Positions 1 through 64,000 of a stretch of 64,000 bases of DNA are shown piece after piece. The DNA is from Alphaproteobacteria bacterium (GTDB lineage Bacteria > Pseudomonadota > Alphaproteobacteria > GCA-2731375): the NCBI GenBank assembly GCA_021776235.1, contig JAJFGG010000038.1, positions 1 to 64,000 on the forward strand, in the 5' to 3' direction. Every line of letters begins with the position of its first letter. Position 1 is the first letter of the stretch. A model generated the notes under the pieces. The model was given only the letters and a program-made list of their open reading frames with translations. It was not told the DNA's origin and searched no databases. The position numbers were made by a program, and so were the translations under genes.

Positions 1-1033
1 TGTGAGTTCTCACGAGGTTGTTCATTCGATCCTCTTCTGAGAAGCTGATGTTTACCAAGACAGAAGCTTCAAGGAGAGAACCGAATGAACATACACAAGA
101 ATGCCCGCCTGACGCCGAAAGGTCGAGAGCTGTTGATCGAACGCTTGCAACGCGGCGAACACCCCGAAGACGTTGCTTGCGCCATGGGCGTCAGCGTCCG
201 CACTGTCTATAAATGGCGGAAACGCTATCGGGAAGAAGGGCTGTATGGTTTACAGGATCGTTCATCCCGCCCTCTCAGTAGCCCGGCCCGGACAGTTGAA
301 GCCATCGAGACCCAGGTCATTGCCCTGCGCCGGCAGAAGCGTATCTATGATCTAATTGCAGACCAGAGCGGTCTCTCCCGGGCCACCGTCGGCCGCATCC
401 TGGTACGCCATGGTCTCAACCGCTGGCGCGACCTGGAGCCGGCTGAGCCGGTGATCCGCTATGAGAGGGACCGGCCCGGCGAGATGATCCACATGGACAT
501 CAAGAAGCTGGGCAAGTTCAACCGTGTCGGCCATCGCATCACGGGGGATCGCCACGGTCAAAGCAGCGCCAGGGGCATCGGTTGGGAGTTTGTCCACGTC
601 AGCGTCGATGACCACTCCCGCCTAGCCTTCAGCCAGGTCCTGAAGAGCGAGAGAAAAGAATGCGCCATGGCCTTCCTGAAGGCCGCCGTGGCCTGGAACA
701 ACCGTCTCGGCATCAAGATCGAGCGGGTGATGACGGATAACGGATCGTGTTATCGCTCAAAGGCCTTCAACAAACTTTGCAAACGCCTGGGCATCCGCCA
801 TATCTACACCAAACCATACACGCCAAAAACCAACGGCAAGGCCGAGCGCTTCATCCAGTCAAGCCTCAGGGAATGGGCCTATGCCCAGGCATACAACACA
901 TCGGAACAAAGAACCCAGGAGTTGCCATACTGGCTGCACCATTACAATTGGCACAGACCCCACGCCGGTATAAAAAGGCAAACACCAATCAGCCGATCAG
1001 GCTTGGACGTGAATAACCTATTGAGACTCCACA
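1..1033 (+). mobile_element. IS481-family insertion sequence, complete
   Basis: A complete element bounded by imperfect terminal inverted repeats of about 25 bp. The left end begins TGTGAGTTCTCACGAGG at base 1; the right end, read on the minus strand from 1033, begins TGTGGAGTCTCAATAGG. Both share TGTG at the tip and AGGTT-TTCA further in. It carries one DDE transposase gene. Immediately outside the right end is ACTAGA (1034-1039), which fits the NCTAGN six-base target known for IS481. The left copy of the target would lie just before base 1 and cannot be seen. Confidence 0.88.
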
Positions 1034-1038
1034 ACTAG
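85..1038 (+). CDS. IS481-family DDE transposase
   Basis: Transposase of 317 aa that moves the surrounding element. A helix-turn-helix near residues 25-53 should bind the terminal repeats, followed by an rve-type integrase core. The likely catalytic triad is D138 (MDIKKLG), D218 (MTDNGS) and E254 (KAERF), with the D-35-E spacing usual for the family. An AAGGAGAG ribosome site precedes the ATG. The reading frame is intact and full length. The stop codon TAG lies at 1036-1038, five bases outside the element, inside the CTAG of the target site, so this copy ends on borrowed host sequence. The ORF appears functional. Confidence 0.93.
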   Translation: MNIHKNARLTPKGRELLIERLQRGEHPEDVACAMGVSVRTVYKWRKRYREEGLYGLQDRSSRPLSSPARTVEAIETQVIALRRQKRIYDLIADQSGLSRATVGRILVRHGLNRWRDLEPAEPVIRYERDRPGEMIHMDIKKLGKFNRVGHRITGDRHGQSSARGIGWEFVHVSVDDHSRLAFSQVLKSERKECAMAFLKAAVAWNNRLGIKIERVMTDNGSCYRSKAFNKLCKRLGIRHIYTKPYTPKTNGKAERFIQSSLREWAYAQAYNTSEQRTQELPYWLHHYNWHRPHAGIKRQTPISRSGLDVNNLLRLHN

Positions 1039-1039
1039 A
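1008..1039. repeat. IS481 right terminal repeat and target duplication
   Basis: Bases 1008-1033 are the right terminal inverted repeat and match the left end (1-26) at about 19 of the first 24 positions. Bases 1034-1039 read ACTAGA, an NCTAGN target site. The TAG in it terminates the transposase. The partner target copy lies left of the window. Confidence 0.8.
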
Positions 1040-1157
1040 GCAGCTTCTGGCTCAAGATTTCCGGGAGAGGTTTGACCGTTCATATGCGCATCTGACCAGA
1101 ATCCGAATATCACTATGTCACGCTGACGCCCGGTTGGAGACACTGAGCCACAGCAAG

Positions 1158-1853
1158 TTACTGCACTGGAACAAATCTGTTTTGGTCAGGGAAATGAGTT
1201 GGCAGGGCGCGTTGCAGAACGCGGGCGGCGTCGATCACATAGGTATTGTCCGCCATCGGATAATGTTGCGCCGAATTTAAGTAGGCGTCGATCCCCGGTA
1301 GGTCCAGAACCTGGCCATGCAACGCAGCCAATCGAGAGGTGTCTGCAAGGAGGCCCGGCACCCATTCGAGATATCCGGTCAAAGACTCAGCAAGGACGAT
1401 ATCAGCGAACGTCAGGCTCGCGCCAACACAAAACCCGGTATCGTTTTCCGCCAACCGAGCTTCGAATACCGGGCCAAATTTCTCAAACCGGCCCATGAGG
1501 GATTCCACAGCGGCCTCGACGTTGGGTTGAAACGCCGCCTGCATCGCAGTTTCGGCAAAATCGGCAACGGCACCAGCAATCATATCGCACCACAGCGCGT
1601 CCGCATCGGTCTCACCATAATAACCGCCACGGCGCGCGAGGTAACGGATCATCGCGCTGGATTGGCTCAGGTTAAGCCCGTCGATTTCCAGGAGTGGCAT
1701 TTGATCGAAGGGCAGCTTACCCGTCGCCCGCAATGCGGCCAATGCTTCCGGCGTCTCGATCGCCACATTTTCAAAATTGATCTGGCTTACCGCCAACATC
1801 CACCGAGTTGTTTCGGCTCGGCCCCGGCCCTTAAAATAATGAAGTCGCGTCAT
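1158..1853 (-). CDS. glutathione S-transferase family protein
   Basis: A 231-aa two-domain GST. The N-terminal thioredoxin-like domain (about 1-80) opens MTRLHYFKGRGRAE, the pattern of Tyr-type (alpha/sigma-like) GSTs, with Tyr6 as the likely thiol-activating residue. It contains the cis-Pro region FDQMPLLEIDG and the glutathione gamma-Glu site SQSSAMIRYLAR. The all-helical domain follows from about residue 85. Length is normal. It is probably cytosolic and conjugates or isomerises an electrophilic compound. It lies on the minus strand in a likely transcript with the 90-aa gene and the NodB-fold hydrolase upstream. Its place beside a ring-degradation cluster suggests detoxification or isomerisation of an intermediate, but the substrate cannot be read from sequence. 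Confidence 0.88.
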   Translation of the reverse strand: MTRLHYFKGRGRAETTRWMLAVSQINFENVAIETPEALAALRATGKLPFDQMPLLEIDGLNLSQSSAMIRYLARRGGYYGETDADALWCDMIAGAVADFAETAMQAAFQPNVEAAVESLMGRFEKFGPVFEARLAENDTGFCVGASLTFADIVLAESLTGYLEWVPGLLADTSRLAALHGQVLDLPGIDAYLNSAQHYPMADNTYVIDAARVLQRALPTHFPDQNRFVPVQ

Positions 1854-1876
1854 ATCGGTTTTTGATCCTTTAGATT

Positions 1877-2149
1877 TCAGCGAATAAATTGCTGTACGAA
1901 ATCGGCACCAAGGCCAACGCTTTCAAAATGGGCACGGCACATGTCGATTTTGATGAAGATGTCTTCGTATCCCAAATGTTTGCCAAAGGGGTCGATATAA
2001 TACATCACGCGGTTGACCTGGAAGTAGGCTATCATTTCATCGACGTCGTCGGGCACCATCAGTGTGTGGGTCTCGCCCGGCAGCTCATATACGTAGCCGC
2101 CCTCTTCCGTGATCCAATCATGTTCGAGATAGTGCCAATAGAGAGCCAT
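1877..2149 (-). CDS. small conserved-looking protein of unknown function
   Basis: A 90-aa acidic and aromatic-rich protein beginning MALYWHYLEHDWITEEGGYVYE. I see no signal peptide, membrane segment or recognised motif. It includes GETHTLMVPDDVDEM and several Tyr, His and Trp residues that could line a small-molecule site. It lies 83 bases downstream of the NodB-fold hydrolase stop and 23 bases upstream of the GST start on the same strand, so all three are probably co-transcribed. It could be a small accessory subunit or binding protein of the catabolic island. The ORF is credible because of tight spacing and composition; the function is unknown. Confidence 0.65.
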   Translation of the reverse strand: MALYWHYLEHDWITEEGGYVYELPGETHTLMVPDDVDEMIAYFQVNRVMYYIDPFGKHLGYEDIFIKIDMCRAHFESVGLGADFVQQFIR

Positions 2150-2232
2150 AACAGATCACTGTTGACCCGTTGCGGACTTTGGGTATCAGCTGTTGTTCGC
2201 CAAGGCTCGGCCACCTTTTTGGCCTCATTTGT

Positions 2233-3150
2233 TCAAGCCGGCGGCCTTCGGTTGACGACGACCTGGGATCTTTTGGCTGGACGCAGTGGTGCGGCAAGTT
2301 CCATCAGGCGGTCGACGGTGCCTTCGTATCCAGGTGCGATGCGCGGGATCGGCCTGCCCTCGGTGGCGGCTAGTTTTTGTTGATAGACTTGGAATTCGCT
2401 CGAAACGACCGAGCCCACGCGATCATAGACCGGGTCGGCGAGCGCCTCGTCGAGGGGGACGAATTCGGTTCCATTCGCGGAAAGCGCCGTCAAAAGGTCG
2501 TCAAGGGTATGGGCGAAGAACTGGACATAGTGGCCCAGCAAAATGCCGACGGGCTCGTAACCGAAGTAGCTGCGACAGCATTGCTGGTCATGGTTGAGCT
2601 GGGCGACGCAGAAGTCGACATAATCGGTTTCGAGCTGCCGCGCATCTTCGACTTTTCCTTCGCGCAGGAAGTGACGCCAGACCCTGTCCCATTCCCATTC
2701 GAATAGCCAGGTCGTCACGTCCGCCGGTGTGTATCCGGCGCCGTCCAGATAGGCTTTGACCTTAGAGCGTTTCTCTTCTGTATCGCCCCACAAATTGAGC
2801 GTGTAGCGGAAGGTCTTGGACGGGGCTTGCGACAACCATGGCGCCAGCAGTTCATCGGCCACCGCAACATCGTGAATGTAATGCTCCGCCGACACGTCAT
2901 TCAGCATGACATGGCTATGAGTATGGTTGCCGATGTGATGACCAGCGGCGACCCACATGTCGAATATCGCCGCGCCTTCTGGGTCGACATCGAGAAGCCA
3001 GGAGTTGGAATATGCGTAGACGCCCGCAATGCCATGCTTTGCCAGTGTGTCGATGATGGACGATGCCATTTCGTTTGGCGTCGTATCGTTCGGACAATCC
3101 TCGTGAGGCCAAACTGGAAGATCGTCTGTCGTCAATGCCACCCGTGTCAT
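2233..3150 (-). CDS. NodB-fold polysaccharide deacetylase-like hydrolase
   Basis: A 305-aa protein of the carbohydrate esterase 4 / PuuE superfamily. The metal-binding Asp pair is in ALTTDDLP (residues 9-10), and HTHSH at 76-80 supplies the two metal-ligand histidines of motif 2. No signal peptide is visible, so it is probably cytosolic and less likely to act on cell-wall glycans. Cytosolic relatives hydrolyse cyclic amides or N-formyl and N-acetyl groups. The C-terminal half, rich in Trp and Phe (LFEWEWDRVWRHF), is not typical of short NodB proteins. It heads a minus-strand set with the 90-aa protein and the GST. A small-molecule amidase or esterase role in the island pathway is an inference. 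Confidence 0.8.
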   Translation of the reverse strand: MTRVALTTDDLPVWPHEDCPNDTTPNEMASSIIDTLAKHGIAGVYAYSNSWLLDVDPEGAAIFDMWVAAGHHIGNHTHSHVMLNDVSAEHYIHDVAVADELLAPWLSQAPSKTFRYTLNLWGDTEEKRSKVKAYLDGAGYTPADVTTWLFEWEWDRVWRHFLREGKVEDARQLETDYVDFCVAQLNHDQQCCRSYFGYEPVGILLGHYVQFFAHTLDDLLTALSANGTEFVPLDEALADPVYDRVGSVVSSEFQVYQQKLAATEGRPIPRIAPGYEGTVDRLMELAAPLRPAKRSQVVVNRRPPA

Positions 3151-3232
3151 CAGCCTGTCGCTCCGTCATGTTTTGCCGCCATGGGATATTGTTCCTTTGC
3201 GAAGGGGTTCGTCAAATTTTGCCTAGAGCCGG

Positions 3233-3949
3233 TCATTTTGCAGAGATCTCGGCAAGATTGCGTGCGGCCTGGCGCATCGCGGGCAGGTACGCGTCTGGCA
3301 GAAAGCGAGATGCCGGGCTTGAAATCGAAAGTGACCCCAAACACTGGCCGTCTTGATCGAGGATCGGCACCGCGATCGATGAAATGCCCGGCAAGGATTT
3401 TCCGCCACCGCCGATCGACACCTGATCCTGGCGCACCTTTGCAATTTGGGCCTTGCTTGGCAAAGAAATGCCCGATTGGCGCACGCGGTCGAGCAGATCG
3501 TCTGGTCCGAAGGCAAGCCAAATCGCACCGGATGAACTGTCCTCGTACGACAATTCGGTGCCGACCTGCAGATCGGCACGAAGCACGCCTTGCGATTCTG
3601 CCCGTCGCACGATGACAATTTTTTCTTGCTCCAACACGACAAGCGATACGGCTTCCCCCAATTCGGCGGCGAGCTGATCGAGGACAGGCTGGACACGCTC
3701 GCCAAAGCCGGCCTGCTTCAATGCCGCCGCGCCGATGCCGATGGCCCGTGTCGATAGGCGGTAGCTGCCGTCAGGCAGACGCTCTAACCAGCCAGCGGTC
3801 GTGAGCGTGAACAGGCGTTGATAGGTCGTGGCACGGGATTCGCCCAACATTCGCCCCAGTTCCGAAATGCGGACCGCGCCGGGCTGCTGCGCGATCGTGT
3901 CCAACAAGTGAAAGCATTTGAGGACAGTTGAAAGAGGCCGGACTTCCAT
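3233..3949 (-). CDS. IclR-family transcriptional regulator
   Basis: A 238-aa regulator. The start at 3949 has GGAG nine bases upstream; a longer reading to 4090 would overlap the divergent operon. The N-terminal winged helix (about 1-65) contains ISELGRMLGESRATTYQRLF, the recognition helix region. The C-terminal IclR effector domain carries VLRADLQVGTELSYEDSSSG and the closing segment SIAVPILDQDGQ. It is transcribed divergently from the BadI/AliA-like operon with about 125 bp between the starts, so it is the obvious local regulator, probably responding to an aromatic or alicyclic acid or its CoA ester. Candidate operator repeats lie at 3968-4006. Confidence 0.9.
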   Translation of the reverse strand: MEVRPLSTVLKCFHLLDTIAQQPGAVRISELGRMLGESRATTYQRLFTLTTAGWLERLPDGSYRLSTRAIGIGAAALKQAGFGERVQPVLDQLAAELGEAVSLVVLEQEKIVIVRRAESQGVLRADLQVGTELSYEDSSSGAIWLAFGPDDLLDRVRQSGISLPSKAQIAKVRQDQVSIGGGGKSLPGISSIAVPILDQDGQCLGSLSISSPASRFLPDAYLPAMRQAARNLAEISAK

Positions 3950-3967
3950 TTTCGTATCTCCAAAATT

Positions 3968-4006
3968 TGTATTCTTAATAAATACATTGACTTTTATATA
4001 AATACA
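3968..4006. promoter_or_regulatory. candidate IclR operator
   Basis: In the divergent intergenic region, TGTATT (3968-3973) and AATACA (3981-3986) form an inverted repeat, and ATAAATACA occurs twice (3978-3986 and 3998-4006), exactly 20 bp or two helical turns apart. This AT-rich stretch would cover the promoters of both the regulator and the catabolic operon. Binding by the adjacent IclR protein is inferred. Confidence 0.45.
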
Positions 4007-4074
4007 ACAAAAATCTTCATCATTCGAACACTGGCGTATGAGCGGCCAGACGGGATGAAAGGAAGTGAACTGCA

Positions 4075-4854
4075 ATGGAATACGAAACAATCCTGTATGA
4101 AGAGTCGGGGCCAGTGGGAACGATCACGCTGAACCGGCCAGACGACGGCAACATGTTCACCGTCCAGATGTGTCACGAGATCCGCGATTGCATAAACGAG
4201 ATGCGTCGGGAAACCCGGACGCGAGTGTTGGTCATCACCGGCGCCGGCGATCGCTTCTTCTGCATCGGCGGTCGAAAGGAGGGGATGGAAGACACCAAAC
4301 TCTATGCCGGCGTGCTGCCCACACTCGAAATGTACGAAGCCATCGACCGCTTGCAAAAACCCGTCATCGCCAGCGTCAACGGCTATGCCGTCGGTGGCGG
4401 CAATGTGCTGCAGGTGGTTTGCGACATGACAATCGCCAAGGAAAGCGCAGTATTCCGCCAAGTTGGCCCGATGATGGGTTCGTTCGATGCAGGCTACGGC
4501 ACCTGGTACCTGGAAGACCTCGTTGGTAAGAAGCGCGCCAAGGAGATGTGGTTCTGCAATCAACGGCTTTCGGCCCAGGAAGCACTCGATATCGGGCTCG
4601 TCAATCGGGTCGTACCGGACGAACAGCTGGCGGACAAGACGCGAGAATTTGCCCTGGAAGTCGCTGATCGCGGCGCCTTCGCCCTGGCCTCCATCAAGGG
4701 TGCCTTCAACGCTCGGCATGGCGGCGTTGGCGGTTTGGCCCGTGTTGCGCACGATCTACTGTTACCGCAATACCTTCGTTCCGCAGAGGCAAAGGAACTC
4801 AGCAAGGCCTTTGCCGAGAAGCGGCCGCCTGAAGCTGATCTGTTCGGACAATGA
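4075..4854 (+). CDS. BadI/MenB-type crotonase, probable ring-cleaving ketoacyl-CoA hydrolase
   Basis: A 259-aa crotonase-fold protein. The oxyanion-hole segments are FFCIGGRKEG and NGYAVGGGNVLQ. The two hydratase glutamates are absent. Instead it has the MenB/BadI signature GSFDAGYGTWYLEDLVGKK, with the conserved Ser and Asp. MenB makes dihydroxynaphthoyl-CoA; BadI opens 2-ketocyclohexanecarboxyl-CoA to pimelyl-CoA. No other menaquinone genes are near, while a CoA ligase, a BadH-like dehydrogenase and an AliB-like acyl-CoA dehydrogenase follow, so a BadI-like ring hydrolase is the better call. It is the first gene of the operon, with seven bases to the ligase start. Confidence 0.82.
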   Translation: MEYETILYEESGPVGTITLNRPDDGNMFTVQMCHEIRDCINEMRRETRTRVLVITGAGDRFFCIGGRKEGMEDTKLYAGVLPTLEMYEAIDRLQKPVIASVNGYAVGGGNVLQVVCDMTIAKESAVFRQVGPMMGSFDAGYGTWYLEDLVGKKRAKEMWFCNQRLSAQEALDIGLVNRVVPDEQLADKTREFALEVADRGAFALASIKGAFNARHGGVGGLARVAHDLLLPQYLRSAEAKELSKAFAEKRPPEADLFGQ

Positions 4855-4861
4855 GGCAACG

Positions 4862-6484
4862 ATGAAACCATTCCTCACATTGCACCGTCCCGACCTAGCT
4901 CAACGGTATTATGCGGCCGATCTTTGGCAGGACCAGTCCTTCTACGACCTTTTGGTTCATCACGCCGAAACAGCCCCGGACCGTCAGGCGCTGAAGGATG
5001 GGCGCCATTCCTTAAGCTGGTCCGAGCTGCGCGACTGGACGGATGCGGTCGCGGCAAAGTTCTCGGATACTGGTTTGGTTGCGGGCGATCGGGTCTCGAT
5101 CTGGATGTCCAATCGCGCTGAGGCCATCGTTGCCTTCCTTGCTTGTTCACGGCAGGGCCTTGCCTGTAACCCCTCGCTTCACAGGACCTACACCTGCCAG
5201 GAAATCGTCACCTTGGTGGACCGGCTCGAGGCAGGCATCCTAATAACGGAACCCGATTGGGGTGCAGATCAGGGCGAAATTGACCGGGAGGCAATATTCG
5301 GCGGCGTTACCACTTTAAAGGCCGTCCTGGAGCCAAATTCATTACCACGGACGGCAGCCGGACCGTTACCGCCGACGGAGAGTGATCCTGACGGCGTCGG
5401 TTATCTCGCCTTTACGTCCGGTACGACCGGCGCGCCCAAATGCGTAATGCATTCGGCCAATACACTGCTCGCCAACGCACGGAATATGGTTAGTGATTGG
5501 GACATTAGCGGCGACACATGCTTGCTCTCCCTCAGCCCGCTTTCACACCACATCGCCTGGGTTGCCGTTGGGCAATGGTTACTGTCGGGCTGTTTGTTGA
5601 TTACGGATGATGCGCCAAAGGGCGTCGGTCAACTCGATTGGTTGCTCGATAATGACCCAACCTACGTCATGGGTGTTCCGACTCACGCTATGGATATCTT
5701 GAGCGAACTGAAGGCGCGCAGGTTGCCGTCCTTAGGCCGGGTCGAGACCTTCTATATGGCTGGAAGTCCGATTCCGCAGGTTGTTGCAGAAACTCTGGTC
5801 GACCTGGGCATCAAACCGCAGAACGTCTATGGCATGACGGAAAACTCATCACACCAGTACACCCACCCGGGCGACGGTGTGGAAATCTGGACGCGGACAT
5901 GTGGGCGCGGCGGCCCTGCTTATGAAGTTCGAATCTTCGATCAGGAGGATGCGAACAAGCGCCTGGAGGCTGGTAAAGTCGGTCAGATTGGTGGCCGTGG
6001 CGCAGCCCTGATGCTCGGCTATTTCGCGAACCAGGAAGCCACCGACAAAAGTTTCAATGACGACGGCTGGTTTCTTTCCGGCGATCTCGGCTCTCTGGAT
6101 GATGACGGCAATCTCAAGATAGAAGGGCGCCTCAAGGATATCGTCATCCGCGGCGGCCACAACATCCACCCGGCCCATATTGAAGACTATGCGTTGCGGC
6201 ACGCCGGCATCGAAAAAGCAGCTGCCTTTGCTGTGCCCGATGATCGTCTAGGCGAACGAGTCTGCTTGGCTATCCAAGGAACACCGGAACCTGCCGAAGT
6301 CCTCGACCACCTCGACGCACAAGGCCTCTCGAAATATGACATGCCTGAATACTTCCTCAGGGTCGAGGCATTTCCTCTGACGGCGAGCGGAAAAATCCTT
6401 AAACGCGACCTCTCCGACATGGTTCGAGGCGGCGAACTCAGTATCGAACCGGTTCGATTTACTGCCAATAAGGAGCGCGCCTGA
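4862..6484 (+). CDS. acyl-CoA synthetase, cyclohexanecarboxylate-CoA ligase-like
   Basis: A 540-aa AMP-forming ligase that would activate a carboxylic acid to its CoA thioester. Motifs in order: phosphate loop YLAFTSGTTGAPKCVMHS, YGMTENSS, the hinge SGDLG, IEGRLKDIVIRGGHNIHP and the C-terminal lysine motif PLTASGKILKRD. The ATG at 4862 follows GAGG and sits just after the crotonase stop; an in-frame extension back to 4487 lies entirely within that gene and is rejected. By context it resembles AliA, which activates cyclohexane carboxylate. The exact acid cannot be told from sequence. Its stop overlaps the next start by one base, so coupled translation is likely. Confidence 0.88.
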   Translation: MKPFLTLHRPDLAQRYYAADLWQDQSFYDLLVHHAETAPDRQALKDGRHSLSWSELRDWTDAVAAKFSDTGLVAGDRVSIWMSNRAEAIVAFLACSRQGLACNPSLHRTYTCQEIVTLVDRLEAGILITEPDWGADQGEIDREAIFGGVTTLKAVLEPNSLPRTAAGPLPPTESDPDGVGYLAFTSGTTGAPKCVMHSANTLLANARNMVSDWDISGDTCLLSLSPLSHHIAWVAVGQWLLSGCLLITDDAPKGVGQLDWLLDNDPTYVMGVPTHAMDILSELKARRLPSLGRVETFYMAGSPIPQVVAETLVDLGIKPQNVYGMTENSSHQYTHPGDGVEIWTRTCGRGGPAYEVRIFDQEDANKRLEAGKVGQIGGRGAALMLGYFANQEATDKSFNDDGWFLSGDLGSLDDDGNLKIEGRLKDIVIRGGHNIHPAHIEDYALRHAGIEKAAAFAVPDDRLGERVCLAIQGTPEPAEVLDHLDAQGLSKYDMPEYFLRVEAFPLTASGKILKRDLSDMVRGGELSIEPVRFTANKERA

Positions 6485-7191
6485 TGTCTGCAGATCAAAT
6501 CATCGTCACTGGCGCCAGCCGGGGAATTGGCGCGGCCATTGCGGTCGAACTCGCTGATCGGGGTTTTTCCATTGTCGGCCTATCGCGGGGCGGCCAAACC
6601 GCAGCTGGGCGCGGCATAGCCTGCGACATCACCGACGAAAATGCGGTACGCCGGGCGTTTGAAGACATTGCGGCAACGGGCCCTATCGCTGGCCTGGTGA
6701 ATAACGCCGGACTACATTTGTCGAGCCCATCCGCAGAGCTTCCGAGCGATGAGTACGAACAGGTCATGACGCTGAACGCGACGTCAGTAATGATCGCCTC
6801 AAGAGAGGCTTACCCCCATTTAAAGGCCGCCGGCGGCGGAACCATCGTCAACATGGGCTCATTTTTCGACAAGCTTGGGGTGCCGTCGAACCTGGCCTAT
6901 TGCGCCTCGAAGGCGGCTGTGGCGGCGATAACCCGATGCCTGGCGGTCGAATGGGCCGGCGACAAAATTCAGGTGCTTAACATCGCACCAGGATATGTCG
7001 CGACAGATCTTAATCGCGATTTTCTTGCCAGGGATCGCGTGCAAGCCTACCTGCAGCAGCGAATTCCGACAGGCGAACCAGGCAAGGCCGCTGATGTGGC
7101 TCAACTGGTCGGCGCGCTGCTCGCGGCCAAGATTCCGTTTTTGACCGGCGAGACTATCTATCTCGACGGCGGCCAAGGGATGAACCACTGA
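6484..7191 (+). CDS. short-chain dehydrogenase, BadH-like
   Basis: A 235-aa classical SDR. The nucleotide loop is TGASRGIG, followed by NNAG, the catalytic Ser region NMGSFFD, YCASK with Tyr and Lys, and the late PGYVATDL segment. In the R. palustris alicyclic pathway the SDR BadH oxidises 2-hydroxycyclohexanecarboxyl-CoA to the ketone that BadI hydrolyses. The same role fits here because the gene lies between ligase and acyl-CoA dehydrogenase and shares one-base stop/start overlaps with both. FabG-like activity is the alternative, but no fatty acid synthesis genes are near. Confidence 0.87.
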   Translation: MSADQIIVTGASRGIGAAIAVELADRGFSIVGLSRGGQTAAGRGIACDITDENAVRRAFEDIAATGPIAGLVNNAGLHLSSPSAELPSDEYEQVMTLNATSVMIASREAYPHLKAAGGGTIVNMGSFFDKLGVPSNLAYCASKAAVAAITRCLAVEWAGDKIQVLNIAPGYVATDLNRDFLARDRVQAYLQQRIPTGEPGKAADVAQLVGALLAAKIPFLTGETIYLDGGQGMNH

Positions 7192-8357
7192 TGAATATAT
7201 TTGAGCAGATGGCCCAGCAACGGGACTGGGCCGAAGAGGAGCGCATCATTCTCGATCAGGTGCAGCGGGTCTGCGATGACGTTGTTGCGCCCAATGCTGA
7301 ACGATATGACAAGGCAGCAGAGTTCCCTTGGGAGAGCATCACCGCCCTGAACGAGCTTGGCCTTAATGCGATCTTTGTGCCGGAAGCCTATGGCGGCATG
7401 CCGACCAGCTACGCGCTCTACCTGGAGTGCGTCAAAATGATCGCGGAAGCCTGCGCCTCCACCGGCATCATTTATGCCACCAGTTTCCATGGCATGAAGC
7501 CGATCATCGACTTCGGCACAGAGGATCAGCGCCGGCGTCTGTTGCCCCGTATCGCCGAAGGTGGACTGGGTGCGCTGGCAATTACCGAGACGTCCGCCGG
7601 TTCCGATGCGACGGGCATGAAGACCCGCTTTACGCCTGACGGTGACGACATCATCGTCGATGGTTCAAAGGTCTTCATATCAAATGGCGACGTTGCGGAT
7701 CTACTTCTGGTGTTCGGCAAATGGTCTGAGATTGATGACGATCGCCAAGCAATTTCGGTGCTGGTGTTGGAAAAAGACACGCCTGGCTTCGAAATCATCC
7801 GCAAGGAAGACAAAATGGGCCACCGCGCCTCTTCCACCGCCGCGCTGAGCTTTGCCGGTTGCCGCGTGCCGCGCAGCAATCTGCTGGGCAATCCCGGTGA
7901 TGGCCTAAACATACTTTTGGCCTCGCTCAACAAGTCGCGCCCGAGCATTGCCGCCCATGCCTTTGGGATTGCACGGGCAGCCTTCAGGGACATGATCACC
8001 TATACCAACGAACGGGTGCAATCGGGCCGCGCGGTGATCGATTTTCAGGGCAACCAGTTCATGATCGCCGACCTGGCCAGCGAAATGGCGATGGTGGAGA
8101 ACTGGATCGACTATGTCGCCGGCCTGGTGGACGGCGGCGCTGCAGACTTTGGCCTGGAAGCTTCCATCGCAAAAATGCGCGCCTCGGATTTGGCGATGCG
8201 CATGGCGACGGACGCCGTTCAGATGCATGGCGGCTATGGCTACTGCACGGACTACCGCGCCGAACGCCTGATGCGGGACGCCAAGATCACGCAAATCTGG
8301 GAAGGCACCAATCAGGTGCACCGTCAACTCATTGGCAGGAGCTTTCGAACGCAATGA
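7191..8357 (+). CDS. acyl-CoA dehydrogenase, AliB-like by context
   Basis: A 388-aa FAD flavoprotein. It shows the helical N-domain, the substrate and FAD segment LGALAITETSAGSDATGMKT, the middle beta-domain, and a C-domain ending in MHGGYGYCTDYRAERLMRD. The likely catalytic base is Glu371 in IWEGTNQVH, the position used by short- and medium-chain enzymes. It would introduce the ring or chain double bond next to the thioester, as AliB does for cyclohexanecarboxyl-CoA. Start and stop overlap the neighbouring genes (one and four bases), so it is part of the same operon. Electrons would pass to ETF, whose genes are not in the window. Confidence 0.9.
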   Translation: MNIFEQMAQQRDWAEEERIILDQVQRVCDDVVAPNAERYDKAAEFPWESITALNELGLNAIFVPEAYGGMPTSYALYLECVKMIAEACASTGIIYATSFHGMKPIIDFGTEDQRRRLLPRIAEGGLGALAITETSAGSDATGMKTRFTPDGDDIIVDGSKVFISNGDVADLLLVFGKWSEIDDDRQAISVLVLEKDTPGFEIIRKEDKMGHRASSTAALSFAGCRVPRSNLLGNPGDGLNILLASLNKSRPSIAAHAFGIARAAFRDMITYTNERVQSGRAVIDFQGNQFMIADLASEMAMVENWIDYVAGLVDGGAADFGLEASIAKMRASDLAMRMATDAVQMHGGYGYCTDYRAERLMRDAKITQIWEGTNQVHRQLIGRSFRTQ

Positions 8358-9232
8358 CCAGGATCCGAAAAGTTGGAGTGTGCGGCGCTGCCGGCACCAT
8401 GGGCGCCGGCATAGCCATCGTGGCGGCCCGGGCTGGCTTCGAAACCGTGGCTTATGATTTGAGCAGCGATGCTCTGAGCCAGGCGGCGGAAAACACAGCC
8501 GGTTTCTTCGAGAAATCCGTCGCGCGCGGGAAGATGTCCAAAAGCGATCGTGATGCTGTTTTGGCAAGGTTAACCAGCACGAACGACTTGGCTGACCTGG
8601 GCAACTGCGATCTGGTCATCGAGGCTGTGTACGAGGACCCGAAGGTAAAACAGGATCTACTCGCAACCCTCGACGCCACGTGCGCGGACCACACGATACT
8701 TGCCTCCAACACATCCACGCTGTCGATCACGGAAATCGCCTCCGGTTGCAGTCGCCAGGACCGGGTCGTGGGCATGCATTTTTGCCTGCCGGCTCAGCTC
8801 ATGAGGTTGATCGAGATGTCACCCGGCGTGAACACATCGGATGAAACGTTTCAGGCAGCCTGGGCCTGGACCGAGGCCGTCGGCCAGGTCCCCGTCCGCA
8901 CCCAGGACAAGCCGGGTTTCATCCTCAACGCGCTGCTGGTGCCGTTTAACAACGAGGCGATCCGAGCGGTAGAGGCCGGCGTGGCCGAACCAGCCGATAT
9001 CGATCACGCCATCAAGGCTGGTCTGGGTTACAAGATGGGCCCGCTCGAACTCATCGATCTCGTCGGCCTCGATACCCAAGTCCGCCTATGCGAGGCCTTT
9101 TACCCGATCACTCTTGACCCACGGGCAGCCGCACCGGCGCTTTTGCGCCGCATGGTTGCCGCCGGACGCCTTGGCCGTAAATCGGGCAGCGGCTTCTACA
9201 ACTACGATGACCAAGCCATGTACGGGAGCTAG
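8354..9232 (+). CDS. 3-hydroxyacyl-CoA dehydrogenase, N-terminal part of a PaaH-like pair
   Basis: A 292-aa NAD-dependent L-3-hydroxyacyl-CoA dehydrogenase. Its Rossmann domain begins VGVCGAAGTMGAGIA, followed by LVIEAVYED and LASNTSTLSI. The catalytic His is in VVGMHFCLPAQLM. The C-terminal dimerisation domain ends GRKSGSGFYNYD. Length matches HbdA/FadB2-type single-unit enzymes. The next gene encodes what looks like the remaining linker and second C-terminal domain of longer PaaH-type enzymes, suggesting that a protein of about 505 aa has been split into two. It would act on the ring-opened hydroxyacyl-CoA or on the cyclic hydroxy thioester. Confidence 0.88.
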   Translation: MTRIRKVGVCGAAGTMGAGIAIVAARAGFETVAYDLSSDALSQAAENTAGFFEKSVARGKMSKSDRDAVLARLTSTNDLADLGNCDLVIEAVYEDPKVKQDLLATLDATCADHTILASNTSTLSITEIASGCSRQDRVVGMHFCLPAQLMRLIEMSPGVNTSDETFQAAWAWTEAVGQVPVRTQDKPGFILNALLVPFNNEAIRAVEAGVAEPADIDHAIKAGLGYKMGPLELIDLVGLDTQVRLCEAFYPITLDPRAAAPALLRRMVAAGRLGRKSGSGFYNYDDQAMYGS

Positions 9233-9237
9233 GCGAG

Positions 9238-9879
9238 ATGAGCTACATGATTGTAAATAGCGGCGGAAGCCGTTCTTTCCCCACAGGCGATGCTTTCCTC
9301 GAACACGCTGCGGCGGACGCCGACATTGTGCTCTACCTTGGCGGCGCCAAAATGCGGGCCGACGAGCAAAAAACAGCGATCCTAGTTGAGTTGGGCGGCG
9401 AATGCCTCGGCGTCCATACCGGTGAAGGCGAGGGAACGAATGCGGGCAAGGAAGGCTCCAACATCCTGGGCTTCAACCGCTACCGTAACGGCCATGATGA
9501 ACCCTCAAATCTGATCGAGCTGGTGCGCCAACCGCGTACGCACGAAACTGCGTTGCGCGCCGCCAAGACATTGTTCACGACTGCCGGGCTCGAGGTCGCG
9601 GTTTGCTCCGACCAGGCGGGACGCATTATCGACCGCCTGGTACGGCCAAAGTATAACGCCGCGCTGCGCTTCCTTGATGAAGGTCTGGCCAGCGCCAAGG
9701 ATATGGATCTGACCTGTCGGATGGGCCTGGGCTACCCTGACGGCCCGATCGAACGGGTCTGTCGGGGCGGACTGGCCCATCACCATGACGTCACCGAAGC
9801 CCTGTTCCGGATCTACGGAACCGCTGGTTACGCACCGGCGCGCCGCGCCGTGGTCGCCAAGCAAAGGGCTCCACAATAA
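9238..9879 (+). CDS. stand-alone 3-hydroxyacyl-CoA dehydrogenase C-terminal domain protein
   Basis: A 213-aa protein with no nucleotide-binding loop. Residues 1-100 (DADIVLYLGGAKMR) resemble the linker region of long PaaH-type dehydrogenases. Residues about 115-205 match a 3HCDH C-terminal domain, with GRIIDRLVRPKYNAALRFL and GLGYPDGPIERV. It starts five bases after the preceding dehydrogenase, with its own ATG and an AGGCGAG ribosome site, so it is a separate cistron rather than a simple frameshift. It probably associates with the 292-aa protein to rebuild a two-C-domain enzyme. Its catalytic contribution is unknown. Confidence 0.72.
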   Translation: MSYMIVNSGGSRSFPTGDAFLEHAAADADIVLYLGGAKMRADEQKTAILVELGGECLGVHTGEGEGTNAGKEGSNILGFNRYRNGHDEPSNLIELVRQPRTHETALRAAKTLFTTAGLEVAVCSDQAGRIIDRLVRPKYNAALRFLDEGLASAKDMDLTCRMGLGYPDGPIERVCRGGLAHHHDVTEALFRIYGTAGYAPARRAVVAKQRAPQ

Positions 9880-9916
9880 TGACCAAAATTACACTGAAAC
9901 CAAAGGGAGAAACACC

Positions 9917-10261
9917 ATGATTAAACGTATGTCACTATTGCGTCGCAAATCGGGTCTGACGGAGGAGGAGTTCGACCGGCATTGGCGGGACATACACGGA
10001 CCGCTCGTAGCCGAACTGCCCGGATTGCGTCATTACACGCAAAACAGCCCAATTGGCAAAGTCGAAGGCCCCGCCCAAATTCCGGTGGCGGATGCCAACG
10101 TTCAGGTCGACGGCATCACCGAGCTTTATTTCGATAGCTTCGAAGCTATGGAGGCTGCCTATACCTCGGAACAAGGCAAGTTGTGTTTAGACGACGGCGA
10201 GCTGTTCATCGGATCAGCCACCACGTTTACCGTCACCGAACGCATCATCAAGGATTTTTGA
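9917..10261 (+). CDS. EthD-domain protein
   Basis: A 114-aa dimeric alpha-beta barrel protein. The ATG at 9917 has AAAGGGAG just upstream; a longer in-frame reading from 9785 overlaps the previous gene and is rejected. The hallmark is FDRHWRDIHGPLVAELPGLRHY, followed by a central strand with ITELYFDSFEAM. EthD was named from an ether-degradation cluster; such small proteins occur in many catabolic operons, often with uncertain roles as monooxygenase-like or carrier proteins. It continues the catabolic operon after the split dehydrogenase with a 37-bp gap. No catalytic function is claimed. Confidence 0.78.
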   Translation: MIKRMSLLRRKSGLTEEEFDRHWRDIHGPLVAELPGLRHYTQNSPIGKVEGPAQIPVADANVQVDGITELYFDSFEAMEAAYTSEQGKLCLDDGELFIGSATTFTVTERIIKDF

Positions 10262-10337
10262 CCGTCCTGTATGTTGGCCCGGTTCGATGTAGCCGGGCCA
10301 GGCGAAAGGACGACGTTTGCTGCAAGGGAGCAATATC

Positions 10338-11333
10338 ATGAAAGCCGTATGCGTTCGCGAATTCGGCCCCTACCACGGGGCCAAGGTCGAAGATCTCGAC
10401 GATCAAATACCGGGTCCGGACGAAGTTGTCATCGGCGTCCGGGCGGCTGAGGCCAATTATCCCGATATCCTGGTCATGCAGGGCGACTATCAGATCAAGC
10501 CGCCCTTGCCGTTTTCTCCTGGAAAGGCCGCAGCCGGCGTCGTCGAAGCCGTCGGCTCCGCTGTGACGGCTCTAAAACCCGGCGATCACGTCGCAGCGCA
10601 GGTCGAACATGGCGCCTATGCCGAAAAACTGAAGGCGAGCGCGGCAACATGCTATCCCATGCCGGAAGATATGCCGTTTACCGACGCTGCGGCGCTGGGG
10701 CTGGTCTACCAAACCTCGCATTTCGCCTTGGTGGAACGAGCCGGCCTGGCGGCGGGTGAGACCGTCCTGGTTCTGGGCGCCTCGGGCGGCATCGGCATCG
10801 CCAGTGTCCAACTGGCTAAGGCGCTGGGCGCGAACCGGGTCATCGCAGGGGTTCTTGGCGCCGAGAATGTTGCAGTGGCCAGCACAGCCGGTGCGGATCA
10901 CGTCATCGACCTGGCGATGGATGACCTGCGCGATGGGCTACGGGACGCCATCAACGACATCACAGGAGGCCTGGGCGTCGATGTCGTGATCGACCCGGTT
11001 GGCGGTGCGACCAATGCCGCCGCCCTGCGGGCCATGGCGTGGCGTGGGCGCATGGTCATTATCGGATTTGCCTCAGGCGAAATCCCGACCATCAAGTCCA
11101 ACTACCTTCTGGTGAAAAACATCGCCGTGAGCGGCCTGCAATGGTCCGACTACCGGGAGCGCGAACCGGCTTGGGTGGCAAACGTTCAACAAGAACTTTT
11201 CGATCTGTATCAGGCTGGAAAACTTACCCCACACATATCGAAGCGTTTCCCACTGGAAGGGTTTTCCGAAGCGCTTGATTTGTTAAAAGCCGGGAAGGTG
11301 CAAGGCAAGGTCATCCTGACGCTTGACGTCTGA
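10338..11333 (+). CDS. NADPH:quinone oxidoreductase-type medium-chain reductase
   Basis: A 331-aa zinc-free medium-chain dehydrogenase/reductase. The ATG at 10338 has AAGGGAG upstream. The N-terminal GroES-like domain has PFSPGKAAAGVVEAVG, where zinc enzymes would carry GHE. The Rossmann domain opens LVLGASGGIGIASVQLAKA, and DVVIDPVGG follows. It lacks catalytic-zinc ligands, so it belongs with QorA, zeta-crystallin and enoyl reductases rather than alcohol dehydrogenases. In this cluster it may reduce an enone or enoyl-CoA, or a quinone by-product. It follows the EthD gene after 76 bp and may have its own transcription or continue the operon. Confidence 0.85.
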   Translation: MKAVCVREFGPYHGAKVEDLDDQIPGPDEVVIGVRAAEANYPDILVMQGDYQIKPPLPFSPGKAAAGVVEAVGSAVTALKPGDHVAAQVEHGAYAEKLKASAATCYPMPEDMPFTDAAALGLVYQTSHFALVERAGLAAGETVLVLGASGGIGIASVQLAKALGANRVIAGVLGAENVAVASTAGADHVIDLAMDDLRDGLRDAINDITGGLGVDVVIDPVGGATNAAALRAMAWRGRMVIIGFASGEIPTIKSNYLLVKNIAVSGLQWSDYREREPAWVANVQQELFDLYQAGKLTPHISKRFPLEGFSEALDLLKAGKVQGKVILTLDV

Positions 11334-11411
11334 GCCTCACCCGACCGGCGCGAACACAAATATCGGATTGAAACGGAAGGCATCGCCTTTCGTACGGCTA
11401 AAGGATAGAAG

Positions 11412-12470
11412 ATGAGCAACAAAACGAAAACCGCGCTGATCGCCGGCGCGACCGGGGTCGTCGGGCGAAATCTCCTCAAGTACGTTCTGTCACGCGGGGA
11501 CTGGAACGTGATTACGTTGTCGCGACGTCGTCCGGATCTCGAGGGTGCGTACACCCATATCCCCGTCGATCTATTGGATCCCGACGATTGCCGGGAAAAG
11601 CTGGGTGGACTTCAGGACATCACCCATGTGTTTTTTGCCGCCTACATCGAACGCCCGACATGGGCTGAAACCGTCCCGCCGAACGTCGATATTCTGCGCA
11701 ATTTGATGGATGCGGTCGAACCGGTGGCGGCCAACCTTCAACATGTGAATCTAATGCATGGCACCAAGTGGTATGGCAATCATCTCGGGCCGTTCAAGAC
11801 GCCGGCGCAGGAAGATGATCCGCGTCACATGCCGCCCAATTTCTACTACGACCAACAAGACCTCGTTGCCGAAAGGGCAAAAGGGAAGGCTTGGACCTGG
11901 TCAACCGCCCGGCCCCATGGCATCTGCGGTTTCGCGATCGGTAATCCGATGAATTTGAGCATGGTCGTGTCGGTCTACGCGACCATCTCTAAAGCATTGG
12001 GTCTGCCTCTCCGTCACCCCGGATCTGTTGCCAATGCCAACGCTCTTTACCAAGTTACCGACACCTCGCACTTGGCCAAGTCGGCTGTCTGGATGTCGAC
12101 CGAACCGGGCTGCGCCAACCAACCCTTTAACATCACCAATGGCGATATCTTCCGTTGGGCCGATATGTGGCCCGCATTCGCCAAATATTTCGGAATGGAT
12201 TTAGCGCCGCCGCAGCAAATCAATTTGGAGCACATGATGGCGGACAAGGGCAATCTCTGGACGGACATCGTCGAGCAACATGGTTTGCAAGATATCCCTT
12301 ATGACCAGCTGGTGTCATGGGCCTATGGGGATTTCGTCTTTACGCCGGAGTACGACATTATTTCCTCGATGACCAAAGCACGGCAGTTTGGATTCCACGA
12401 TATCGTCGATTCCCGGCAAATGTTTTTGTCCTTGTTCGATGATTTGAGACAGAACCGCATAATTCCCTGA
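11412..12470 (+). CDS. PRISE-type SDR enone reductase (progesterone 5-beta-reductase/iridoid synthase-like)
   Basis: A 352-aa atypical SDR. GATGVVG at 12-18 binds NADPH. Instead of the usual YxxxK, it has the two motifs typical of the PRISE group: MHGTKWYGNHLGPF, with the catalytic-type Lys119, and NFYYDQQD, with Tyr145/Tyr146. PRISE enzymes reduce the C=C of activated enones such as progesterone, 8-oxogeranial or cyclohexenone. Length is close to plant and bacterial homologues. It sits in the middle of the island's catabolic genes, next to EthD-like and SDR genes. An enone reduction in degradation of a cyclic ketone or terpenoid is the natural inference; the substrate is unknown. Confidence 0.82.
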   Translation: MSNKTKTALIAGATGVVGRNLLKYVLSRGDWNVITLSRRRPDLEGAYTHIPVDLLDPDDCREKLGGLQDITHVFFAAYIERPTWAETVPPNVDILRNLMDAVEPVAANLQHVNLMHGTKWYGNHLGPFKTPAQEDDPRHMPPNFYYDQQDLVAERAKGKAWTWSTARPHGICGFAIGNPMNLSMVVSVYATISKALGLPLRHPGSVANANALYQVTDTSHLAKSAVWMSTEPGCANQPFNITNGDIFRWADMWPAFAKYFGMDLAPPQQINLEHMMADKGNLWTDIVEQHGLQDIPYDQLVSWAYGDFVFTPEYDIISSMTKARQFGFHDIVDSRQMFLSLFDDLRQNRIIP

Positions 12471-12559
12471 AGGTCGTCTATTGCACATCAGGCAGAGATG
12501 CATCTCTTGCTAGCGATTTATCGGGGTAGAAATTTGAATGAACAAGGAGGGATGAAGTC

Positions 12560-12865
12560 ATGACAGCATATCTCATTGTACGGGCCGTAGTGCCTCAGGA
12601 AGACCGCGCTGATTTCGATAGCTGGTATGAGCGAGAGCACCTACCAGACGCCAAGCGGGCATTCGGCGCGAAGTCCGCATTCCGTGGCTGGACGTTCGAA
12701 GACGATAGTCTTCACTATGCAATGTACGAATTTGCGAGTTTGGAGATCGCGCGTTCTACTCTGGATTCCGAAGCCCTTAAAGCGATGGTGGCGGAGTTCG
12801 ATCGAACTTGGCTGGGCCGTGTGACCCGTAGCCGGGAAATTATTGAAATCGCCCAGCGGCTATGA
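12560..12865 (+). CDS. small EthD-like dimeric alpha-beta barrel protein
   Basis: A 101-aa protein preceded by AAGGAGGGATG, a strong ribosome site. Its main feature is FDSWYEREHLPDAKRAFGA near residues 18-36, of the pattern FxxWYxxEHxP. The same pattern appears twice in the 215-aa protein at 13819-14466. The fold is probably a ferredoxin-like alpha-beta barrel that dimerises. It lies 89 bp after the PRISE gene and 60 bp before an SDR. It may bind or process a pathway intermediate, but no catalytic assignment is made. Confidence 0.72.
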   Translation: MTAYLIVRAVVPQEDRADFDSWYEREHLPDAKRAFGAKSAFRGWTFEDDSLHYAMYEFASLEIARSTLDSEALKAMVAEFDRTWLGRVTRSREIIEIAQRL

Positions 12866-12925
12866 CGCCATAGGTCGGTGGTCAGACATCCGCTTCCAAT
12901 CTCATGAAATCAAGGAGACCGGCAA

Positions 12926-13660
12926 ATGACAAAATTGCAGGGTAAAGTCGCTCTAGTCACCGGTGCCGGCAGCGGTATCGGTCGGGCAACGGCAATTCGA
13001 TTGAGCGCGGACGACGCAAAGGTCATCGCGACAGATATTACCATTGATGTTGATGAGATTGATGGGGTTGAGTTTATCAAGCATGACGTCCAGGAAGAAG
13101 GCGCTTGGGAGGATCTCATGGCGTCAATCGAGCGAAATCACGGGCGTTTGGATATTCTGGTTAATAACGCGGGCATTCTGCGAGAGGCGCCAATTGAGGA
13201 GACGTCCTTCGAAATGTGGAGCAGCGTTTTATCCACCAATCTCACCGGAACGTTCTTTGGCTGCAAACATGCAGTGCCATTGTTGGCGCAATCGGAGGGC
13301 GGCGCTATTGTCAATGTTTCTTCTATTGATGCTCTAAGCGGCAGCTTTCATCATGCAGCCTACGCGGCATCCAAGGGAGGCGTCGCGGCCCTCACACGCG
13401 CTGCCGCTATGGAACTGGCGGAACGTGGCATTCGTGTCAACGCCGTCTGTCCCGGATCGGTCGAAACGCCGATGGCCGAAGCGATGTTCGCAGCCAGCGA
13501 AGACCCGGAACTGGCGGAGCGGCGCCGCGAGGTGCATCCCCTCGGCCGCATCTCCACGCCGGAAGAACAAGCAGACGCGATTGTCTTTCTTTGCGGACCC
13601 GACGCAGCTTTTATCACCGGTGCCGTATTGCCCGTCGACGGCGGTCGGGCCATTCGCTGA
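12926..13660 (+). CDS. short-chain dehydrogenase/reductase
   Basis: A 244-aa classical SDR: TGAGSGIGRATA loop, NNAGIL, NVSSIDALSGS with the catalytic Ser, YAASKGG with Tyr and Lys, then VCPGSVETPMAEAM and the C-terminal DGGRAIR. The FASTA-independent cofactor hint is the acidic residue at the end of strand 2 (IATDITID), which favours NAD(H). AAGGAGACCGG lies upstream of the ATG. It would oxidise or reduce an alcohol/ketone pair in the island pathway and is distinct from the BadH-like SDR at 6484. Substrate unknown. Confidence 0.87.
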   Translation: MTKLQGKVALVTGAGSGIGRATAIRLSADDAKVIATDITIDVDEIDGVEFIKHDVQEEGAWEDLMASIERNHGRLDILVNNAGILREAPIEETSFEMWSSVLSTNLTGTFFGCKHAVPLLAQSEGGAIVNVSSIDALSGSFHHAAYAASKGGVAALTRAAAMELAERGIRVNAVCPGSVETPMAEAMFAASEDPELAERRREVHPLGRISTPEEQADAIVFLCGPDAAFITGAVLPVDGGRAIR

Positions 13661-13818
13661 TGGAGATCGCCGGTGACAAAATCTCTGTTCACCACGGGGC
13701 TTTCTGCGTGACCGCTTTACTCTGAGCTGTGGGCTTGGTTAGCGACACGGCCAACAACCACTGTCTTTTCCGGCGTAGGGTAAACGGATAGGGTCAGTGA
13801 AATTATAAGGAGGATAGC

Positions 13819-14466
13819 ATGGCCAAAGGCCTGCTCGCAGCCGCATTTGATTTCTCGAACGCGCATAGTGACGAATTCCACGATTGGTATGATCTGGAGC
13901 ATATTCCCGAGCGCCAGGCCGTTCCCGGTTTTGGCGCCTCCGAACGCTGGATCAGCGTCGAGAAGCCGACCATAGCGGTAGCGACCTACGATCTCGACAC
14001 GCTTGATGTGTTGCAAAGCGAAAGCTACCAATCCGTTGCTCATGAGAACATCACGGTCTGGTCTAAACGGGTCACCACCATGTGTGATTATTTACTGCGA
14101 TTCGAGGGCAGCCAAATAACGCCGGGTGAAGCCATCGCGCCAGAGGGCGCCGGCGGTATGTTGCTCAATGCCATGAATGTCACGGCCGAGGCCGAAGCGG
14201 ATTTTAATGCCTGGTATGATGAGGAGCATTTGCCGGCGCTTTTGGCCGTACCCGGCACCCTGGCGGCCCGGCGCTACCGCTCGGGCGAGGATCCGCAGGG
14301 CAAGCGCAGTCATCGCTATCTGGCGATTTACCACCTCACTTCGCCGGAGGTAACACGGAGCGCTGCCTGGAAAGCCGCCGTTGACACCCCATGGAGCGAT
14401 CGGATGCGACCGCATTTCCGGGACCGAATGCGCCTCCTGACACGGCGCTATGTCCGCAACACCTAG
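13819..14466 (+). CDS. tandem EthD-like protein
   Basis: A 215-aa protein built of two alpha-beta barrel halves. The first half has FHDWYDLEHIPERQAVPGF near residue 20, the second FNAWYDEEHLPALLAVPGT near residue 135. Each matches the FxxWYxxEHxP motif of the 101-aa protein at 12560, so it probably arose by duplication and fusion and folds as an intramolecular dimer. AAGGAGGATAGC precedes the ATG. The conserved Trp, Tyr, Glu and His could line a ligand pocket. It sits between an SDR and a cupin gene in the island. Function unknown; a role in substrate handling is inferred from context. Confidence 0.75.
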   Translation: MAKGLLAAAFDFSNAHSDEFHDWYDLEHIPERQAVPGFGASERWISVEKPTIAVATYDLDTLDVLQSESYQSVAHENITVWSKRVTTMCDYLLRFEGSQITPGEAIAPEGAGGMLLNAMNVTAEAEADFNAWYDEEHLPALLAVPGTLAARRYRSGEDPQGKRSHRYLAIYHLTSPEVTRSAAWKAAVDTPWSDRMRPHFRDRMRLLTRRYVRNT

Positions 14467-14633
14467 CCGCGCTGTCCAACGTTCCGGAATAACACCGGTA
14501 TTTCCCGGAGCTCATCGCTTCACGGGCGATAGGCGGGCATCGAAAAGACATAGGCCGCCATCCTAGCTGCTATATGGTTAGGTTGATTACTCTGTCCCTA
14601 GGGTGTGAATAACGACTCACGGAGCGCAATTGG

Positions 14634-15284
14634 ATGAAGATGGAACTAAGGCTACATGAAGACACGCCTTTTGCTTCGAACACATGGCACCTCGGTCCGG
14701 GCGTGCCGCGCGCGATCTACGTGTCTGCCGGGCAGGTGACGATCAATGGCACCGTGTTGGAGCAGGACGACGGAATTGTTTCGTCAGAAGAATTGACCAT
14801 CGTCGCGGGTGGTCAAGGCGCGACCCTATGGCGCTGGGAGGTCACACCAGAGTCGGCTGCCGTCGCGGCTCTTGCTGGGCGCGGCACCATGCGTTTGGCG
14901 GCGCCAATTTACGCCGCTGCAATTTCTGACAGTCTTCTCATGCGGCTGGACAGCGTTGCGTTCCCGCCTGGAGGGTGCGCACTTCTCCACACCCACCAAG
15001 GGCCGGGAATTCGTTGCCTACGGGAAGGTAGCATCCGTATAGACACTGAGGGACGTTCAGCCTCCTATGGTCCTGGCGGCGCCTGGTTCGAGGCCGGGCC
15101 AGAGCCAGTCTTCGCCCAGGCGGCTCAAGATCAATCCAGCCGCTTCATTCGCGCCATGGTGTTGCCGCGCGCGTTGATGGGCGTTTCATCCATTCACTAC
15201 GTGAATGAGGTTGATCGGGGGAAGCCAAAATCACAAAGCTATCGGGTCTGGTCGGAAGCCGCTATCGAGTTTCCCGAAGAATAA
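14634..15284 (+). CDS. cupin-fold protein
   Basis: A 216-aa protein with what looks like two cupin-type halves. The C-terminal half carries metal-site-like residues in FPPGGCALLHTHQGPGIRCL, followed by GSIRIDTEG and YGPGGAWFEAGPEPVFA; the His pair resembles cupin motif 1. The N-terminal half (about 1-90) has strand-rich sequence without clear metal ligands. No signal peptide is present. Cupins of this type include small dioxygenases, isomerases and binding proteins. It lies in the catabolic island upstream of the broken SDR. The fold is supported moderately; the reaction is unknown. Confidence 0.65.
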   Translation: MKMELRLHEDTPFASNTWHLGPGVPRAIYVSAGQVTINGTVLEQDDGIVSSEELTIVAGGQGATLWRWEVTPESAAVAALAGRGTMRLAAPIYAAAISDSLLMRLDSVAFPPGGCALLHTHQGPGIRCLREGSIRIDTEGRSASYGPGGAWFEAGPEPVFAQAAQDQSSRFIRAMVLPRALMGVSSIHYVNEVDRGKPKSQSYRVWSEAAIEFPEE

Positions 15285-15298
15285 TTCAGGAGGATATC

Positions 15299-15694
15299 AT
15301 GCGGTGTGAAGGAATGGTTGTGGTCGTCACGGGCGGCGCCATGGGAATTGGCCGCGCCATCGTTGAAGGTTTCCTTGACCAGGATGCCTCTGTTGTCTTA
15401 GCGGACAAGTCCGGCGCCAAGGAGGCCGCTGAGTCATTGGCGCAACAGGGTCGGCACGTTGTTGGAGTTGCTTGCGATGTCTCAAGCGCCAAAGAAACCC
15501 AGGCCATGGCTCAGGCCGCTCTTAATGAGTTTGGCCGGATCGATGTCCTCGTAAACAACGCAGGCATTTATTCTTCCTTGACACCAAAACCGTTCGAGGA
15601 ATTGGAGGCCGAAGATTGGCGGCAGGTACCTAGCACGCTTGCGGGACTCAACAGCATTTGTCGGACGTCACCTGTGGATTTTGTCTCTTTTTAG
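15299..15694 (+). pseudogene. truncated short-chain dehydrogenase
   Basis: An SDR that begins normally with a TCAGGAGGATATC ribosome site, TGGAMGIGRAI loop and VLVNNAGIYSS, but loses homology after EEDWRQ-like residues near base 15626. It ends at 131 aa with an unrelated tail, where a complete SDR would run to about 250 aa. The catalytic Ser and Tyr-Lys region is missing, so it cannot be an active dehydrogenase. The break lies about 200 bp before the tRNA attachment scar. This suggests that the 3' half was lost when the island edge formed or was rearranged. Confidence 0.8.
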
Positions 15695-15822
15695 ACTCAC
15701 AAATCGCAATCATAAGGGACGGTGCAGTTTTCGTAGCGTTTTCAACGGTCTAGAAATGCTTGTCTCTGCCTAAAACGGGCAGCGCTCTCGTAACCTATTG
15801 ATTTTACGTTGGAGTCTCGCAG

Positions 15823-15867
15823 CTCCGAAGGCAGAGGTCGCACGTTCGAATCGTGCCGGGTGCGCCA
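15823..15867 (+). other. tRNA-Arg(CCG) 3' fragment, probable integration scar (att site)
   Basis: Forty-five bases match the 3' part of an alphaproteobacterial tRNA-Arg: anticodon loop CTCCGAA, 3' anticodon stem GGCAG, T arm GCACG-TTCGAAT-CGTGC with perfect pairing, acceptor strand CGGGTGC, discriminator G and encoded CCA. The bases upstream do not pair as the 5' anticodon stem (CTGCC would be needed), so this is not an intact gene. Site-specific integrases leave such 3' copies at the far end of islands inserted into tRNA genes. Its orientation puts the island on the left. Confidence 0.82.
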
Positions 15868-16165
15868 ATTCCTTTGAAATTGATGGGTTTTGGTAAGAAC
15901 CCGGGCAGATTTACGGCGCGAATCCGCCCGGCGATGAACGATTAAAGTGCAGCGTCACCGAAATCGTCACCGAAATCCGGCCCAACCTCCATTGATCTAT
16001 TGGTTGGATCGTCTTCAGAGCATTGATTAGAGCATTGAGAATCGCCATTGGTTCGCCTGCGGGTGCCACATACGAAAGGCGATACAATCTGTCAGTGAAC
16101 CAGTCGGGCCATTCGTCCTCGGCAGTGGCAGTGCTTGCGGCACGCGATGATAACGGCTCAGCCGG
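15868..16165. other. intergenic region right of the attachment scar
   Basis: About 300 bases without a credible gene. A short direct repeat CGTCACCGAAAT occurs twice at about 15954-15975, and there is a near-repeat of GAGCATTGA. No integrase remnant was recognised in either strand. It ends just after the stop of the RTX gene on the minus strand. Confidence 0.5.
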
Positions 16166-19100
16166 TTAGATAATAAAGTCGTCCTGATGCAAATTGGCGA
16201 TTTGAACGCCGATGAGCGTCACCGTCCCTTCGTTGCTGAAGGTAATCGTTGTGTCCGTGGTGCCGACGTTATCGTCGGCCAAGGCCAGCAGATCTCCCAG
16301 GTTACCCAGGTTGAGCGCGGTAACATCGATCCTGTCCTCCGACCCGGCACCCGCCGAGAAGTCGGTGATCGTATCGTGGCCGTTGTATTCGCCGAACACA
16401 AACAAGTCATCGCCAATGCCGCCGGTGTATCTGTCATTGTCGGACTCGATCACGACAATGGCGCCATCGCCATCATCATGCTTGTCATGGCCTTTGCCTT
16501 TGTCATGACCCTTGCCGCCGCCATGACCACCATGGCCGTGATCGTCGTCGTGGTCGTGTTTGTCGTGGCCCTTGCCTTTGCCTTTGTCATGGCCCTTGCC
16601 GCCACCATGACCACCATGGCCACCATGGCCGTGATCGTCGTCATGGTCGTGTTTGTCGTGTCCCTTGCCTTTGTCATGGCCCTTTTCTTTGCCATGGCCC
16701 TTGCCATGGTGGTGGCCGTGATGTCCATGGCCGCCGGCGTCGATCTCGACCACCGCGCCCGCATCGATGATGGTGTCGTTGCCGCCGTCGCCGGTGACCT
16801 CGTCGTCGCCGGTGCGGGCGTCGATCAGGTCATTACCGCCATTGCCGCGGATCAGGTTGCCGCCGCCATCGCCAAGCAGTTCGTCGTCAATTCTCGAGCC
16901 GGTAATATCCTCTATGTTGGCCAGGGTATCGACGCCGCCTTCTCCGTCGTGCGCCACGCCCGCCGCCAGGTCGACGAAGACACCGGCGCCGGCTGTATTG
17001 AAATCAACCCGGTCCACGCCGCCGCCGCCATCAATGAAGTCATCGCCCTGATCGCCACGAAACTGTTCGTCGGCGGCGCTGCCAAGCAGTGTGTCATCGT
17101 AATGGGAGCCCCATGCACGGCTCACGCCGGTGAAGGTATCCAGGCCGATATTCGCGACATCCCCGCCAGCGCTGCTATACGATTCGCCATTGATCAGATC
17201 GACAGTGACGGCGGCGTCGGCACTGCTGAAGCGCACCCGTGTCGTGCCGTTACCGGTGATCGTGTCGTCGCCGCCCATGCCCTCGATGTCGGCCAGGTCA
17301 AAATAGGAACTCTGGAAACTGCCATCGACGGTGAAGGTGTCGGCGAAATCGCTGCCCTGGATGAACTCGACACCGGTCAAGGTATCGGTGCCGACACCCG
17401 CGCCGATGACCGTCGACACGACGCTCAGGGTCGCGGTGATCCCGCCGGTGGCGTCGGTATATATGGCCCTGTCGTAATCGAACGGGCCTTCGCCGTTGCC
17501 GCCGGTATAGATGTTGTCATCCGTGCCCGAGCCGCCAATCAGGGTGTCGTTGCCGGCACCGCCCTGCAGAGTGTTGACGCCGTCACCGCCTTCGATAACG
17601 TCATCTCCGCCGCCGCCCACGATACGGTCATCACCACCGCCGCCCTGCAGCAGGTCGTCGCCGCCCTCGCCGCGGATGAAATTGGCGCCGTCATCGCCGA
17701 TCAGCGTATCGCCATTGTTGCTGCCACGGATATTTTCAATGTTGAAAAGGGTATCAACATTGCCCCAGCCGTCGTCGTAGGTGAAACCGGCGGCCAGATT
17801 GACGGTAACCGCGCCAGGTGTGCTGTAGCGGACCGTGTCGGCGCCTGCGCCGCCGTCGATCCAGTCGTCGCCACCGCGCATGCGGAATTCGTCGTCGCCG
17901 GCGCTTCCCAACGCATAATCCTCGTGATTGGTGCCGCGCAGGCTGAAAATACCGGCACCGATGGTATCGGTGCCGCCCCAGCCATCCAATACCGTATTGG
18001 CGCCAACGGTGGTGGTCGAAGGGTCGCCGAAGGTGAACGCTGCCGACGACAGGTTGGCGAATATGCCGTCCGGCGAAGCATGATACGAAATCCGTGTCAG
18101 TCCATTACCCGAAATGGTGTCATCACCCGCCATGCCCTGGAATTCGGTGAATGTTCCGAAAGAGCCGTTGAAGCCGCCATCAGCCGACATAACGTCGTTG
18201 CCGCTGGAACCGTCAATCCGTTCGACACTGGTCAATGAGTCTGTATTGCCCCATCTGTCAGTGACCGTACTGACGGCGCCCAAGTGCGCAACAATGCTGC
18301 TGCTCGTTGTCGGTATGTCGTCATACTGATCGTTCCGGTAACTGGCGATGTCATAGCCGCCGCCGCCATCGATATCATCGTTGCCGCTGCCGCCCTGGAA
18401 CCAATCGTCGCCGCCGGCACCGGACATCGTGTCGTCGCCACCATTGCCCTGCAGGCTATTTGCTCCGCCGTCACCAACGAGTGTATCGCCCAGGCTGGAG
18501 CCCTGGATATCTTCAAAGCCGGAAAGCGTATCCGTATCGCCCCAGTTGTCCGTGGCAAGGCCCGCGGCAAGGTCCACCGTGACACCCTGAGTGACCGGGA
18601 TGTCGTCCCAGTAGGCGTTCTCATGATAGCGGACGGCGTCCCGCCCGGATCCACCTGTCAAATCGTCGCCGCCCGAGCCGCCGACGACGGTGTCATTATC
18701 GGCGCCGCCGTCGATGGTATCGGCACCGCTAGCGCCGGACAGGTAGTCGTTACCGCCACGGCCGTCGATGTCATCGCCGCCATCGCCGCCAAACAGTTGG
18801 TTGTCTAGATTGTCACCAAGAATGGTGTCATTGAGCTGTGAGCCTCCCACATTCTCGATGCTGACAAGGGTATCGGTATACCCCCAGCCATCAGTGGCGG
18901 TGCCCGCCAGCAGGTCAACGTAGGCGCCCTGAGTGATGGCGCCGGCGCCATCGAAACCGTCGTCAAAATACTCGGCCGAATCCCAGTTCGCGCCGCCATC
19001 AAGAATGTCGTTGCCGCTGCCGCCGTACAGGCTGTCGTTGCCCGCCAAGCCATACAGTTCATCGTTGCCCATGCGGCCGAAGGCGTAGTTATCTCCGGTC

Positions 19101-19702
19101 GTGAGCGTGATGATATCGTCGCCATAGCTGCCGTGGGCAGCTTCGAAATTGAGGACCGTATCATTGAACAGCACGTTTCCGAACGCGTCCAGTTCCTGGG
19201 CGGTACCGGCGTTAAGATCGATAATCACGCCTTGCACGCCAGGGTCTTCATAGAACAGAACGTCGAAGCCCCCCGCCGCATCGACCCAATCGTTTCCGGC
19301 ACCGGGCCAGAACCAGTTATAGCCGCCGTCGCCGATCAAAATGTCGTCATGGCTTGAACCGGTGACCCCTTCAATGCTGACAAGGGTATCAAAGGTGCCC
19401 CAACCATCGCTAGCGGTCCCCGCCGCCAGATCTACGGTCACGGCGCTTGGGCTGTCGCTGTAGTCTGCAGTATCGACAAACTGAACGTTCGTACCGCCGT
19501 CAAGCAGGTCATTGCCCGGTCCGCCGTTCAAATAGTCGTCACCAGCTTCGCCATACAGATCATCATTTCCCATACCGCCCGACAGTCCGTCGTCCCCAGC
19601 GTCGGCGAAAAGAACGTCATCGCCATCCTGGCCGTCGAGCCAGTCGTCGCCCGTCGTGCCAAACAAAACATCGTTACCCGGTGTACCGTTGATGATCGCC
19701 AT
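16166..19702 (-). CDS. large RTX calcium-binding repeat protein, probable type I secreted
   Basis: A 1178-aa acidic protein made of repeated hemolysin-type nonapeptides (GGxGxDxLx), for example GGMGNDDLYGEAGDD near the start, interleaved with blocks of the type AVTVDLAAGTASDGWGTFDTL and SIEGVTGSSHDD that recur about seven times. No enzymatic domain is seen. Residues 990-1080 form a His/Lys/Gly/Asp-rich insert. The C-terminus (YTGGIGDDLFVFGEYNGHD ... HQDDFII) has the hydrophobic, acidic ending of type I secretion substrates; there is no N-terminal signal peptide. No ABC or HlyD genes are nearby, so export would use a transporter encoded elsewhere. A surface or matrix calcium-binding role is inferred. 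Confidence 0.88.
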   Translation of the reverse strand: MAIINGTPGNDVLFGTTGDDWLDGQDGDDVLFADAGDDGLSGGMGNDDLYGEAGDDYLNGGPGNDLLDGGTNVQFVDTADYSDSPSAVTVDLAAGTASDGWGTFDTLVSIEGVTGSSHDDILIGDGGYNWFWPGAGNDWVDAAGGFDVLFYEDPGVQGVIIDLNAGTAQELDAFGNVLFNDTVLNFEAAHGSYGDDIITLTTGDNYAFGRMGNDELYGLAGNDSLYGGSGNDILDGGANWDSAEYFDDGFDGAGAITQGAYVDLLAGTATDGWGYTDTLVSIENVGGSQLNDTILGDNLDNQLFGGDGGDDIDGRGGNDYLSGASGADTIDGGADNDTVVGGSGGDDLTGGSGRDAVRYHENAYWDDIPVTQGVTVDLAAGLATDNWGDTDTLSGFEDIQGSSLGDTLVGDGGANSLQGNGGDDTMSGAGGDDWFQGGSGNDDIDGGGGYDIASYRNDQYDDIPTTSSSIVAHLGAVSTVTDRWGNTDSLTSVERIDGSSGNDVMSADGGFNGSFGTFTEFQGMAGDDTISGNGLTRISYHASPDGIFANLSSAAFTFGDPSTTTVGANTVLDGWGGTDTIGAGIFSLRGTNHEDYALGSAGDDEFRMRGGDDWIDGGAGADTVRYSTPGAVTVNLAAGFTYDDGWGNVDTLFNIENIRGSNNGDTLIGDDGANFIRGEGGDDLLQGGGGDDRIVGGGGDDVIEGGDGVNTLQGGAGNDTLIGGSGTDDNIYTGGNGEGPFDYDRAIYTDATGGITATLSVVSTVIGAGVGTDTLTGVEFIQGSDFADTFTVDGSFQSSYFDLADIEGMGGDDTITGNGTTRVRFSSADAAVTVDLINGESYSSAGGDVANIGLDTFTGVSRAWGSHYDDTLLGSAADEQFRGDQGDDFIDGGGGVDRVDFNTAGAGVFVDLAAGVAHDGEGGVDTLANIEDITGSRIDDELLGDGGGNLIRGNGGNDLIDARTGDDEVTGDGGNDTIIDAGAVVEIDAGGHGHHGHHHGKGHGKEKGHDKGKGHDKHDHDDDHGHGGHGGHGGGKGHDKGKGKGHDKHDHDDDHGHGGHGGGKGHDKGKGHDKHDDGDGAIVVIESDNDRYTGGIGDDLFVFGEYNGHDTITDFSAGAGSEDRIDVTALNLGNLGDLLALADDNVGTTDTTITFSNEGTVTLIGVQIANLHQDDFII
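16463..16738 (-). repeat. His/Lys/Gly/Asp-rich low-complexity repeat within the RTX gene
   Basis: This stretch encodes residues 990-1080 of the RTX protein. It opens with GHGHHGHHHGKGHGKEK and then repeats units such as GHDKGKGHDKHDHDDDHGHG two to three times, with nearly identical DNA. The composition suggests binding of zinc, nickel or copper, in contrast to the calcium sites of the flanking RTX repeats. Slippage at the repeated DNA could vary its length between strains. Confidence 0.8.
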
Positions 19703-20161
19703 AATTCAGCCTCTCCGTGCTTTTCAGGCCGCGAGCATCTCGGACGCGCGGCACCCCCGCAAAATTTGTAATTTATCTGTTAACAATCAATTATGTCGGC
19801 AGTTTCCATAGCCGCCAATATCAAATATGAAACGAATTAAAATCATACAACGTGGTTTTTCTCACATACTTGAAAAAATCACCGGTAAAAGGTGCGGTTT
19901 TTGTTATTTTGACTTATTTTAAATGTTGAAATTCGTTTGAATTCTCCGACCCATCGCCCGGCGCAGGCCGTGCTGCCATAGCCTTGATCCAAAGCGAACC
20001 TGCGCTATATCGCTACGGCAATGCGTCAAGTGTGGGCGCTATTGCTGGAAAAAGATGCAGCGGCGCCGAAATCGATTGTTCCCTCTGAACCTCGGGGATA
20101 ATCGTATCAAGGTCTCCAGACCCCTTACAATCAGGTTGTCGGCGTCTAGGTGACAACACCG
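19703..20161. other. AT-rich upstream region of the RTX gene
   Basis: About 460 bases without a credible gene. The part nearest the RTX start (19760-19950) is strongly AT-rich compared with the surroundings and probably holds its promoter and regulatory sites. An imperfect hairpin ACCGGTAAAAGGTGCGGT followed by T residues lies near 19881-19905. The remainder is unremarkable. Confidence 0.4.
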
Positions 20162-20488
20162 CTACTCCACCCTCTCAGGAAACAGCCCCGGCATCCAGCG
20201 CGAGGCAGATTTCGCGGGAAAGGCAAGGCGCAGTGGCACGTGGATGGTTGCAGAAACCAGGACGCCTCTTTCGAGAAGCGCCGATGTCACGCGCCGTGCA
20301 TTTCTTTTGCCGGTATCCAACAGGCCCGCGACTTCACGTCTGGGTAGTTCGCCGCGATAGAGCACGGCTTGCAAAATTGCAGCTGATTTCTTGGGCAAGG
20401 CATCGGCTCTGTTTGCAGGTTCGCCCGGCTGGCCGCTTGGAGACCCACCGCGTGCACCGTTCAGCCAGCGGCGGCATATTACCAGGCA
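20162..20488 (-). pseudogene. C-terminal remnant of a Fic-family protein
   Basis: The last 108 codons of a minus-strand reading frame resemble the C-terminal winged-helix part of Fic-family proteins: ILQAVLYRGELPRREVAGLL, then RNARRVTSALLERGVLVS, then VPLRLAFPAKSASRWMPGLF and the end. The catalytic HPFxxGNG motif and the whole Fic core are absent. Upstream sequence in this frame is only the shadow of the DUF924 gene on the other strand. It is therefore a decayed fragment of an AMP-transferase-type protein, perhaps from a toxin or regulator locus. An independent small winged-helix gene is a less likely alternative. Confidence 0.5.
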
Positions 20489-20611
20489 ACTCAAAGCTGA
20501 TGCCGTAATCGCAGCTGGTAATGAGGACCATGGACATGGAAATCCCCTGTCGGCTAGTTTGTTATCCTGTCCCGGCAACCGTCTGCCGGCATTTCCATTG
20601 GGTGGCCTAAC

Positions 20612-21262
20612 ATGAGCAGCGAAAGCATGAGCAGCGAAAGCATGGGGGAAATCGTCAGCTTCTGGCTCGGCCCCAGCCTGGAGAGCCCCGAGGCGGCGTC
20701 CGGCCGCCGGGAGTGGTGGTACGAGGGCGGTGCGCCTGTCGACGACGCCATACGCGCCCGCTTCGGCCACCTGGTGCGACAGGCCTGCGCGGGCCAACTC
20801 ATGGCCTGGCAAGCCACGCCCGGCGGGGCGCTGGCGCTGGTCCTGCTGCTCGACCAGTTCACCCGGAACCTTTATCGCAATACGCCCCGGGCCTATGGGG
20901 GTGATGCCCGCGCCTTCGAAATCGTCACCCGGGCCATTGAACAAAAGCTCGATACCGCGCTGCCCCCCGTCTCGCGGATCTGGCTCTACCACCCCTTTCA
21001 TCATGCCGAAGACGTCGCGGATCAGGACCGCGGGCTGGCTTTGCTCGATGGGCTCCGGCAGGACGCGCCCGCGGCATGGCACGCTTATGTGGAACGCAGC
21101 ATCAAGGGCTGGACCCGCCACAGAGATATCGTTGCCCGCTTTGGGAGGTTTCCCCATCGCAACGCGGTGCTGGCCCGAGCCTCGACCGACGAGGAAGATG
21201 CTTTTCTGAAAACCAATGGCGAGGCCTTCGGGCAGGGCCCGAAGCCAGCGCCGGCAGAATAG
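20612..21262 (+). CDS. DUF924 family protein
   Basis: A 216-aa soluble protein of the DUF924 (TPR-like helical) family. Recognisable segments are IVSFWLGP near the start, REWWYEGG, the strongly conserved ALALVLLLDQFTRNLYRNTPRAYGGD, WLYHPFHHAED and RFGRFPHRNAVLAR near the end. The family's biochemical role is not established. The start is ambiguous because the first 15 bases (ATGAGCAGCGAAAGC) are duplicated in tandem, giving three in-frame ATGs at residues 1, 6 and 11. The third is closest to the conserved domain. It is probably monocistronic. Confidence 0.85.
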   Translation: MSSESMSSESMGEIVSFWLGPSLESPEAASGRREWWYEGGAPVDDAIRARFGHLVRQACAGQLMAWQATPGGALALVLLLDQFTRNLYRNTPRAYGGDARAFEIVTRAIEQKLDTALPPVSRIWLYHPFHHAEDVADQDRGLALLDGLRQDAPAAWHAYVERSIKGWTRHRDIVARFGRFPHRNAVLARASTDEEDAFLKTNGEAFGQGPKPAPAE

Positions 21263-21603
21263 AAAAGCAATATCCTCGAAAGAAAAGCCTCAATCGAGCC
21301 CGTCCCGCCCAGGAGCAAAACTTTCATTTACTGCGCTCCGATAGGCTGGTTTCGATCGCTTGCTCACAGGTAAAACAGATGGCGTACGTCTGATCCATGA
21401 CACTGGCAACAAACGTGAAACCCTCTGATGCAGATCAATTCCATTATTGCGCTCCGGATGTAGGGTTTGCTGCCGGCCCCGATTGCGGGGCATGCCGTGA
21501 TCGTAAAGCCGGTCACCGCCAGGCCAAACCGCTGGCGGGTGGGATCCATATAATTTTGCTGCCCATTGCGCTGGCAGCGCAAGCCAGAGGGAGAGGACGT
21601 CGC
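21263..21603. other. intergenic region before the CBS protein gene
   Basis: About 340 bases with no supported gene. An in-frame extension of the CBS ORF back to 21397 has no homology-like features and is not accepted. The segment GCCGGCCCCGATTGCGGGGCATGCCG (21473 region) can fold into a GC-rich hairpin. TTACTGCGCTCCGATAGG and TTATTGCGCTCCGGATG are two related words about 110 bp apart. Their meaning is unclear. Confidence 0.35.
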
Positions 21604-22023
21604 ATGGTTAGAAAGCTCATCCCCGATATCTTATCCGGTCAGGATATCTTTCAGCTGACCGCCGATGCCACGGTCCGGGATGCCGCGCAGGGCATGGCGG
21701 CGCGGGATGTCAATTCCGTGGCGGTGACCAATGATGGCCGTTTGCTTGGCATTTTCACGGGAACCGATTTGATCAAGAAGGTGGTCGCCGCGGGCCTCGA
21801 TCCCGATCTGACTTTGATGCGTGATGTGATGACCCCTGATCCGGAGACGGCCAGCCCCGGCTTCAATGCCATCGAGGCCCTGCACCGTATGCAGGACGGA
21901 CGCTTTCGGCATCTGCCGATTGTCGAAGACGGCCGGCTGCTGGGCATCCTGTCGCGCCGGGATTTCCTGGGCTACGAGATCGAAGAGCTCGAACATCAGG
22001 AACATCTCTGGGAAAGGATCTGA
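21604..22023 (+). CDS. CBS-domain pair protein
   Basis: A 139-aa protein made only of two CBS domains. The first spans about residues 10-65 (LTADATVRDAAQGMAARDVNSVAV, then GIFTGTDL), the second about 75-125 (VMTPDPETASPGFNAIEALHRM, then GILSRRDFLGYEI). The ATG at 21604 has GAGAGG a few bases upstream and starts exactly before the first domain. Such stand-alone pairs bind adenine nucleotides or related ligands and modulate partner proteins. The downstream convergent gene encodes a membrane protein, and a short repeat unit separates them. The partner is unknown. Confidence 0.85.
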   Translation: MVRKLIPDILSGQDIFQLTADATVRDAAQGMAARDVNSVAVTNDGRLLGIFTGTDLIKKVVAAGLDPDLTLMRDVMTPDPETASPGFNAIEALHRMQDGRFRHLPIVEDGRLLGILSRRDFLGYEIEELEHQEHLWERI

Positions 22024-22027
22024 CGGC

Positions 22028-22046
22028 AAGGACCATTGGCATTATT
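22028..22046. repeat. dispersed repeat half-unit (AAGGACCATTGG type)
   Basis: AAGGACCATTGGCATTATT lies between the convergent CBS and membrane protein genes. It matches the repeat word at 44130-44146 and the arms at 59658-59788. The TTA at 22042-22044 is the stop codon of the membrane protein on the minus strand. Confidence 0.6.
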
Positions 22047-22725
22047 CCGTCACGGTCACGTCGATGCGCGGGCCGTGCCCCTGGCCCATGTAGGCGAGCA
22101 TTGCGTAGATAAAAAGCACGACGCCGCCCATCTCCATGCCTTCTTCGAGGGCATTCCACAGGTTGTAGGCCAGGGTCTTCAGCAGATCATTGTCTTCGTA
22201 CCAATCGGTGGCGAACTCGATGCCGGCCGCGCCGCCAAGGTAGATGCAACCGGAGAGCACGAACAGCGCCCGGGTCCGTGCGGGGAGGTGCCGCAGGAAG
22301 GGGAGATAGGCCAGGGCGAATATCCCGGCGCTGCCCAGAAACAGCCATCTTGGGTGCGCGAGCACGGTATTGAGGGTCTCGTGCAGGCCGGCGACTTCGT
22401 CCATGGAGAGGACCGCAAAGGCCAGCGAGAGACCGTACCAGTGCCGGGTCCAGGGGTCCCGGTCGGCCCGTTTGCGCCGGGCGATGAGAAACAACAGCGC
22501 GGACGCAAGCAGCAGCAGGCTTGCGCCAAACCAGGTGGGCAGGCTGTCCTCTTCGTCCACATCGAAGAATTGCCGCAGCAGCCAAGGCAGCCTGTGCCAT
22601 TCATGGTGCCAGACCTGCAGCATGACGTGGGCCGCCAGCAACGCGGCCATGATGGCGGTTAGCAGCCAAACCAGCGACTTCGCGGATATCTGCAGCTCGC
22701 AGTAGGGTTCCATCTTCATGACCAT
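22042..22725 (-). CDS. multi-pass membrane protein of unknown function
   Basis: A 227-aa inner-membrane protein with about six hydrophobic helices (roughly residues 16-38, 63-82, 92-112, 126-146, 151-171 and 196-217). The most striking features are acidic and His residues in or beside the helices: SMDEVAGLHETLN and NALEEGMEMGGV. They recall metal- or proton-handling membrane hydrolases, but I cannot name a family. It is on the minus strand, converging with the CBS gene. It ends on a stop codon inside a dispersed repeat unit. The function is unknown. Confidence 0.75.
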   Translation of the reverse strand: MVMKMEPYCELQISAKSLVWLLTAIMAALLAAHVMLQVWHHEWHRLPWLLRQFFDVDEEDSLPTWFGASLLLLASALLFLIARRKRADRDPWTRHWYGLSLAFAVLSMDEVAGLHETLNTVLAHPRWLFLGSAGIFALAYLPFLRHLPARTRALFVLSGCIYLGGAAGIEFATDWYEDNDLLKTLAYNLWNALEEGMEMGGVVLFIYAMLAYMGQGHGPRIDVTVTE

Positions 22726-22928
22726 GACGCGCTCCCGACATTGCCGGCAATAGTCAGCCCGGAAATGCTCTGGTCATCATGGCAAAATTTAGGGCTGAAT
22801 GCGACGCATCAACAGGCGCCAATATGAAAAGTTGCGTGCAACAGGAGGCAACGTGTTTAATCATCCAACAAGGGTGCCTTTCGCCGCAGGTTTCAAAGGA
22901 GCGGGAGCGCCCTGAGAGGGGGGCGGAC

Positions 22929-23246
22929 ATGAGCCCGAGAATACGCACCATAGCTGTTCTGCTGGGAACCCTATGCATGGCGGTGACCCTTGTTTATGCC
23001 GCCTCGATCATTATGGCCCGGCCGTCCAACGCCGGTCTGCCGTCTAGCGCGACGGCGACCTTTGAACCGCCTGACAAGCCGTACGTGTTGACGGCCAAGT
23101 CGGACAAAAACGAGGGCAGGCGCAAGAAGGGCAAAGGCAAGAACAACAAAAAAAGTAAGAAGAACAAAAAGAGCAAGAAGAGTAAAAAAAGTAGGAAGAG
23201 CATGAAACCTCCGGGTCATCCCCCGCCGGACCCGTCGCCCTCCTGA
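22929..23246 (+). CDS. small membrane-anchored protein with a lysine-repeat tail
   Basis: A 105-aa protein. The ATG at 22929 has GAGGGGGG shortly upstream; an earlier in-frame start at 22779 adds 50 residues without features. Residues 8-30 form a single hydrophobic segment (signal anchor or signal peptide). After a linker ending in EPPDKPYVLTAK there is a run of basic repeats (KKGKGKNNKKSKKNKKSKK and more), then a proline-rich end PPGHPPPDPSPS. The tail would carry more than 20 positive charges. If outside the cytoplasm it might bind DNA, LPS or other polyanions; if inside, it could bind nucleic acid at the membrane. No family recognised. Confidence 0.62.
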   Translation: MSPRIRTIAVLLGTLCMAVTLVYAASIIMARPSNAGLPSSATATFEPPDKPYVLTAKSDKNEGRRKKGKGKNNKKSKKNKKSKKSKKSRKSMKPPGHPPPDPSPS

Positions 23247-23363
23247 GATGATGTGCCGCGCCGGAAGATCGCGGGGTTGAGGTGACGGTGTGCCAGGTGC
23301 AAACGGAATGCCCCGCTGACCGGTTGACCCGGCTGGCACGCTCCGATTGGCTGACGCAGCGGG

Positions 23364-23750
23364 CTATGCGGCCACTTGCATGGCCTGGGACAGTTTTTCC
23401 TGCAGACTGCGCAGATCAAACGGCTTCATCAGCACCTGCATGTTGTCGATGCCGCTGGCCCGGGCCCGTTCGGCCGCGCCGATGTATCCGGTCATCACGA
23501 CGACGGGCATGTGGATGCCGCCGGCCCGCATCTGTTGGATCAGGTCAATGCCGTTGCCGGCCGGAAGATTGACGTCAATCAGGCCGGCATCCGCGCCAAG
23601 CGTCCTGATGACCCCCATGTTGGTGGGGGCGTGGTCGAACCAGACACAGGTCCAGCCGCTGCGGTCGAAATGCAGCCTGATCGCTTCGAAAAGCGCGGAA
23701 TCATCTTCAACCACCAGTATGGTCCGCCGGGCATGGGTCTCTATGGGCAT
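23364..23750 (-). CDS. single-domain response regulator (orphan receiver)
   Basis: A 128-aa receiver domain without an output domain. VVEDD (residues 13-17) supplies the acidic pocket, and the phospho-acceptor Asp is in GLIDVNLPAGNGIDL. VVMTGY carries the switch Thr, and the conserved Lys is in VLMKPFD. It is a CheY/FixJ-N-like protein acting in a phosphorelay or by protein-protein contact. No histidine kinase lies beside it. A palindromic TTAGAGCA repeat (23780-23823) sits about 30 bp upstream of the start and may interfere with or form part of its leader. Confidence 0.88.
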   Translation of the reverse strand: MPIETHARRTILVVEDDSALFEAIRLHFDRSGWTCVWFDHAPTNMGVIRTLGADAGLIDVNLPAGNGIDLIQQMRAGGIHMPVVVMTGYIGAAERARASGIDNMQVLMKPFDLRSLQEKLSQAMQVAA

Positions 23751-23779
23751 GGGTCAAAGCCTCTGCTTGGATCAAAGAG

Positions 23780-23823
23780 TTAGAGCAACTCGTCTGCGTT
23801 CAAATGAACGCAGGTTGCTCTAA
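23780..23823. repeat. palindromic TTAGAGCA repeat unit
   Basis: A 44-bp near-perfect hairpin: outer arms TTAGAGCAAC and GTTGCTCTAA, inner arms CTGCGTTCA and TGAACGCAG around a two-base loop. The outer arm begins with the same TTAGAGCA word as the large element at 48333-48506. It lies in the leader of the receiver gene and could also act as a bidirectional terminator, although no long T run follows. Confidence 0.65.
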
Positions 23824-23932
23824 TGGTTAAAAAACCACAAAGATTATGACCAATACTGGTTAACGGCAGGTAAACGCCTGCATCCCGCCGCCTATGGGCC
23901 GGCGCGCATTCTGAAAAAGGGAATAGCCGCGG

Positions 23933-24748
23933 CTACGAACTTTTCTCGCCGCGCAATTTCTCCCAATCAAACAGGGACGGTTCCTTGTCCTTGAAGCGCT
24001 GCACCGCGGCCTTGTGATAGGGCGTCACCAGGGCCATGCCCTGGGCGTCGGCTTCCAACTCCAACAGGGTGCGGTGATCCAGATTGTAGGACTGGTTGAG
24101 GATGTTCTTCGCCATGCCGATGGCCGCGGTGGAGGCGTGGCGGAAGCGGCCGGCAAATTCGCGGACCTCCGCCATGGCGCTGTCCCGGGGCACGATATCC
24201 AGGATCAGGCCCAGTTCCTTGGCTTCCTCGGCCCCCACTTTGCGGGCCGAATAAACCAGCTCCTTGGCCCGCTGCAGGCCGACCAGACGGGGCAGGATGA
24301 AAAAGCCGCCCCAATCGGGCACCGCGCCAATGCGGCCGAAGGCCTGCATGAACATCCCCGCCGGGGTGGCAAAGACAAAGTCCGCCGCCAGGGCCAGGTT
24401 GCAGCCCGCGCCCGCCGCCGGGCCATCGACCAGGCTGATCACCGGCAGTTCGATATGCGCCATGTCATAGATAATATCATGGTCGGCCCGCAGGCCGCGC
24501 CGGGTGCCCAAAGAGGTGCGCTCGTCACTGCCCATGGCCTTGACGTCGCCGCCGGCGCAAAAGGCGCCGCCGGCGCCGGTCAGGATCAGCGCTTTCACTT
24601 CCTCGCCGGCCTGCTCTTTCACCAGCTTCAGGGCGACGCGCATATCATCCCGCATCTCCGGGCTCAGGGCGTTGCGGGCGTCGGGGCGAAACAGGGTAAT
24701 GGTGGCGAGCTCGTCGCTGATGTCGAATTTGATATGTTTGAAGTCCAT
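23933..24748 (-). CDS. PaaG-like crotonase-family enoyl-CoA isomerase/hydratase
   Basis: A 271-aa crotonase. The oxyanion-hole strands are AFCAGGDVKAMG and DGPAAGAGCNLALAADF. The two glutamates of classical hydratases are absent (Asn in GAGCNLA and Phe in MQAFGRIG). Instead it carries AVPDWGG, matching the catalytic Asp position of PaaG-like isomerases. So isomerase or ring-epoxide isomerase chemistry is more likely than water addition. It is divergent from the zinc alcohol dehydrogenase at 24975. The substrate is unknown. Confidence 0.82.
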   Translation of the reverse strand: MDFKHIKFDISDELATITLFRPDARNALSPEMRDDMRVALKLVKEQAGEEVKALILTGAGGAFCAGGDVKAMGSDERTSLGTRRGLRADHDIIYDMAHIELPVISLVDGPAAGAGCNLALAADFVFATPAGMFMQAFGRIGAVPDWGGFFILPRLVGLQRAKELVYSARKVGAEEAKELGLILDIVPRDSAMAEVREFAGRFRHASTAAIGMAKNILNQSYNLDHRTLLELEADAQGMALVTPYHKAAVQRFKDKEPSLFDWEKLRGEKSS

Positions 24749-24974
24749 GTGGCTGATCCTTTCCCTGCGCGCCCCGTGGGCGGCGTGCCATGTTCAGTTT
24801 CTGCCGGCCAGTTTATCATGAATCCGCCCGCCGGAACCAGTTGCCCCGCAGTCCCGCGTTTTTATGCCGTAGGGGCTCTCGAAAAAGCGGCGAGCGGCCA
24901 ATATTGTTGGCCAACGCCGCTTTATCCGCGCTAGTCTTGGGCAACCCATTTGGCAAAACTGGAGGCGTTTCCCC

Positions 24975-26069
24975 ATGAAGGCAGCTGTATTGTACGAACC
25001 CAACAAGCCGCTGGTGATCGAAGAGATCGCGACCAAGAAACCCGGGCCCCACGAGGTGCTGTTGAACACGGCCTATGCGGGGCTGTGTCATTCCGATCTG
25101 CATTTTATCGAAGGCCTGTATCCGCATCCGCTGCCCGTGGTGCTGGGCCACGAATCCGCTGGCATCGTTGAACAGGTCGGCGCGGAGGTGAGCTATGTGA
25201 AGCCGGGCGATCATGTCATCACCTGCCTGTCGGTGTTTTGCGGCACCTGCGAGCAATGCACCAGCGGCCGGCCGGTGATTTGCACCAACACCGAGGTCAA
25301 GCTGCCGCCCGGCGAGGCGCGGCGCCTGGAATGGGACAAGTCCGACCAACTGCACACCTTCACCAACCTGTCATCATTCGCCGAACAGATGCTGGTGCAC
25401 GAGAACGCCATCGTGAAGATCCAGCCTGAAATGCCCCTGGACCGCGCCGCCCTGATCGGCTGCGGCGTCATCACCGGCTTTGGCGCCGCCGTCAATACGG
25501 CCGGCGTGCGCTTTGGCGACACTGTTGCCGTGATCGGCTGCGGCGGCGTCGGCATGGCGGCTATAAACGGCGCCCACGTGGCGGGCGCCGGCCGGGTCAT
25601 CGCCGTCGACACCAACCCGGTCAAACTGCAACTGGCCACCAAGCTTGGCGCCACCGACCTGGTCAACCCCAATGACGGCGATCCCGTCGCGCGGATCATG
25701 GAGATGACCAAGGGCGGGGTGCATCACGCGATCGAATGCCTTGGCCTGAAAAAGACGGCCGAACAGTCGTTCGAAATGCTGGCGGTCGGCGGCACGGCCA
25801 CGGTCGTGGGCATGGTGCCGTTTGGCCAGAAGATCGAACTGGACGGTTTCGCGTTTCTGCGCGAACGCAAGATCCAGGGCTCGTCAATGGGCTCCAACCG
25901 GTTCCGCACCGATATGCCGCGCCTGATCGATCTCTACCTGCAGGGACGGCTGCACCTTGACGACTGGATCTCGGACAAGATCAAGCTGAGCGAGATCAAC
26001 GAGGGCTTCACGGCCATGAAGGAAGGGCGCACGGTCCGCTCACTGATCGATTTCGGGGTCGCTTCCTGA
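24975..26069 (+). CDS. zinc-dependent alcohol dehydrogenase (class III-like MDR)
   Basis: A 364-aa medium-chain alcohol dehydrogenase. Catalytic zinc ligands are in GLCHSDLH, GHESAG and LIGCGVITG; the structural zinc lobe is CGTCEQCTSGRPVIC with the four Cys in C-x2-C-x2-C-x7-C spacing. The Rossmann loop is VIGCGGVGMAAINGA, followed by VIAVDTN, whose Asp favours NAD. It oxidises an alcohol or hydroxymethyl-glutathione-like adduct; the lobe and length fit the class III group but the exact substrate is open. ACTGGAGG precedes the ATG. It is followed after five bases by the membrane protease gene, suggesting co-transcription. Confidence 0.9.
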   Translation: MKAAVLYEPNKPLVIEEIATKKPGPHEVLLNTAYAGLCHSDLHFIEGLYPHPLPVVLGHESAGIVEQVGAEVSYVKPGDHVITCLSVFCGTCEQCTSGRPVICTNTEVKLPPGEARRLEWDKSDQLHTFTNLSSFAEQMLVHENAIVKIQPEMPLDRAALIGCGVITGFGAAVNTAGVRFGDTVAVIGCGGVGMAAINGAHVAGAGRVIAVDTNPVKLQLATKLGATDLVNPNDGDPVARIMEMTKGGVHHAIECLGLKKTAEQSFEMLAVGGTATVVGMVPFGQKIELDGFAFLRERKIQGSSMGSNRFRTDMPRLIDLYLQGRLHLDDWISDKIKLSEINEGFTAMKEGRTVRSLIDFGVAS

Positions 26070-26074
26070 CGGCA

Positions 26075-26797
26075 ATGGCACCTACCGGGCGCCCGCGTGG
26101 GGGCTTTCCCTTTGGTGTGCTGCTTTGGCTGGCGCTGGCGATTGCCTTTGCCGTGGGGCTCTGGCTGCTGGCCGCTCTTTTCCCGGGCAGCCTGTCCTCG
26201 ACCGGCGACCAGGTCGGTCTGGTCCGCCTGGTATCCGTTCTGGTGCTGATCTCCAGCGGTCTGCTGTTCGTCCGGCGCTTCAACTTCGCGGCGGCCGTTC
26301 GCAACATCGCCATCTGGTCTGGCGCGGCGGCCCTGCTGGTGCTGGCCTACACCTATCAGGACGAACTTCGGGCCGTGGGCGCGCGGGTCGGGGCGGAGCT
26401 GTTACCCAGCCAGGCGGCGGTCCCGGCGGACGGCGTGGTGATCCTGACCCAGGATACGAGCGGACATTTCTACGCCGGCGGCAGCGCCAATGGCGCCCGG
26501 GTGCGGTTTCTCGTCGACACCGGCGCCTCGGATATCGTCCTTAGCCCGCGCGACGCCAGGCGCATGGGCATCGACCTCGCGGCCCTGGGTTACACCCGGC
26601 TTTACCAGACCGCCAACGGCATGGGCCGCGGCGCGCCCTATCGCCTTGAGCGGCTATCCATCGGGCCGTTCGAATTCCATGACGTCGCGGTCTCCGTCAA
26701 CCAGGCCGAGATGAACGCATCGTTGCTGGGCATGAGTTTTCTGAACCGTCTGAGCGGCTTTGAAATTCGCGGCCGTAAATTGATCCTGCGCCGCTGA
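26075..26797 (+). CDS. retropepsin-like aspartic protease, membrane-anchored (TIGR02281-type)
   Basis: A 240-aa protein with two N-terminal hydrophobic stretches (about 14-37 and 45-63, possibly a third at 73-91), then a periplasmic domain. The active-site motif is FLVDTGASDIVLS, the single Asp loop of dimeric retropepsin-like proteases. The family ending SLLGMSFLNRLSGFEIRGRK is present in full. It starts five bases after the alcohol dehydrogenase stop. Its stop TGA overlaps the dispersed repeat unit at 26796-26826, which separates it from the convergent histidine kinase. Proteolysis in the periplasm is inferred from the family; the target is unknown. Confidence 0.85.
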   Translation: MAPTGRPRGGFPFGVLLWLALAIAFAVGLWLLAALFPGSLSSTGDQVGLVRLVSVLVLISSGLLFVRRFNFAAAVRNIAIWSGAAALLVLAYTYQDELRAVGARVGAELLPSQAAVPADGVVILTQDTSGHFYAGGSANGARVRFLVDTGASDIVLSPRDARRMGIDLAALGYTRLYQTANGMGRGAPYRLERLSIGPFEFHDVAVSVNQAEMNASLLGMSFLNRLSGFEIRGRKLILRR

Positions 26798-26826
26798 TAG
26801 GTCCCTATCATCGCAATGTGGTATTA
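26796..26826. repeat. dispersed repeat half-unit (TACCACATTGCGATGA type)
   Basis: Read on the minus strand, this unit is TAATACCACATTGCGATGAT followed by AGGGACC, nearly identical to the left end of the element at 43862-43896. It fills the whole gap between two convergent genes. The TTA at 26824-26826 is the histidine kinase stop codon, and the protease stop TGA (26795-26797) overlaps its other end. Confidence 0.7.
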
Positions 26827-28206
26827 GCCTGGAATTGCTCTGGGTAGATCGACGACAAAGACGGTGCCACCGCCGGGCCGGTCTTCAATATGAATGCTAC
26901 CATTGTGGGCCTGCACGGCGCGAAGAACGATCGACAGTCCGAGGCCGCCGCTACTGCTTTGCCGGCGCCGGTCACCGCGCCAAAAGCGTTCAAAGACTTT
27001 TTGTTTATCTTCGTCGTTGATGCCGCGGCCATCATCCATGACCTTGATGAGTACACCGCTGTTTTGTTCCAGAAGCTCGACGGTGATATCCCCTCCAGCC
27101 TCCGTGTGCGATATGGCGTTATCGACAAGGTTGCGCACGATCCGCCGTAGCAGGACGCCATCGCCCTTGACCCCGACCGCACGCGCAATACCTGTCAATG
27201 CCAGGTTCTTGTCCTGGCGAATGGCAAGCGGCGCCAACGTGCCCAGAACATCGACGCAGATTGCATGCAAATCGACGACCTCGGCCATGGCAATCTGCGT
27301 GGCTTCGAGTTTGGCCGCGTCCAAAAGTTGCGCCACGACATCGGACATATCGTCAAGTTCCTGCTTCAGGCCGGTCATTTCCTTGGATTTTTCCATGCTG
27401 TCGACGTTGGCCCGCATGACCGCGATTGGCGTCAGGAGTTCGTGCGCCGCATCGGCGGAAAATTGTCTTTGCGCCGTCAGGGCTTTTTCCATTCGCCCCA
27501 ACGCCAGATTGACGGCATCAACAAGCGGCAGAACTTCGGTCGGAAGATCCGTGGCATCAAGCTGTATCCTGGTGTTATCGGGCGTAATCTGATTGGCGTC
27601 AGATGCGACACGCCGTAGCGGCTGGAACAATTGGCGGACGCGCCATGCCGCAAGCAGCAAGGTCACGAACAGGATCGCCGGCACGATGATCAATGTCGCG
27701 GTGAGCAGGATGGACCGCGCGGAATTGTTCATGGCGCCTTCATCTTCAACTTCAACGGTCAGCTGTATCCAAAAGGGTGTGCCGTCGATAACTCGCTGCA
27801 AATTGATGCCGTAGTAGGGTTCGCCTTCGTTGGGATCAAGGTGCTGAAAATACTCAATTCTTCCGCCCATATGGGGACTGAATGGATGCAGCAGTTCCTT
27901 CAACTCATGCTGCGAGGCATAGATCACCTTGCCGTCGATGTTGACGATTGAAAATGCTTTCTCGTGCCCGGCAAACTCTCGCGCGGTCTCTGGCGGCAAA
28001 TCCAGACTGACCGTTCCATCCTTGTTCTTGCTGGTATGATGCAAGACCGTCTCCGCCAGTTCGAGAAGCCCGCGGTCCTGCAGGACATCAATCGAGTAGG
28101 TAAAACCATAGTTCAGGGCCGCAATCGTCAGGACAATTGACAGGGCAGTGAGTATCAGTTGGCTTGCCATCACCCGATGCAGAAGTGACGGCGCCGGCCG
28201 GCTCAT
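26824..28206 (-). CDS. sensor histidine kinase (OmpR-class partner)
   Basis: A 460-aa membrane kinase. TM1 is about residues 17-40, a periplasmic sensor domain spans about 41-163, TM2 about 165-188, then HAMP (RQLFQPLRRV). The phospho-acceptor His255 is in DAAHELLTPIAV, where Leu replaces the usual Arg after HEL. The ATPase domain has N-box LVDNAISHTEAG, DDGRGIND and GGLGLSIV. The gene overlaps the stop of the response regulator by four bases, so they form one operon. The architecture resembles QseC/PmrB/TctE sensors. The stimulus is unknown. Confidence 0.92.
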   Translation of the reverse strand: MSRPAPSLLHRVMASQLILTALSIVLTIAALNYGFTYSIDVLQDRGLLELAETVLHHTSKNKDGTVSLDLPPETAREFAGHEKAFSIVNIDGKVIYASQHELKELLHPFSPHMGGRIEYFQHLDPNEGEPYYGINLQRVIDGTPFWIQLTVEVEDEGAMNNSARSILLTATLIIVPAILFVTLLLAAWRVRQLFQPLRRVASDANQITPDNTRIQLDATDLPTEVLPLVDAVNLALGRMEKALTAQRQFSADAAHELLTPIAVMRANVDSMEKSKEMTGLKQELDDMSDVVAQLLDAAKLEATQIAMAEVVDLHAICVDVLGTLAPLAIRQDKNLALTGIARAVGVKGDGVLLRRIVRNLVDNAISHTEAGGDITVELLEQNSGVLIKVMDDGRGINDEDKQKVFERFWRGDRRRQSSSGGLGLSIVLRAVQAHNGSIHIEDRPGGGTVFVVDLPRAIPG

Positions 28207-28880
28207 GAGTCGAGATCCGCCATCATGTAACCGACACCATGGACCGTATGAATTTTGACCAAGGCACCCGAGCCGCGGAGTTTTTTTCGCACCCTGTGGA
28301 CCAACACTTCCAACGTGTTCGTTGACAATTCATCACCTCTACTGGACAGCGTTGATTCCAGGACCGATTTGGGCAGGACCCTGCCGCCCCGCCGCATAAG
28401 ATGTTCCAGCAGTTCCATTTCCCGGCGGGAGAATTCCATGTTCCTGTCGCCGATCCGTACAGCGCGCGCGCCCGTGTCGAATTCGACGTTTCCCAGGACC
28501 AGTGCGCTGCCGAGCACTTCCTGCGGCCGACGCAGCAGTGCGTGCAGCCTTGCAATCAGTTCTTCCAGAGCAAACGGCTTTGCCAGATAATCGTCAGCAC
28601 CGGCATTCAATCCGACCACCTTGTCGGCCGTATCAATTCTCGAGGTCAGGACCAGGACCGGGATGGTGTGGCTGCGCCGCCGAAGGGTTCTGAGAACATC
28701 AAGGCCGTCGCAGTCCGGCAGGCCAAGATCCAGGATCACAGCCTCATAATGAGACTCTTCAAGCATGAGCAGGGCCTCTTCGCCTTTTCCTGCGATATCG
28801 ACGAGGAAACTGTTCTTCTCCAGGCCAATTTTAACATAATTCGCCAGGCGCTTATGGTCTTCAACTAGAAGTATGCGCAT
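28203..28880 (-). CDS. OmpR/PhoB-family response regulator
   Basis: A 225-aa two-domain regulator. In the receiver domain, EDHKR gives the acidic pocket, Asp51 (VILDLGLPD) is the phospho-site, and Lys101 (LAKPFA) is conserved. The winged-helix DNA-binding domain (about 128-222) includes LEHLMRRGGRVLPKSVL and VLVHRVRKKLRG, ending with HTVHGVGYMM. It is the cognate partner of the overlapping kinase gene. An 11-bp-spaced direct repeat TGTAAGG (29034-29051), the spacing expected for this family, lies about 155 bp upstream of its start and is a candidate target. Confidence 0.92.
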   Translation of the reverse strand: MRILLVEDHKRLANYVKIGLEKNSFLVDIAGKGEEALLMLEESHYEAVILDLGLPDCDGLDVLRTLRRRSHTIPVLVLTSRIDTADKVVGLNAGADDYLAKPFALEELIARLHALLRRPQEVLGSALVLGNVEFDTGARAVRIGDRNMEFSRREMELLEHLMRRGGRVLPKSVLESTLSSRGDELSTNTLEVLVHRVRKKLRGSGALVKIHTVHGVGYMMADLDS

Positions 28881-29033
28881 CGACAGGTGCCTAAATTCAG
28901 CGTGATGATATCGGGAAATCTGTCTGGCAATGGATTTTTGGGCCGCTCCCTATGCGCGCGCCACCTCGTATCCTTAATCGGGCACCGCACGTCAACGCAG
29001 CAAAATGCCAATACTTGTGTGATAATCGTCCAG

Positions 29034-29051
29034 TGTAAGGTTTTTGTAAGG
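29034..29051 (+). promoter_or_regulatory. candidate response-regulator box
   Basis: TGTAAGG-TTTT-TGTAAGG: two identical 7-bp words with starts 11 bp apart, the geometry bound by OmpR/PhoB-family dimers. On the plus strand it is followed at the right distance by TATGGAT (about 29065-29071), a possible -10 box, so the repeat would occupy the -35 region. Binding by the neighbouring regulator is inferred. Confidence 0.5.
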
Positions 29052-29074
29052 CATTTCTTTCACTATGGATACTG

Positions 29075-29168
29075 GCTTTCGATGAGAGCCCGCGTGATCC
29101 TTCGGGCCACGTGCATTCGCAAAAGACACCTTAAGCGAGGCTGGGCATAGTCCACCTCGCTTTTTTTT
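29075..29168 (+). ncRNA. candidate small RNA or 22-codon peptide gene controlled by the two-component system
   Basis: Both flanking genes are on the minus strand, yet this stretch has a plus-strand regulator box (29034-29051), a possible -10 box and a plus-oriented intrinsic terminator ending at about 29168. The predicted transcript is about 90 nt and contains a second hairpin around GCCCGCGTGATCCTTCGGGC. It also has a 22-codon reading frame, ATG at 29082, beginning MRARVILRATCIRKRH and ending in TAG inside the terminator loop; the peptide would be very basic. No good ribosome site precedes it. RNA and peptide are both possible. Confidence 0.35.
29133..29168 (+). terminator. intrinsic terminator, plus-strand orientation
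   Basis: Stem AAGCGAGG (29133-29140) pairs with CCTCGCTT (29155-29162), closing a 14-base loop, followed by an eight-T run. The U tract is downstream on the plus strand, so it terminates rightward transcription, although no annotated plus-strand gene lies before it. It may also partly terminate the minus-strand desaturase transcript. Confidence 0.75.
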
Positions 29169-29226
29169 GTGTTCGGCCTAAAGCCGCTGATCCTCGCTTT
29201 CCGCGATAAAATTATACACGGACATA

Positions 29227-30198
29227 TCAGGCAATTGGTGAAACCGGAGACTCCTTGATCCGCCGAAAATACCGGCGGAACACTTCGGTGTAATTTTTGA
29301 GCGGCGGGCTGCCACACTCTTTCAGCAGCCTGCTTCGCTCAGCCTGGTAGATCGACGGTAGCGCGTACCAGGGAAGTCCCGGGCGCAGATGGTGCAACAC
29401 ATGCAGATTGTTGAACAGGAACAGCCAGGCCAGCGGCCCGGTGCCCTCGACGGTGCGGGTCCGGTTGCGCCGATCACGCGTTGGGACATGCTCGCAAAAA
29501 CTGCGAACCAAAGCCAAACTTGTGCCGGGAAGCGCAAAGCACAAAAGATACTTGAGAACAGACATATCGCAGATGACGACAACCCAATACAGCACGCCTG
29601 CACTGACCGGGACATGCCATAGCCAATAGCCCAAATGCGAGATGTCGCCGGCCAGCAGACGGCGCAGCTCTAGTTGGATCAGGCTCGAAATGGATAAAAA
29701 CGGGCCCAGCAACATGCGTCCGAAAAGGGTTTGATTTAGCGTCGCCAGGAACCGCGGTACCGGACCTGCCCGCCGCCACCGTTCTGCCGTCCAATAGAAC
29801 GATTCCGGGTCAACACCCTGGATCGTAAGATCGTCCGTGGCGTGATGGCTGCGATGGCTGGCCGCATAGATCGGATAGGGCAGCCAGAGTGCCAGCGGCG
29901 GAAAGGCAATCAGATCATTCATCCATTGCCAACGGGTAGGATGTCCATGGATGCATTCATGCTGCATCTGGCTATGCCAACAGACGAACCAGCCGCCAAG
30001 CAGCGGCAGCAGGAATATGGGCAGCTGTCGGTGAAAATAGCTCACCATCGCGAAGCCGCCATATATCACTGCGAGCAAACACCATGTGGGCCACTCAAGG
30101 CGCCGCATGCCTTGCATCTTCTGGGTCATTTCGGAAAATCTTGAATGGACAATGCTCTGATGACAGTTTCTCCAACCGGGCGGCTGGTACCGAAACAT
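29227..30198 (-). CDS. membrane fatty acid desaturase-like protein
   Basis: A membrane di-iron protein of about 323 aa. The His boxes are HECIHGH (about 80-86), HRSHH (about 115-119) and HVLHH near residue 267, the three-box layout of DesA-type acyl-lipid desaturases and related hydroxylases. Hydrophobic helices lie around residues 38-75 and 160-225. Start choice is uncertain: ATG 30198 is used here, but ATG 30129, closer to the conserved part, is a good alternative; neither has a clear ribosome site. It is divergent from the XRE regulator at 30307, which may control it. The substrate would be a membrane acyl chain; desaturation is inferred from the boxes. Confidence 0.85.
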   Translation of the reverse strand: MFRYQPPGWRNCHQSIVHSRFSEMTQKMQGMRRLEWPTWCLLAVIYGGFAMVSYFHRQLPIFLLPLLGGWFVCWHSQMQHECIHGHPTRWQWMNDLIAFPPLALWLPYPIYAASHRSHHATDDLTIQGVDPESFYWTAERWRRAGPVPRFLATLNQTLFGRMLLGPFLSISSLIQLELRRLLAGDISHLGYWLWHVPVSAGVLYWVVVICDMSVLKYLLCFALPGTSLALVRSFCEHVPTRDRRNRTRTVEGTGPLAWLFLFNNLHVLHHLRPGLPWYALPSIYQAERSRLLKECGSPPLKNYTEVFRRYFRRIKESPVSPIA

Positions 30199-30236
30199 CA
30201 ATCAAACAAATTGTTTCCGCAATTACGCGTATGTTA

Positions 30237-30253
30237 ATATATTGACAATATAT
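30237..30253. promoter_or_regulatory. perfect palindrome, candidate operator
   Basis: ATATATTG-A-CAATATAT is a perfect 8-1-8 inverted repeat midway between the divergent desaturase and XRE genes, 54 bases before the regulator start. Its position and symmetry suit binding by a dimeric helix-turn-helix protein controlling both promoters. An AT-rich promoter could also give such symmetry by chance. Confidence 0.5.
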
Positions 30254-30306
30254 GAACCAAATATGTCTAATGTTTACTTATATCACCATAATTGAAGTAA
30301 TTTCGA

Positions 30307-31164
30307 ATGCTTGAACGCCAGAATCTACCGGAAGAGTTTCGCCGCCGCCTTGCCGAGGCGATGGACGAGATGGGCCTAAACCGTAGTCAATTGGCGCGTC
30401 GCGTTGGCATCGATCGCTCCACATTGTCTCAGATCTTGGGCTCGGCAGGCGGGCGTTTGCCGCGGGCCGATACGGCCGCGGCGATGGCGTCGGAATTACA
30501 GGTCTCACTGGATTGGCTGATGGGTTTGAGCCAGCAGCGCGCCGGGGTCCAGGGTGCGGAAATCGTGGAACAGTCGCTGGAAATTGAACCAGGCGATCCA
30601 ACCTCCGCTGAACAGCTGCTTTCCCGTTGGCATCTGGAGTCCAAGGGCTTCAAAATTCGATATGTCCCAGCCTCGTTGCCGGATCAGGTGAAAACAACGG
30701 AAGTAATTGACTTTGAACACGCCAATAGCGCGTTGAACCGCCCGGAAGATGTGCATGAGCGGTCCGCCTGGCAGCTGGCCTATGCGCGGGTGCCGGAAAC
30801 AGACGTAGAGGTTTGCAGTTCCATTCAATCCGTCGAGGCATTCGTGGCGGGCGAGGGTATCTGGAAAAACCTCGATCGGTCGGTGCGCATCGGACAACTG
30901 GACCGGATGGTCGCCCTGGTCGATGAGCTATACCCTACCTTTCGCTGGTTCCTCTATGACGGCCGTTCGCATTTTGCCCCGCCGGTGACAATTTTTGGCC
31001 CCAGGAGGGCGGTCGTCTATATGGGCAGTATGTATTTTGTCTTCAACACCACCGGGCATATTCAGGCGCTGGTGGACCGTTTTGACGCGCTCATCCGTGC
31101 CGCCATCGTCCAGCCGACGGACATTTTGACATTGTTCCAGAAATGGCGCTCTGAATTGCTGTAA
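30307..31164 (+). CDS. XRE-family transcriptional regulator with C-terminal ligand-like domain
   Basis: A 285-aa regulator. The N-terminal XRE helix-turn-helix is at about residues 18-72 (MGLNRSQLARRVGIDRSTLSQIL). The rest (about 95-285) is a large domain with ERSAWQLAYARVP, YPTFRWFLYDGR and RRAVVYMGSMYFVFNTTGH; it probably senses a ligand or mediates dimerisation, but I cannot name it. It is divergent from the desaturase gene and shares with it a perfect palindrome at 30237-30253, so control of membrane lipid desaturation is a reasonable inference. Confidence 0.8.
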   Translation: MLERQNLPEEFRRRLAEAMDEMGLNRSQLARRVGIDRSTLSQILGSAGGRLPRADTAAAMASELQVSLDWLMGLSQQRAGVQGAEIVEQSLEIEPGDPTSAEQLLSRWHLESKGFKIRYVPASLPDQVKTTEVIDFEHANSALNRPEDVHERSAWQLAYARVPETDVEVCSSIQSVEAFVAGEGIWKNLDRSVRIGQLDRMVALVDELYPTFRWFLYDGRSHFAPPVTIFGPRRAVVYMGSMYFVFNTTGHIQALVDRFDALIRAAIVQPTDILTLFQKWRSELL

Positions 31165-31675
31165 GAAAACTCACGAATTCACACCAAAGCCACAGGCCTT
31201 GAAATTTCGGCTGCGGCGGGCTGTCTCGCCCATGGTTGTGGAGTCTGCGGCCTGGAAGCCGACGTCTCAAGGGTTGATTTTTCGTTAACTTCCTGGTAAC
31301 CATTTGACCTGAAGACGCAAGATAGCCGACCAGAATGGACGGTCAGGTAGCTGCGAAGCGGCGAACGTTATGGTCAGAGTATGTATGTCCAGACGTCAAA
31401 AATTCCGATGAACTGCCAAATTTGATCCGATTGACCTATCCCGGCCAAACGAGGCCGGGTCGTTAAGAAAGAGTTATTAGGCGAATTTGGGAAACTCTTC
31501 GGTATTGAACCTGGATTATTACAAACGGCAGTTAAAGAACCGTTAAGATCAAAATTGGTTGAGAAAAATTCGAGCGGGATTGATCGGACCTTGGGATGGG
31601 CAGGGGTTAGGTCAGCCAGGGAAATGCCGATAAACGGCAGGGTGTAAGGGGATCGGTGGGCAACCGCTTGTCCGA
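31165..31675. other. long intergenic region before the glucosaminidase gene
   Basis: About 510 bases without a supported gene. A perfect hairpin CCCGGCC-AAACGA-GGCCGGG lies at 31440-31459, followed by GTCGTTAAGAAAG rather than a T run, so it is not a clear terminator. The TTGATTTTTCGTTAACTTCC stretch near 31274 and the AT-rich bases after 31490 may hold promoters. A minus-strand reading frame across 31374-31814 lacks protein-like features. Confidence 0.4.
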
Positions 31676-32737
31676 ATGGCGTTGACGATGATATTTGTAA
31701 AACAAGATCTCTTGGCTGGCGCGGTTGCGGCTGGCTGCGCGGGGCTGTTGCTCGCGATCTCGTATCAGGCGGCCGCGCAGACGGTCCGTCACCAGGCCCG
31801 GGATACGACGGCATTGGCTGTAGAATCCTCTCGCGTGGCCGCGACGAGATTTTTCATAGTCCCAACCATTGACCCAAATACGGCGGCGTTAATGCCGGTT
31901 CAACCCTTGCAAATTGCCGGTCTGATGACCGTACCGGGACAACGGTTTGATTGGCGGCGGCGCGGCCGGTTCGGTGCCCGCGAGTTGCTGGACCTGCCGT
32001 TGGCGGCGTTACGGCGCGGCTATGTCGCGGTGCCGCCGGTTTATTTGGGCCGTTTCCCGACCCATCTGGCCGATTTGCGGGATGCCAGCCAGCGCAAGGA
32101 CATATTCATCAAAACCGTTCTACCCCTCGTGTTGCGCGTGAATGACGAAATTCGGGCCGCCCGCCAGCGTCTGCAAACGCTGGCGCAGCGCAGCCAGGCG
32201 CAGGGCGGACTATCGGCCGGCGATCAGGCTTTCATGCGTGATCTGGCGGCGCAATATGAAGTAGCCGAAGGTGATTTCGACGAGCTGCAGCGGCGCGTCG
32301 ATGTGGTCCCGGCCTCGCTGGCCCTGGCCCAGGGAGCCGAGGAATCCGGCTGGGGCACTTCGCGCTTCGCGCGCATGGGCAATGCCGTATTCGGGCAGCG
32401 GACTTTTCGCAAAGGCGGCGGTTTGGTGCCGCGTAAACGCTCGGCCGGCCAAAGTTTCGAGGTCAAGGCATTCAACACCTTGTACACTTCCGTGCATGCC
32501 TACGTCCGGAACTTGAACACCCATTTCGCCTATAAGACATTTCGCAAAAAACGGGCGGCGTTTCGTGGTGCTGGGCAGCCCTTGGATGGTTATGTGCTAA
32601 CCGGGACATTGAACAGCTATTCCGAACGGGGCCATAAATACATCGATACCATCCGGGTGATCATGCGGGCCAACCGGCTGCACGATTTTGACAATGTACG
32701 GCTGCTTGCCGAAAACGGCGACTTCAGACCTTCATAA
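31676..32737 (+). CDS. Bax-like endo-beta-N-acetylglucosaminidase (GH73-type)
   Basis: A 353-aa exported protein. Residues about 10-35 form a signal peptide ending around YQAAAQT. The C-terminal catalytic domain (about 205-335) has SLALAQGAEESGWGTSRFA with the candidate catalytic Glu222 or Glu223, followed by GNAVFGQRTF, VKAFNTLYTSVHAYVRNLN and LNSYSERGHKYIDTIR, the typical ending of the Bax/FlgJ-like glucosaminidase group. It would cleave peptidoglycan glycan strands in the periplasm. The N-terminal 200 residues, with a coiled-coil-like stretch near 155-205, are less conserved. Confidence 0.87.
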   Translation: MALTMIFVKQDLLAGAVAAGCAGLLLAISYQAAAQTVRHQARDTTALAVESSRVAATRFFIVPTIDPNTAALMPVQPLQIAGLMTVPGQRFDWRRRGRFGARELLDLPLAALRRGYVAVPPVYLGRFPTHLADLRDASQRKDIFIKTVLPLVLRVNDEIRAARQRLQTLAQRSQAQGGLSAGDQAFMRDLAAQYEVAEGDFDELQRRVDVVPASLALAQGAEESGWGTSRFARMGNAVFGQRTFRKGGGLVPRKRSAGQSFEVKAFNTLYTSVHAYVRNLNTHFAYKTFRKKRAAFRGAGQPLDGYVLTGTLNSYSERGHKYIDTIRVIMRANRLHDFDNVRLLAENGDFRPS

Positions 32738-32835
32738 GGTCTGCCGGCGGCGTTGTTCGGTCACGAGCATATCGGGCGACGTCGGTCCGACCTGCGATGT
32801 TGTGAAGCATTCAGGTCACCGGAACATGCAGCAGT

Positions 32836-33927
32836 TTACCGGCGGGGCACATAGAACTGCGTGCCGAACCAGCGCCAACGGTTGTCCTTGGACCTCAAGG
32901 TACAGTTGATGCGGCCCCGGCCGACGGCAAAGGGTTTGTCCAGGCGGACCTCAAAACGTCGGCTGCCCAGACGCTCCAATTGCGCCGCGCTGGATTGATT
33001 GGAGGCAAAGCAAGCGAGGGTTTTCAGACTCCCGATACCTTCCGCCACGGTGAAGCCAAAGGATGGCGGATTATTACCCCTCAACACCGTATCTGCAGGC
33101 AGCACGTCGCTGACCGGAAGGGGCAGGCCATTCCCCGCCATGCGAAACCGCTCGACCGCGCCAAAGCGCTCGTTCATGGCAAAGCGCGGCAGGCCATAAA
33201 TATCTTCGCCGCTATGGGCAACCCCGGAATGCTGTCCAAATGCGGCGATAAAGCCCGCCGCCCGCGCGGCCCGTTTTTCTCGTTGGCCGAATTCGCCATA
33301 GGGATAAGCCAGCAAATCCGGCACAGCCCCCAATTCAGCTCGAAACCGTTCATTGGAGCGGGCCAGTTCGTCGTCCAGCCGGTCTTGTGAGACGGCCGGC
33401 AAATGCGGATGGCCGCCGGTCTGGCTGCCGATGGTCCCGCCGCCCGCTACCACGGCCCGCAATTGCGCCCAGGACATATAGCCAGGCCGCTTGGCGTCGA
33501 TGGCATCGGTAGCAACGAATAGAGTGAAGGGCAGCCCCGCCTCGGCCAGCAAGGGCCAGGCCCGGTCGTGCAAGGAGAGGAAGGCATCATCAATGCTCAA
33601 GGCGATGGTCCGGTCCGGCAGGGGTTCCCCGCGGCGAAAGGCAATGATGATATCGCGCAGGGGCGCTACATTATACCGGCCCGTCGCGATCTCCGCCAAA
33701 TGCGTTTCAAACTGCTCAATTTTGATGCTGGTGCTGGGAAAGCCTTGTTCGCCAAAGCGGTGATACATGAAGACCACCGCTGATGTTACCGTTCCGTCCG
33801 CATGGGCCATCCTGGGCAAACCCGGTCCTCCAAGCAGCAGAAACAGGACTAGGCCCAGGCTAAGCCCCAGGTTCCACCCCTGGATTTGGGCCGTTGAGAG
33901 GCTATATATGGCGCGCAAACATTGCAT
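32836..33927 (-). CDS. exported polysaccharide deacetylase with C-terminal domain
   Basis: A 363-aa protein with a signal peptide or anchor at about residues 17-43. The NodB domain has VVFMYHRFG at its start, the catalytic and metal Asp pair in LSIDDAFLS, GSQTGGHPHLP with the metal-site histidine, and LLAYPYGEFG. A second domain (about 270-363) ends in a Trp-rich beta segment DNRWRWFGTQFYVPRR, perhaps carbohydrate-binding. It resembles envelope polysaccharide or poly-N-acetylglucosamine deacetylases acting in the periplasm. It is convergent with the Bax-like gene at 31676, and both act on GlcNAc-containing polymers. Confidence 0.87.
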   Translation of the reverse strand: MQCLRAIYSLSTAQIQGWNLGLSLGLVLFLLLGGPGLPRMAHADGTVTSAVVFMYHRFGEQGFPSTSIKIEQFETHLAEIATGRYNVAPLRDIIIAFRRGEPLPDRTIALSIDDAFLSLHDRAWPLLAEAGLPFTLFVATDAIDAKRPGYMSWAQLRAVVAGGGTIGSQTGGHPHLPAVSQDRLDDELARSNERFRAELGAVPDLLAYPYGEFGQREKRAARAAGFIAAFGQHSGVAHSGEDIYGLPRFAMNERFGAVERFRMAGNGLPLPVSDVLPADTVLRGNNPPSFGFTVAEGIGSLKTLACFASNQSSAAQLERLGSRRFEVRLDKPFAVGRGRINCTLRSKDNRWRWFGTQFYVPRR

Positions 33928-34050
33928 GATAATTGTATCTAATACACTTGATTAACAACGTGTGTAATACAATTGGTTAATTTGGCCAATATATCATACG
34001 CCCGGCAACACATGCTGGCGACGAGGCCATGTTATATTGAGGAGATGACG

Positions 34051-34644
34051 ATGAGCGGAATTGTGAACGATAAGAGTTTTGATATCATATTCCGTGACGG
34101 GCGCACCCATTCCGTTTGGCTGGACAAAGCGGTTTCCGATATCACCTTGCAGGCGCTCTACGATTTGTTGTGTCTCGGGCCCACGTCGGCCAACTGCTCG
34201 CCGGCGAGATTTCTCTTCCTGCGGTCGCAAGAGGCGAAGGACCGGTTGCGACCTCATTTGAGCGCCGGCAATCTAGAGCAAACCATGGCCGCGCCCATCG
34301 TTGCCATTGTTGGCTATGATCTTGCCTTCTGCGACAAGTTCGAAATCCTGTGGCCAGGCAACGACCAGGTGCGCGGCTGGTTCGAGGGCAACGACGAAAA
34401 ACTGCTGGAAACGGCCTTTCGCAACGGCACCTTGCAGGGGGCCTATATGATCGTTGCGGCGCGCGCGCTTGGCCTTGATTGCGGGCCCATGTCAGGCTTC
34501 AATGCGGCCGGCGTGGACGGGGAGTTCTTTCCGGACAGCACCCTACGGGTGAATTTTCTATGCAACCTGGGCTATGGCGATCCCGGGGCACTGCCGCCGC
34601 GCAAGCCGCGGCTGGGCTTCACCGATGTGGCGGTGGTGATCTAG
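34051..34644 (+). CDS. nitroreductase-family protein, RutE/HadB-like
   Basis: A 197-aa FMN-dependent reductase. The ATG at 34051 has GAGGAG six bases upstream and is preferred to the ATG at 34045 and to 33973. Typical features are LCLGPTSANCSPARFLFLRS near residue 45 (FMN phosphate site), LQGAYMIVAARALGLDCGPMSGF, and the C-terminal NFLCNLGYGD. Subgroup features match RutE-type malonic semialdehyde reductases, which make 3-hydroxypropionate. No other rut genes are present, so the substrate remains open; detoxification of small aldehydes or nitro compounds is possible. It lies upstream of tsaB with 48 bp between. Confidence 0.85.
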   Translation: MSGIVNDKSFDIIFRDGRTHSVWLDKAVSDITLQALYDLLCLGPTSANCSPARFLFLRSQEAKDRLRPHLSAGNLEQTMAAPIVAIVGYDLAFCDKFEILWPGNDQVRGWFEGNDEKLLETAFRNGTLQGAYMIVAARALGLDCGPMSGFNAAGVDGEFFPDSTLRVNFLCNLGYGDPGALPPRKPRLGFTDVAVVI

Positions 34645-34692
34645 TGGCGCCGGACCGCCACTAAGACCGCCTTGCGATAACAGGTACTGTCC

Positions 34693-35385
34693 ATGCTCAT
34701 TCTGGCGTTCGATACGGCGCAGCAAGCCTGTTCCGCCGCGATTTCCCGCGACGGCGAGATATTGTCGCAATGCCATGAATTGATAGAACGGGGCCATGCG
34801 GAACAATTATTGCCCATGGTCGAAGACGTGCGGAAGCATGCGGCGGTTTCGTTTGCCGAACTGAACGTTATCGCCGTTACCGTCGGACCGGGTACATTTA
34901 CCGGCGTTCGCGTCGGTTTGGCGGCAGCGCGGGCCTTGGCGCTGGTGGAGAAAATTCCCATTCTCGGGGTTGGCACCTTGGAGTTGCTGGCCCAGGGCGT
35001 GGTTCAAGCGGGGATGTCGGGTGCCGGCGAGGGCATTATCGCTGCGATCGACGCCCGTCGCGGAGAACTCTATGCGCAGTCGTTCGATGCCGACGGCCGG
35101 GCCCTGACGGCCGCCGCCGCCGGACCGGCGTCTCCTGCTTTCGCACCGCCCGGGCAAACGCCGGGCGTCATTGTCGGCACCGGCGCGGCACTATTGCAGG
35201 CCGTGCTGCCAGCGTGGCGCCTGGATAGCCGGATGGCACAGCCCGACGCGGCGGTTCTTGCCCTCGCAGCCGAGGGCTGGCGTTATCGGGCCAGTCTGCG
35301 GCCGCCGGTGCCTTTGTATCTGCGGGCGCCGGATGCGCGATTGCCGGGACAGGCTGCCAATACAGCTGTCAGGCCAGGGCCATGA
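34693..35385 (+). CDS. tsaB: tRNA threonylcarbamoyladenosine biosynthesis protein TsaB
   Basis: A 230-aa ASKHA-fold protein. The N-terminal LILAFDTAQQACSAAI and the VGPGTFTGVRVGLAAARALAL block are diagnostic for TsaB, the non-catalytic partner of TsaD in making t6A at position 37 of ANN-decoding tRNAs. Its stop overlaps the rimI start by four bases, the classical tsaB-rimI pair. No tsaD or tsaE lies in the window. Length is normal. Confidence 0.93.
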   Translation: MLILAFDTAQQACSAAISRDGEILSQCHELIERGHAEQLLPMVEDVRKHAAVSFAELNVIAVTVGPGTFTGVRVGLAAARALALVEKIPILGVGTLELLAQGVVQAGMSGAGEGIIAAIDARRGELYAQSFDADGRALTAAAAGPASPAFAPPGQTPGVIVGTGAALLQAVLPAWRLDSRMAQPDAAVLALAAEGWRYRASLRPPVPLYLRAPDARLPGQAANTAVRPGP

Positions 35386-35849
35386 GTTTTAAGGTTTCGT
35401 CCGCTGACAGTGTATTTTGTGCCCTGTTTGCCAGGCTGCACGGTTTGTGCTTCAGCAAAGGTTGGAGCGAAGATGCCTTTATGTCTCTGATGGCCATGCC
35501 CGGGGCGTTTGCCCTGCTCGTCAGCCGGGTTGAAACCGAAAACACGGCGCCCGTCGGCTTCGCCCTGGCCAGGGTCGGAGGCGGTGAATGCGAAATTATT
35601 ACCCTGGGCGTTCAGCCTGAACATCGCGGCGCCGGTGCCGCCGCCTGTTTGATGCGCGCGATTACGTCGCGGGCCGGCGAATTGGGGGCCGCCGAAATGC
35701 TGCTGGAAGTCGCAGATGACAATCCAGCGGCGATCGCCCTTTATCAATCGGCCGCATTTGAGCCGGTGGGACGGCGCAAGGATTACTACAGAGGCCCCGA
35801 CGGCAGGCCAATTGATGCCATCGTGATGCGCCGATCCTTGTCGTTCTGA
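35382..35849 (+). CDS. rimI: ribosomal protein S18-alanine N-acetyltransferase RimI
   Basis: A 155-aa GNAT-fold acetyltransferase. The acetyl-CoA loop region is LGVQPEHRGAGAAACLMRA, followed by EMLLEVADDNPAAIALYQSAAFEPVGRR-type motif B with the conserved Asn and Tyr, and a short tail. RimI acetylates the N-terminal Ala of S18. The four-base overlap with tsaB supports the assignment. The gene ends 21 bases before the stop of the convergent TusA-like gene. Confidence 0.9.
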   Translation: MSFKVSSADSVFCALFARLHGLCFSKGWSEDAFMSLMAMPGAFALLVSRVETENTAPVGFALARVGGGECEIITLGVQPEHRGAGAAACLMRAITSRAGELGAAEMLLEVADDNPAAIALYQSAAFEPVGRRKDYYRGPDGRPIDAIVMRRSLSF

Positions 35850-35870
35850 CCGCAACGGCAATTGCTGAAA

Positions 35871-36122
35871 TCAAGCCTTTTCAAAGATCAGCAGATGCGG
35901 GCCGTCGGGATGGCTGGGGTCTTCCGGCTGCAGGGAAAGTACCTTGTGGCCGTGTTCGCGGACAGAACGTGGAACGTTTTGTAGCGGTTCGGTACCTTGC
36001 AAGCGTACGGTGGCCTGCGCACCACTAGGCATGGCTTCAATCAATAGCTTGGTGCGAACAAAGGTCATCGGGCAAATTTTGTCAGTTATGTCCAAAAAAT
36101 GCCCTGATCTTTTGATGTTCAT
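35871..36122 (-). CDS. TusA-like sulfur-carrier family protein
   Basis: An 83-aa protein with the TusA fold signature: an early strand LDITDKICPMTFVRTKLLIE containing the conserved Cys of the CPxP region (here CPMT), a middle strand ATVRLQGTE, and an end LLIFEKA. TusA-like proteins relay persulfide sulfur for tRNA thiolation, molybdenum cofactor or sulfur oxidation. The Pro after Cys is kept but the second Pro is replaced by Thr. It is convergent with rimI and divergent from the mucR gene. Confidence 0.8.
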   Translation of the reverse strand: MNIKRSGHFLDITDKICPMTFVRTKLLIEAMPSGAQATVRLQGTEPLQNVPRSVREHGHKVLSLQPEDPSHPDGPHLLIFEKA

Positions 36123-36266
36123 CGCCAGTATTCCAAATACTTAAGGTAATAGTTTAGCATAAATTTTTTTGCTGTTGCGTGAATAACAATAAAACATTAA
36201 GGTCGCGACCGCATTATGAATTTTGTGCATTTGCAATTACCTATAATTCTTGGAGGAACTGGCTAC

Positions 36267-36689
36267 ATGGCTGAACAGGGCGCTGATCTTAGTGAACTAT
36301 TGACGTTGACTGCCGATATTGTCGCATCCCATGTATCAAATAATGGCGTTCCGGTCAGCGAATTACCACAATTGATTCAACAGGTGTATGCAACGTTGGC
36401 AGAACTTGGTAAGGAAGCCGCGCCAGCCGCTGAAAAACCGCAACCGGCCGTGCCAATCCGCAAATCCATTACGCCAGACTTCATTATCTGCCTGGAAGAC
36501 GGCAAAAAATTGAAAATGTTGAAACGGCACTTGAAGACCGCCTATGACCTGACCCCCGATCAATACCGCGAACGTTGGGGATTGGCGTCGGATTATCCCA
36601 TGGTTGCCCCGAATTACGCCGAACAACGGCGTGATCTCGCGAAGAAAATCGGCTTGGGGACCTCGCGAAGCCGCCGCAACATGGTTTGA
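36267..36689 (+). CDS. MucR/Ros-family transcriptional regulator
   Basis: A 140-aa regulator. The ATG at 36267 follows TTGGAGGA at a usable distance; the upstream start at 36216 adds 17 residues without features. The C-terminal half carries the MucR signature DFIICLEDGKKLKMLKRHLK, then LTPDQYRERWGLASDYPMVAPNYAEQR. This is the prokaryotic zinc-finger-like fold with the family's variant ligands. The N-terminal half is a helical oligomerisation region. MucR proteins are broad DNA-binding silencers controlling surface polysaccharides, motility and cell cycle genes in alphaproteobacteria. Confidence 0.92.
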   Translation: MAEQGADLSELLTLTADIVASHVSNNGVPVSELPQLIQQVYATLAELGKEAAPAAEKPQPAVPIRKSITPDFIICLEDGKKLKMLKRHLKTAYDLTPDQYRERWGLASDYPMVAPNYAEQRRDLAKKIGLGTSRSRRNMV

Positions 36690-36736
36690 CCGTGACGCGG
36701 TCTTGGTATTGCCCGCCGGCAGGGGCGTAGCCCCGG

Positions 36737-37171
36737 ATGCCGGGACAGATCGAACGGCTTTGCATAGAGCGCGGTCTGCGCATGACCGGGCAGCGCCGTG
36801 TTGTTGCCAGGGTCTTGTCGGAAGCCAACGATCACCCGGACGCCGAAGACGTCTATCGCCGCGCCAGCAAGCTGGAGCCCAAAATTTCCATCGCCACGGT
36901 ATACCGCACCCTGCGTATTTTTGAAGAGGCCGGAATTCTCCAGCGCCTGGAATTCGGCGACGGGCGCGCCCGCTTTGAACGCACGGAAAGCGAACACCAC
37001 GATCATTTGATCGATACCAGCAGCGGCAAGGTGATCGAATTCCAGAATGCCCAACTGGAAGAATTGCAGGAGCAAATTGCCCGTGATCTGGGTTATCGCC
37101 TGGTTGGCCATCGCATGGATCTGTACGGTGTGCCTTTGGGGCAGGCCGCCCCGGCAAAGGACGAGGAATAA
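36737..37171 (+). CDS. Fur-family metalloregulator (alphaproteobacterial type)
   Basis: A 144-aa Fur-family repressor. The winged helix (about 10-80) includes MTGQRRVVARVLSEANDHPDAEDVY and KISIATVYRTLRIFEEAGIL, the DNA recognition helix. The dimerisation domain has the metal-site motif HHDHLIDTSSGKVIEF. The Cys pair that binds structural zinc in E. coli Fur is missing at this place, as in many alphaproteobacterial Fur/Mur proteins, so iron or manganese specificity cannot be read. It lies 47 bp downstream of mucR. Confidence 0.9.
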   Translation: MPGQIERLCIERGLRMTGQRRVVARVLSEANDHPDAEDVYRRASKLEPKISIATVYRTLRIFEEAGILQRLEFGDGRARFERTESEHHDHLIDTSSGKVIEFQNAQLEELQEQIARDLGYRLVGHRMDLYGVPLGQAAPAKDEE

Positions 37172-37228
37172 TGGCGGTGGCGCTTGCTTTGCCCCATAGC
37201 CCGCGGCAATCCGGCATAATTGCTGGAA

Positions 37229-37250
37229 TTATACCAAGGACCATCGGCAT
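37229..37250. repeat. dispersed repeat unit (TTATACC-AAGGACCAT type)
   Basis: TTATACC followed directly by AAGGACCATCGGCAT: it joins the two words seen separately at 43862 (TTATACC) and 44130 (AAGGACCATTGG). It lies between fur and the miaB promoter region. Confidence 0.55.
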
Positions 37251-37281
37251 AGGAACGAATAGTTGACGACCGCTTGACTTC

Positions 37282-37309
37282 TTGACTATTTGCCCCTGAT
37301 TGATAGTGT
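37282..37309 (+). promoter_or_regulatory. candidate sigma-70-type promoter before miaB
   Basis: TTGACT (37282-37287), a 16-bp spacer and TAGTGT (37304-37309) lie about 180 bp upstream of the miaB coding region. A second TTGACT lies eight bases earlier. It is the best promoter candidate for the miaB-phoH-ybeY-corC-lnt transcript. Confidence 0.4.
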
Positions 37310-37493
37310 TTTCCCTGATGACATAGTGTGGAGCGCGATAAGGGAATGGACCAACATCGCCAGCGCCAGGATTTGATCCCGGCGCGCGAGCGTGAGAGCG
37401 ATAACAGGCGCCAAGAACGGCGCGGATCTAGCCGCGAATTATTGTGTGGTTGTCACTGTAAACTTGTTTGGCCTCCCTTGCCCCGAAAATTCC

Positions 37494-38987
37494 TTGGTTA
37501 AGAAGCTTTTTATCCGCACCTATGGGTGCCAGATGAACGTATATGACTCCGCCCGCATGGCTGATGTGTTGGCGCCTTTGGGTTATGCCCAGGTGGACGG
37601 GCCCGAGGATGCCGACATGATCATCCTCAACACCTGCCACATCCGTGAAAAGGCGGCAGAGAAAGTCTATTCCGAGCTGGGCCGTTTGCGCGACATGAAG
37701 CGTCAGCGGGTCCTGGAAAACCCACATGAAGCTGGCCCCATGCTTGCCGTGGCGGGCTGTGTGGCCCAGGCGGAAGGAGCCGAAATGCTGGCGCGGGCGC
37801 CTTTCCTGGATATCGTCTTTGGGCCGCAAACCTATCATCGTTTGCCTGAAATGATCGCCCGGGCCGAACGCGCCGCCGGCCAAGGCGGCCGGGGGGGCGG
37901 CCGCGGTGGCGGCAAGGGCGCCGGTGTGCTGGATACGGAATTTCCCGCCGTCGCGAAATTCGACCACCTGCCCAAGGCTACCGCCAATTCCACTAATTTG
38001 GGCGGGAGCGGATGCTCGTCCTTTCTGACCATCCAGGAAGGCTGCGACAAATTCTGCACGTTCTGTGTTGTCCCCTACACCAGGGGTATGGAATTTTCCC
38101 GGCCGGGTCAGGCGGTTCTGGCGGAATGCCGGGATCTGGTTGCCTCCGGCGTGCGCGAGGTCACCCTATTGGGCCAGAACGTCAACGCCTATCATGGCAG
38201 CGCACCAAATGGCGAAACATGGGATTTGGCCGAGTTAATTTCCCAATTAGCCGCGATCGACGGGTTGGCAAGGATTCGCTACACCACATCCCATCCCCGG
38301 GATATGAACGAGAGGCTTTTTGCTGCGCATGCTGACTGCGCCAAACTGATGCCCTATATGCATTTGCCGGCGCAATCGGGATCGGACAGCATTCTGGCAG
38401 CCATGAACCGCGGTTATACCGTCGTTGAGTATCAAGCAAGTATCGAACGGCTGCGCCGGGCCCGGCCCGATATCGCCTTGTCCGGAGATTTCATCGTCGG
38501 ATTCCCGGGCGAAAGCGAGACCGATTTCGAGGCCACCATGGAACTGGTCCGTACGGTCGAATACGCCCAGGCCTATTCCTTCAAATATAGTGCCCGCCCG
38601 GGTACGCCAGCGGCCGGGTTGCAGGATCAGGTGCCTGAAGATGTTCGCGGCGCAAGGCTGCAACGGCTACAGGCCCTGTTGGATAGTCAGCAGCAGGCCT
38701 TCAATCGGCGAATGGTGGGACGGCGGCTTTCCGTGTTGCTGGATCGCCGGGGGCGGCGGCCTGGCCAACTGGTGGGCCGTAGCCCCTATATGCAGGCCGT
38801 CCATCTCGATGGGCCCGAGACTATGTTGGGTCAACTAGTCGAGGTGGAAATAACCGCGGCCCATGCCAACAGCCTGGCGGGGCAAATGATGTGTCCGGTC
38901 TCTGGGCCGGAGTCTCGACCGGTCCCGCGGGCAGCAGGGAATTGGGTGCCGTCCGAAGTGGCGCGCCGCACGGAGAAGATGATTTGA
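37494..38987 (+). CDS. miaB: tRNA-2-methylthio-N6-dimethylallyladenosine synthase MiaB
   Basis: A radical SAM methylthiotransferase of about 497 aa. The auxiliary iron-sulfur Cys are in TYGCQMN, NTCHIRE and VAGCVAQ; the radical SAM cluster motif is CDKFCTFCVVPYTRG; the TRAM domain ends the protein. It thiomethylates i6A37 in tRNAs reading UNN codons. The start is uncertain: TTG 37494 is placed just before the conserved KKLFIRTYGCQMN, with in-frame GTG codons at 37446 and 37392 as alternatives, none with a strong ribosome site. An unusual Gly/Arg-rich insert (GQGGRGGGRGGGKGAG) separates the first two domains. phoH starts three bases after its stop. Confidence 0.92.
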   Translation: MVKKLFIRTYGCQMNVYDSARMADVLAPLGYAQVDGPEDADMIILNTCHIREKAAEKVYSELGRLRDMKRQRVLENPHEAGPMLAVAGCVAQAEGAEMLARAPFLDIVFGPQTYHRLPEMIARAERAAGQGGRGGGRGGGKGAGVLDTEFPAVAKFDHLPKATANSTNLGGSGCSSFLTIQEGCDKFCTFCVVPYTRGMEFSRPGQAVLAECRDLVASGVREVTLLGQNVNAYHGSAPNGETWDLAELISQLAAIDGLARIRYTTSHPRDMNERLFAAHADCAKLMPYMHLPAQSGSDSILAAMNRGYTVVEYQASIERLRRARPDIALSGDFIVGFPGESETDFEATMELVRTVEYAQAYSFKYSARPGTPAAGLQDQVPEDVRGARLQRLQALLDSQQQAFNRRMVGRRLSVLLDRRGRRPGQLVGRSPYMQAVHLDGPETMLGQLVEVEITAAHANSLAGQMMCPVSGPESRPVPRAAGNWVPSEVARRTEKMI

Positions 38988-38989
38988 GC

Positions 38990-40060
38990 ATGGCAACGAA
39001 TGGCGGCGAGCCGGCCCTGGTGATCGACTTTGATGATACCCGGCTGTTGGCGCCGCTGTTTGGCGAGCACGACCGTCATCTGGCCCGCATCGAGCAAAGG
39101 TTGGGCCTATCCCTGGTGCCGCGCGGCAACCGGGTCGCCATTCTGGGCGACGCGCATTCCGCCCATGTTGCCCGCGCCGCCCTGGAGGATCTGTATCAAC
39201 GCCTGAAAGGGGGCCTGGAAGTTACCGTGGCCGATGTTGACGGCGCCGTGCGTATGGCCGAGGCCCAGCCGGTCGAGGCCGAGGCAACGCCTTCTTCTGC
39301 GGATAGGCCGAAGCCTCGGCGCCGGCGCGGCGGCAAATCGCCGGAAAGCGGTCAGAATGCGCAACGACGCACAACCGGATCGGAAGATACCCTCATCCGC
39401 ACCCAGAAACGGTTGATTACCCCGCGCTCTCCGAACCAGGCCGCCTATGTCAACGCTATGCGCCACCACGACCTGGTTTTTGGTCTCGGCCCGGCGGGCA
39501 CCGGCAAGACTTATCTGGCGGTCGCCATCGCGGTTTCGATGCTGTTGGAAGAACAGATAGAACGTATCATCCTGACCCGGCCCGCGGTGGAAGCCGGCGA
39601 GCGGCTTGGCTTCTTGCCTGGCGCCCTGGAAGAGAAAGTCGATCCCTATATGCGGCCCATGTACGATGCCTTGTACGATATGATGCCGGGCGACCGGGTC
39701 CTGCGGCGGCGTGATGCCGGTGATATCGAGGTGGCGCCTTTGGCCTATATGCGCGGGCGAACGTTGTCCAACGCCTGCATAATCCTGGACGAGGCGCAAA
39801 ATACCACGACCGTACAAATGAAGATGTTTCTGACCCGCATGGGCGAGAATAGCCGCATGGTGGTCACCGGTGATCCCAGCCAGGTCGACCTGCCCGCGGG
39901 AACCCGGTCCGGATTGCGCGATGCCATGGAGATACTGGGCGGCGTCGACGGTATCAAGATGATCGAATTCGGGGCTGATGACGTTGTCCGCCATCCAATG
40001 GTGGCGACGATCGTGCGGGCTTATGCCCGGCATGGCGAACAACCCGCCGGCGGTGGTTAG
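38990..40060 (+). CDS. phoH: PhoH-like ATPase
   Basis: A 356-aa PhoH-family P-loop protein. The N-terminal KH-like part (about 35-90) contains [11 protein letters not shown]; a basic linker [14 protein letters not shown] follows. The ATPase domain has Walker A GPAGTGKT at about 167-174, [15 protein letters not shown] and the Walker B region [11 protein letters not shown], then [11 protein letters not shown]. It probably acts in RNA metabolism with YbeY, whose gene is downstream. The ATG at 38990 overlaps nothing and lies three bases after miaB; a longer frame from 38891 is the shadow of miaB. Confidence 0.92.
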
Positions 40061-40062
40061 TC

Positions 40063-42435
40063 ATGCGGGATGGCAGTGAAGGCCCGAATACGCCAACAGA
40101 CGCGCCCATGGGTCCTGGTGGTCTGGCCGAGACGCGGGAGGCCTTGCGCAAGGCGGCCAGCGTGGCATTGGCGGACAATCGTTGGCGCCGCTGGCGGCCG
40201 GCAACGGATGTGGCCGCCGTATGCGGCTTTGTGCTGTTGATGACCCTGCTGCTGATCCAACCCGGCGGCGGCGAAGTGCCGCAACCGGCCGTCGACACTG
40301 TTGCACAGGCAACGATCCGCGCCGGTCGTGATGTGCTGGTTGAGGACCGTATCGCCACCGAGGCGAGGCGCGAAGTGGCCTTGGCCGGGATAGCCGAAAT
40401 ATTCGATTATGATTCTGATCTTTACTTTGGTCTAGGTGATCGCGTGTTTGGTGCGTTTGCCAAATTAAAGGCCCGGAAACTGGAATCTGCCGGCGCGTCG
40501 GCTGAACGCAAGGCCGTGTTCCAGGAAGAATTGGGCGCAAAAGTGAACAGTGGCGTGTTCGCCTTGCTCGAGGGTTTGGCTGATCCCACCGATGCCGCCT
40601 TGGCCATTAATTTTTTTCTCAACATGGGTCTGGACCGCCTGGTGGTCGCGGACCGCGGTATTTTGCCGTCTGGCGCCGGACTGGAGATTTGGGACCTGGG
40701 TCTTAAGCAGGGATCGCGCCGGGAAAATGCCGCGGGCATTATCGACCTGCGCCAGTTGCGGCGGCTGATGACGGCGCGGGCGGGTGATGCGCCTTATGGT
40801 GCAGCCCGCATCGTGCGCAGTTGGCTTCTGGAGGCTGCCCAGGAACTGGCCCAGGACAATTTGCGGCCCAACCAGCCGGCGGCGGATAAGCGGCGGCGCG
40901 AAGCCGTTGCGGTGGTCGAGCCGGCATTTTTGCGGATCAAGGCCGGCGAAGTGCTGGTGCGGCGCGGCGACCGCGTTACCGCATCTGCCTGGCGGCGGAT
41001 CGGCCTGCTGAACGAGCAGACCGGCGGCCGCACGATTTGGCGCGAAGTGGTGGCGGTTGCCGGCCTGTTAACCGGTTTTCTGCTGCTCGGCGCGATCTTT
41101 TTCAGCCGCGCCCGGGTTCCTCTCAGCTTTGGGCGAAAGTCCGCTTATTTGACCTTGACGATTGTCGTCACGACGACGGCGATCGGTGTCGCAATGGTCT
41201 ATGCCGGATTGGGCTTTGCCGATGGCATGGGTTTCGATACCGACGCCGCCGCTTATTTCGTGCCCCTGGCGTTGGCCACGGTGTTGGTCGCGCTGCTCGT
41301 CGATGCCCGGACATCGTTGCTGGTGGGGGTCGCGCTGACGGTGTTCCTGGCCTACCGGGTGCACGGCGACCTTTGGCTGGTCACGAATTATATCGTTGGC
41401 GCGCTGGTCGCTGGCATCGCCGCCCGGCACAGTCGGCGGCGGATTGATTTGCTGCGCATTGGCCTGGCCGTGGCCCTGGCCCAGGCGGCGATGGTGCCGG
41501 TGACGGTTACCCTGGCTGGCCATGACCTGGGCAGCGAACATCTACCGTTGATGCTGGGCGCGGTGGTATCAGGCCTGTTGGTTGGGGTGGCGACCCTGGG
41601 TTTGCTGCCGGCCTTCGAATGGCTGTTCGATGAAACCACCGATACCCGTCTTTTGGAACTGGCTTCGGCGGATAATCCGTTGTTGAAGGAATTGGCGCTG
41701 AAGGCGCCAGGTACTTATTACCATTCGACCATGGTCGCCAATTTGGCCGAAGCCGGGGCCGAAGCGATTGGCGCCAATGGCCTGATATGCCGGGTCATGG
41801 CGCTTTATCACGATATCGGCAAGATGCAGCGTCCGGCCTATTTCATGGAAAACCAACGGGGTGGCGATAACATTCACGACCGGCTTGCCGCGGATGTTTC
41901 AGCGCGGGTGATCTTGCACCATATTCTGGATGGTCTGGAGATGGCCCGGAAAGCCAAGCTGGGCCGGCTCATATTGGAGGGCATCGCCCAGCATCAAGGC
42001 ACCACCTTGCTACACAGATTCCATGAAAAGGCCAGGGCCCAGGGCTTCAATGGTCCCGAGGAGGATTACCGTTATCCAGGCCCGCGGCCTCAGCGGCGGG
42101 AATGCGGTATTTTGTTGCTGGCCGATTCCATTGAGGCGGCCACCCGTGCCTTGAAGGATCCCTCCGCCGCCAAGGTTGGCGAGCGGGTGCGCCAGGTAAT
42201 CGAGATGCGTGTGGGCGAAGGCGAACTGGACGACTGCAATCTGACATTGCGGGACCTGGCAATGATCGAGACAACCTTTACCCGTACCCTGACCCTGGGG
42301 GTTTTCCACAACCGGGTTGATTATCCACCCATGGCGAATACTAATGGTTCGTCCCACGAAGGTGATGTAGATAGCGATGCAAACAGAGATCATCGTGTCC
42401 GCCCCCTGCCCGGCGTGGCTGATCGATCTGCCTGA
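40063..42435 (+). CDS. 7TM-HD family membrane phosphohydrolase (YqfF/PgpH-like)
   Basis: A 790-aa membrane protein. A TM helix at about 50-68, a large extracytoplasmic region (about 70-330), seven TM helices between about 325 and 515, then a cytosolic HD domain: YYHSTMVANLAEAGAEAIG, LYHDIGKMQRPAYF with the HD pair, and later HHILDGLEMA and IAQHQGTT. Firmicute PgpH relatives hydrolyse c-di-AMP; I see no diadenylate cyclase here, and the alphaproteobacterial substrate is uncertain. Position between phoH and ybeY is conserved. The stop lies 58 bases into ybeY. Confidence 0.9.
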   Translation: MRDGSEGPNTPTDAPMGPGGLAETREALRKAASVALADNRWRRWRPATDVAAVCGFVLLMTLLLIQPGGGEVPQPAVDTVAQATIRAGRDVLVEDRIATEARREVALAGIAEIFDYDSDLYFGLGDRVFGAFAKLKARKLESAGASAERKAVFQEELGAKVNSGVFALLEGLADPTDAALAINFFLNMGLDRLVVADRGILPSGAGLEIWDLGLKQGSRRENAAGIIDLRQLRRLMTARAGDAPYGAARIVRSWLLEAAQELAQDNLRPNQPAADKRRREAVAVVEPAFLRIKAGEVLVRRGDRVTASAWRRIGLLNEQTGGRTIWREVVAVAGLLTGFLLLGAIFFSRARVPLSFGRKSAYLTLTIVVTTTAIGVAMVYAGLGFADGMGFDTDAAAYFVPLALATVLVALLVDARTSLLVGVALTVFLAYRVHGDLWLVTNYIVGALVAGIAARHSRRRIDLLRIGLAVALAQAAMVPVTVTLAGHDLGSEHLPLMLGAVVSGLLVGVATLGLLPAFEWLFDETTDTRLLELASADNPLLKELALKAPGTYYHSTMVANLAEAGAEAIGANGLICRVMALYHDIGKMQRPAYFMENQRGGDNIHDRLAADVSARVILHHILDGLEMARKAKLGRLILEGIAQHQGTTLLHRFHEKARAQGFNGPEEDYRYPGPRPQRRECGILLLADSIEAATRALKDPSAAKVGERVRQVIEMRVGEGELDDCNLTLRDLAMIETTFTRTLTLGVFHNRVDYPPMANTNGSSHEGDVDSDANRDHRVRPLPGVADRSA

Positions 42436-42904
42436 GGCGATCACCATCGGGCAAGAGGTCGTGTCGGCGGTTCTGGCCCAGGCGGGGCTGAGGTATCCAG
42501 TGATTGAAGTCGGCGTGACCTTGACCGACGATGCCGCCGTGCGCCGCCTTAATCGCGATTACCGGCATGAGAACAAAGCGACCAACGTGTTGTCCTTTGC
42601 CGGAGACCCGGCATTCGACCCGGCGCATAAGGGGCCATTGTTGTTAGGTGATATTGTCCTGGCCCATGGTGTCGTTGGCGCCGAGGCTCAGGCCCAGGGC
42701 AAAACACTGCAGGCCCATTATTGCCACCTGCTGGTGCATGGAAGCCTGCATCTGTTGGGTCAGGACCATGTTGACGACAAGGAAGCAAAGGCGATGGAAG
42801 CGCAGGAAGTCGCAATCCTGGCCAGCCTTGGCATCGCCGATCCCTACCTGTTTGCGGGCCAGTCGGCAGATCTGGACCAGCGCGCATCACTGGATTTGAA
42901 ATGA
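42377..42904 (+). CDS. ybeY: endoribonuclease YbeY
   Basis: A 175-aa metalloprotein. The zinc motif H-x3-H-x5-H is His121, His125 and His131 (HLLVHGSLHLLGQDH). The upstream block RHENKATNVLSF and GDIVL are also family hallmarks. YbeY is a single-strand endoribonuclease involved in 16S rRNA 3' maturation and ribosome quality control. Its start lies 59 bases inside the end of the HD gene and its stop overlaps the next gene by four bases, so it is translated within a tight operon. Confidence 0.94.
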   Translation: MQTEIIVSAPCPAWLIDLPEAITIGQEVVSAVLAQAGLRYPVIEVGVTLTDDAAVRRLNRDYRHENKATNVLSFAGDPAFDPAHKGPLLLGDIVLAHGVVGAEAQAQGKTLQAHYCHLLVHGSLHLLGQDHVDDKEAKAMEAQEVAILASLGIADPYLFAGQSADLDQRASLDLK

Positions 42905-43860
42905 ACGATCCTTCCGCCTCCAGCCCATCTGGAAAGCCGCGTAGCGTCGGCGTGAAAATCGAACCTGAAGGCGGCGGCTTCCTGCACTGGCTGGCCGGAT
43001 TGTTGCGCGGCGGCGGCGATGCCGACCTGCGGGAAAGTATTGAAGAGGTAATCGACGAGCACGAGGCCTCGACGCCGGTCCTGAACCCCGAACAACGCGA
43101 AATGCTGATGAATATTATCAGCTTCGGTGAACTGGAGGTCGATGACGTCATGGTGCCTCGGACGGACATTGTCGCGCTGGAGGCCGGCGCGTCCTCTGCC
43201 GATGTGGTCAGTACATTCCGCCAGGCGCATCATTCCAGATTGCCGGTGTATCGGGAAACGCTGGATGACATTGCCGGCTTTGTTCATATCAAGGATATCG
43301 TGGATCATTGGGGCCGGGATGAGGAATTGTCTCTGGCCCGCATCCTGCGCGAACTGCTTGTGGTGCCTCCGTCCATGCCAATTCTCGATCTGTTGGCCCG
43401 CATGCGGGCCACGCGCATTCACATGGCGGTGGTGGTTGATGAATATGGCGGTACCGACGGGCTGGTTACGATCGAGGATATTGTCGAGGAAATCGTCGGC
43501 GAGATCGAAGACGAACACGACACCGATGAAGGCCCCTTGCTGCAGCAACGGCCCGACGGCAGCATCGAAGCGGACGGACGGGCCGAGATCGAGGAGCTGG
43601 AGAAATTATTGGCCGTCGATTTGCTGCCGGACGAGGCGGATGAAGACATTGAAACCCTGGGTGGATTGGTCTTCGCCATGCTGGGCCGGGTGCCGCAAAT
43701 CGGCGAAGTGATCACCCATCTGGGTGGAGTCGAGTTCGAGATCGTTGACGCCGATCTGCGCCGGGTCAAACGGCTTATGATCCGCCAAGGCGGTGCGCTG
43801 GCCGATGACCTTGACGAAGCCGAAGGGAACGACGGCCCTGACCCGGTTTCAGACGGCTAA
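42901..43860 (+). CDS. CorC/HlyC-type hemolysin-family protein with CBS pair
   Basis: A 319-aa cytosolic protein. CBS domains lie at about 80-210, with DVMVPRTDIVALE, RLPVYRETLDDIAGFVHIKD, and AVVVDEYGGTDGLVTIEDI. The CorC_HlyC domain (about 220-305) ends GRVPQIGEVI and VEFEIVDADLRRVKRL. There is no N-terminal DUF21 membrane domain, as in E. coli CorC/YbeX. YbeX relatives act with YbeY in ribosome metabolism or magnesium-cobalt handling. The gene overlaps ybeY by four bases. After its TAA a 285-bp palindromic repeat element separates it from lnt. Confidence 0.9.
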   Translation: MNDPSASSPSGKPRSVGVKIEPEGGGFLHWLAGLLRGGGDADLRESIEEVIDEHEASTPVLNPEQREMLMNIISFGELEVDDVMVPRTDIVALEAGASSADVVSTFRQAHHSRLPVYRETLDDIAGFVHIKDIVDHWGRDEELSLARILRELLVVPPSMPILDLLARMRATRIHMAVVVDEYGGTDGLVTIEDIVEEIVGEIEDEHDTDEGPLLQQRPDGSIEADGRAEIEELEKLLAVDLLPDEADEDIETLGGLVFAMLGRVPQIGEVITHLGGVEFEIVDADLRRVKRLMIRQGGALADDLDEAEGNDGPDPVSDG

Positions 43861-43861
43861 C

Positions 43862-44146
43862 TTATACCACATTGCGATGACAGGGACCCATAGAGACACA
43901 TTTCGGGCGCTTTCGGGCAGGAGCGTGCGCCACAGCGATGCGGGGCATCGTCAGGCGGGCGCGACGCCATCCGAAAGCTCCCGAAATACGCCTATTTGGT
44001 CGTCTCCGCGCGCCCTCGGATGGCGTCGAGAAGGCTTGACGGTGTCCCACATCGCCTGCGCCTCCTCTCCTATCCGAGGGCGCGCGGGGACGATCTCTAT
44101 GGGTCCCTGTCAGCGCAAGGCGGTATTACAAGGACCATTGGTATAA
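43862..44146. repeat. large composite palindromic repeat element between corC and lnt
   Basis: The outer arms are 35 bp: 43862-43896 (TTATACCACATTGCGATGAC...) and its inverse 44094-44128. Inside are two more inverted pairs, GACGCCATCCGA (43963-43974) with TCGGATGGCGTC (44016-44027), and 44001-44023 with 44069-44092 (CCGCGCGCCCTCGG core). AAGGACCATTGGTATAA (44130-44146) follows directly. The whole could fold into a branched RNA or cruciform. It carries no gene and resembles a non-autonomous MITE or REP cluster. It occupies nearly all of the corC-lnt gap. Confidence 0.8.
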
Positions 44147-44166
44147 CCCGCCCATCGGCAACCATA

Positions 44167-45720
44167 TTGCTACGCCTGTTTGCGGCGGCTCTGTTCGGCG
44201 CCGCCGCCGCCCTGGCCCAGGCGCCTTGGTATCTTTGGCCATTGATGGTTTTTGGTTATGGCGGCCTGCTATGGCTGTTGCAGGGGCCGACAGGTACCGG
44301 CCGGGCCTTCGTTCACGGTTGGGCATTTGGCGTTGGATATTTTCTCGTCGGCCTGCATTGGGTTGGCCACGCCTTTTTAGTCGATGCAGCCCGGTTCGCC
44401 TGGATGATGCCGTTCGCCCTGTTGGCGTTGGCTGCCGGGCTGGGATTGTTTCCCGCCCTGGCCGCTGCCTTGACCCGGCGCTTTTCACACCCAGGCCTCG
44501 GCCGTCTGCTTGCCCTGACTTTGTTCTGGGGGCTGACCGAATGGCTGCGCGGGTCACTGCTAACAGGATTTCCCTGGCTGTTATCCGGGCACGTCTGGGC
44601 CGGTAGCGAAATTGGCCTGCAGGCAGCAGCCTATTTGGGCGCATCCGGCCTGGGCCTGCTGGCAGTCCTGGCCGCCGCCGCGCCGGCCTTGATTCTGACC
44701 CGAATACCGGCTGCCCGCAAACGGGGCCTTGTGATCAATGCCACGGCCATGGCGCTTGTTGGCTTGACCTTGGTATTATCGGTCTGGCGTTGGCAGGGCG
44801 CTGAGATCAATTATCATCCTGGTGTCCGCCTGCGTTTGGTTCAGGCCGGGATCGCCCAGGCGGACAAGTGGCGGCCGGAGTTGCGCGACCAGCATCTGGC
44901 GCATTACATGCGTTTGAGCCTGACACCGGACAAAGCCGGGCGGCCGGCTGAATTTAGCCACCTGATCTGGCCGGAAACAGCGACGCCATTTTTCCTGGAC
45001 CGGGACCTGGTCAGGCGCGGCATTATTGCCCAGGCATTGCCGCGCCGCAGTTTGTTGATTACGGGCTCACCGCACCGGGTGGAACGGCAAAATGGCCGCC
45101 GCGCACTGTTTAATAGTGTTCTGACGCTTGGCCCCGACGGCGTGGCCAGGCCAGTTTATGACAAATTTCACCTGGTGCCGTTTGGTGAGTATTTACCTCT
45201 ACGCGAGGTTCTGGCGCGGTTTGGGCTCGACAAATTGGCCCACGGAGCGGTGGATTTTTCGCCCGGCCCCGGACCGGCTTTGGTCACGCTGCCCAACCTG
45301 CCGGCGTTTCGCCCATTGATCTGTTACGAGATTATTTTTCCACGGGAAATATCCTCTTCTGCGGGTCATGCCAACGCGGAATGGTTGTTGAATTTGACCA
45401 ACGATGCCTGGTTTGGCGATAATTTTGGGCCACATCAACATCTTGCCATCGCCCGAATACGGGCGGTTGAATTGGGCCTTCCCGTCGTGCGCGCGGCGAA
45501 CACCGGTATTTCGGCGATTATTGACCCTTTTGGTCGGATCAGCGGCCGATTGCCAATGGCAGCGGTTGGCGTAATTGACAGCAACCTACCGACCGCTTTG
45601 CCCAAAACCCTGTATCGGCGTTTCGGCGACGGGATATTTGCGCTGTGTAGCCTGTTACTGGCTGGCCTGTTGATCCAGACCCATCGTCGCCGGCGCAACC
45701 AAGCGCGCGGCGAATTGTAA
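44167..45720 (+). CDS. lnt: apolipoprotein N-acyltransferase Lnt
   Basis: A membrane enzyme of about 517 aa that N-acylates lipoproteins. Several TM helices lie between residues 1 and 190; the periplasmic nitrilase domain follows, with the triad Glu in WPETATPFF, Lys in YDKFHLVPFGEYLP and Cys in LICYEIIFP. LTNDAWFG and ARIRAVE are also conserved. The start is unusual: no ATG exists near the first helix. TTG 44167 gives a normal N-terminus but has no ribosome site, and longer readings run into the repeat element ending at 44146. The gene otherwise looks intact. Confidence 0.88.
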   Translation: MLRLFAAALFGAAAALAQAPWYLWPLMVFGYGGLLWLLQGPTGTGRAFVHGWAFGVGYFLVGLHWVGHAFLVDAARFAWMMPFALLALAAGLGLFPALAAALTRRFSHPGLGRLLALTLFWGLTEWLRGSLLTGFPWLLSGHVWAGSEIGLQAAAYLGASGLGLLAVLAAAAPALILTRIPAARKRGLVINATAMALVGLTLVLSVWRWQGAEINYHPGVRLRLVQAGIAQADKWRPELRDQHLAHYMRLSLTPDKAGRPAEFSHLIWPETATPFFLDRDLVRRGIIAQALPRRSLLITGSPHRVERQNGRRALFNSVLTLGPDGVARPVYDKFHLVPFGEYLPLREVLARFGLDKLAHGAVDFSPGPGPALVTLPNLPAFRPLICYEIIFPREISSSAGHANAEWLLNLTNDAWFGDNFGPHQHLAIARIRAVELGLPVVRAANTGISAIIDPFGRISGRLPMAAVGVIDSNLPTALPKTLYRRFGDGIFALCSLLLAGLLIQTHRRRRNQARGEL

Positions 45721-45847
45721 GCTACGGCTTGACAGGCTTCTTGTGCTGCGACATACATGCATTTACAACCAATTGTATGTATTACGCAACTTGTGGCGAT
45801 TGCATTTTTAGATTACCACTAAAGATTGCAAATGAGGAGTAGTATCA

Positions 45848-46264
45848 GTGACAGCTAACCCCAATCCGGTTGATATCCATGTCGGTTCTCGTGTTCGGCT
45901 GCGGCGCACCCTTTTGGGTATGAGCCAGGAAAAACTTGGCAATGCGCTTAATCTGACTTTTCAGCAGGTGCAGAAATATGAACGCGGGACCAATCGTATC
46001 GGCTCCAGCCGGCTTTATCTGCTGAGCCGTATACTGGACGTGCCGGTATCCTTTTTCTTCGACGATATGGCCCAAGAAGTCGCCGAGGGTCAGCCTGGTT
46101 TCGCCGAAGCGACACAGGCTTCGTTTGATCAGGATGATCTGGCCAAGCGGGAGACGTTGGAACTGGTGCGCGCCTATTACAAGATCAAGGATGCGCCCGT
46201 GCGCAAACGGCTGTTTGATTTGGTCAAGGCCATTGGCGGGCATAGCGCCGATGAGACGTCATAA
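45848..46264 (+). CDS. XRE-family transcriptional regulator
   Basis: A 138-aa protein with GTG start at 45848 preceded by GAGGAG. The helix-turn-helix (about 13-70) includes LRRTLLGMSQEKLGNALNLTFQQVQKYERGTNRIGSSRL, shared with alphaproteobacterial SinR-like/PraR regulators. The C-terminal helical part (about 100-130) has RAYYKIKDAPVRKRLFDLVK. PraR-type proteins control biofilm and quorum-sensing genes. It lies between lnt and metK with about 180 bp to metK. Confidence 0.9.
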   Translation: MTANPNPVDIHVGSRVRLRRTLLGMSQEKLGNALNLTFQQVQKYERGTNRIGSSRLYLLSRILDVPVSFFFDDMAQEVAEGQPGFAEATQASFDQDDLAKRETLELVRAYYKIKDAPVRKRLFDLVKAIGGHSADETS

Positions 46265-46445
46265 GTTTCAAGCCGTCTGATTTTCTGATTTCAGCACGCC
46301 TTTGCGAGCGGCTACGCCGTCGATTGGGCGGCGCTTGACCAACGTCGAAAAGCCTGCAACAACCCCCCCGGAGCCGGTGAATGCTTATGGTCGGTGGCGG
46401 CCACGGCTGAATGGCTCATGGTTTTAATCTCGCAGGAGGCGCGTT

Positions 46446-47624
46446 GTGTCGAGCGGCAATTATCTCTTTACCTCTGAATCGGTGTCCGAAGGGCATCCCG
46501 ATAAGGTTTGTGATCAAATCTCGGACGCGATCGTGGATATGTTTCTTGCTGCGGATCCCGATGATGGCCGGGTCGCCTGCGAAACTTTGACAACCACCAA
46601 TCTGATCGTTCTGGCCGGTGAAGTGCGCGGTCCAGCGGCGGTTGCCAACGACAAGGGCGCCATGGAGCAGGCAGCCCGCGATACGGTACGCCGCATCGGC
46701 TACGAGCAGGATGGCTTTCATTGGCGCAATGCAGAAGTGCAGGTTCATCTGCATCCCCAATCCGTGGATATCGCCCAGGGCGTCGACGCCAGCGGCAACA
46801 AGGACATCGGTGCGGGCGATCAGGGCATCATGTTCGGTTACGCCTGTAACGAAACAGACGTTCTTATGCCGGCGCCCATTCACTATTCCCATGGCATCCT
46901 GCGCCGCATGGCCGAGGATCGCCATGCCGGCAAGACACCGCAATTCGGCCCCGATTCAAAAAGCCAGGTGACCTTGCGTTATGTGGATGGCCGCCCCGTC
47001 GGTGCCACATCGGTCGTGGTATCAACCCAGCATGCCGAGGATGCGGAACGAGAAGAAGTACGCGAACTGGTCCGCAAGTATGTGCTGGAAGTCCTGCCGG
47101 AAGGCTGGATGTGCGAAGAGGACGAATTCTATGTCAATCCAACCGGCCGTTTCGTCATTGGAGGCCCGGACGGTGATGCCGGGCTGACCGGCCGCAAGAT
47201 TATCGTTGATACCTACGGCGGTGCCGCGCCGCATGGCGGTGGCGCGTTTTCCGGCAAGGATCCAACCAAGGTTGACAGATCGGCCGCCTATGCCGCCCGG
47301 TATCTGGCCAAAAATATTGTCGGCGCCGGTCTGGCGGATCGTTGCTGTATTCAATTGGCCTATGCGATCGGCGTGGCCAAGCCTTTGTCAATCTATGTCG
47401 ACACCTATGGCACGGGCCGTTGCGACGAAAACCGCCTTGTCACGTTCCTTGCTGACAGCGTCGATTTGAGCCCAAGAGGCATCCGCACCATGTTGTCCCT
47501 GAATCGGCCAATTTACACCCCCACGGCGGCCTACGGTCATTTCGGCCGGCAGCCTAGTGACGAAGGCCATTTCAGTTGGGAGCGGTTGGATCTGGCGGCG
47601 GAATTGAAGCCCCTTCTTGGATAA
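46446..47624 (+). CDS. metK: S-adenosylmethionine synthetase
   Basis: A 392-aa enzyme making SAM from methionine and ATP. Signature segments are [20 protein letters not shown] near the start, [12 protein letters not shown], the P-loop-like [16 protein letters not shown], and the C-terminal [10 protein letters not shown]. The GTG start has GCAGGAGG upstream. I looked for a SAM riboswitch in the 180-bp leader and recognised none. The metK stop overlaps the trmB start, giving a metK-trmB pair that links SAM supply to a SAM-dependent tRNA methylase. Confidence 0.96.
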
Positions 47625-48336
47625 AACAGAACTGCGTACTTTATACGGCCGGCGGCGCGGCAAGCCCCTGCGGGTTGGCCGGCGCAAGGTTCTGGAGCGC
47701 CTGCTGCCGGAACTGCAGATTTTTCCCTCCGACTATCAGGACGGCGCCCTGAATCCCCGCAGCCTTTTCGAATCCGAGATCCGCGCGGTCTGGCTGGAAG
47801 TCGGCTTTGGCGCCGGCGAGCATCTGGCGGCCATGGCGCAGACCCATCCCGAAATTGGCTTTATCGGCTGCGAACCCTTTGTCAATGGCGTCGCCCGTCT
47901 GCTGGCCGTGATCGATCAGCAGGGCCTGGACAATGTTCGCATTGTCATGGACGACGCCGGATTGCTCCTGGATTGCCTGGCGGCGGGCAGTATTGACCGG
48001 GCTTTCCTGTTGTTTCCGGACCCCTGGCCGAAACGCCGCCACAACAAGCGGCGCTTTGTCGGTCCGAAGAATATCGCTGCCATGGCGCGCATCTTGGCCG
48101 ATGGCGCCCATTGGCGCGTGGCCACCGATCATGCGGACTATTGCCGTTGGATCCTGGCCCACCTGCTTGCCGCGCAGCCGTTTCAATGGCTGGCGCGTCG
48201 GCCCGGGGATTGGCGGCTGAGACCCGATGATTGGCCGGCGACCAGGTATGAAGAAAAGGGAATAGAGGCCGGACGGCCACCAGTATTCTTGAGTTTTAGG
48301 CGACGGGACCGCAGCCAACCGGAGGCGCAGCCTTAG
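47617..48336 (+). CDS. trmB: tRNA (guanine-N7-)-methyltransferase TrmB
   Basis: A 239-aa SAM-dependent methylase. [17 protein letters not shown] is the SAM-binding motif; [14 protein letters not shown] and [20 protein letters not shown] are diagnostic TrmB blocks; the end has [10 protein letters not shown]. It makes m7G46 in tRNA. The start is TTG 47617, eight bases before the end of metK. The stop codon TAG (48334-48336) lies inside the first bases of a TTAGAGCATG palindromic element, so the last codons may have been reshaped by its insertion. Confidence 0.93.
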
Positions 48337-48506
48337 AGCATGTTGCGGCTATTCTGATTCATTTGATGTCGCGGCCAGGCCATTGGGGTCGGCGCGCGGC
48401 GCGGCGCGATGTGGGACATCGGGCAAGCCGCGCAACGCAGCCCAATGGCCTGGCTGCGCCACCGGAGGCCGGTCAAATGGTTCAGAAAAACCGCGACATG
48501 CTCTAA
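48333..48506. repeat. 174-bp palindromic element, TTAGAGCATG family
   Basis: Terminal arms of about 34 bp: TTAGAGCATGTTGCGGC... on the left and, inverted, TTAGAGCATGTCGCGGT... on the right. Inner arms CAGGCCATTGGG and CCCAATGGCCTG form another stem, and the apex CGATGTGGGACATCG is a small hairpin also seen in similar form in the element at 43862. No ORF is present. It fits a MITE-like or BIME-like repeat. It begins on the trmB stop codon and lies in the leader region of the rimP-nusA operon. Confidence 0.8.
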
Positions 48507-48675
48507 GGCTTGCTTTGCGGCCACAGGGGCCATATATAGTGCATTAAGAAATAGCCTGGCGACCAGCGGGGCGGTAACAAGGGTGGGCCAGCGGCTCGCC
48601 TTTTGCATTTAGGGACGAATTTCACGTTGTGATCAAGTTGGAATTGGTCAAGAGCAGATTGAACGAGAGTGGACG

Positions 48676-49197
48676 GTGCAGGCAACAAACCATCAACTGG
48701 GCGAGGTAGAACGTTTGATCGGCCCTTCGGTCGAGGCCTTGGGATATCGCCTGGTTCGTTTACGCCTGACCGGGGAGGCGCCACAACCGACCCTGCAGGT
48801 GATGGCGGAGCCACTGGATTATAGTGAAATGAATGTGGATCATTGCGCCCGTTTAAGCCGGGCCATATCGGCTATACTGGATGTCGAAGATCCGATCCCT
48901 ACGGCTTATTTTCTGGAAGTCAGCTCGCCCGGCGTGGACCGGCCCCTGGTTCAACCGGAAGACTTCGAACGTTATGCGAATTCCCAGGCGCGGGTAGAAG
49001 TGGATACACCGATCGACGGCCGCCGCCGTTTTGTTGGCCGTTTGCTAGGGTTGCATGATGGCTACGTAAACATCAGTGTTACCGATAGCGATGCCAGCGC
49101 GAAAGAATTTGCGCTTCCCTTTGACACCATCACAGGCGCTAAATTGGTGCTGACCGACGAATTAATCCAAGACACCTTGAAAAAGAGAAAAAGCTAA
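48676..49197 (+). CDS. rimP: ribosome maturation factor RimP
   Basis: A 173-aa 30S maturation protein with GTG start. The N-terminal alpha-beta domain has ALGYRLVRLRL; the conserved block DHCARLSRAISAILD and YFLEVSSPGVDRPL are diagnostic; a C-terminal SH3-like barrel follows (GRRRFVGRLLGLHDGYV). It opens the classical rimP-nusA-infB operon and its TAA overlaps the nusA ATG by one base. The 170 bases upstream of it, after the palindromic element, should hold the operon promoter. Confidence 0.93.
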   Translation: MQATNHQLGEVERLIGPSVEALGYRLVRLRLTGEAPQPTLQVMAEPLDYSEMNVDHCARLSRAISAILDVEDPIPTAYFLEVSSPGVDRPLVQPEDFERYANSQARVEVDTPIDGRRRFVGRLLGLHDGYVNISVTDSDASAKEFALPFDTITGAKLVLTDELIQDTLKKRKS

Positions 49198-50783
49198 TGG
49201 CCGATGCACAACCAGTCGTAGGCGCCAATCGTTTGGAACTGTTGCAGATCGCTGACGCGGTCGCTCGGGAAAAGGCGATTGATGCGGAAATTGTCGTCGA
49301 GGCAATGGAAGAGGCTATTCAGAAGGCGGCCCGATCCAAATACGGCATGGAAAACGAGATTCGCGCGGAAATTGACCGCAAAACCGGTAACATCGGCCTG
49401 TCCCGGCTGTTGGATGTGGTCGATGTGGTGGAGAACCCGGCGACGGAAATCCTCTTGTCCGAGGCTTTGGGCCGGAATCCGGATGCCAGGGTCGGCGATA
49501 TGATCTCGGAAGCCCTGCCGCCCATAGATTTTGGCCGTATCGCCACCCAGACCGCCAAGCAGGTCATCGTGCAAAAGGTTCGGGAAGCAGAACGGGAACG
49601 GCAATACGAAGAATACAAAGACCGCATTGGCGAAGTGGTCAATGGTGTCGTCAAGCGGGTTGAATATGGCAACGTGCTGGTCGATCTCGGCCGGGCCGAG
49701 GCCATCGTACGGCGCGATGAAGCGTTGCCGCGGGAAAGCCTGCGTCAAGGCGACCGCATCCGCGCCTATATTTATGATGTCCGCCACGAACAGCGCGGCC
49801 CGCAAATTTTCCTTTCCCGTACCCATCCCCAGTTCATGGCGAAGCTGTTTACCCAGGAGGTGCCGGAAATTTATGACGGCATAATCGAGATCAAGGCCGT
49901 GGCCCGCGATCCAGGCAGCCGGGCCAAGATTGCCGTGGCTTCCAATGATTCCAGTATTGATCCGGTCGGCGCCTGCGTCGGCATGCGGGGCAGCCGGGTC
50001 CAGGCCGTGGTTAACGAACTTCAGGGCGAGAAGATTGACATTATCCAATGGTTGCCCGATCCCGCGGCGTTCCTGGTCAAGGGCCTGGCACCGGCGGATG
50101 TGGTGAAAGTGGTGATGGACGAGGAGGCCCAGAAATTCGAAGTCGTGGTGCCGGACGAGATGTTAAGTCTCGCAATCGGCCGGCGTGGCCAGAACGTTCG
50201 CCTGGCCTCGCAATTGACTGGCTGGGAAATCGATATCCTAACCGAAGAGGAAGAATCGGACCGCCGTCAGGAAGAGTTGCGCCAACGTAGCGAACTGTTC
50301 ATGGAGGCCCTTGTCATTGATGAAATGATGGCGCAATTGCTGGCCACGGAAGGTTTCAATTCGGTGGAGGAAGTGGCCTTCGTGGAAGAGGACGAACTGG
50401 CCACGCTGGAAGGCTTTGACCATGATCTGGCGGCGGCATTGCAACAACGGGCCAACGACTACCTGGATGCCCGGGACGCACAATTCGACCAGCAGCGCGC
50501 GGAACTTGGCGTTACCGAGGAATTGGCGGCGATTGAAGGCTTGACGCCCGGCATGTTAGTGAAACTTGGCGAAAATGGCGTCAAGGAATTGGATGATTTC
50601 GCCGAGCTGGCGACCGACGAACTGGTTGATCCTGGAGATGGTCTGCTGCGGGAATTCGAGTTGGATGAAGAGACCGCCTCAGCCATGATCATGGCGGCGC
50701 GGGCTCATTGGTTCGAGGATGAAGACCAGCCGGAGACGGCGGGCGAGGAAGCCGAAGACGCCACCGGTGCGGACGAGGTCTGA
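49197..50783 (+). CDS. nusA: transcription termination/antitermination factor NusA
   Basis: A 528-aa RNA polymerase-binding factor. Domains: NusA N-terminal (1-125), S1 (about 135-200, GEVVNGVVKRVEYGNVLVDLG), KH1/KH2 (about 230-345, with GACVGMRGSRVQAVVNELQGE and AIGRRGQNVRLASQLTGW), then two C-terminal acidic repeats (about 365-500) containing LLATEGFNSVEEVAF and LGENGVKELDDFAELA. It modulates pausing, termination and rRNA antitermination. The two C-terminal repeats are as in many proteobacteria. YlxR follows after 11 bp. Confidence 0.96.
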   Translation: MADAQPVVGANRLELLQIADAVAREKAIDAEIVVEAMEEAIQKAARSKYGMENEIRAEIDRKTGNIGLSRLLDVVDVVENPATEILLSEALGRNPDARVGDMISEALPPIDFGRIATQTAKQVIVQKVREAERERQYEEYKDRIGEVVNGVVKRVEYGNVLVDLGRAEAIVRRDEALPRESLRQGDRIRAYIYDVRHEQRGPQIFLSRTHPQFMAKLFTQEVPEIYDGIIEIKAVARDPGSRAKIAVASNDSSIDPVGACVGMRGSRVQAVVNELQGEKIDIIQWLPDPAAFLVKGLAPADVVKVVMDEEAQKFEVVVPDEMLSLAIGRRGQNVRLASQLTGWEIDILTEEEESDRRQEELRQRSELFMEALVIDEMMAQLLATEGFNSVEEVAFVEEDELATLEGFDHDLAAALQQRANDYLDARDAQFDQQRAELGVTEELAAIEGLTPGMLVKLGENGVKELDDFAELATDELVDPGDGLLREFELDEETASAMIMAARAHWFEDEDQPETAGEEAEDATGADEV

Positions 50784-50794
50784 AAGAGAAGGTA

Positions 50795-51439
50795 ATGGGC
50801 AAAGCAACGGCAACATTTGGCGCAACGATTGCTGCGTCGGGACCGGCGGACAGGACTCCCGAACGCCGCTGCATTGCTACCGGCGAGGTGACGCCGACCA
50901 ATGCTTTGTTGCGTTTCGTCGTTGGGCCCGAGGGTAACCTCGTCGCTGATCTGGGCCGGGAGTTGCCGGGCCGTGGCATTTGGGTCGGCGGACGCCGGAC
51001 GCTTTTGGAACGTGCGATGAGAAAGCGTCTTTTCACCCGCGCTGCCAAGACGGCGGTGAGCGTGGCCGAGGATCTGCCGGACCGGATCGAAGCGGCCATG
51101 CGGCGGCGCTGTCTGGGGCTGTTGGGCTTGGCCAGGCGAGCCGGTCAACTGACTTTGGGATACGAAAAAGTAAGGGCGGCGTTGGACGCGGACCGGACGG
51201 CGATCGTCATTACGGCCCATGACGGCTCTCTCAAGGGGCGGAAAAAGGTGTTGAGCGGGACCGCGGTCGGCAATGGCGACGACGCCGCTTCGGGACGTCT
51301 TGTTGTTGATCTGTTCACGATAGATGAATTGAGTTTGGCATTGGGCCGTGAAAATGTGGTACATGCTGCCCTGCGGGCCGGTGGTTTGGCGGAACGTTTC
51401 GTGTGTGAATGCCATCGGTTGGCGGATTTCCGCGGTTAA
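50795..51439 (+). CDS. YlxR (DUF448) and L7Ae-like fusion, RNA-binding protein
   Basis: A 214-aa protein with two RNA-binding modules. The YlxR domain (about 20-100) has ERRCIATGEVTP, LLRFVVGPEGNLVADLGRELPGRGIWV. The second part (about 110-205) resembles an L7Ae/YlxQ fold: LGLLGLARRAGQLTLGYEKV, AIVITAHDGS and ALGRENVVHAAL. In Firmicutes these are separate genes; the fusion is usual in alphaproteobacteria. It sits between nusA and infB and probably binds RNA in transcription or ribosome processes. Confidence 0.92.
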   Translation: MGKATATFGATIAASGPADRTPERRCIATGEVTPTNALLRFVVGPEGNLVADLGRELPGRGIWVGGRRTLLERAMRKRLFTRAAKTAVSVAEDLPDRIEAAMRRRCLGLLGLARRAGQLTLGYEKVRAALDADRTAIVITAHDGSLKGRKKVLSGTAVGNGDDAASGRLVVDLFTIDELSLALGRENVVHAALRAGGLAERFVCECHRLADFRG

Positions 51440-51554
51440 AGCAGTTCGGCCGGTAGAGGGCGGGCCGATGGTGCTTGCCGCGCGTTAGTGCGTTGTTGCC
51501 CGCGAATATCGATCAGGGTGTTGATCGCGGCGGTTGGCAAACGCCTGGAAAGAG

Positions 51555-54203
51555 ATGGGACAAGACGACGTGAGTGATTCGGGTGAGAAGAAAACCCTAA
51601 GCCTGGGAGGTGGCGAACGCCTCGGACTCCGCAAACCGGGTGAGGGTGGTGCTACGCCTCCGCGCGGGGGTATAGGCGGCGGTCGCAAAACCGTTAAAGT
51701 CGAAGTGCGGCGCCGGCGCGCGCCGGCGCGCAGCAGCCCTGCCACCTCGGCGGAGACTGCCGGCGCATCCAGCGCGGCTGCTACGGGCAAGGCGCCCGCC
51801 GCCGCGGAATCGACGGCTGGTGCCGCTGTCGCCAGAAGTACTGAGGCGCCGCGGCAAGGGGCGGCGGCACCCGCCGATACCGGCGCCGGGCGCGCCCGTC
51901 ATGTTCTGCGGACTTTGTCCACCGAAGAAAAATCCGCGCGCTCACGTGCTCTGGATAATGCTCAGGCGGCCGACGAAGCGGCCCGTGCCCGAGCCGAGGA
52001 AAACGCCCGCCGCCAGGCTGGTGAAGCGGCCCGGGTGGCGCGCGAGCGGGAGGCCGGTGAAAAACGGCGGGCCGAAGAAGATGCCCGAAAGCAGGCCGAG
52101 GAGGAAGCCCGCCGCAAGGCCGAGGAAGAGGCCGCCCGTAAACTGCAGGAGAACGAGGCCAAAGCCAACGCAGAGGCAGCAGCGCTTGGCGAAACGACAG
52201 CCCGGCGTGCCCCGGCCGCTGCGGGCGACAAAGACGCTTCAGGCCGCCGCGCCGAGCGCCGGCCGATCGAACGGCCCAAGCCGCAACCCCGGGCCCGCAC
52301 CGAGCCCCGTCGCCGGTCGGGTCGGATCACAGTTACGGAAGCTTTGGCCGACCGAGAGGAGCGGGTCCGAAGTCTGGCCTCCATAAAGCGCGAACGGGAA
52401 CGGCGGAAACAGCTGGCTGCCGAAAGCGGTGAAGGCCAGCGAAAAATTTTACGTGAAGTAGTGGTGCCTGAAACCATCACGGTGCAGGAACTGGCCAACC
52501 GCATGGCTGAACGCGGTGTCGATGTGGTGCGTTCGCTCATGGGCCTTGGCGTTATGGCCACGGTCAATCAGACGATCGATGCCGACACGGCGGAATTGGT
52601 GGTGGCGGAATTTGGCCACAGGTTGCGCCGGGTGTCGGAATCCGATGTCGAAATCGGACTGAAGGGCGATCTCGACGAACAGGGCGATCTGAAAGTACGG
52701 CCACCGGTGGTTACGGTGATGGGCCATGTGGATCACGGCAAGACCTCGTTGCTGGATGCTATTCGGGAAAGTGACGTGGCGGCGGGTGAAGCGGGTGGCA
52801 TTACCCAGCATATCGGCGCCTATCAGGTGACGACGCCAACCGGGGCCCGGATCACGTTCATTGATACGCCTGGCCATGCTGCATTCACGGCCATGCGTGC
52901 GCGTGGCGCTGAAGTAACCGATATCGTGGTTCTGGTCGTGGCCGCCGATGATGGGGTCATGCCGCAAACAGTCGAGGCCATCAACCATGCCAAGGCGGCG
53001 AATGTGCCGCTCATCGTTGCCGTGAACAAGATGGATCTGCCTGACGCCAATCCCAACAAGGTGAAGCAGGAATTGCTGCAATACGAGGTCATTCCAGAGG
53101 AAATGGGCGGCGATGTCCAGATTGTCGAGGTTTCCGCCACGCAAAAAATGAACCTGGACGGGTTGGAAGAGATCATTCAACTAAGGTCGGAATTGCTGGA
53201 ACTGAAGGCCAACCCGGACCGCCCCGCCGACGGTGTGGTGGTCGAGGCCGAGTTGGACCGTGGCCGCGGCGCTGTGGCCACACTGTTGGTGCAACGAGGC
53301 ACCCTATCGGTCGGCGATATATTTGTCGCCGGGCCCCAATGGGGCCGGGTAAGGGCATTGCTGGATCATCACGGCAACGATGTGGATACGGCGGGGCCCT
53401 CCATGCCTGTTGTGGTTCTGGGTCTGAATGGCACCCCTGCCGCTGGTGACGAATTCAACGTTGTCGAAAGCGAGGGGCGGGCCCGCGAAGTTGCCGAATA
53501 CCGGCAACGCGTCGACCAGGAACGCCGTGCCGCCGCGGGTGCGCGGGGCAGCCTGGAGGAAATGTTCAGCAATTTGCAGGACAGCGACAAGAAGGAATTT
53601 CCGCTGGTCTTCAAGGCCGATGTACGCGGTTCCTTGGAGGCGATCACGTCGGCCGTGGAAAATCTTGGCAACGATGAGGTTTCAGCCCGGGTGCTGCACG
53701 GCGGCGCGGGCGCCATTACTGAATCTGATATCGACCTGGCCAGAGCCTCGAACGCGGTGGTTATTGGCTTCAACGTGCGGGCCAATCCGCAGGCGCGGGA
53801 AATGGCCCGGCAAGAGAATGTCGAGATTCGCTATTATTCGATTATCTATGAACTTGTCGATGACCTGCGCAAGGCCATGAGCGGCCTGCTGAAGCCGGAA
53901 ATTCGCGAAACCATTATCGGTAACGCTGATGTGCTGGAAGTCTTCAATATCTCGAAACTTGGCAGGATTGCCGGTTGCCAGGTCAGATCCGGTCTGGCCC
54001 GCCGCCAGGCCCGCGTCCGGCTGTTGCGGGACAATGTGGTCATCCATACGGGCAGTCTGAAATCGCTGAAACGTTTCAAGGATGACGCCAACGAAGTGCG
54101 CGAGGGCAACGAGTGCGGCGTCGCATTGGAAAACTATCAGGACATACAAGCTGGCGACCAGCTGGAGTTCTTCGAGGTCGAGGAAGTCGAGCGTTCACTT
54201 TAA
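51555..54203 (+). CDS. infB: translation initiation factor IF-2
   Basis: An 882-aa GTPase placing initiator tRNA on the ribosome. The long N-terminus (about 1-300) is Ala/Arg/Glu-rich with a coiled-coil-like stretch of [14 protein letters not shown] repeats. The G domain has [20 protein letters not shown] and NKMD; domains II, III and IV follow, ending [18 protein letters not shown]-like. The ATG at 51555 is used; GTG 51570 ([14 protein letters not shown]) is a plausible alternative matching the usual alphaproteobacterial N-terminus. Confidence 0.96.
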
Positions 54204-54266
54204 GCGTGGCGCGGGTCGGGCCAATTTATTTTGGTGGCTGATAGTGGCAGTCCATAAGGCAGGATA

Positions 54267-54707
54267 ATGGCAAATCAACGCGAGAGCCGGAACCGGGCGC
54301 GTAGCCCTTCGCAGCGCCAACTGCGTGCCGGTGAATTGGTCCGGCATGCGGTGGCGGAGGTCCTAACCCGCGAAGAGATACATCACGAAGATCTGACCGG
54401 TGTCGCCGTGACGGTCTCCGAAGTCAGCATGAGCCCGGATCTGCGCCAGGCCACCTGTTTCATCATGCCCCTGGGTGGGAAGGATACGGACAAGGTGTTG
54501 GCCGCATTGCATCATACGGGGCCATGGCTGAGTGGCCAGGTGGCCCGGCGTGTGCGTTTGAAGTTCGCTCCGCGGCTGCGCTTCCAGATTGATCAAAGCT
54601 TCGACAATGCAGACCATATCGGGCGGTTGTTGAAGCGTGGCGATGTCGCTCCAGACCTGACGGCGGGCCTTGCCACGGAAGCGGACGACGGCAACAATGG
54701 GGCGTAA
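54267..54707 (+). CDS. rbfA: ribosome-binding factor A
   Basis: A 146-aa KH-like fold protein that matures the 16S rRNA 5' end in cold-shock and normal growth. Recognisable segments are [38 protein letters not shown] and [24 protein letters not shown]. The ATG has CAGGATA upstream, 63 bp after infB. The end overlaps the truB start by 11 bases, consistent with translational coupling. Confidence 0.94.
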
Positions 54708-55593
54708 GCGGCGCGGTCGGCCGGTGCACGGCTGGTTCATATTCGACAAGCCCCTGGGCATGACTTCGACCCAGGCCGTGGCCAAGGTGCGGCGTAGCTT
54801 CGATGCCGCGAAGGCCGGACATGCAGGTACATTGGATCCCTTGGCCAGCGGGGTTCTGCCGATTGCCTTGGGTGAGGCGACCAAGGTGGTGGCCAGGGCC
54901 ATGGACGGTGCCAAGGCTTATCGTTTCACGATCCGCTGGGGAGAGGAACGGGATACGGACGACGCGGAAGGCAAGGTGATCGAGCGCAGCGATGCACGGC
55001 CGACCGCTGCCGAGATCGAAGCCGTTTTGGCGCAATTCGTTGGCGAGATTGAACAGGTGCCACCGGCCTTTTCCGCCATCAAGGTGGATGGCGCCCGGGC
55101 CTATGATCTGGCCCGTGGCGGTGACGCGCCGGCGCTGGCCGCGCGTCTGATACGGATCGACCAGTTAAGCCTATGCGATTGCCCTGATTCCGATCATGCC
55201 GTGCTGGAAATGATCTGCGGCAAGGGCGCCTATGTGCGTGGTCTGGCGCGGGATATGGGCCGCGTCCTGGGCTGTCTGGGCCATGTCAGCGAACTGCGCC
55301 GCAACCGAGTCGGACACTTCGATGAAAGCATGGCGATTTCGCTGGATAAACTTGATGGCATGGGGCATAAGGAGGCGCTCGACGGCCTGCTTTTGCCGGT
55401 CGAGGCTGCGCTGGCCGACATCCCGGCGCTGGCCGTGACCGGTCCGGAGGCTGAACGTCTACGTTTTGGACAAGCCATCCGGGTTCCGCATAGCGTCGAG
55501 GGAACCGTATACGCGACGACCGACGGCAGGCCGGTAGCACTGGCTAAAATTCATGCTGGCGAAATCCGACCGGTGCGCGTTTTTAATCTGTAA
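54697..55593 (+). CDS. truB: tRNA pseudouridine-55 synthase TruB
   Basis: A 298-aa pseudouridine synthase. [17 protein letters not shown] is the N-terminal hallmark; the catalytic Asp is in [24 protein letters not shown] and [20 protein letters not shown] follow; the C-terminal PUA-like part is short. It makes Psi55 in the T loop of tRNAs. The ATG at 54697 lies within the last codons of rbfA; the frame open to 54670 adds nine residues without support. rpsO begins 26 bases later. Confidence 0.94.
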
Positions 55594-55619
55594 GGACTTA
55601 TTTCGAATAGGAGATTTCG

Positions 55620-55889
55620 ATGTCGATTACGGCCGAACGCAAGACCGAATTGATTGGCGAATTCAAGCAAACGACGAATGATACCGGCTCGCCGGAAGTG
55701 CAAGTGGCAATTCTGACCAGCCGGATCGTGACCTTGACTGATCATTTCAAGGAACACAAAAAGGACAACCATTCCCGACGCGGCCTACTGAAAATGGTCA
55801 GCCGGCGGCGGCGGTTGTTGGATTATCTGAAGCGTAAGGATCAGACGCGTTATGACGCGCTGATCAAGCGGTTGGGCCTGCGCCGTTAA
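55620..55889 (+). CDS. rpsO: 30S ribosomal protein S15
   Basis: The 89-aa S15 with its normal length. It carries the conserved [35 protein letters not shown] and the ending [25 protein letters not shown] precedes the ATG. S15 binds the central domain of 16S rRNA and in many bacteria represses its own mRNA. The rpsO-pnp order is classical; about 215 bp separates the two genes and could contain a processing site or secondary promoter. Confidence 0.97.
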
Positions 55890-56105
55890 TCCTATAGGCG
55901 GGCATATCAAGGCTGATCCAGATAGAGTCCTGCGCGCCTTTTGGGCGTCGCAGATTCCGGCATTATGTCAGCCGGGAGCCAATGAAGGCCATGAACCATT
56001 CGGGATTATGGCAAAACCAAATTGAACGTAAGCGAAGCCATGTATTGACCGGCGATGGCGTCGGATTAAACAAGAAGACGTGGCTGACGAGAAAGAGAGA
56101 ACGAG

Positions 56106-58223
56106 ATGTTTAATATTCATCGCAAGGAATTGATGTGGGGCGGGCGCAAGCTGGTTCTGGAAACCGGGCGCGTGGCGCGCCAAGCTGATGGTGCCGTGCT
56201 TGTCACTTATGACGAAACCACCGTGCTGTGCGCCTCTGTCGCCGCGCGAGAGGCCCGCAAGGGTATCGATTTCTTTCCATTGACCGTACATTATGTGGAA
56301 AAGACCTATGCTGCCGGTAAAATTCCGGGCGGCTTTTTCAAGCGCGAAGGACGCCCATCGGAGAAAGAGACCCTGGTCTCGCGGCTGATTGACCGGCCGA
56401 TCCGGCCCCTGTTCGTGGACGGTTTCCGCAACGAAACCCAGGTCATCTGCACCACCGTTAGCCATGATCTGGAGAACGATCCCGATATCCCAGCCCTGGT
56501 GGGTGCATCCGCCTCGTTGACAATATCGGGGATTCCCTTCATGGGGCCGATCGCAGGCGCCCGGGTCGGCTATATCGACGGCGAGTATGTGCTGAACCCG
56601 CGCCTGGACGAATTGGAGAATTCCGAACTGGATATGGTTGTCGCCGGAACCGCCGATGCGGTGATGATGGTGGAATCCGAAGCCAGTCAGTTATCCGAGG
56701 AAGTCATGCTGGGCGCCGTGATGTTCGCCCACCGGGAAATGCAGCCCGTGATCCAGGCGATCATAGAACTGGCGGAAGTGGCCGCGAAGGAACCCTGGGA
56801 TCTGGCGCCGCCGGAGGATCATTCCGATCTGGAAAGCCGTGTCACTGATTTGATCGGGGCGGATCTGCGCGCCGCCTATGGCGAACCGGTGAAACAGGCC
56901 CGAACCAACCTGCTGGCAGATGCCCGCAGCAAGGCTTTTGACAGCTTGGCCGAAGACCCCGATGCCGGGGCCGTTGGCGGCATCGTCAAGAAGCTGGAAA
57001 AGAACATCGTGCGCGGCCAGATACTGGATTCCGGTCAGCGGATCGACGGCCGCGATACCCGCACCGTACGGCAGATCGAAAGCCAGGTTGGCGTGTTGCC
57101 CCGTACCCATGGCGCGGCGCTGTTCACCCGCGGTGAGACCCAGGCCTTGGTCGTGACCACCCTGGGCACCGGCGATGATGAGCAGATCATGGACGCGTTG
57201 GCCGGCTCCTACCGCCAGCACTTCATGCTGCATTACAACTTCCCACCCTATTCCGTGGGCGAGGCCGGCCGTTTTGGCTTCACGGGTCGGCGCGAGATCG
57301 GTCATGGCAAGCTGGCCTGGCGGGCCATGCATGCGGTGATGCCGGACAAGGAGGAATTCCCCTATACCATCCGTATCGTTTCCGAGATCACCGAGTCCAA
57401 TGGTTCTTCCTCCATGGCATCGGTCTGTGGTTCCTCGCTGTCGTTGATGGACGCTGGTGTGCCCTTGAAGGCCGCGGTATCCGGCATCGCCATGGGGCTG
57501 ATCCTGGAAGGCGACCGCTACGCCATCCTGTCGGACATTCTGGGTGATGAGGATCATCTGGGCGATATGGACTTCAAGGTTGCCGGCACGGAAAACGGCA
57601 TTACCTCGCTGCAGATGGATATCAAGGTTGCCGGTATCACCGAGGCGATTATGCGCGATGCCCTGGCCCAGGCCCATGAGGGCCGCAATCATATCCTCGA
57701 CGAAATGGGCAAGGCCTTGGGCGAACATCGCGGCGAACTACGTGACAGCGCGCCGAAGATCCACCTGATGAAGGTCCCGGTCGATAAGATCCGAGAAATC
57801 ATCGGGACCGGCGGCAAGATAATCCGCCAGATTACCGAAGAGACCGGTGCCAAGATCGATATCGCCGATGATGGCTCCGTGCGGGTGTCCTCACCCAATC
57901 AGGAGAGCATTGACCATGCCACGACCTGGATTACCGGCATTATCGCCGAGCCGGAGATTGGCGAAATCTACAAGGGCAAAGTGGTCAAGGTTGTTGATTT
58001 CGGCGCCTTTGTTAATTTCATCGGCAACCGGGATGGCCTGTGCCACATCTCGGAACTGGCCCCGCACCGGGTCAAAACCGTGGGTGATATCTGCAATGAA
58101 GGCGATCAGGTGTATGTCAAATGCCTGGCCATCGATGATCGCGGCAAAGTTCGTTTGTCGATGAAAATGGTTGATCAGGAGACCGGCAAAGAAATCGTTC
58201 CGGAAGAAGCCACCGGCGACTGA
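56106..58223 (+). CDS. pnp: polyribonucleotide nucleotidyltransferase (PNPase)
   Basis: A 705-aa 3'-5' phosphorolytic exoribonuclease. Two RNase PH-like domains (about 1-225 and 310-545; second has [18 protein letters not shown] and [20 protein letters not shown]) are joined by a helical linker. A KH domain (about 555-615, [21 protein letters not shown]-type) and an S1 domain (about 620-690, [19 protein letters not shown]) follow. It acts in mRNA decay. The gene ends the long translation operon with a strong intrinsic terminator 44 bases after its stop. Confidence 0.96.
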
Positions 58224-58266
58224 AACACCTGCCTGCACGAACCTTCCCCGTCAGCGGGAAAGAATT

Positions 58267-58304
58267 GGCCCCGCCTTTCACATCAGGAGGCGGGGCCTTT
58301 ACTT
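58267..58304 (+). terminator. intrinsic terminator after pnp
   Basis: GGCCCCGCCT (58267-58276) pairs perfectly with AGGCGGGGCC (58288-58297) around an 11-base loop and is followed by TTTACTTTG. It closes the rimP to pnp transcript. A partial TTAGAGCCTGTCGCG repeat word (58315-58329) follows. Confidence 0.85.
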
Positions 58305-58361
58305 TGCTGGCATTAGAGCCTGTCGCGCGACGCGGCGCCCGGACAAGTATGGAAGGGCAGT

Positions 58362-59561
58362 CTAAATTACCCGTTTTTCATGCAACTCGGCGATCGATGC
58401 GTCGTCATAGCCCAGATCGCGCATAATTTCGTCGGTATGCTCGCCAAGGGTTGGCGCGCGCATGCGGATGTCGGCCGGGGTTTTCGACATGCGTATGTGC
58501 AGCTTGGCCACAGGCGCCGGGCCTGGGGTGCCGGGATATTCCACGTCTTGTAGAAAGTCACCACCTAGGACCTGCGGGTCAGCCAAGGTATCTGCTGGTT
58601 TGTAAATATGGCCGGTGGGGATGCGTGCCTCGGACAGGATGGCGATGGCTTCCTCGCGGGTTTTATCTTCACACCACTTCTGCATCCGCTCGGATATCTC
58701 AACACCGTTGTCGCCGCGGGCCAGATCATCCTTGAATTTCGGATCATTTAGCCAATAGTCATCGCCCATCAAGCGGGCCCAGCGTTCATATAGCGGTTGC
58801 CCGACCACCTGCACGATCAGCCAATCATCCTTGCATTTGAAGGCATCGACCGGCCCCGCGGTCTGCCCCCGGTTGCCGGATCCAACCCGGTCGGCCTGGA
58901 TCAAGGCCTGTTCGATCAGGGCGCCGTTGTTGAACAGAAGCGCGGTGCCCAGCAGGCTACCTTCGACCCGCTGTCCCTCGCCGGTTGCCTTCCGGTGCAG
59001 CAGAGCGGAGAGGGTGCCAATGGTGGCAGCCGACGCGGTCCCGAAATCAACCCATGGGGTATGCGCCTTCATGGGTTCGTCCGCATGCCCTGACAGATGC
59101 ATCATGCCCGACATGGCTGCGGCGACGCCATCAAAGCCAACCCGGTCCTTATAGGGACCGACGGAACTAAAAGCCGAGACGGTGGTCAGGATAATATCCT
59201 CCTTAACCGCGCGCAGGCTGTCGTAATCCAGGCCCATGGCGCCAAGGGTCTCGGTCGGCAGGTTCGCAATCACCACATCCGCCGTCGCCACCAGACGTTT
59301 GACGATCTCCCGCCCCTCCGGCTTCATGGGATTCAAAGTCAAACCGCGCTTGTTGCGGTTGAGGTGCAGGTAGCCGGAACCGACACAAATCTCGCCGTCC
59401 GCGCCCTCGCCGATGGGGGCGGTATAACGGTCTTCGCTACCATCAATTTTTTCAATGCGAATTACATCGGCGCCCAAATCACCCAACATCATGCCGCAAC
59501 ACGGGCCCGCGATATAGCGTCCGAAATCCAACACCCGTATACCATCCAGAACCTGACTCAC
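58362..59561 (-). CDS. CaiB/BaiF family CoA transferase
   Basis: A 399-aa class III CoA transferase. GTG 59561 is chosen because GGGGAG lies at the right distance; the frame runs further to 59594. Family features: VLDFGRYIAGPCCGMMLGDLGADVIRIEK at the start, the NRNKRGLTLN block, ITT VSAFSSVGPYKDRVGFDGVA with the catalytic-type Asp, and HPTLGEHTDEIM-like ending. It moves CoA between carboxylic acids through an aspartyl-CoA intermediate. No neighbouring partner gene indicates the acid. It is convergent with pnp. Confidence 0.88.
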   Translation of the reverse strand: MSQVLDGIRVLDFGRYIAGPCCGMMLGDLGADVIRIEKIDGSEDRYTAPIGEGADGEICVGSGYLHLNRNKRGLTLNPMKPEGREIVKRLVATADVVIANLPTETLGAMGLDYDSLRAVKEDIILTTVSAFSSVGPYKDRVGFDGVAAAMSGMMHLSGHADEPMKAHTPWVDFGTASAATIGTLSALLHRKATGEGQRVEGSLLGTALLFNNGALIEQALIQADRVGSGNRGQTAGPVDAFKCKDDWLIVQVVGQPLYERWARLMGDDYWLNDPKFKDDLARGDNGVEISERMQKWCEDKTREEAIAILSEARIPTGHIYKPADTLADPQVLGGDFLQDVEYPGTPGPAPVAKLHIRMSKTPADIRMRAPTLGEHTDEIMRDLGYDDASIAELHEKRVI

Positions 59562-59657
59562 CGTCAACTCTCCCCGCAATGATCTAGCCACCAAACCTTC
59601 GACCGTCGTCTACGCGACCAAGAATAGGCCGCGCCGGTACATACCGCAACGCGGGTC

Positions 59658-59788
59658 TGATACCAATGGTCCTTGATATCGACCTGATTCGCCGAGATGA
59701 TTCTTATCGCCAGGTAGGAGCGCTCCGCGCCTGACCCGCGAACCGGCCAAACCCATGAAACAGGTCAATATCAAGGACCATTGTATCA
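59658..59788. repeat. inverted-repeat element (TGATACCAATGGTCC family)
   Basis: The left arm 59658-59686 reads TGATACCAATGGTCCTTGAT and on; the right arm 59761-59788 is its inverse with one base missing and one mismatch. The 74-base centre has a smaller GC-rich palindrome around GGAGCGCTCC. It is a complete two-ended copy of the words found singly at 22028, 37229 and 44130. It lies between the CoA transferase and response-regulator genes. Confidence 0.8.
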
Positions 59789-59814
59789 TGCCAGGCTGCG
59801 TCCATTTATATGGA

Positions 59815-60183
59815 TCAGGCGAGTACTTCGCGCAGGGTGGCCAGGCTGATTGGCTTCTGGTGGCTTTCCACCCGCAGGCCCCGCACCTCGCCCAGGCCTA
59901 GTGCCATTTTGCCATAATAGGGATTGTATCCGCTGACCACCAAAATTCTGGCCTCGCAGCCCTGTTCGGCCAGCCATTGTACCAATTCGATACCTTCAAG
60001 ATCCGGCATCACCATATCCAGTACGATGACATCGGGCTTGAATGCCGCGTAGGCGTCCTTGAACAGGTTCGGATCCGACAAAGCGGAAACGTCATAGCCA
60101 ATGTCTTCTGCCGTTCGCTTCACGAATTCAGCAAAATCAGGTTCGTCGTCCACCACCAGCAAGCGCTTGCTCACTTCAGACAT
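59815..60183 (-). CDS. single-domain response regulator (orphan receiver)
   Basis: A 122-aa receiver-only protein. The ATG at 60183 has TAGGGAAC upstream; a longer start at 60231 adds 16 residues without features. LLVVDDEPDFAEF gives the acidic pocket, VIVLDMVMPDLEGIEL the phospho-Asp, ILVVSGYN the switch Ser, and HQKPISLATL the conserved Lys. It acts as a phosphorelay or protein-contact module. No kinase is adjacent, although a partial membrane sensor lies 3 kb away. Confidence 0.88.
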   Translation of the reverse strand: MSEVSKRLLVVDDEPDFAEFVKRTAEDIGYDVSALSDPNLFKDAYAAFKPDVIVLDMVMPDLEGIELVQWLAEQGCEARILVVSGYNPYYGKMALGLGEVRGLRVESHQKPISLATLREVLA

Positions 60184-60276
60184 GTTGTTCCCTACCGCGT
60201 TGCACTCGTCTAAATCAGCGTAACCGCCCAAAATTCAACCGCAATGACTTTTTTTTCACAAATTTTCAACAAACCG

Positions 60277-61392
60277 TCATTCCGCCGCCGTATGGGCGGT
60301 GAAGGCCTGGGGCCAGAGCGAGGGCCGGCTGCGTAGATATTGCGGCGGATAAGGAATTTCCTCTCCCAACTCTTCCGCCGCGTGCCAGGCCCAGTGGGGA
60401 TCGAATAACATGCCCCGCGCAAGAGCTACCATATCAGCCTGACCATTGGCCACGATTGTCTCGGCCTGTCGGCCATCGGTGATCATCCCCACAGCCATGG
60501 TTGGGATCCCTGATTCTGCGCGCACCTGTGCGGCCAGGTGAACCTGATAGCCAGGGCCAAGGGGAATGTCCTGCCGCGGATCCAGGCCGCCGGAAGAGAC
60601 ATCCACGAAGTCACAGCCCAGGCCTTTCAGCGCCTGCGCGAAGACCACGGTTTCTTGCACGGTCCAACCGCCATCGACCCAATCCGTGGCCGAAACCCGC
60701 ACGCCCAGAGGCCGGTCTTCGGGCCAGGCCGCACGCACGGCGGCAAAAACCTCCAGCGGAAACCGCATCCGTCCATCCAAATCACCGCCGTAACCGTCAT
60801 TGCGTTGATTGGCGATGGGCGAGAGGAATTGATGCAGCAGATAGCCATGGGCTGCATGCAATTCCGCCAAGGCGTATCCGGCCCGCGCCGCCCGTCGGGC
60901 CGCCGTCACGAACTGGGCCTTGACCTGCCCAAGGCCCGTATCGTCCAGGGCCAGCGGCAGGTTCCAGTCCTCTGCGTAGGGCAGAGCCGACGGCGCAACG
61001 GTCTGCCAGCCATCGCTTTCATCGGGGCCGATGGCCTGGCGGCCGCTGCCAGGGGCGCCGGTCGAGGCCTTGCGCCCGGCATGGGCCAGTTGCACGCCGA
61101 TCCGGCCGGTGCCATGTTTCCGGCAAAAATCAACGACCCGCTTGATAGCCGCCTCATTTTCATCCGAATAGATGCCGAGGCATTGCGGGCTGATGCGGCC
61201 TTCAGGCGAAACCGCCGTTGCCTCCGCAATGACGAGACCGGCGCCGCCGGTGCATAATTGACCCAGATGCATCAAATGCCAATCCTGCGCCGTACCTTCG
61301 TGGGCGCTGTATTGACACATGGGCGCAACAACAACCCGGTTGCCAAGGGTTAGGCCGCGCATGGCAATGGGAGAGAACAACTTTGATGACAT
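60277..61392 (-). CDS. NADH:flavin oxidoreductase, Old Yellow Enzyme family (YqjM-like)
   Basis: A 371-aa FMN TIM-barrel enoate reductase. Start ATG 61392; three codons further upstream is also open. RVVVAPMCQYSAHEG has the Cys typical of the YqjM/xenobiotic reductase group; VQLAHAGRK and ELHAAHGYLLHQFLSPIANQRNDGYGG carry substrate-site His/His; MVALARGMLFDPHWAW is the FMN phosphate end. It reduces C=C bonds of enones and enals using NAD(P)H. It lies 49 bp after the gamma-glutamyltransferase stop on the same strand. Confidence 0.93.
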   Translation of the reverse strand: MSSKLFSPIAMRGLTLGNRVVVAPMCQYSAHEGTAQDWHLMHLGQLCTGGAGLVIAEATAVSPEGRISPQCLGIYSDENEAAIKRVVDFCRKHGTGRIGVQLAHAGRKASTGAPGSGRQAIGPDESDGWQTVAPSALPYAEDWNLPLALDDTGLGQVKAQFVTAARRAARAGYALAELHAAHGYLLHQFLSPIANQRNDGYGGDLDGRMRFPLEVFAAVRAAWPEDRPLGVRVSATDWVDGGWTVQETVVFAQALKGLGCDFVDVSSGGLDPRQDIPLGPGYQVHLAAQVRAESGIPTMAVGMITDGRQAETIVANGQADMVALARGMLFDPHWAWHAAEELGEEIPYPPQYLRSRPSLWPQAFTAHTAAE

Positions 61393-61440
61393 CGTAACCA
61401 CTCACTTTTTGGGACATGCTGGCCACCTTATACAGCAAAT

Positions 61441-63051
61441 TCACGGCACCAACAGGGCCATGCCGTCCCGGTTTGGGTCGGCCCCACCGCGCCATTGACC
61501 ATCCTCGATGCCGATAGCATGTACCGAGGCAAAGGGATAACTGTGGGCGTTCCGGACGATCTCATAGCCTTGCGCCGCCAGCGGGTCGGTGACCCCGCGA
61601 GGGATGCGGTTGGATACGTCAATGGGGTCGGACGTGGCGGAAAATCGTGGCGCCGACACCGCTTCCAGCGGTGACATATCAAATTCCAACACGTTCAGAA
61701 TACCCTGCAATACCCCCATGGCAATTTGCGTGCCGCCAGGCGCGCCGATCACCAGGACCGGCGCGCCGTCGCGTAGGACAATCGTCGGACAGAGCGAGGA
61801 AAAGCGTCCCTTGCCGGGCGCCAGGGAGCCCGCCCGTCCCGGCCGAGGGTCGAACACACCCATGCAGCCGTTGTACATGAAACCCAGGCCGTCCGTGATG
61901 ACGCCCGACGGCATGCCGAGTGAATGGGTCATGGAGACCGCATTGCTGGCTCCGTCAATGACACAGATATGGGTGGTGTTGAGGGATTCCTTAGCGCCCT
62001 GCAGGCGTTCCACATGGGCGATTTCGCCGCGTTCAATGGCGGCCGCCTGTTCTCGCCCATAGGCCTTTGAGGTCAGGCGTTCGACCGGCACGTCGACAAA
62101 GTTTGGATCGCCGACAAAATTATCCTTGTCCGAGGTTGCGCGCTTCATGGCCTCGGCGACGACCCGGATGTATTCGGTCGAATTATGCCCCAGGGCGGCC
62201 AAATCAAAACATTCCAGGACGTTCAGCATCTCTAGCAACATGATGCCACCGCCCGGCGGCCGGTTGGTGGCGATTTGATGACCGCGGTAGGTACCCAGCA
62301 AGGGGGTCAGATGCGTGGTGTGGTAATCGGCCAGGTCCTGGGCAGACAGCAGGCCGCCGTTGGCCGCCATATCGGCAGCAATGGCCGCGGCGATTTCGCC
62401 TGTATAGAAATCTTCCGCCCCTACTTCGGCAATGCGGCGCAAGGTCTGGCCCAGGTCGGGGTTCACAAGGGTTTCGCCGGTGTTGCGCAGACGGCCGTCC
62501 GCATGAAAATAAATCTTACGTCCCGACGGTGTCAGCCGCAGGCGCTCCACCGAAACGACCCGTCCGGAGCCGTCATCTTCGGTCCAGAAACCATACATGG
62601 AGGGCCGGATTATCGAACCGGCCTCGGCGAATTTTATGGCCGGTGCGACGATCTCCGCCCAAGGCAGCCTGCCCCAGGCGGTTTGTGCTTCTGAATAGGC
62701 CTTCAGACTGCCGGGCACGGTAATGGATTGATAGCCCATGTCGTTGACATGACCCTTGAGAATGAAGCCAAAGCCGTCCCTCGTCTCGCCTTCAATCAGG
62801 TGTTGCCACATATCCGGCCGGACGGCGGCCGGCGCACGGCCATGAAAATCGATGCACTGGTGGATATCGCGTTCGGGCAGAAACGCGTGCAAACTGCCAA
62901 AACCGGCTATGCCGCACATCTGCGGGTCCACCACCCCCTGCACCAGGGCGCAGGCCACGGCCGCATCAACGGCGTTGCCGCCCTGTTCCAGGACAATAGC
63001 CCCGGCTTCCACCGCCTCTGGTTGCGGCGCAACGATCATACCTTTTGCCAT
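61441..63051 (-). CDS. gamma-glutamyltransferase family protein
   Basis: A 536-aa Ntn-hydrolase precursor. ATG 63051 begins MAKGMIVAPQPEAVEAG; GTG 63084 is an alternative. The N-part has GGNAVDAAVACALVQGVVDPQMCGIAG. The autoprocessing Thr is the first of TTHICVIDGASNAVSMTHS. GAPGGTQIAMGV and ENALS-type end segments follow. No signal peptide is visible, unlike periplasmic Ggt, so cytosolic action on glutathione, gamma-glutamyl amides or acyl-amino compounds is possible. It is upstream of the Old Yellow Enzyme gene and may form an operon with it. Confidence 0.88.
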   Translation of the reverse strand: MAKGMIVAPQPEAVEAGAIVLEQGGNAVDAAVACALVQGVVDPQMCGIAGFGSLHAFLPERDIHQCIDFHGRAPAAVRPDMWQHLIEGETRDGFGFILKGHVNDMGYQSITVPGSLKAYSEAQTAWGRLPWAEIVAPAIKFAEAGSIIRPSMYGFWTEDDGSGRVVSVERLRLTPSGRKIYFHADGRLRNTGETLVNPDLGQTLRRIAEVGAEDFYTGEIAAAIAADMAANGGLLSAQDLADYHTTHLTPLLGTYRGHQIATNRPPGGGIMLLEMLNVLECFDLAALGHNSTEYIRVVAEAMKRATSDKDNFVGDPNFVDVPVERLTSKAYGREQAAAIERGEIAHVERLQGAKESLNTTHICVIDGASNAVSMTHSLGMPSGVITDGLGFMYNGCMGVFDPRPGRAGSLAPGKGRFSSLCPTIVLRDGAPVLVIGAPGGTQIAMGVLQGILNVLEFDMSPLEAVSAPRFSATSDPIDVSNRIPRGVTDPLAAQGYEIVRNAHSYPFASVHAIGIEDGQWRGGADPNRDGMALLVP

Positions 63052-63145
63052 GCTCAATGAGTTCCCTATCTGATGCCTTACCACTCTTCAATTCCGGCCT
63101 GACCCCTGGACGCGGCAACCAGACTGCTCCACATTGTCATGCAAT

Positions 63146-64000
63146 ATGACGAAATCACAGCATGACTCCGTCGGCGAGAGCAAGGCCAGGGGCTTTCCCT
63201 TCCGCTTTCGTGTGGGCATGCGCGCGGCCCTCATGGGCGGTTTCGGCGGTCTGGTTCTGTTGGCGGTGGCGACCGTGCTATTTCTGGGGCTGTGGAGCGC
63301 GCGGCAGAATACGGTTTCCCTGACACGCAAGTTGGCCGAATCGACACTGAACAGCGTCGAAACAGCTATTGCCCAACGTCTGGGCCCCGCTGAAGGGGCC
63401 GTAGAGCACCTTGGCCGCCGGATTGAAAATGGTCAGATCCAAATCGTACCACCCACCGATCTGTCGCAGGCCCTGGCATCCGCCCTGGCCGCCCTGCCTC
63501 AGGTTGGCGCGTTATTGTTTCTGGATCGGCAGGGCCGGGGCCTGCAGGCTATACGGGCTGACGACAATGTTGAAGTTGAAGCGGCGCAATTCACCCAGTC
63601 GCCTGAAATCATGCACCAAATCGCTCTGTCGCAAGCCCATCACGGGACTTATTGGGGCAAGATTCTACGCGCGCCTGACGTGCCTCTGACTCTATTAAAT
63701 GTGCGCCGTCCCGTGCGCCTGGGGGATGATTTCGTCGGTGTTTTGGTCGCTTCGGTCAGTGTATCGCAACTCTCAACCGTTTTGGCGGAGGCGTCCCGGG
63801 TCATGGGTGGCGAAGTCTTCGTGCTGTACGACAAGCGCTTTGTCCTGGCGCATCGCCGTTTGGCGAATGGCTTCAAGGAAGCCACGCCGGAACGGCCCTT
63901 GCCTTCGATCGACACTTTTGGGGATCCAGTCCTGGCGGCCTATCTGCATCCGGAACTGGGTCCCGAATACGGCAGCAGGATGTCCCGTGATATGGGAATA
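63146..64000 (+). CDS. membrane sensor protein, N-terminal part, cut by window end
   Basis: The reading frame is open from ATG 63146 to the last base (285 codons). It starts MTKSQHDSVGESKARGFPF; one TM helix spans about residues 28-50 (LMGGFGGLVLLAVATVLFLG). A large extracytoplasmic domain (about 55-285) has Cache-like features: helix AESTLNSVETAIAQRL, ALLFLDRQGRGLQAI, VRRPVRLGDDFVGVLVASVS and EVFVLYDKRFVLAHRR. Such N-termini belong to adenylate or guanylate cyclases, chemoreceptors or kinases; the output domain lies beyond the window. It is divergent from the gamma-glutamyltransferase gene. Confidence 0.75.
   Translation, partial: MTKSQHDSVGESKARGFPFRFRVGMRAALMGGFGGLVLLAVATVLFLGLWSARQNTVSLTRKLAESTLNSVETAIAQRLGPAEGAVEHLGRRIENGQIQIVPPTDLSQALASALAALPQVGALLFLDRQGRGLQAIRADDNVEVEAAQFTQSPEIMHQIALSQAHHGTYWGKILRAPDVPLTLLNVRRPVRLGDDFVGVLVASVSVSQLSTVLAEASRVMGGEVFVLYDKRFVLAHRRLANGFKEATPERPLPSIDTFGDPVLAAYLHPELGPEYGSRMSRDMGI

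Follow-up and report, generated by a model that had tools for sequence, protein, structure and literature searches.

A candidate two-part cluster for the degradation of an alicyclic compound, with a crotonase of a further MenB/BadI-type clade and a PRISE enone reductase

Which compound would a bacterium break down with a row of genes that encodes both a crotonase resembling ring hydrolases and a PRISE (progesterone 5beta-reductase/iridoid synthase-like) enone reductase? This question is raised by the window, the 64,000-nucleotide stretch of DNA analysed here, where the row divides into two blocks, both on the forward strand. Block 1 spans 4075-9879 together with a reductase gene at ~10338-11333, and Pfam and NCBIfam profiles confirmed every enzyme family that the initial annotation had named in it. 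The crotonase ECH1 (4075-4854), our proposed ring hydrolase, is followed by a class I acid-CoA ligase of the AMP-binding type (4862-6484; PF00501, 197 bits); the ligase reading frame, open from 4487, is overlong, and its likely start at 4862 lies right behind the crotonase stop. Next come the short-chain dehydrogenase SDR1 (6484-7191), which carries a YCASK active site and would take the role of BadH as a hydroxy-ring-acyl-CoA dehydrogenase, and an acyl-CoA dehydrogenase (7191-8357) with the motif IWEGT, which holds the catalytic Glu. A PaaH-like 3-hydroxyacyl-CoA dehydrogenase is split in two: profiles identify its N-terminal half at 8354-9232, while 9238-9879 (PF00725; PRK08268 positions 378-490) covers the second half alone. 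An EthD-family protein (9917-10261; PF07110; TIGR02118, 65 bits against a cut-off of 30.5) precedes QOR (10338-11333; PF00107/PF08240), an NADPH:quinone-reductase-like MDR enzyme in whose sequence no GHE zinc motif was found, in keeping with the earlier description of a zinc-free reductase.

Block 2 opens with the PRISE gene (11412-12470). Both expected motifs, GTKWY with the catalytic Lys and NFYYD with the catalytic Tyr, are present in its product, which scored 97.5 bits against PF22917 (gathering cut-off 27) and ~200 bits against the structures 2v6f and 6el3. Behind it lie a small EthD-like protein (12560-12865), SDR2 (12926-13660, identified by profile matches), a tandem EthD-like protein (13819-14466; PF14114, DUF4286) and a cupin-like protein (14634-15284). 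Of the cupin and the three EthD-like proteins counted earlier, PF07110 and DUF4286 account for two of the latter; the small EthD-like protein (no Pfam match) and the cupin (no Pfam or NCBIfam match) were named by eye from the sequence. The row runs on past 15284 to SDR3 (15299-15694), truncated to PF00106 positions 2-104 of 195 and, when all three forward frames were read by eye, without an SDR-like continuation, and to a tRNA 3'-end-like fragment (15835-15867), spotted by eye on the forward strand and occurring once in the genome. ARAGORN reported zero tRNA genes in the window; the fragment is possibly an old insertion site. On the reverse strand, ahead of block 1, are the nearby glutathione S-transferase (1158-1853; PF14497/PF02798) and NodB-fold polysaccharide-deacetylase-like hydrolase (2233-3150; PF01522, 46 bits) genes that had also been noted; for neither did any of the other loci compared contain a relative when E<=1e-8 and 60% coverage were required. 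An IclR-family regulator gene (3233-3949, reverse strand; PF01614/PF09339) is divergent from block 1.

To place ECH1 among the crotonases, we used model scores, trees and active-site residues. The protein reached 217.8 bits against the BadI model TIGR03210 (curated cut-off 467.6) and 236.1 of 380 and 209.8 of 342.7 bits against MenB models, and its best match among solved structures was the MenB 2iex (211.9 bits). As had been anticipated, it did not group with true MenB in either of two trees. In the first, which omits the window row (a duplicate of L101, itself left out), 33 relatives of ECH1 formed their own clade (support 100/99) beside separate BadI (100/99) and MenB (98/99) clades, all within a 66-row group (100/100). 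A 74-row repeat tree that includes the window row again gave ECH1 its own clade, with MenB separate at 85/97; tree-building flagged long-branch joins, that of a Rhodococcus relative included, and the trees do not settle in which order the clades branch. With scores below cut-off and separate clades, we rejected ECH1 as a MenB or a BadI. It belongs to the MenB/BadI-type group within the crotonases, as a further clade. We know of no activity for any enzyme of this clade.

Residues were counted, again without the window row, in 94 of 114 distinct crotonases, omitting L101, L151 and those outside the defined groups. All 33 ECH1 relatives retain two residues found in both MenB and BadI, Ser161 and Asp163 in E. 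coli MenB numbering. Column 156 holds Gly in these relatives and thus lacks the hydratase Glu, which is present in 20/20 sequences of ECH2, a separate hydratase discussed below. The window ECH1 reads like its relatives at 161/163 and at 156. Other positions set the clade apart: Arg occupies column 153 in 33/33, unlike in MenB and BadI, and Asp at column 87 occurs in 0/33 against 20/20 MenB and BadI sequences. The Tyr258 column, Tyr in all 11 MenB and all 9 BadI, is Leu in 32 of 33, but in 30 of the 33 a one-residue insertion shifts a Tyr to the preceding column. Since these residues depart from both MenB and BadI, the reaction of ECH1 may differ as well.

These residues bear on whether a ring is opened at all. 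Block 1 might instead serve beta-oxidation of a branched or substituted acyclic acid, with ECH1 as a hydratase or thioesterase-like enzyme and PRISE acting on a linear enone. Compared with proteins of known structure, the acyl-CoA dehydrogenase most resembles general members of its family, and its score against the NCBIfam AcrC model (335.9 bits, cut-off 640) exceeds that against AliB (146.4 bits, cut-off 575.35); the split hydroxyacyl-CoA dehydrogenase, a thiolase and CoA-transferases are likewise ordinary beta-oxidation parts. However, the hydratase Glu is missing from the ECH1 clade, which carries the Ser-x-Asp of MenB and BadI and groups with both, and many relatives' operons encode ECH2 in addition. 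We regard the acyclic reading as unlikely, if still deserving of some weight, and favor hydrolytic ring opening by ECH1.

The gene set was expected to recur in other genomes, and its core does. Block 1 belongs to an operon found on plasmids and in genomes of alpha- and beta-proteobacteria that comprises ECH1, an acid-CoA ligase, often ECH2, an SDR, an acyl-CoA dehydrogenase, a hydroxyacyl-CoA dehydrogenase that is either split or fused, and QOR, which is the last core gene in relatives (46-60% identity at their operon ends). The core order is the same in both classes, with ECH1 at 70-81% identity. Of 11 plasmid stretches with annotation, 9 have it intact, and it is found too in further genomes, where gene order was tabulated from matches of >=30% identity over at least half the query length; gene starts in unannotated loci are approximate, having been hand-picked or set by simple gene callers. 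Carriers of ECH1 include Celeribacter indicus P73 and the Cupriavidus basilensis plasmid pRK1-1. This recurrence and this identity make block 1 more than chance, and we rejected a chance neighborhood for it. Relatives' operons usually include CoA-transferases; the window copy has neither these nor a hydratase. Where ECH2 is present, block 1 of the relatives would cover all steps of a route like the cyclohexanecarboxylate (bad-ali) pathway. Available sections of a study of that pathway report most Burkholderiales bad-ali clusters to be without a hydratase gene (PMC9795900). The 11 plasmid records showed no pollutant phenotype in common, and a literature search on Ancylobacter strain ZM13 found nothing, so neither helped with the substrate.

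The initial annotation had likened block 1 to BadI, AliA, AliB and BadH. What held up is the logic of the steps, not the Bad and Ali enzymes themselves. It is hardly probable that block 1 is the cyclohexanecarboxylate pathway proper, or one for a monoterpenoid acid, in diverged form: the reaction set is identical, and BadI and the cyclohexanecarboxylate-CoA ligase AliA (TIGR03208; 225.3 bits, cut-off 792.3) are among the better NCBIfam matches, but ECH1, the ligase and the acyl-CoA dehydrogenase reach a quarter to under half of the BadI, AliA and AliB cut-offs. For SDR1, BadH (cut-off 431.2) was absent from the best 25 families, the 25th scoring 115.4 bits. The host genome moreover encodes elsewhere a separate set with a BadI-like crotonase (442.4 of 467.6 bits) that falls in the BadI clade of the tree, a BadH-like enzyme (334.3 of 431.2 bits) and an acyl-CoA dehydrogenase. 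Regulators differ too: IclR in the window and sigma-54 types in 7 of the 11 plasmid stretches, not the MarR or TetR types described for bad-ali, where BadR of Gram-negatives is MarR-type (PMC9795900, available sections). Because MrcE, the proposed ring hydrolase of the limonene pathway of Castellaniella defragrans 65Phen, reportedly shares 88% identity with a BadI (PMC4109377, in the portion available), the earlier suggestion of a monoterpenoid acid found no specific support. Judged by its genes, block 1 is best read as a bad-ali-like but non-orthologous route.

We found the suspected association of block 1 with PRISE in other genomes as well. A PRISE gene lies within ~13 kb of the operon or a part of it in the window, on two Cupriavidus plasmids, in Methylobacterium frigidaeris, in Noviherbaspirillum (G399) and in 6 further of the 16 Burkholderiales genomes with ECH1. 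It directly adjoins the first CoA-transferase gene of the operon in two genomes (G563, G429) and is within ~3 kb of QOR in three (G664, G436, G751). Across the Burkholderiales sample (n=349), ECH1 occurred in 16 genomes, PRISE in 45 and both in 13 (Fisher p = 2e-10, kinship and genome size ignored). In the window's own class, with its own genome excluded, PRISE was present in 5 of 6 ECH1 genomes versus 48 of 365 others (Fisher p = 3e-4, with the same factors ignored). On a PRISE tree of 133 of 151 rows (those of >=42% identity plus all linked ones), the 13 operon-linked rows required at least 9 label changes and involved several subclades; the label "not_seen" there denotes no block-1 gene in the DNA examined rather than proven absence. 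Thus, the link is recurrent and no one-off.

Block 2 genes have similar company. The tandem EthD-like protein has 39-50% identical relatives sharing a stretch with PRISE (L192, L245) or ECH1 (L192, L195), and the small EthD-like protein has 52-55% relatives ~1-2 kb from PRISE (L082, L022) and ~9 kb from ECH1 (L154). SDR2 is 52% identical to the SDR immediately upstream of PRISE on Cupriavidus pRK1-1, and the IclR regulator is 52% identical to that of L022, itself divergent from a PRISE gene. L022 also supports a distinctly improbable alternative, in which the two blocks are unrelated pathways that happen to be neighbors on a catabolic island and PRISE detoxifies reactive enones: IclR, PRISE and EthD-like genes occur together there, and ECH1 was not found in its genome. 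Plant PRISE enzymes are promiscuous and have been discussed as detoxifiers of this kind (PMC11643720, available text). Also against a joint pathway, PRISE is not adjacent at most ECH1 loci examined, just 5 of the 30 genomes with PRISE that were checked had ECH1, and of the 7 ECH1 genomes in the class sample besides the window's, not one had PRISE near ECH1, the closest being 68 kb away (G390). Against two independent pathways stand the way PRISE genes from several subclades repeatedly lie near one and the same operon, the close placements beside the CoA-transferase gene and QOR, and the strong co-occurrence.

Weighing these results, we give about even chances to a two-part catabolic cluster for an alicyclic compound, with a PRISE-containing upper module and hydrolytic ring opening by ECH1; we infer each reaction, the reaction order and the ring nature of the substrate. 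In the upper part, block 2, SDRs would oxidize or reduce ring hydroxyls, PRISE would use NADPH to saturate the C=C bond in a cyclic enone, and the EthD and cupin proteins may contribute auxiliary isomerase-type steps. In the lower part, block 1, the ligase would convert a ring acid to its CoA thioester, which the acyl-CoA dehydrogenase would desaturate. Hydration would fall to ECH2 in many relatives and, in the window's host, to another of the genome's many crotonases. SDR1 would then oxidize the hydrated product to a 2-oxo-ring-carboxyl-CoA, ECH1 would cleave its C-C bond hydrolytically in a BadI-like retro-Dieckmann reaction, and the resulting dicarboxyl-CoA would enter beta-oxidation. Near PRISE in relatives, an AroQ-like dehydratase is also encoded; the window has none. 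A more speculative and distinctly improbable version has hydroxylated alicyclic acids (quinate- or cyclitol-like) broken down without aromatization: an SDR would form a ketone, AroQ-like dehydration the enone, PRISE would saturate it and the ECH1-clade enzyme would open the ring, its added Arg residues, in columns 87 and 153, holding an extra polar group. A literature search on catabolic type II dehydroquinase paralogs listed nothing useful.

The gene set, shared with other bacteria of soil and water and there sometimes accompanied by this ring-ketone-saturating type of enzyme, probably lets the bacterium degrade small non-aromatic ring compounds. It points to a clade of probable ring-opening crotonases without an assigned role in a well-conserved alpha- and beta-proteobacterial operon on plasmids and chromosomes, and it repeatedly places PRISE enzymes of bacteria in a catabolic setting that one substrate screen could test. 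Searches of the open-access literature on PRISE in bacterial degradation, BadI-type clusters, monoterpene ring cleavage and badI with enone found no account of this combination among the papers listed.

Of the systems already described, the bad-ali pathway of Rhodopseudomonas palustris and Aromatoleum sp. CIB likewise has a CoA ligase, an acyl-CoA dehydrogenase, a hydratase, an SDR dehydrogenase and a MenB/BadI-type ring hydrolase (PMC9795900, available sections). Block 1 differs in a ring hydrolase from another clade, in having IclR or sigma-54 regulators in place of the MarR or TetR types, and in the split hydroxyacyl-CoA dehydrogenase, QOR and the attached PRISE module; relatives' operons further add CoA-transferases. 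The mrc cluster of C. defragrans, for monoterpene ring cleavage, resembles block 1 in that a hydratase, a dehydrogenase and a ring hydrolase are proposed to work one after another on a CoA-bound ring acid, but MrcE is BadI-like whereas ECH1 lies outside the BadI clade (of a tree that does not contain MrcE itself), and no PRISE is among the mrc table rows listed (PMC4109377, in the portion available). MenB (1,4-dihydroxy-2-naphthoyl-CoA synthase) shares Ser161 and Asp163 with ECH1, which falls in a different clade and lacks Asp87 and Tyr97. Lastly, the plant PRISE enzymes progesterone 5beta-reductase (2v6f) and iridoid synthase (5coa) match the window protein over nearly full length (~190-200 bits) and have the Lys and Tyr motifs in common with it; the window PRISE, unlike these, is bacterial and stands within a catabolic gene row.

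Domain searches and reading of the sequence bore out the gene set that the initial annotation had placed in the first 16 kb of the window. The lower genes stand on the plus strand in the order crotonase (ECH1, 4075-4854), AMP-dependent acid-CoA ligase, SDR (SDR1, 6484-7191) and acyl-CoA dehydrogenase, followed by the two genes of a split hydroxyacyl-CoA dehydrogenase, an EthD protein and a zinc-free quinone-reductase-like MDR (QOR, ~10338-11333). Beyond QOR come PRISE (11412-12470), a small EthD-like protein, SDR2 (12926-13660), a tandem EthD-like protein, a cupin-like protein and a truncated SDR3; IclR, NodB-fold and GST genes are divergent from this row. Pfam matched neither the cupin nor the small EthD-like protein, and both were named by eye. 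From the ligase, whose ORF was listed from 4487 and more likely starts at 4862, through the second hydroxyacyl-CoA dehydrogenase gene, neighbors overlap or lie at most 5 bases apart, and later gaps are no larger than ~170 bases. SDR3 (15299-15694) ends early, after ~110 to 130 residues, and its stop is followed after ~140 bases by a tRNA 3′-end-like fragment (15835-15867), single copy in the genome with up to 2 mismatches allowed; these two features suggest that the cluster may be an island remnant. An IS481-type transposase (integrase core and IS481 leucine zipper, 85-1038) stands beside the cluster, right where the contig begins, and an RTX-repeat protein of 1178 residues with 8 HemolysinCabind stretches (16166-19702) begins a few hundred bases past the tRNA-like fragment. 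The right part of the window (37392-58220) looks like chromosomal DNA with housekeeping genes (MiaB-like radical SAM protein, Lnt, NusA, and polynucleotide phosphorylase).

Block 1 (4075-9879 plus QOR) is part of a conserved operon. In tblastn searches, ECH1 was found at 70 to 79% identity on 12 plasmid records, the next best being 54% in Rhodococcus. Operon order was read in 11 records, namely 10 of the 12 plasmid records and one from Rhodococcus. Nine of them (two Cupriavidus, Burkholderia, Paraburkholderia, Achromobacter, two Aminobacter, Celeribacter, and Salipiger) share the order ECH1, ligase, a hydratase (ECH2), SDR, acyl-CoA dehydrogenase, hydroxyacyl-CoA dehydrogenase (one or two genes) and QOR, usually with a CaiB-type CoA-transferase preceding QOR. 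ECH2 is fused to the SDR in Achromobacter, the genes are rearranged in Ancylobacter, and Rhodococcus holds part of the set only. Just upstream of ECH1, 7 of the 11 records have a CoA-transferase together with a sigma-54 regulator in divergent orientation (the CoA-transferase of Aminobacter SS-2016 is unannotated and was detected by tblastn), and a thiolase and an additional two-domain hydroxyacyl-CoA dehydrogenase are present in some of the 11. Gene-order tables from tblastn repeated this order in further genomes of the collection; gene calling was simple in unannotated loci, the named genome collection was scanned once, and genome counts are from samples. The operon in the window holds neither CoA-transferases nor ECH2, and no ECH2 was seen in the ligase-to-SDR interval of the stretches read from G138, G397, G429, G479, G715, and G508. 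In Rhodococcus opacus B4, an IclR gene lies ~0.9 kb downstream of the 54%-identical ECH1 relative (L118:13001-15423). In the window's own class, probably Alphaproteobacteria, 8 of 385 sampled genomes have ECH1 (E ≤ 1e-70), and none of the four others listed for the window's genus or family does, so this copy may be an acquired one.

ECH1 belongs to a separate clade. It scores 236 bits against the NCBIfam MenB model (cut-off 380) and 218 bits against BadI (cut-off 467.6). In a tree of 94 crotonases, which included ECH1 relatives and not the window row, MenB, BadI and the ECH1 relatives formed a 66-row group (support 100/100). The ECH1 relatives made up a clade of 33 rows (100/99), or 34 with the Rhodococcus protein (100/100), beside separate clades for MenB (98/99), BadI (100/99) and two small further ones, the branching order among clades not being settled. 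A repeat tree with the window row, fewer ECH2 rows and own-genome paralogs left out gave 100/99 for ECH1 and 85/97 for MenB; both trees drew long-branch-join warnings. The initial annotation had called ECH1 a MenB/BadI-type ring hydrolase and counted a placement with true MenB as evidence against its reading; the ECH1 clade lay outside the MenB clade in both trees. The grouping with both families stands, and identity with either is rejected on scores below the cut-offs and on the separate ECH1 clade. The two small clades (L248:7914, L249:7780, L250:8730; and L251:6492, L252:8468, L253:6744, L254:8129) are themselves neither MenB, BadI nor ECH1.

All 33 ECH1 relatives have Ser161, Asp163, Gly156 and Trp184 (E. 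coli MenB numbering). The first two also occur in 11/11 MenB and 9/9 BadI rows, the last two in 9/9 BadI and 7/11 MenB rows, and column 156 is Glu in 20/20 ECH2. Asp87, found in 20/20 MenB and BadI rows, is replaced in the ECH1 clade by Arg (28/33), Glu (3/33) or Gln (2/33); a clade-specific Arg fills column 153 (33/33), and the Tyr258 column is Leu in 32/33, with Tyr one column earlier in 30/33. Separately, the Asp163 column is Ala in 4 of 11 "BadI-range" rows. With the functional roles that we presume for the compared residues (Ser161, Asp163, column 156, and so on), we infer that the kept Ser-x-Asp and the lost hydratase Glu fit C-C bond chemistry with a CoA ester as substrate. The same loss and retention speak against acyclic β-oxidation as the role of block 1, which we regard as unlikely.

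The window PRISE protein carries both PRISE motifs, scores 97.5 bits against Pfam PRISE and matches solved plant progesterone 5β-reductases and iridoid synthases over near full length (~190-200 bits). Passages of PMC11643720 describe the PRISEs of plants as 1,4-enone reductases that are promiscuous, 2-cyclohexen-1-one being one of the substrates examined, and passages of PMC3144213 describe spread of the family, as VEP1, by lateral transfer. On Cupriavidus pRK1-1 and pMTS2, the first CoA-transferase gene of the operon lies ~2 kb downstream of PRISE; in Methylobacterium frigidaeris, PRISE is ~7 kb from ECH1. In Noviherbaspirillum G399, whose ECH1 is on another contig, a QOR stands ~6.6 kb from PRISE, and after it come a thiolase and a two-domain hydroxyacyl-CoA dehydrogenase resembling those of the operon's end. 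Among 349 genomes of the same order, Burkholderiales (PRISE threshold E ≤ 1e-60), five (G563, G429, G479, G664, and G436) have PRISE and ECH1 on one contig and within 13 kb of each other, and in G751 PRISE is close to the second half of the operon, a linked total of 6/16 ECH1 genomes, or 7/16 counting G399; G664, G436, and G751 are near-identical lineages. The 13 linked rows are scattered on a 133-row FastTree tree of PRISE (at least 9 label changes, 8 forced by starred branches), so several PRISE subclades came to lie near the same operon.

ECH1 and PRISE also co-occur, in keeping with the check on gene families proposed in the initial annotation. In the Burkholderiales, ECH1 is in 16/349 genomes, PRISE in 45/349 and both in 13 (Fisher p = 2e-10, ignoring kinship and genome size). 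In the own-class sample, PRISE is in 54/372 genomes, and 7 of the 8 ECH1 genomes were counted as belonging; G112 was assumed inside and G390 outside, because G390 has PRISE yet is missing from the sample's PRISE list. PRISE is in 6/7 of these, and without the own genome in 5/6 versus 48/365 others (p = 3e-4, ignoring kinship and genome size). From the PRISE side, ECH1 was present in 5/30 genomes with loci picked out of 80 PRISE loci. It is quite unlikely, in our estimate, that blocks 1 and 2 are two unrelated pathways: the repeated linkage of several PRISE subclades to the same operon and the Fisher value argue against this, while the other ECH1 genomes of the own-class sample, with no PRISE near ECH1, argue for it. 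In G390 (5.5-Mb contig), the nearest PRISE is 68 kb from ECH1.

The relatives' neighbors hint at cyclic ketones and enones, and none names a substrate. SDR2 shares 52% identity with the SDR adjoining PRISE on pRK1-1, as does the window IclR gene with the one that diverges from PRISE in L022. Relatives of the small EthD-like protein occur at 52 to 55% identity in L022, L082, and L154, and those of the tandem EthD protein at 39 to 50% in L192, L195, and L245. Divergent type II dehydroquinase-like (AroQ-like) genes lie within ~3 kb of PRISE in Cupriavidus, Noviherbaspirillum, alpha proteobacterium BAL199 and G140 (L109:11539-11982, L025:12138-12542, L055:11613-11951, and L163:4933-5304). All four proteins lack the THTS and HHS stretches of Skermanella AroQ, which we take to carry catalytic residues, and the L055 aligned stretch has one stop inside. 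Between two PRISE genes, G664 encodes an FAD-dependent protein with tricarballylate dehydrogenase as best family (197 of 369 bits) and weaker matches to ketosteroid and oxocyclohexane-carboxylate dehydrogenases, every one below cut-off. Another conserved PRISE cluster (L036-L038, L042-L046, and L051; PRISE relatives ~50% identical) has as partners biotin carboxylase, carboxyltransferase-type subunits, MmgE/PrpD, an amidohydrolase and a GntR/UTRA regulator.

The reading we prefer, at roughly even chances, is that ECH1 would open a ring in the manner of the cyclohexanecarboxylate (bad-ali) pathway, and that the PRISE-containing upper module would feed this route. The bad-ali-like logic claimed in the initial annotation holds for the kinds of genes present (ligase, acyl-CoA dehydrogenase, SDR, and a MenB/BadI-group crotonase) and fails for the families themselves, with scores far below cut-offs: the ligase reaches 225 bits against AliA (cut-off 792) and the acyl-CoA dehydrogenase 146 bits against AliB (cut-off 575), and BadH is absent from the 25 best families of SDR1. 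Contig C16 of the own genome carries a separate set, an acyl-CoA dehydrogenase adjoining BadH-like (334.3 bits, cut-off 431.2) and BadI-like (442.4 bits, cut-off 467.6) proteins, the latter below the strict cut-off yet inside the BadI clade of the 94-crotonase tree. These scores and the C16 set make an ordinary cyclohexanecarboxylate or monoterpenoid pathway a very unlikely identity for block 1. Together with the regulators and the limonene hydrolase, they suggest that, by descent, block 1 does not come closest to a plain cyclohexanecarboxylate or limonene-type route. According to passages of PMC9795900, badK is often missing from bad-ali clusters, whose regulators are of the MarR or TetR type, whereas block 1 has a divergent IclR gene in the window and sigma-54 regulators in 7 of the 11 records of its relatives. 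Likewise, MrcE, the proposed limonene-pathway hydrolase, is reported in PMC4109377 to be 88% identical to a BadI, whereas ECH1 lies outside the BadI clade.

Follow-up and report, generated by a model that had tools for sequence, protein, structure and literature searches.

The lone 3′ half of a tRNA gene at positions 15823-15867 of an alphaproteobacterial contig raises the question of which of its flanks held a mobile element. The window, i.e., the whole stretch of DNA that was analyzed, comprises bases 1-64000 of contig C106 (139,444 bp), from a draft genome of 6.36 Mb in 174 contigs. An earlier note on this DNA took the fragment as the right end of a genomic island that covers everything to its left. 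The features needed to judge this are the following (strand is given where one applies):

85-1038, plus strand: IS481-family transposase (NCBIfam NF033577, 327 bits)
1158-15284: catabolic cluster, accessory by its composition and by a cupin gene absent in 9/10 congeners
15299-15694, plus strand: cut-off SDR-family dehydrogenase, its family match stopping at about residue 110 (15629) where about 250 residues are usual
15629-15822: low-G+C stretch (48%) of 194 bp from the broken SDR gene to the core, in which no arm-type repeat was found
15823-15867, plus strand: tRNA-Arg(CCG) 3′ fragment, tRNA positions 32-76, very probable attachment (att) core, 45/45 against the intact gene of congener G004
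15868-15977, plus strand: sequence 3′ of the core, a putative element arm region, homologous (blastn) to the flank of the copy at 91251 on contig C132
15953-15977, plus strand: 13-bp direct repeat CGTCACCGAAATC, present twice, 12 bp apart, putative arm-type integrase sites (P′ arm)
31265-31300: start of the gene order common to five congeners (tsaB-rimI side), the order to its left being private to this genome

The fragment, CTCCGAAGGCAGAGGTCGCACGTTCGAATCGTGCCGGGTGCGCCA, runs from the anticodon loop (C-T-CCG-A-A) to the CCA end, through the 3′ anticodon strand (GGCAG), the variable loop (AGGTC), a perfectly paired T-arm (GCACG/CGTGC), the 3′ acceptor strand (CGGGTGC), and G73. All 45 bases are the same as in the intact tRNA-Arg(CCG) gene of G004, which bears out the earlier identification, while the next-best place on contig C106 (about 100,000 positions, both strands) reaches 26/45, equal to shuffled sequence. 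The loss of the 5′ half is likewise confirmed, since the window has no tRNA call by ARAGORN and the fragment scores 20.5 bits with the Rfam tRNA model, short of the gathering score of 29. A 3′ fragment of a tRNA gene, which Islander uses as a criterion for islands, is, thus, present at 15823-15867. Since crossover by a tyrosine recombinase in the anticodon loop leaves precisely such a fragment, this sequence is very probably an integrase attachment-site core.

The tRNA-Arg(CCG) gene is an integration hotspot in the genus. In congeners G005 and G009, a tyrosine-integrase-like gene (named from its translation, not by family search) lies directly 3′ of the intact tRNA gene, and extra 3′ fragments lacking the 5′ half occur in G003, G005, and G010. 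Every fragment in this genome and the congeners either begins within tRNA positions 28-33 or is truncated by the end of its contig, and each is preceded by unrelated DNA. Fragments starting in the anticodon loop are the signature of integrases that cross over there (Islander, PMC4383910). Contigs often stop near the gene (0 to about 1.1 kb away in G001, G002, G003, G004, G005, G010, and G011), as expected of a strain-variable or repeated locus. The intact genes of the congeners have element-like or broken flanks and gene neighbors other than those in the window.

The earlier note expected the intact tRNA-Arg(CCG) gene and an integrase gene to the left. Neither turned up: the intact gene was not found in the draft assembly (core and 5′-half patterns, Rfam, ARAGORN), and no tyrosine integrase was found on contig C106, of which the assembled left side measures 15.8 kb only. 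The 5′-half pattern matched only genes for tRNA-Arg with the anticodons TCT, CCT, and ACG, which also set aside an intact gene interrupted by a group I intron or split in another way. The window genes use CGG codons often, and these should not be read by the Arg(ACG) tRNA; an intact tRNA-Arg(CCG) must, therefore, exist, and it probably sits in an assembly gap. Its locus could not be traced through the ABC-transporter neighbor conserved in congeners, which has no close homologue in this assembly. Integrases elsewhere in the genome were also considered as the responsible enzyme and rejected: those on C163, C17, and C102 look Xer-like on reading their translations, that on C59 is a remnant, and that on C145 adjoins tRNA-Sec. 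The latter, a 453-aa tyrosine integrase (G000:C145:31113-32644; L009, L088), starts about 100 bp from the tRNA gene and marks a probable island at selC.

Judging from its composition, the absence of the cupin gene in nine of ten congeners, and the cut-off SDR gene, the DNA left of the core looks accessory. The contig starts with TGTGAG at its first base, probably the end of the IS481 element, so that there is no assembled DNA to the left of this element, 15.8 kb from the core. The cluster encodes an IclR-like regulator, enoyl-CoA hydratase, acyl-CoA ligase, acyl-CoA dehydrogenase, 3-hydroxyacyl-CoA dehydrogenase, quinone reductase, SDRs, and a cupin-like protein (the IclR, hydratase, and hydroxyacyl-CoA dehydrogenase genes being named by reading translations). 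Among 13 blocks, that at 1200-15628 has the most deviant tetranucleotide composition (0.141), followed by a contig with a recombinase remnant (0.133), and its GC3 is 0.66 versus 0.72. The cupin-like gene, the sole left gene searched across congeners, occurs in one of ten (G006), in a different context, and it was not found in plasmids or viral contigs. G006, which shares the cupin only, was discarded as a carrier of the left cluster. The break in the SDR gene (about 15629) falls 194 bp before the core, and 15629-15822 may be where the left accessory region ends. Left of the core, no arm-type pair was found, the longest repeat there being 6 bp.

The right flank does not open directly onto conserved chromosome. 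The earlier note proposed comparing a related strain that lacks the island, but no empty-site strain was found among the congeners, and the backbone order shared with congeners resumes at about 31.26 kb rather than at 15.87 kb. Most congeners have close relatives of the genes at 20.5-27 kb, but on scattered contigs, and tetranucleotide composition at 16-31 kb is normal. A second core on the right, as the other end of an element, was sought over C106:1-100000, and none rose above the shuffled level. An ADH gene, of which the named neighbors are MAGs of marine alphaproteobacteria, was rejected as a synteny anchor, the gene being conserved and its own neighbors not. This flank also carries a complete 1178-aa RTX calcium-binding repeat protein (16166-19702), in which the region encoded around 16440-16720 is a long low-complexity stretch rich in His, Asp, and Lys, and a dispersed REP-like repeat, an intergenic sequence of about 55 bp (23772-23826) found at 90-98% identity in more than 12 other contigs of this genome and in congeners.

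Two further copies of the core, both on the minus strand of C132 (C132:89386 and C132:91222), were returned with the window copy, the third place, by a pattern search of the whole assembly. The earlier note had missed both, one of which is homologous to about 110 bp following the window fragment. In this comparison (blastn), 15868-15977 and the flank of the copy at 91251 are 83% identical over the core and 36 bp beyond it, and 85% identical over a further 39 bp. The window repeat pair has its counterpart there, CACCGCAATC/CACCGTAATC, 11 bp apart at about +65. A 13-bp repeat was reached at 0.14% of random window positions, and one of at least 8 bp at 2.4% (spacing 9-14).

Similar pairs accompany the tRNA gene in related genomes. 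Of eight intact tRNA-Arg(CCG) genes in relatives, six have, 45-75 bp past the CCA, two direct copies of an 8-11-bp sequence with a spacing of exactly 11 bp, the repeated sequence differing in each genome; this repeat-pair argument is post hoc, and the window spacing is 12 bp versus 11 bp in the relatives. Downstream flanks of other tRNAs have a pair in 3/32 cases, two of these three being the same tRNA-Tyr locus counted twice. The pairs 3′ of tRNA-Arg(CCG) are read as putative arm-type integrase sites that lie inside the elements, on their tRNA side. A 10-bp direct repeat, AGGACACACC, 11 bp apart and 48 bp past tRNA-Thr(GGT), was also seen in L018 of this genome and is perhaps a further element end. 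Among IMG/VR contigs that contain the tRNA-Arg core, intact tRNA-Arg genes tend to have the pair downstream, and where an integrase-like gene lies 550-800 bp upstream of a fragment, the pair is mostly upstream too. A few cores have pairs on both sides and behave like attP or tandem junctions. As the counts are modest (downstream pair at the 8-bp threshold in 4/10 intact genes and 3/20 fragments), the side of the pair is a tendency, not a rule.

The C132 copies at 91251 and 89415 enclose 1.8 kb, with repeat pairs on their inner sides, the second pair (CCCTTACA, twice) lying inside the far end. The two tRNA-Arg 3′ cores (G000:C132:89373-91251; L004 9374-11252) delimit a tiny island remnant that contains a broken nucleotide-cyclase-like gene and a methyltransferase-like gene. 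The core at 91251 is preceded by an ordinary TenA-like gene, without the tRNA 5′ half, and the remnant extends rightward from it. Because this core has the homologous arm and encloses 1.8 kb together with its partner, a core plus such an arm opens a remnant on its right in this genome. Apart from this, a sequence of about 140 bp in the window (48334-48471) is repeated in C132 in both orientations at 72-78% identity, constituting a dispersed repeat family.

The best explanation, with about an even chance of being correct, is a decayed junction, with the end of an accessory region on its left and, on its right, the beginning of the left end of an older element that has mostly been lost. The core would be a relic from the time when a tyrosine recombinase integrated DNA at tRNA-Arg(CCG) by crossover in the anticodon loop. 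An older element B would have settled beside the tRNA, its left end (core and P′ arm with paired arm-type sites) remaining at 15823 to about 15977. A later element A, carrying the present left DNA and mobilized by an integrase acting at the 15823 core, would then have integrated at the regenerated tRNA. This sequence of events would give the order tRNA - A - core - P′(B), which makes the core a junction between the accessory region and the rump of B. B would have to be very short or decayed, the genes at 20.5-27 kb being ordinary for the genus. With no integrase on the contig, no intact tRNA in the assembly, no left pair, and no second right core in C106:1-100000, neither A nor B is delimited. 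These findings, and the 12-bp spacing of the window pair instead of 11 bp, count against this explanation.

Two other readings, each improbable to about the same degree, retain one side of the junction only. Firstly, the element may have lain on the right alone: a decayed element, with the core and P′ arm as its left end, would have reached a secondary, non-tRNA site by integration or by rearrangement, and the left cluster would be unrelated older DNA. The arm pair on the right, with none on the left, fits this, as does the homologous core on C132, which follows the TenA-like gene without a tRNA 5′ half and whose remnant runs right. Nevertheless, no second end was found on the right, and the deviant composition is that of the left side, not of 16-31 kb. 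Secondly, 15823-15867 may be the attR of a single island holding all of the left DNA, in which case the right DNA would be the original chromosome after the tRNA, and the repeats would be due to chance or terminator-like. The accessory character of the left block (composition, cupin) and the orientation of the fragment, which fits a displaced 3′ copy (Islander rule, PMC4383910), speak for this. However, the repeat pair and its C132 homologue match the tRNA-side arm-site pattern, congener gene order starts far to the right of the core, and neither integrase nor intact tRNA was found. The earlier claim, thus, stands as regards an att-type core at a hotspot with accessory DNA on its left, but as the right end of an island it tells at best half the story, having missed repeats on the right of the kind found on the tRNA side of the elements in relatives. 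A single island that fills the whole left part and ends at 15867 is plausible but unproven.

The remaining readings are weaker still. It is doubtful, if somewhat less so than what follows, that small integrative remnants, consisting of the tRNA-Arg(CCG) 3′ half and a conserved arm of about 110 bp, form a family scattered in this genome away from tRNA-Arg(CCG) itself, in the window and on C132; if true, such an element could settle at displaced tRNA fragments, making scars new integration sites. An assembly chimera, in which att sites from two strains or replicons were joined through the 45-bp tRNA repeat, is very unlikely: the draft has 174 contigs, is probably a MAG, and the contigs of relatives often break at tRNA-Arg(CCG), but a repeat of 45 bp is short to cause a false join when reads are paired, both flanks have plausible relic features, and the C132 cores show like arrangements in the genome. 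The least credible reading is a degenerate tRNA pseudogene formed by tandem or segmental duplication without an integrase, as suggested by the two other decayed copies (one with homologous downstream DNA), since every copy in the genus lacks precisely what lies 5′ of the anticodon loop and has an unrelated 5′ flank, and duplication would not pick that breakpoint.

The decayed junction shares several features with known systems. As in Islander tRNA islands (PMC4383910) of sublocation A (anticodon-centered) with tyrosine integrases, there is a 3′ tDNA fragment, an anticodon-loop crossover, a hotspot, and, in congeners, an integrase beside the tRNA; unlike those islands, no intact tRNA, integrase, or second end was placed here and, hence, no island is delimited. 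Tandems at one tRNA gene are documented by Islander, 125 of 3919 islands being listed with two or more (PMC4383910). The window core, with putative element-type DNA on both sides, has the look of such a two-element junction, although each member of Islander arrays has its own integrase and none was found in the window. An arm-like pair flanks the core on the right side only, and the window is, therefore, not classed as a proven tandem. Tycheposons and other cargo islands occur at tRNA genes of marine bacteria and are mentioned in PMC10872708. The marine host and the metabolic cargo beside tRNA remnants recall tycheposons, whereas no recombinase or other tycheposon gene was seen.

Integration scars at tRNA genes are of a well-known kind, and all the main readings are variants of it. 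The window serves as a warning that a whole flank is not assignable to an island from a tRNA fragment alone. The side on which arm repeats lie can be used to ask which flank of a lone tRNA fragment held the element, even when the intact tRNA is unassembled. Overall, this locus documents a tRNA-Arg(CCG) integration hotspot in an uncultured marine alphaproteobacterial genus.
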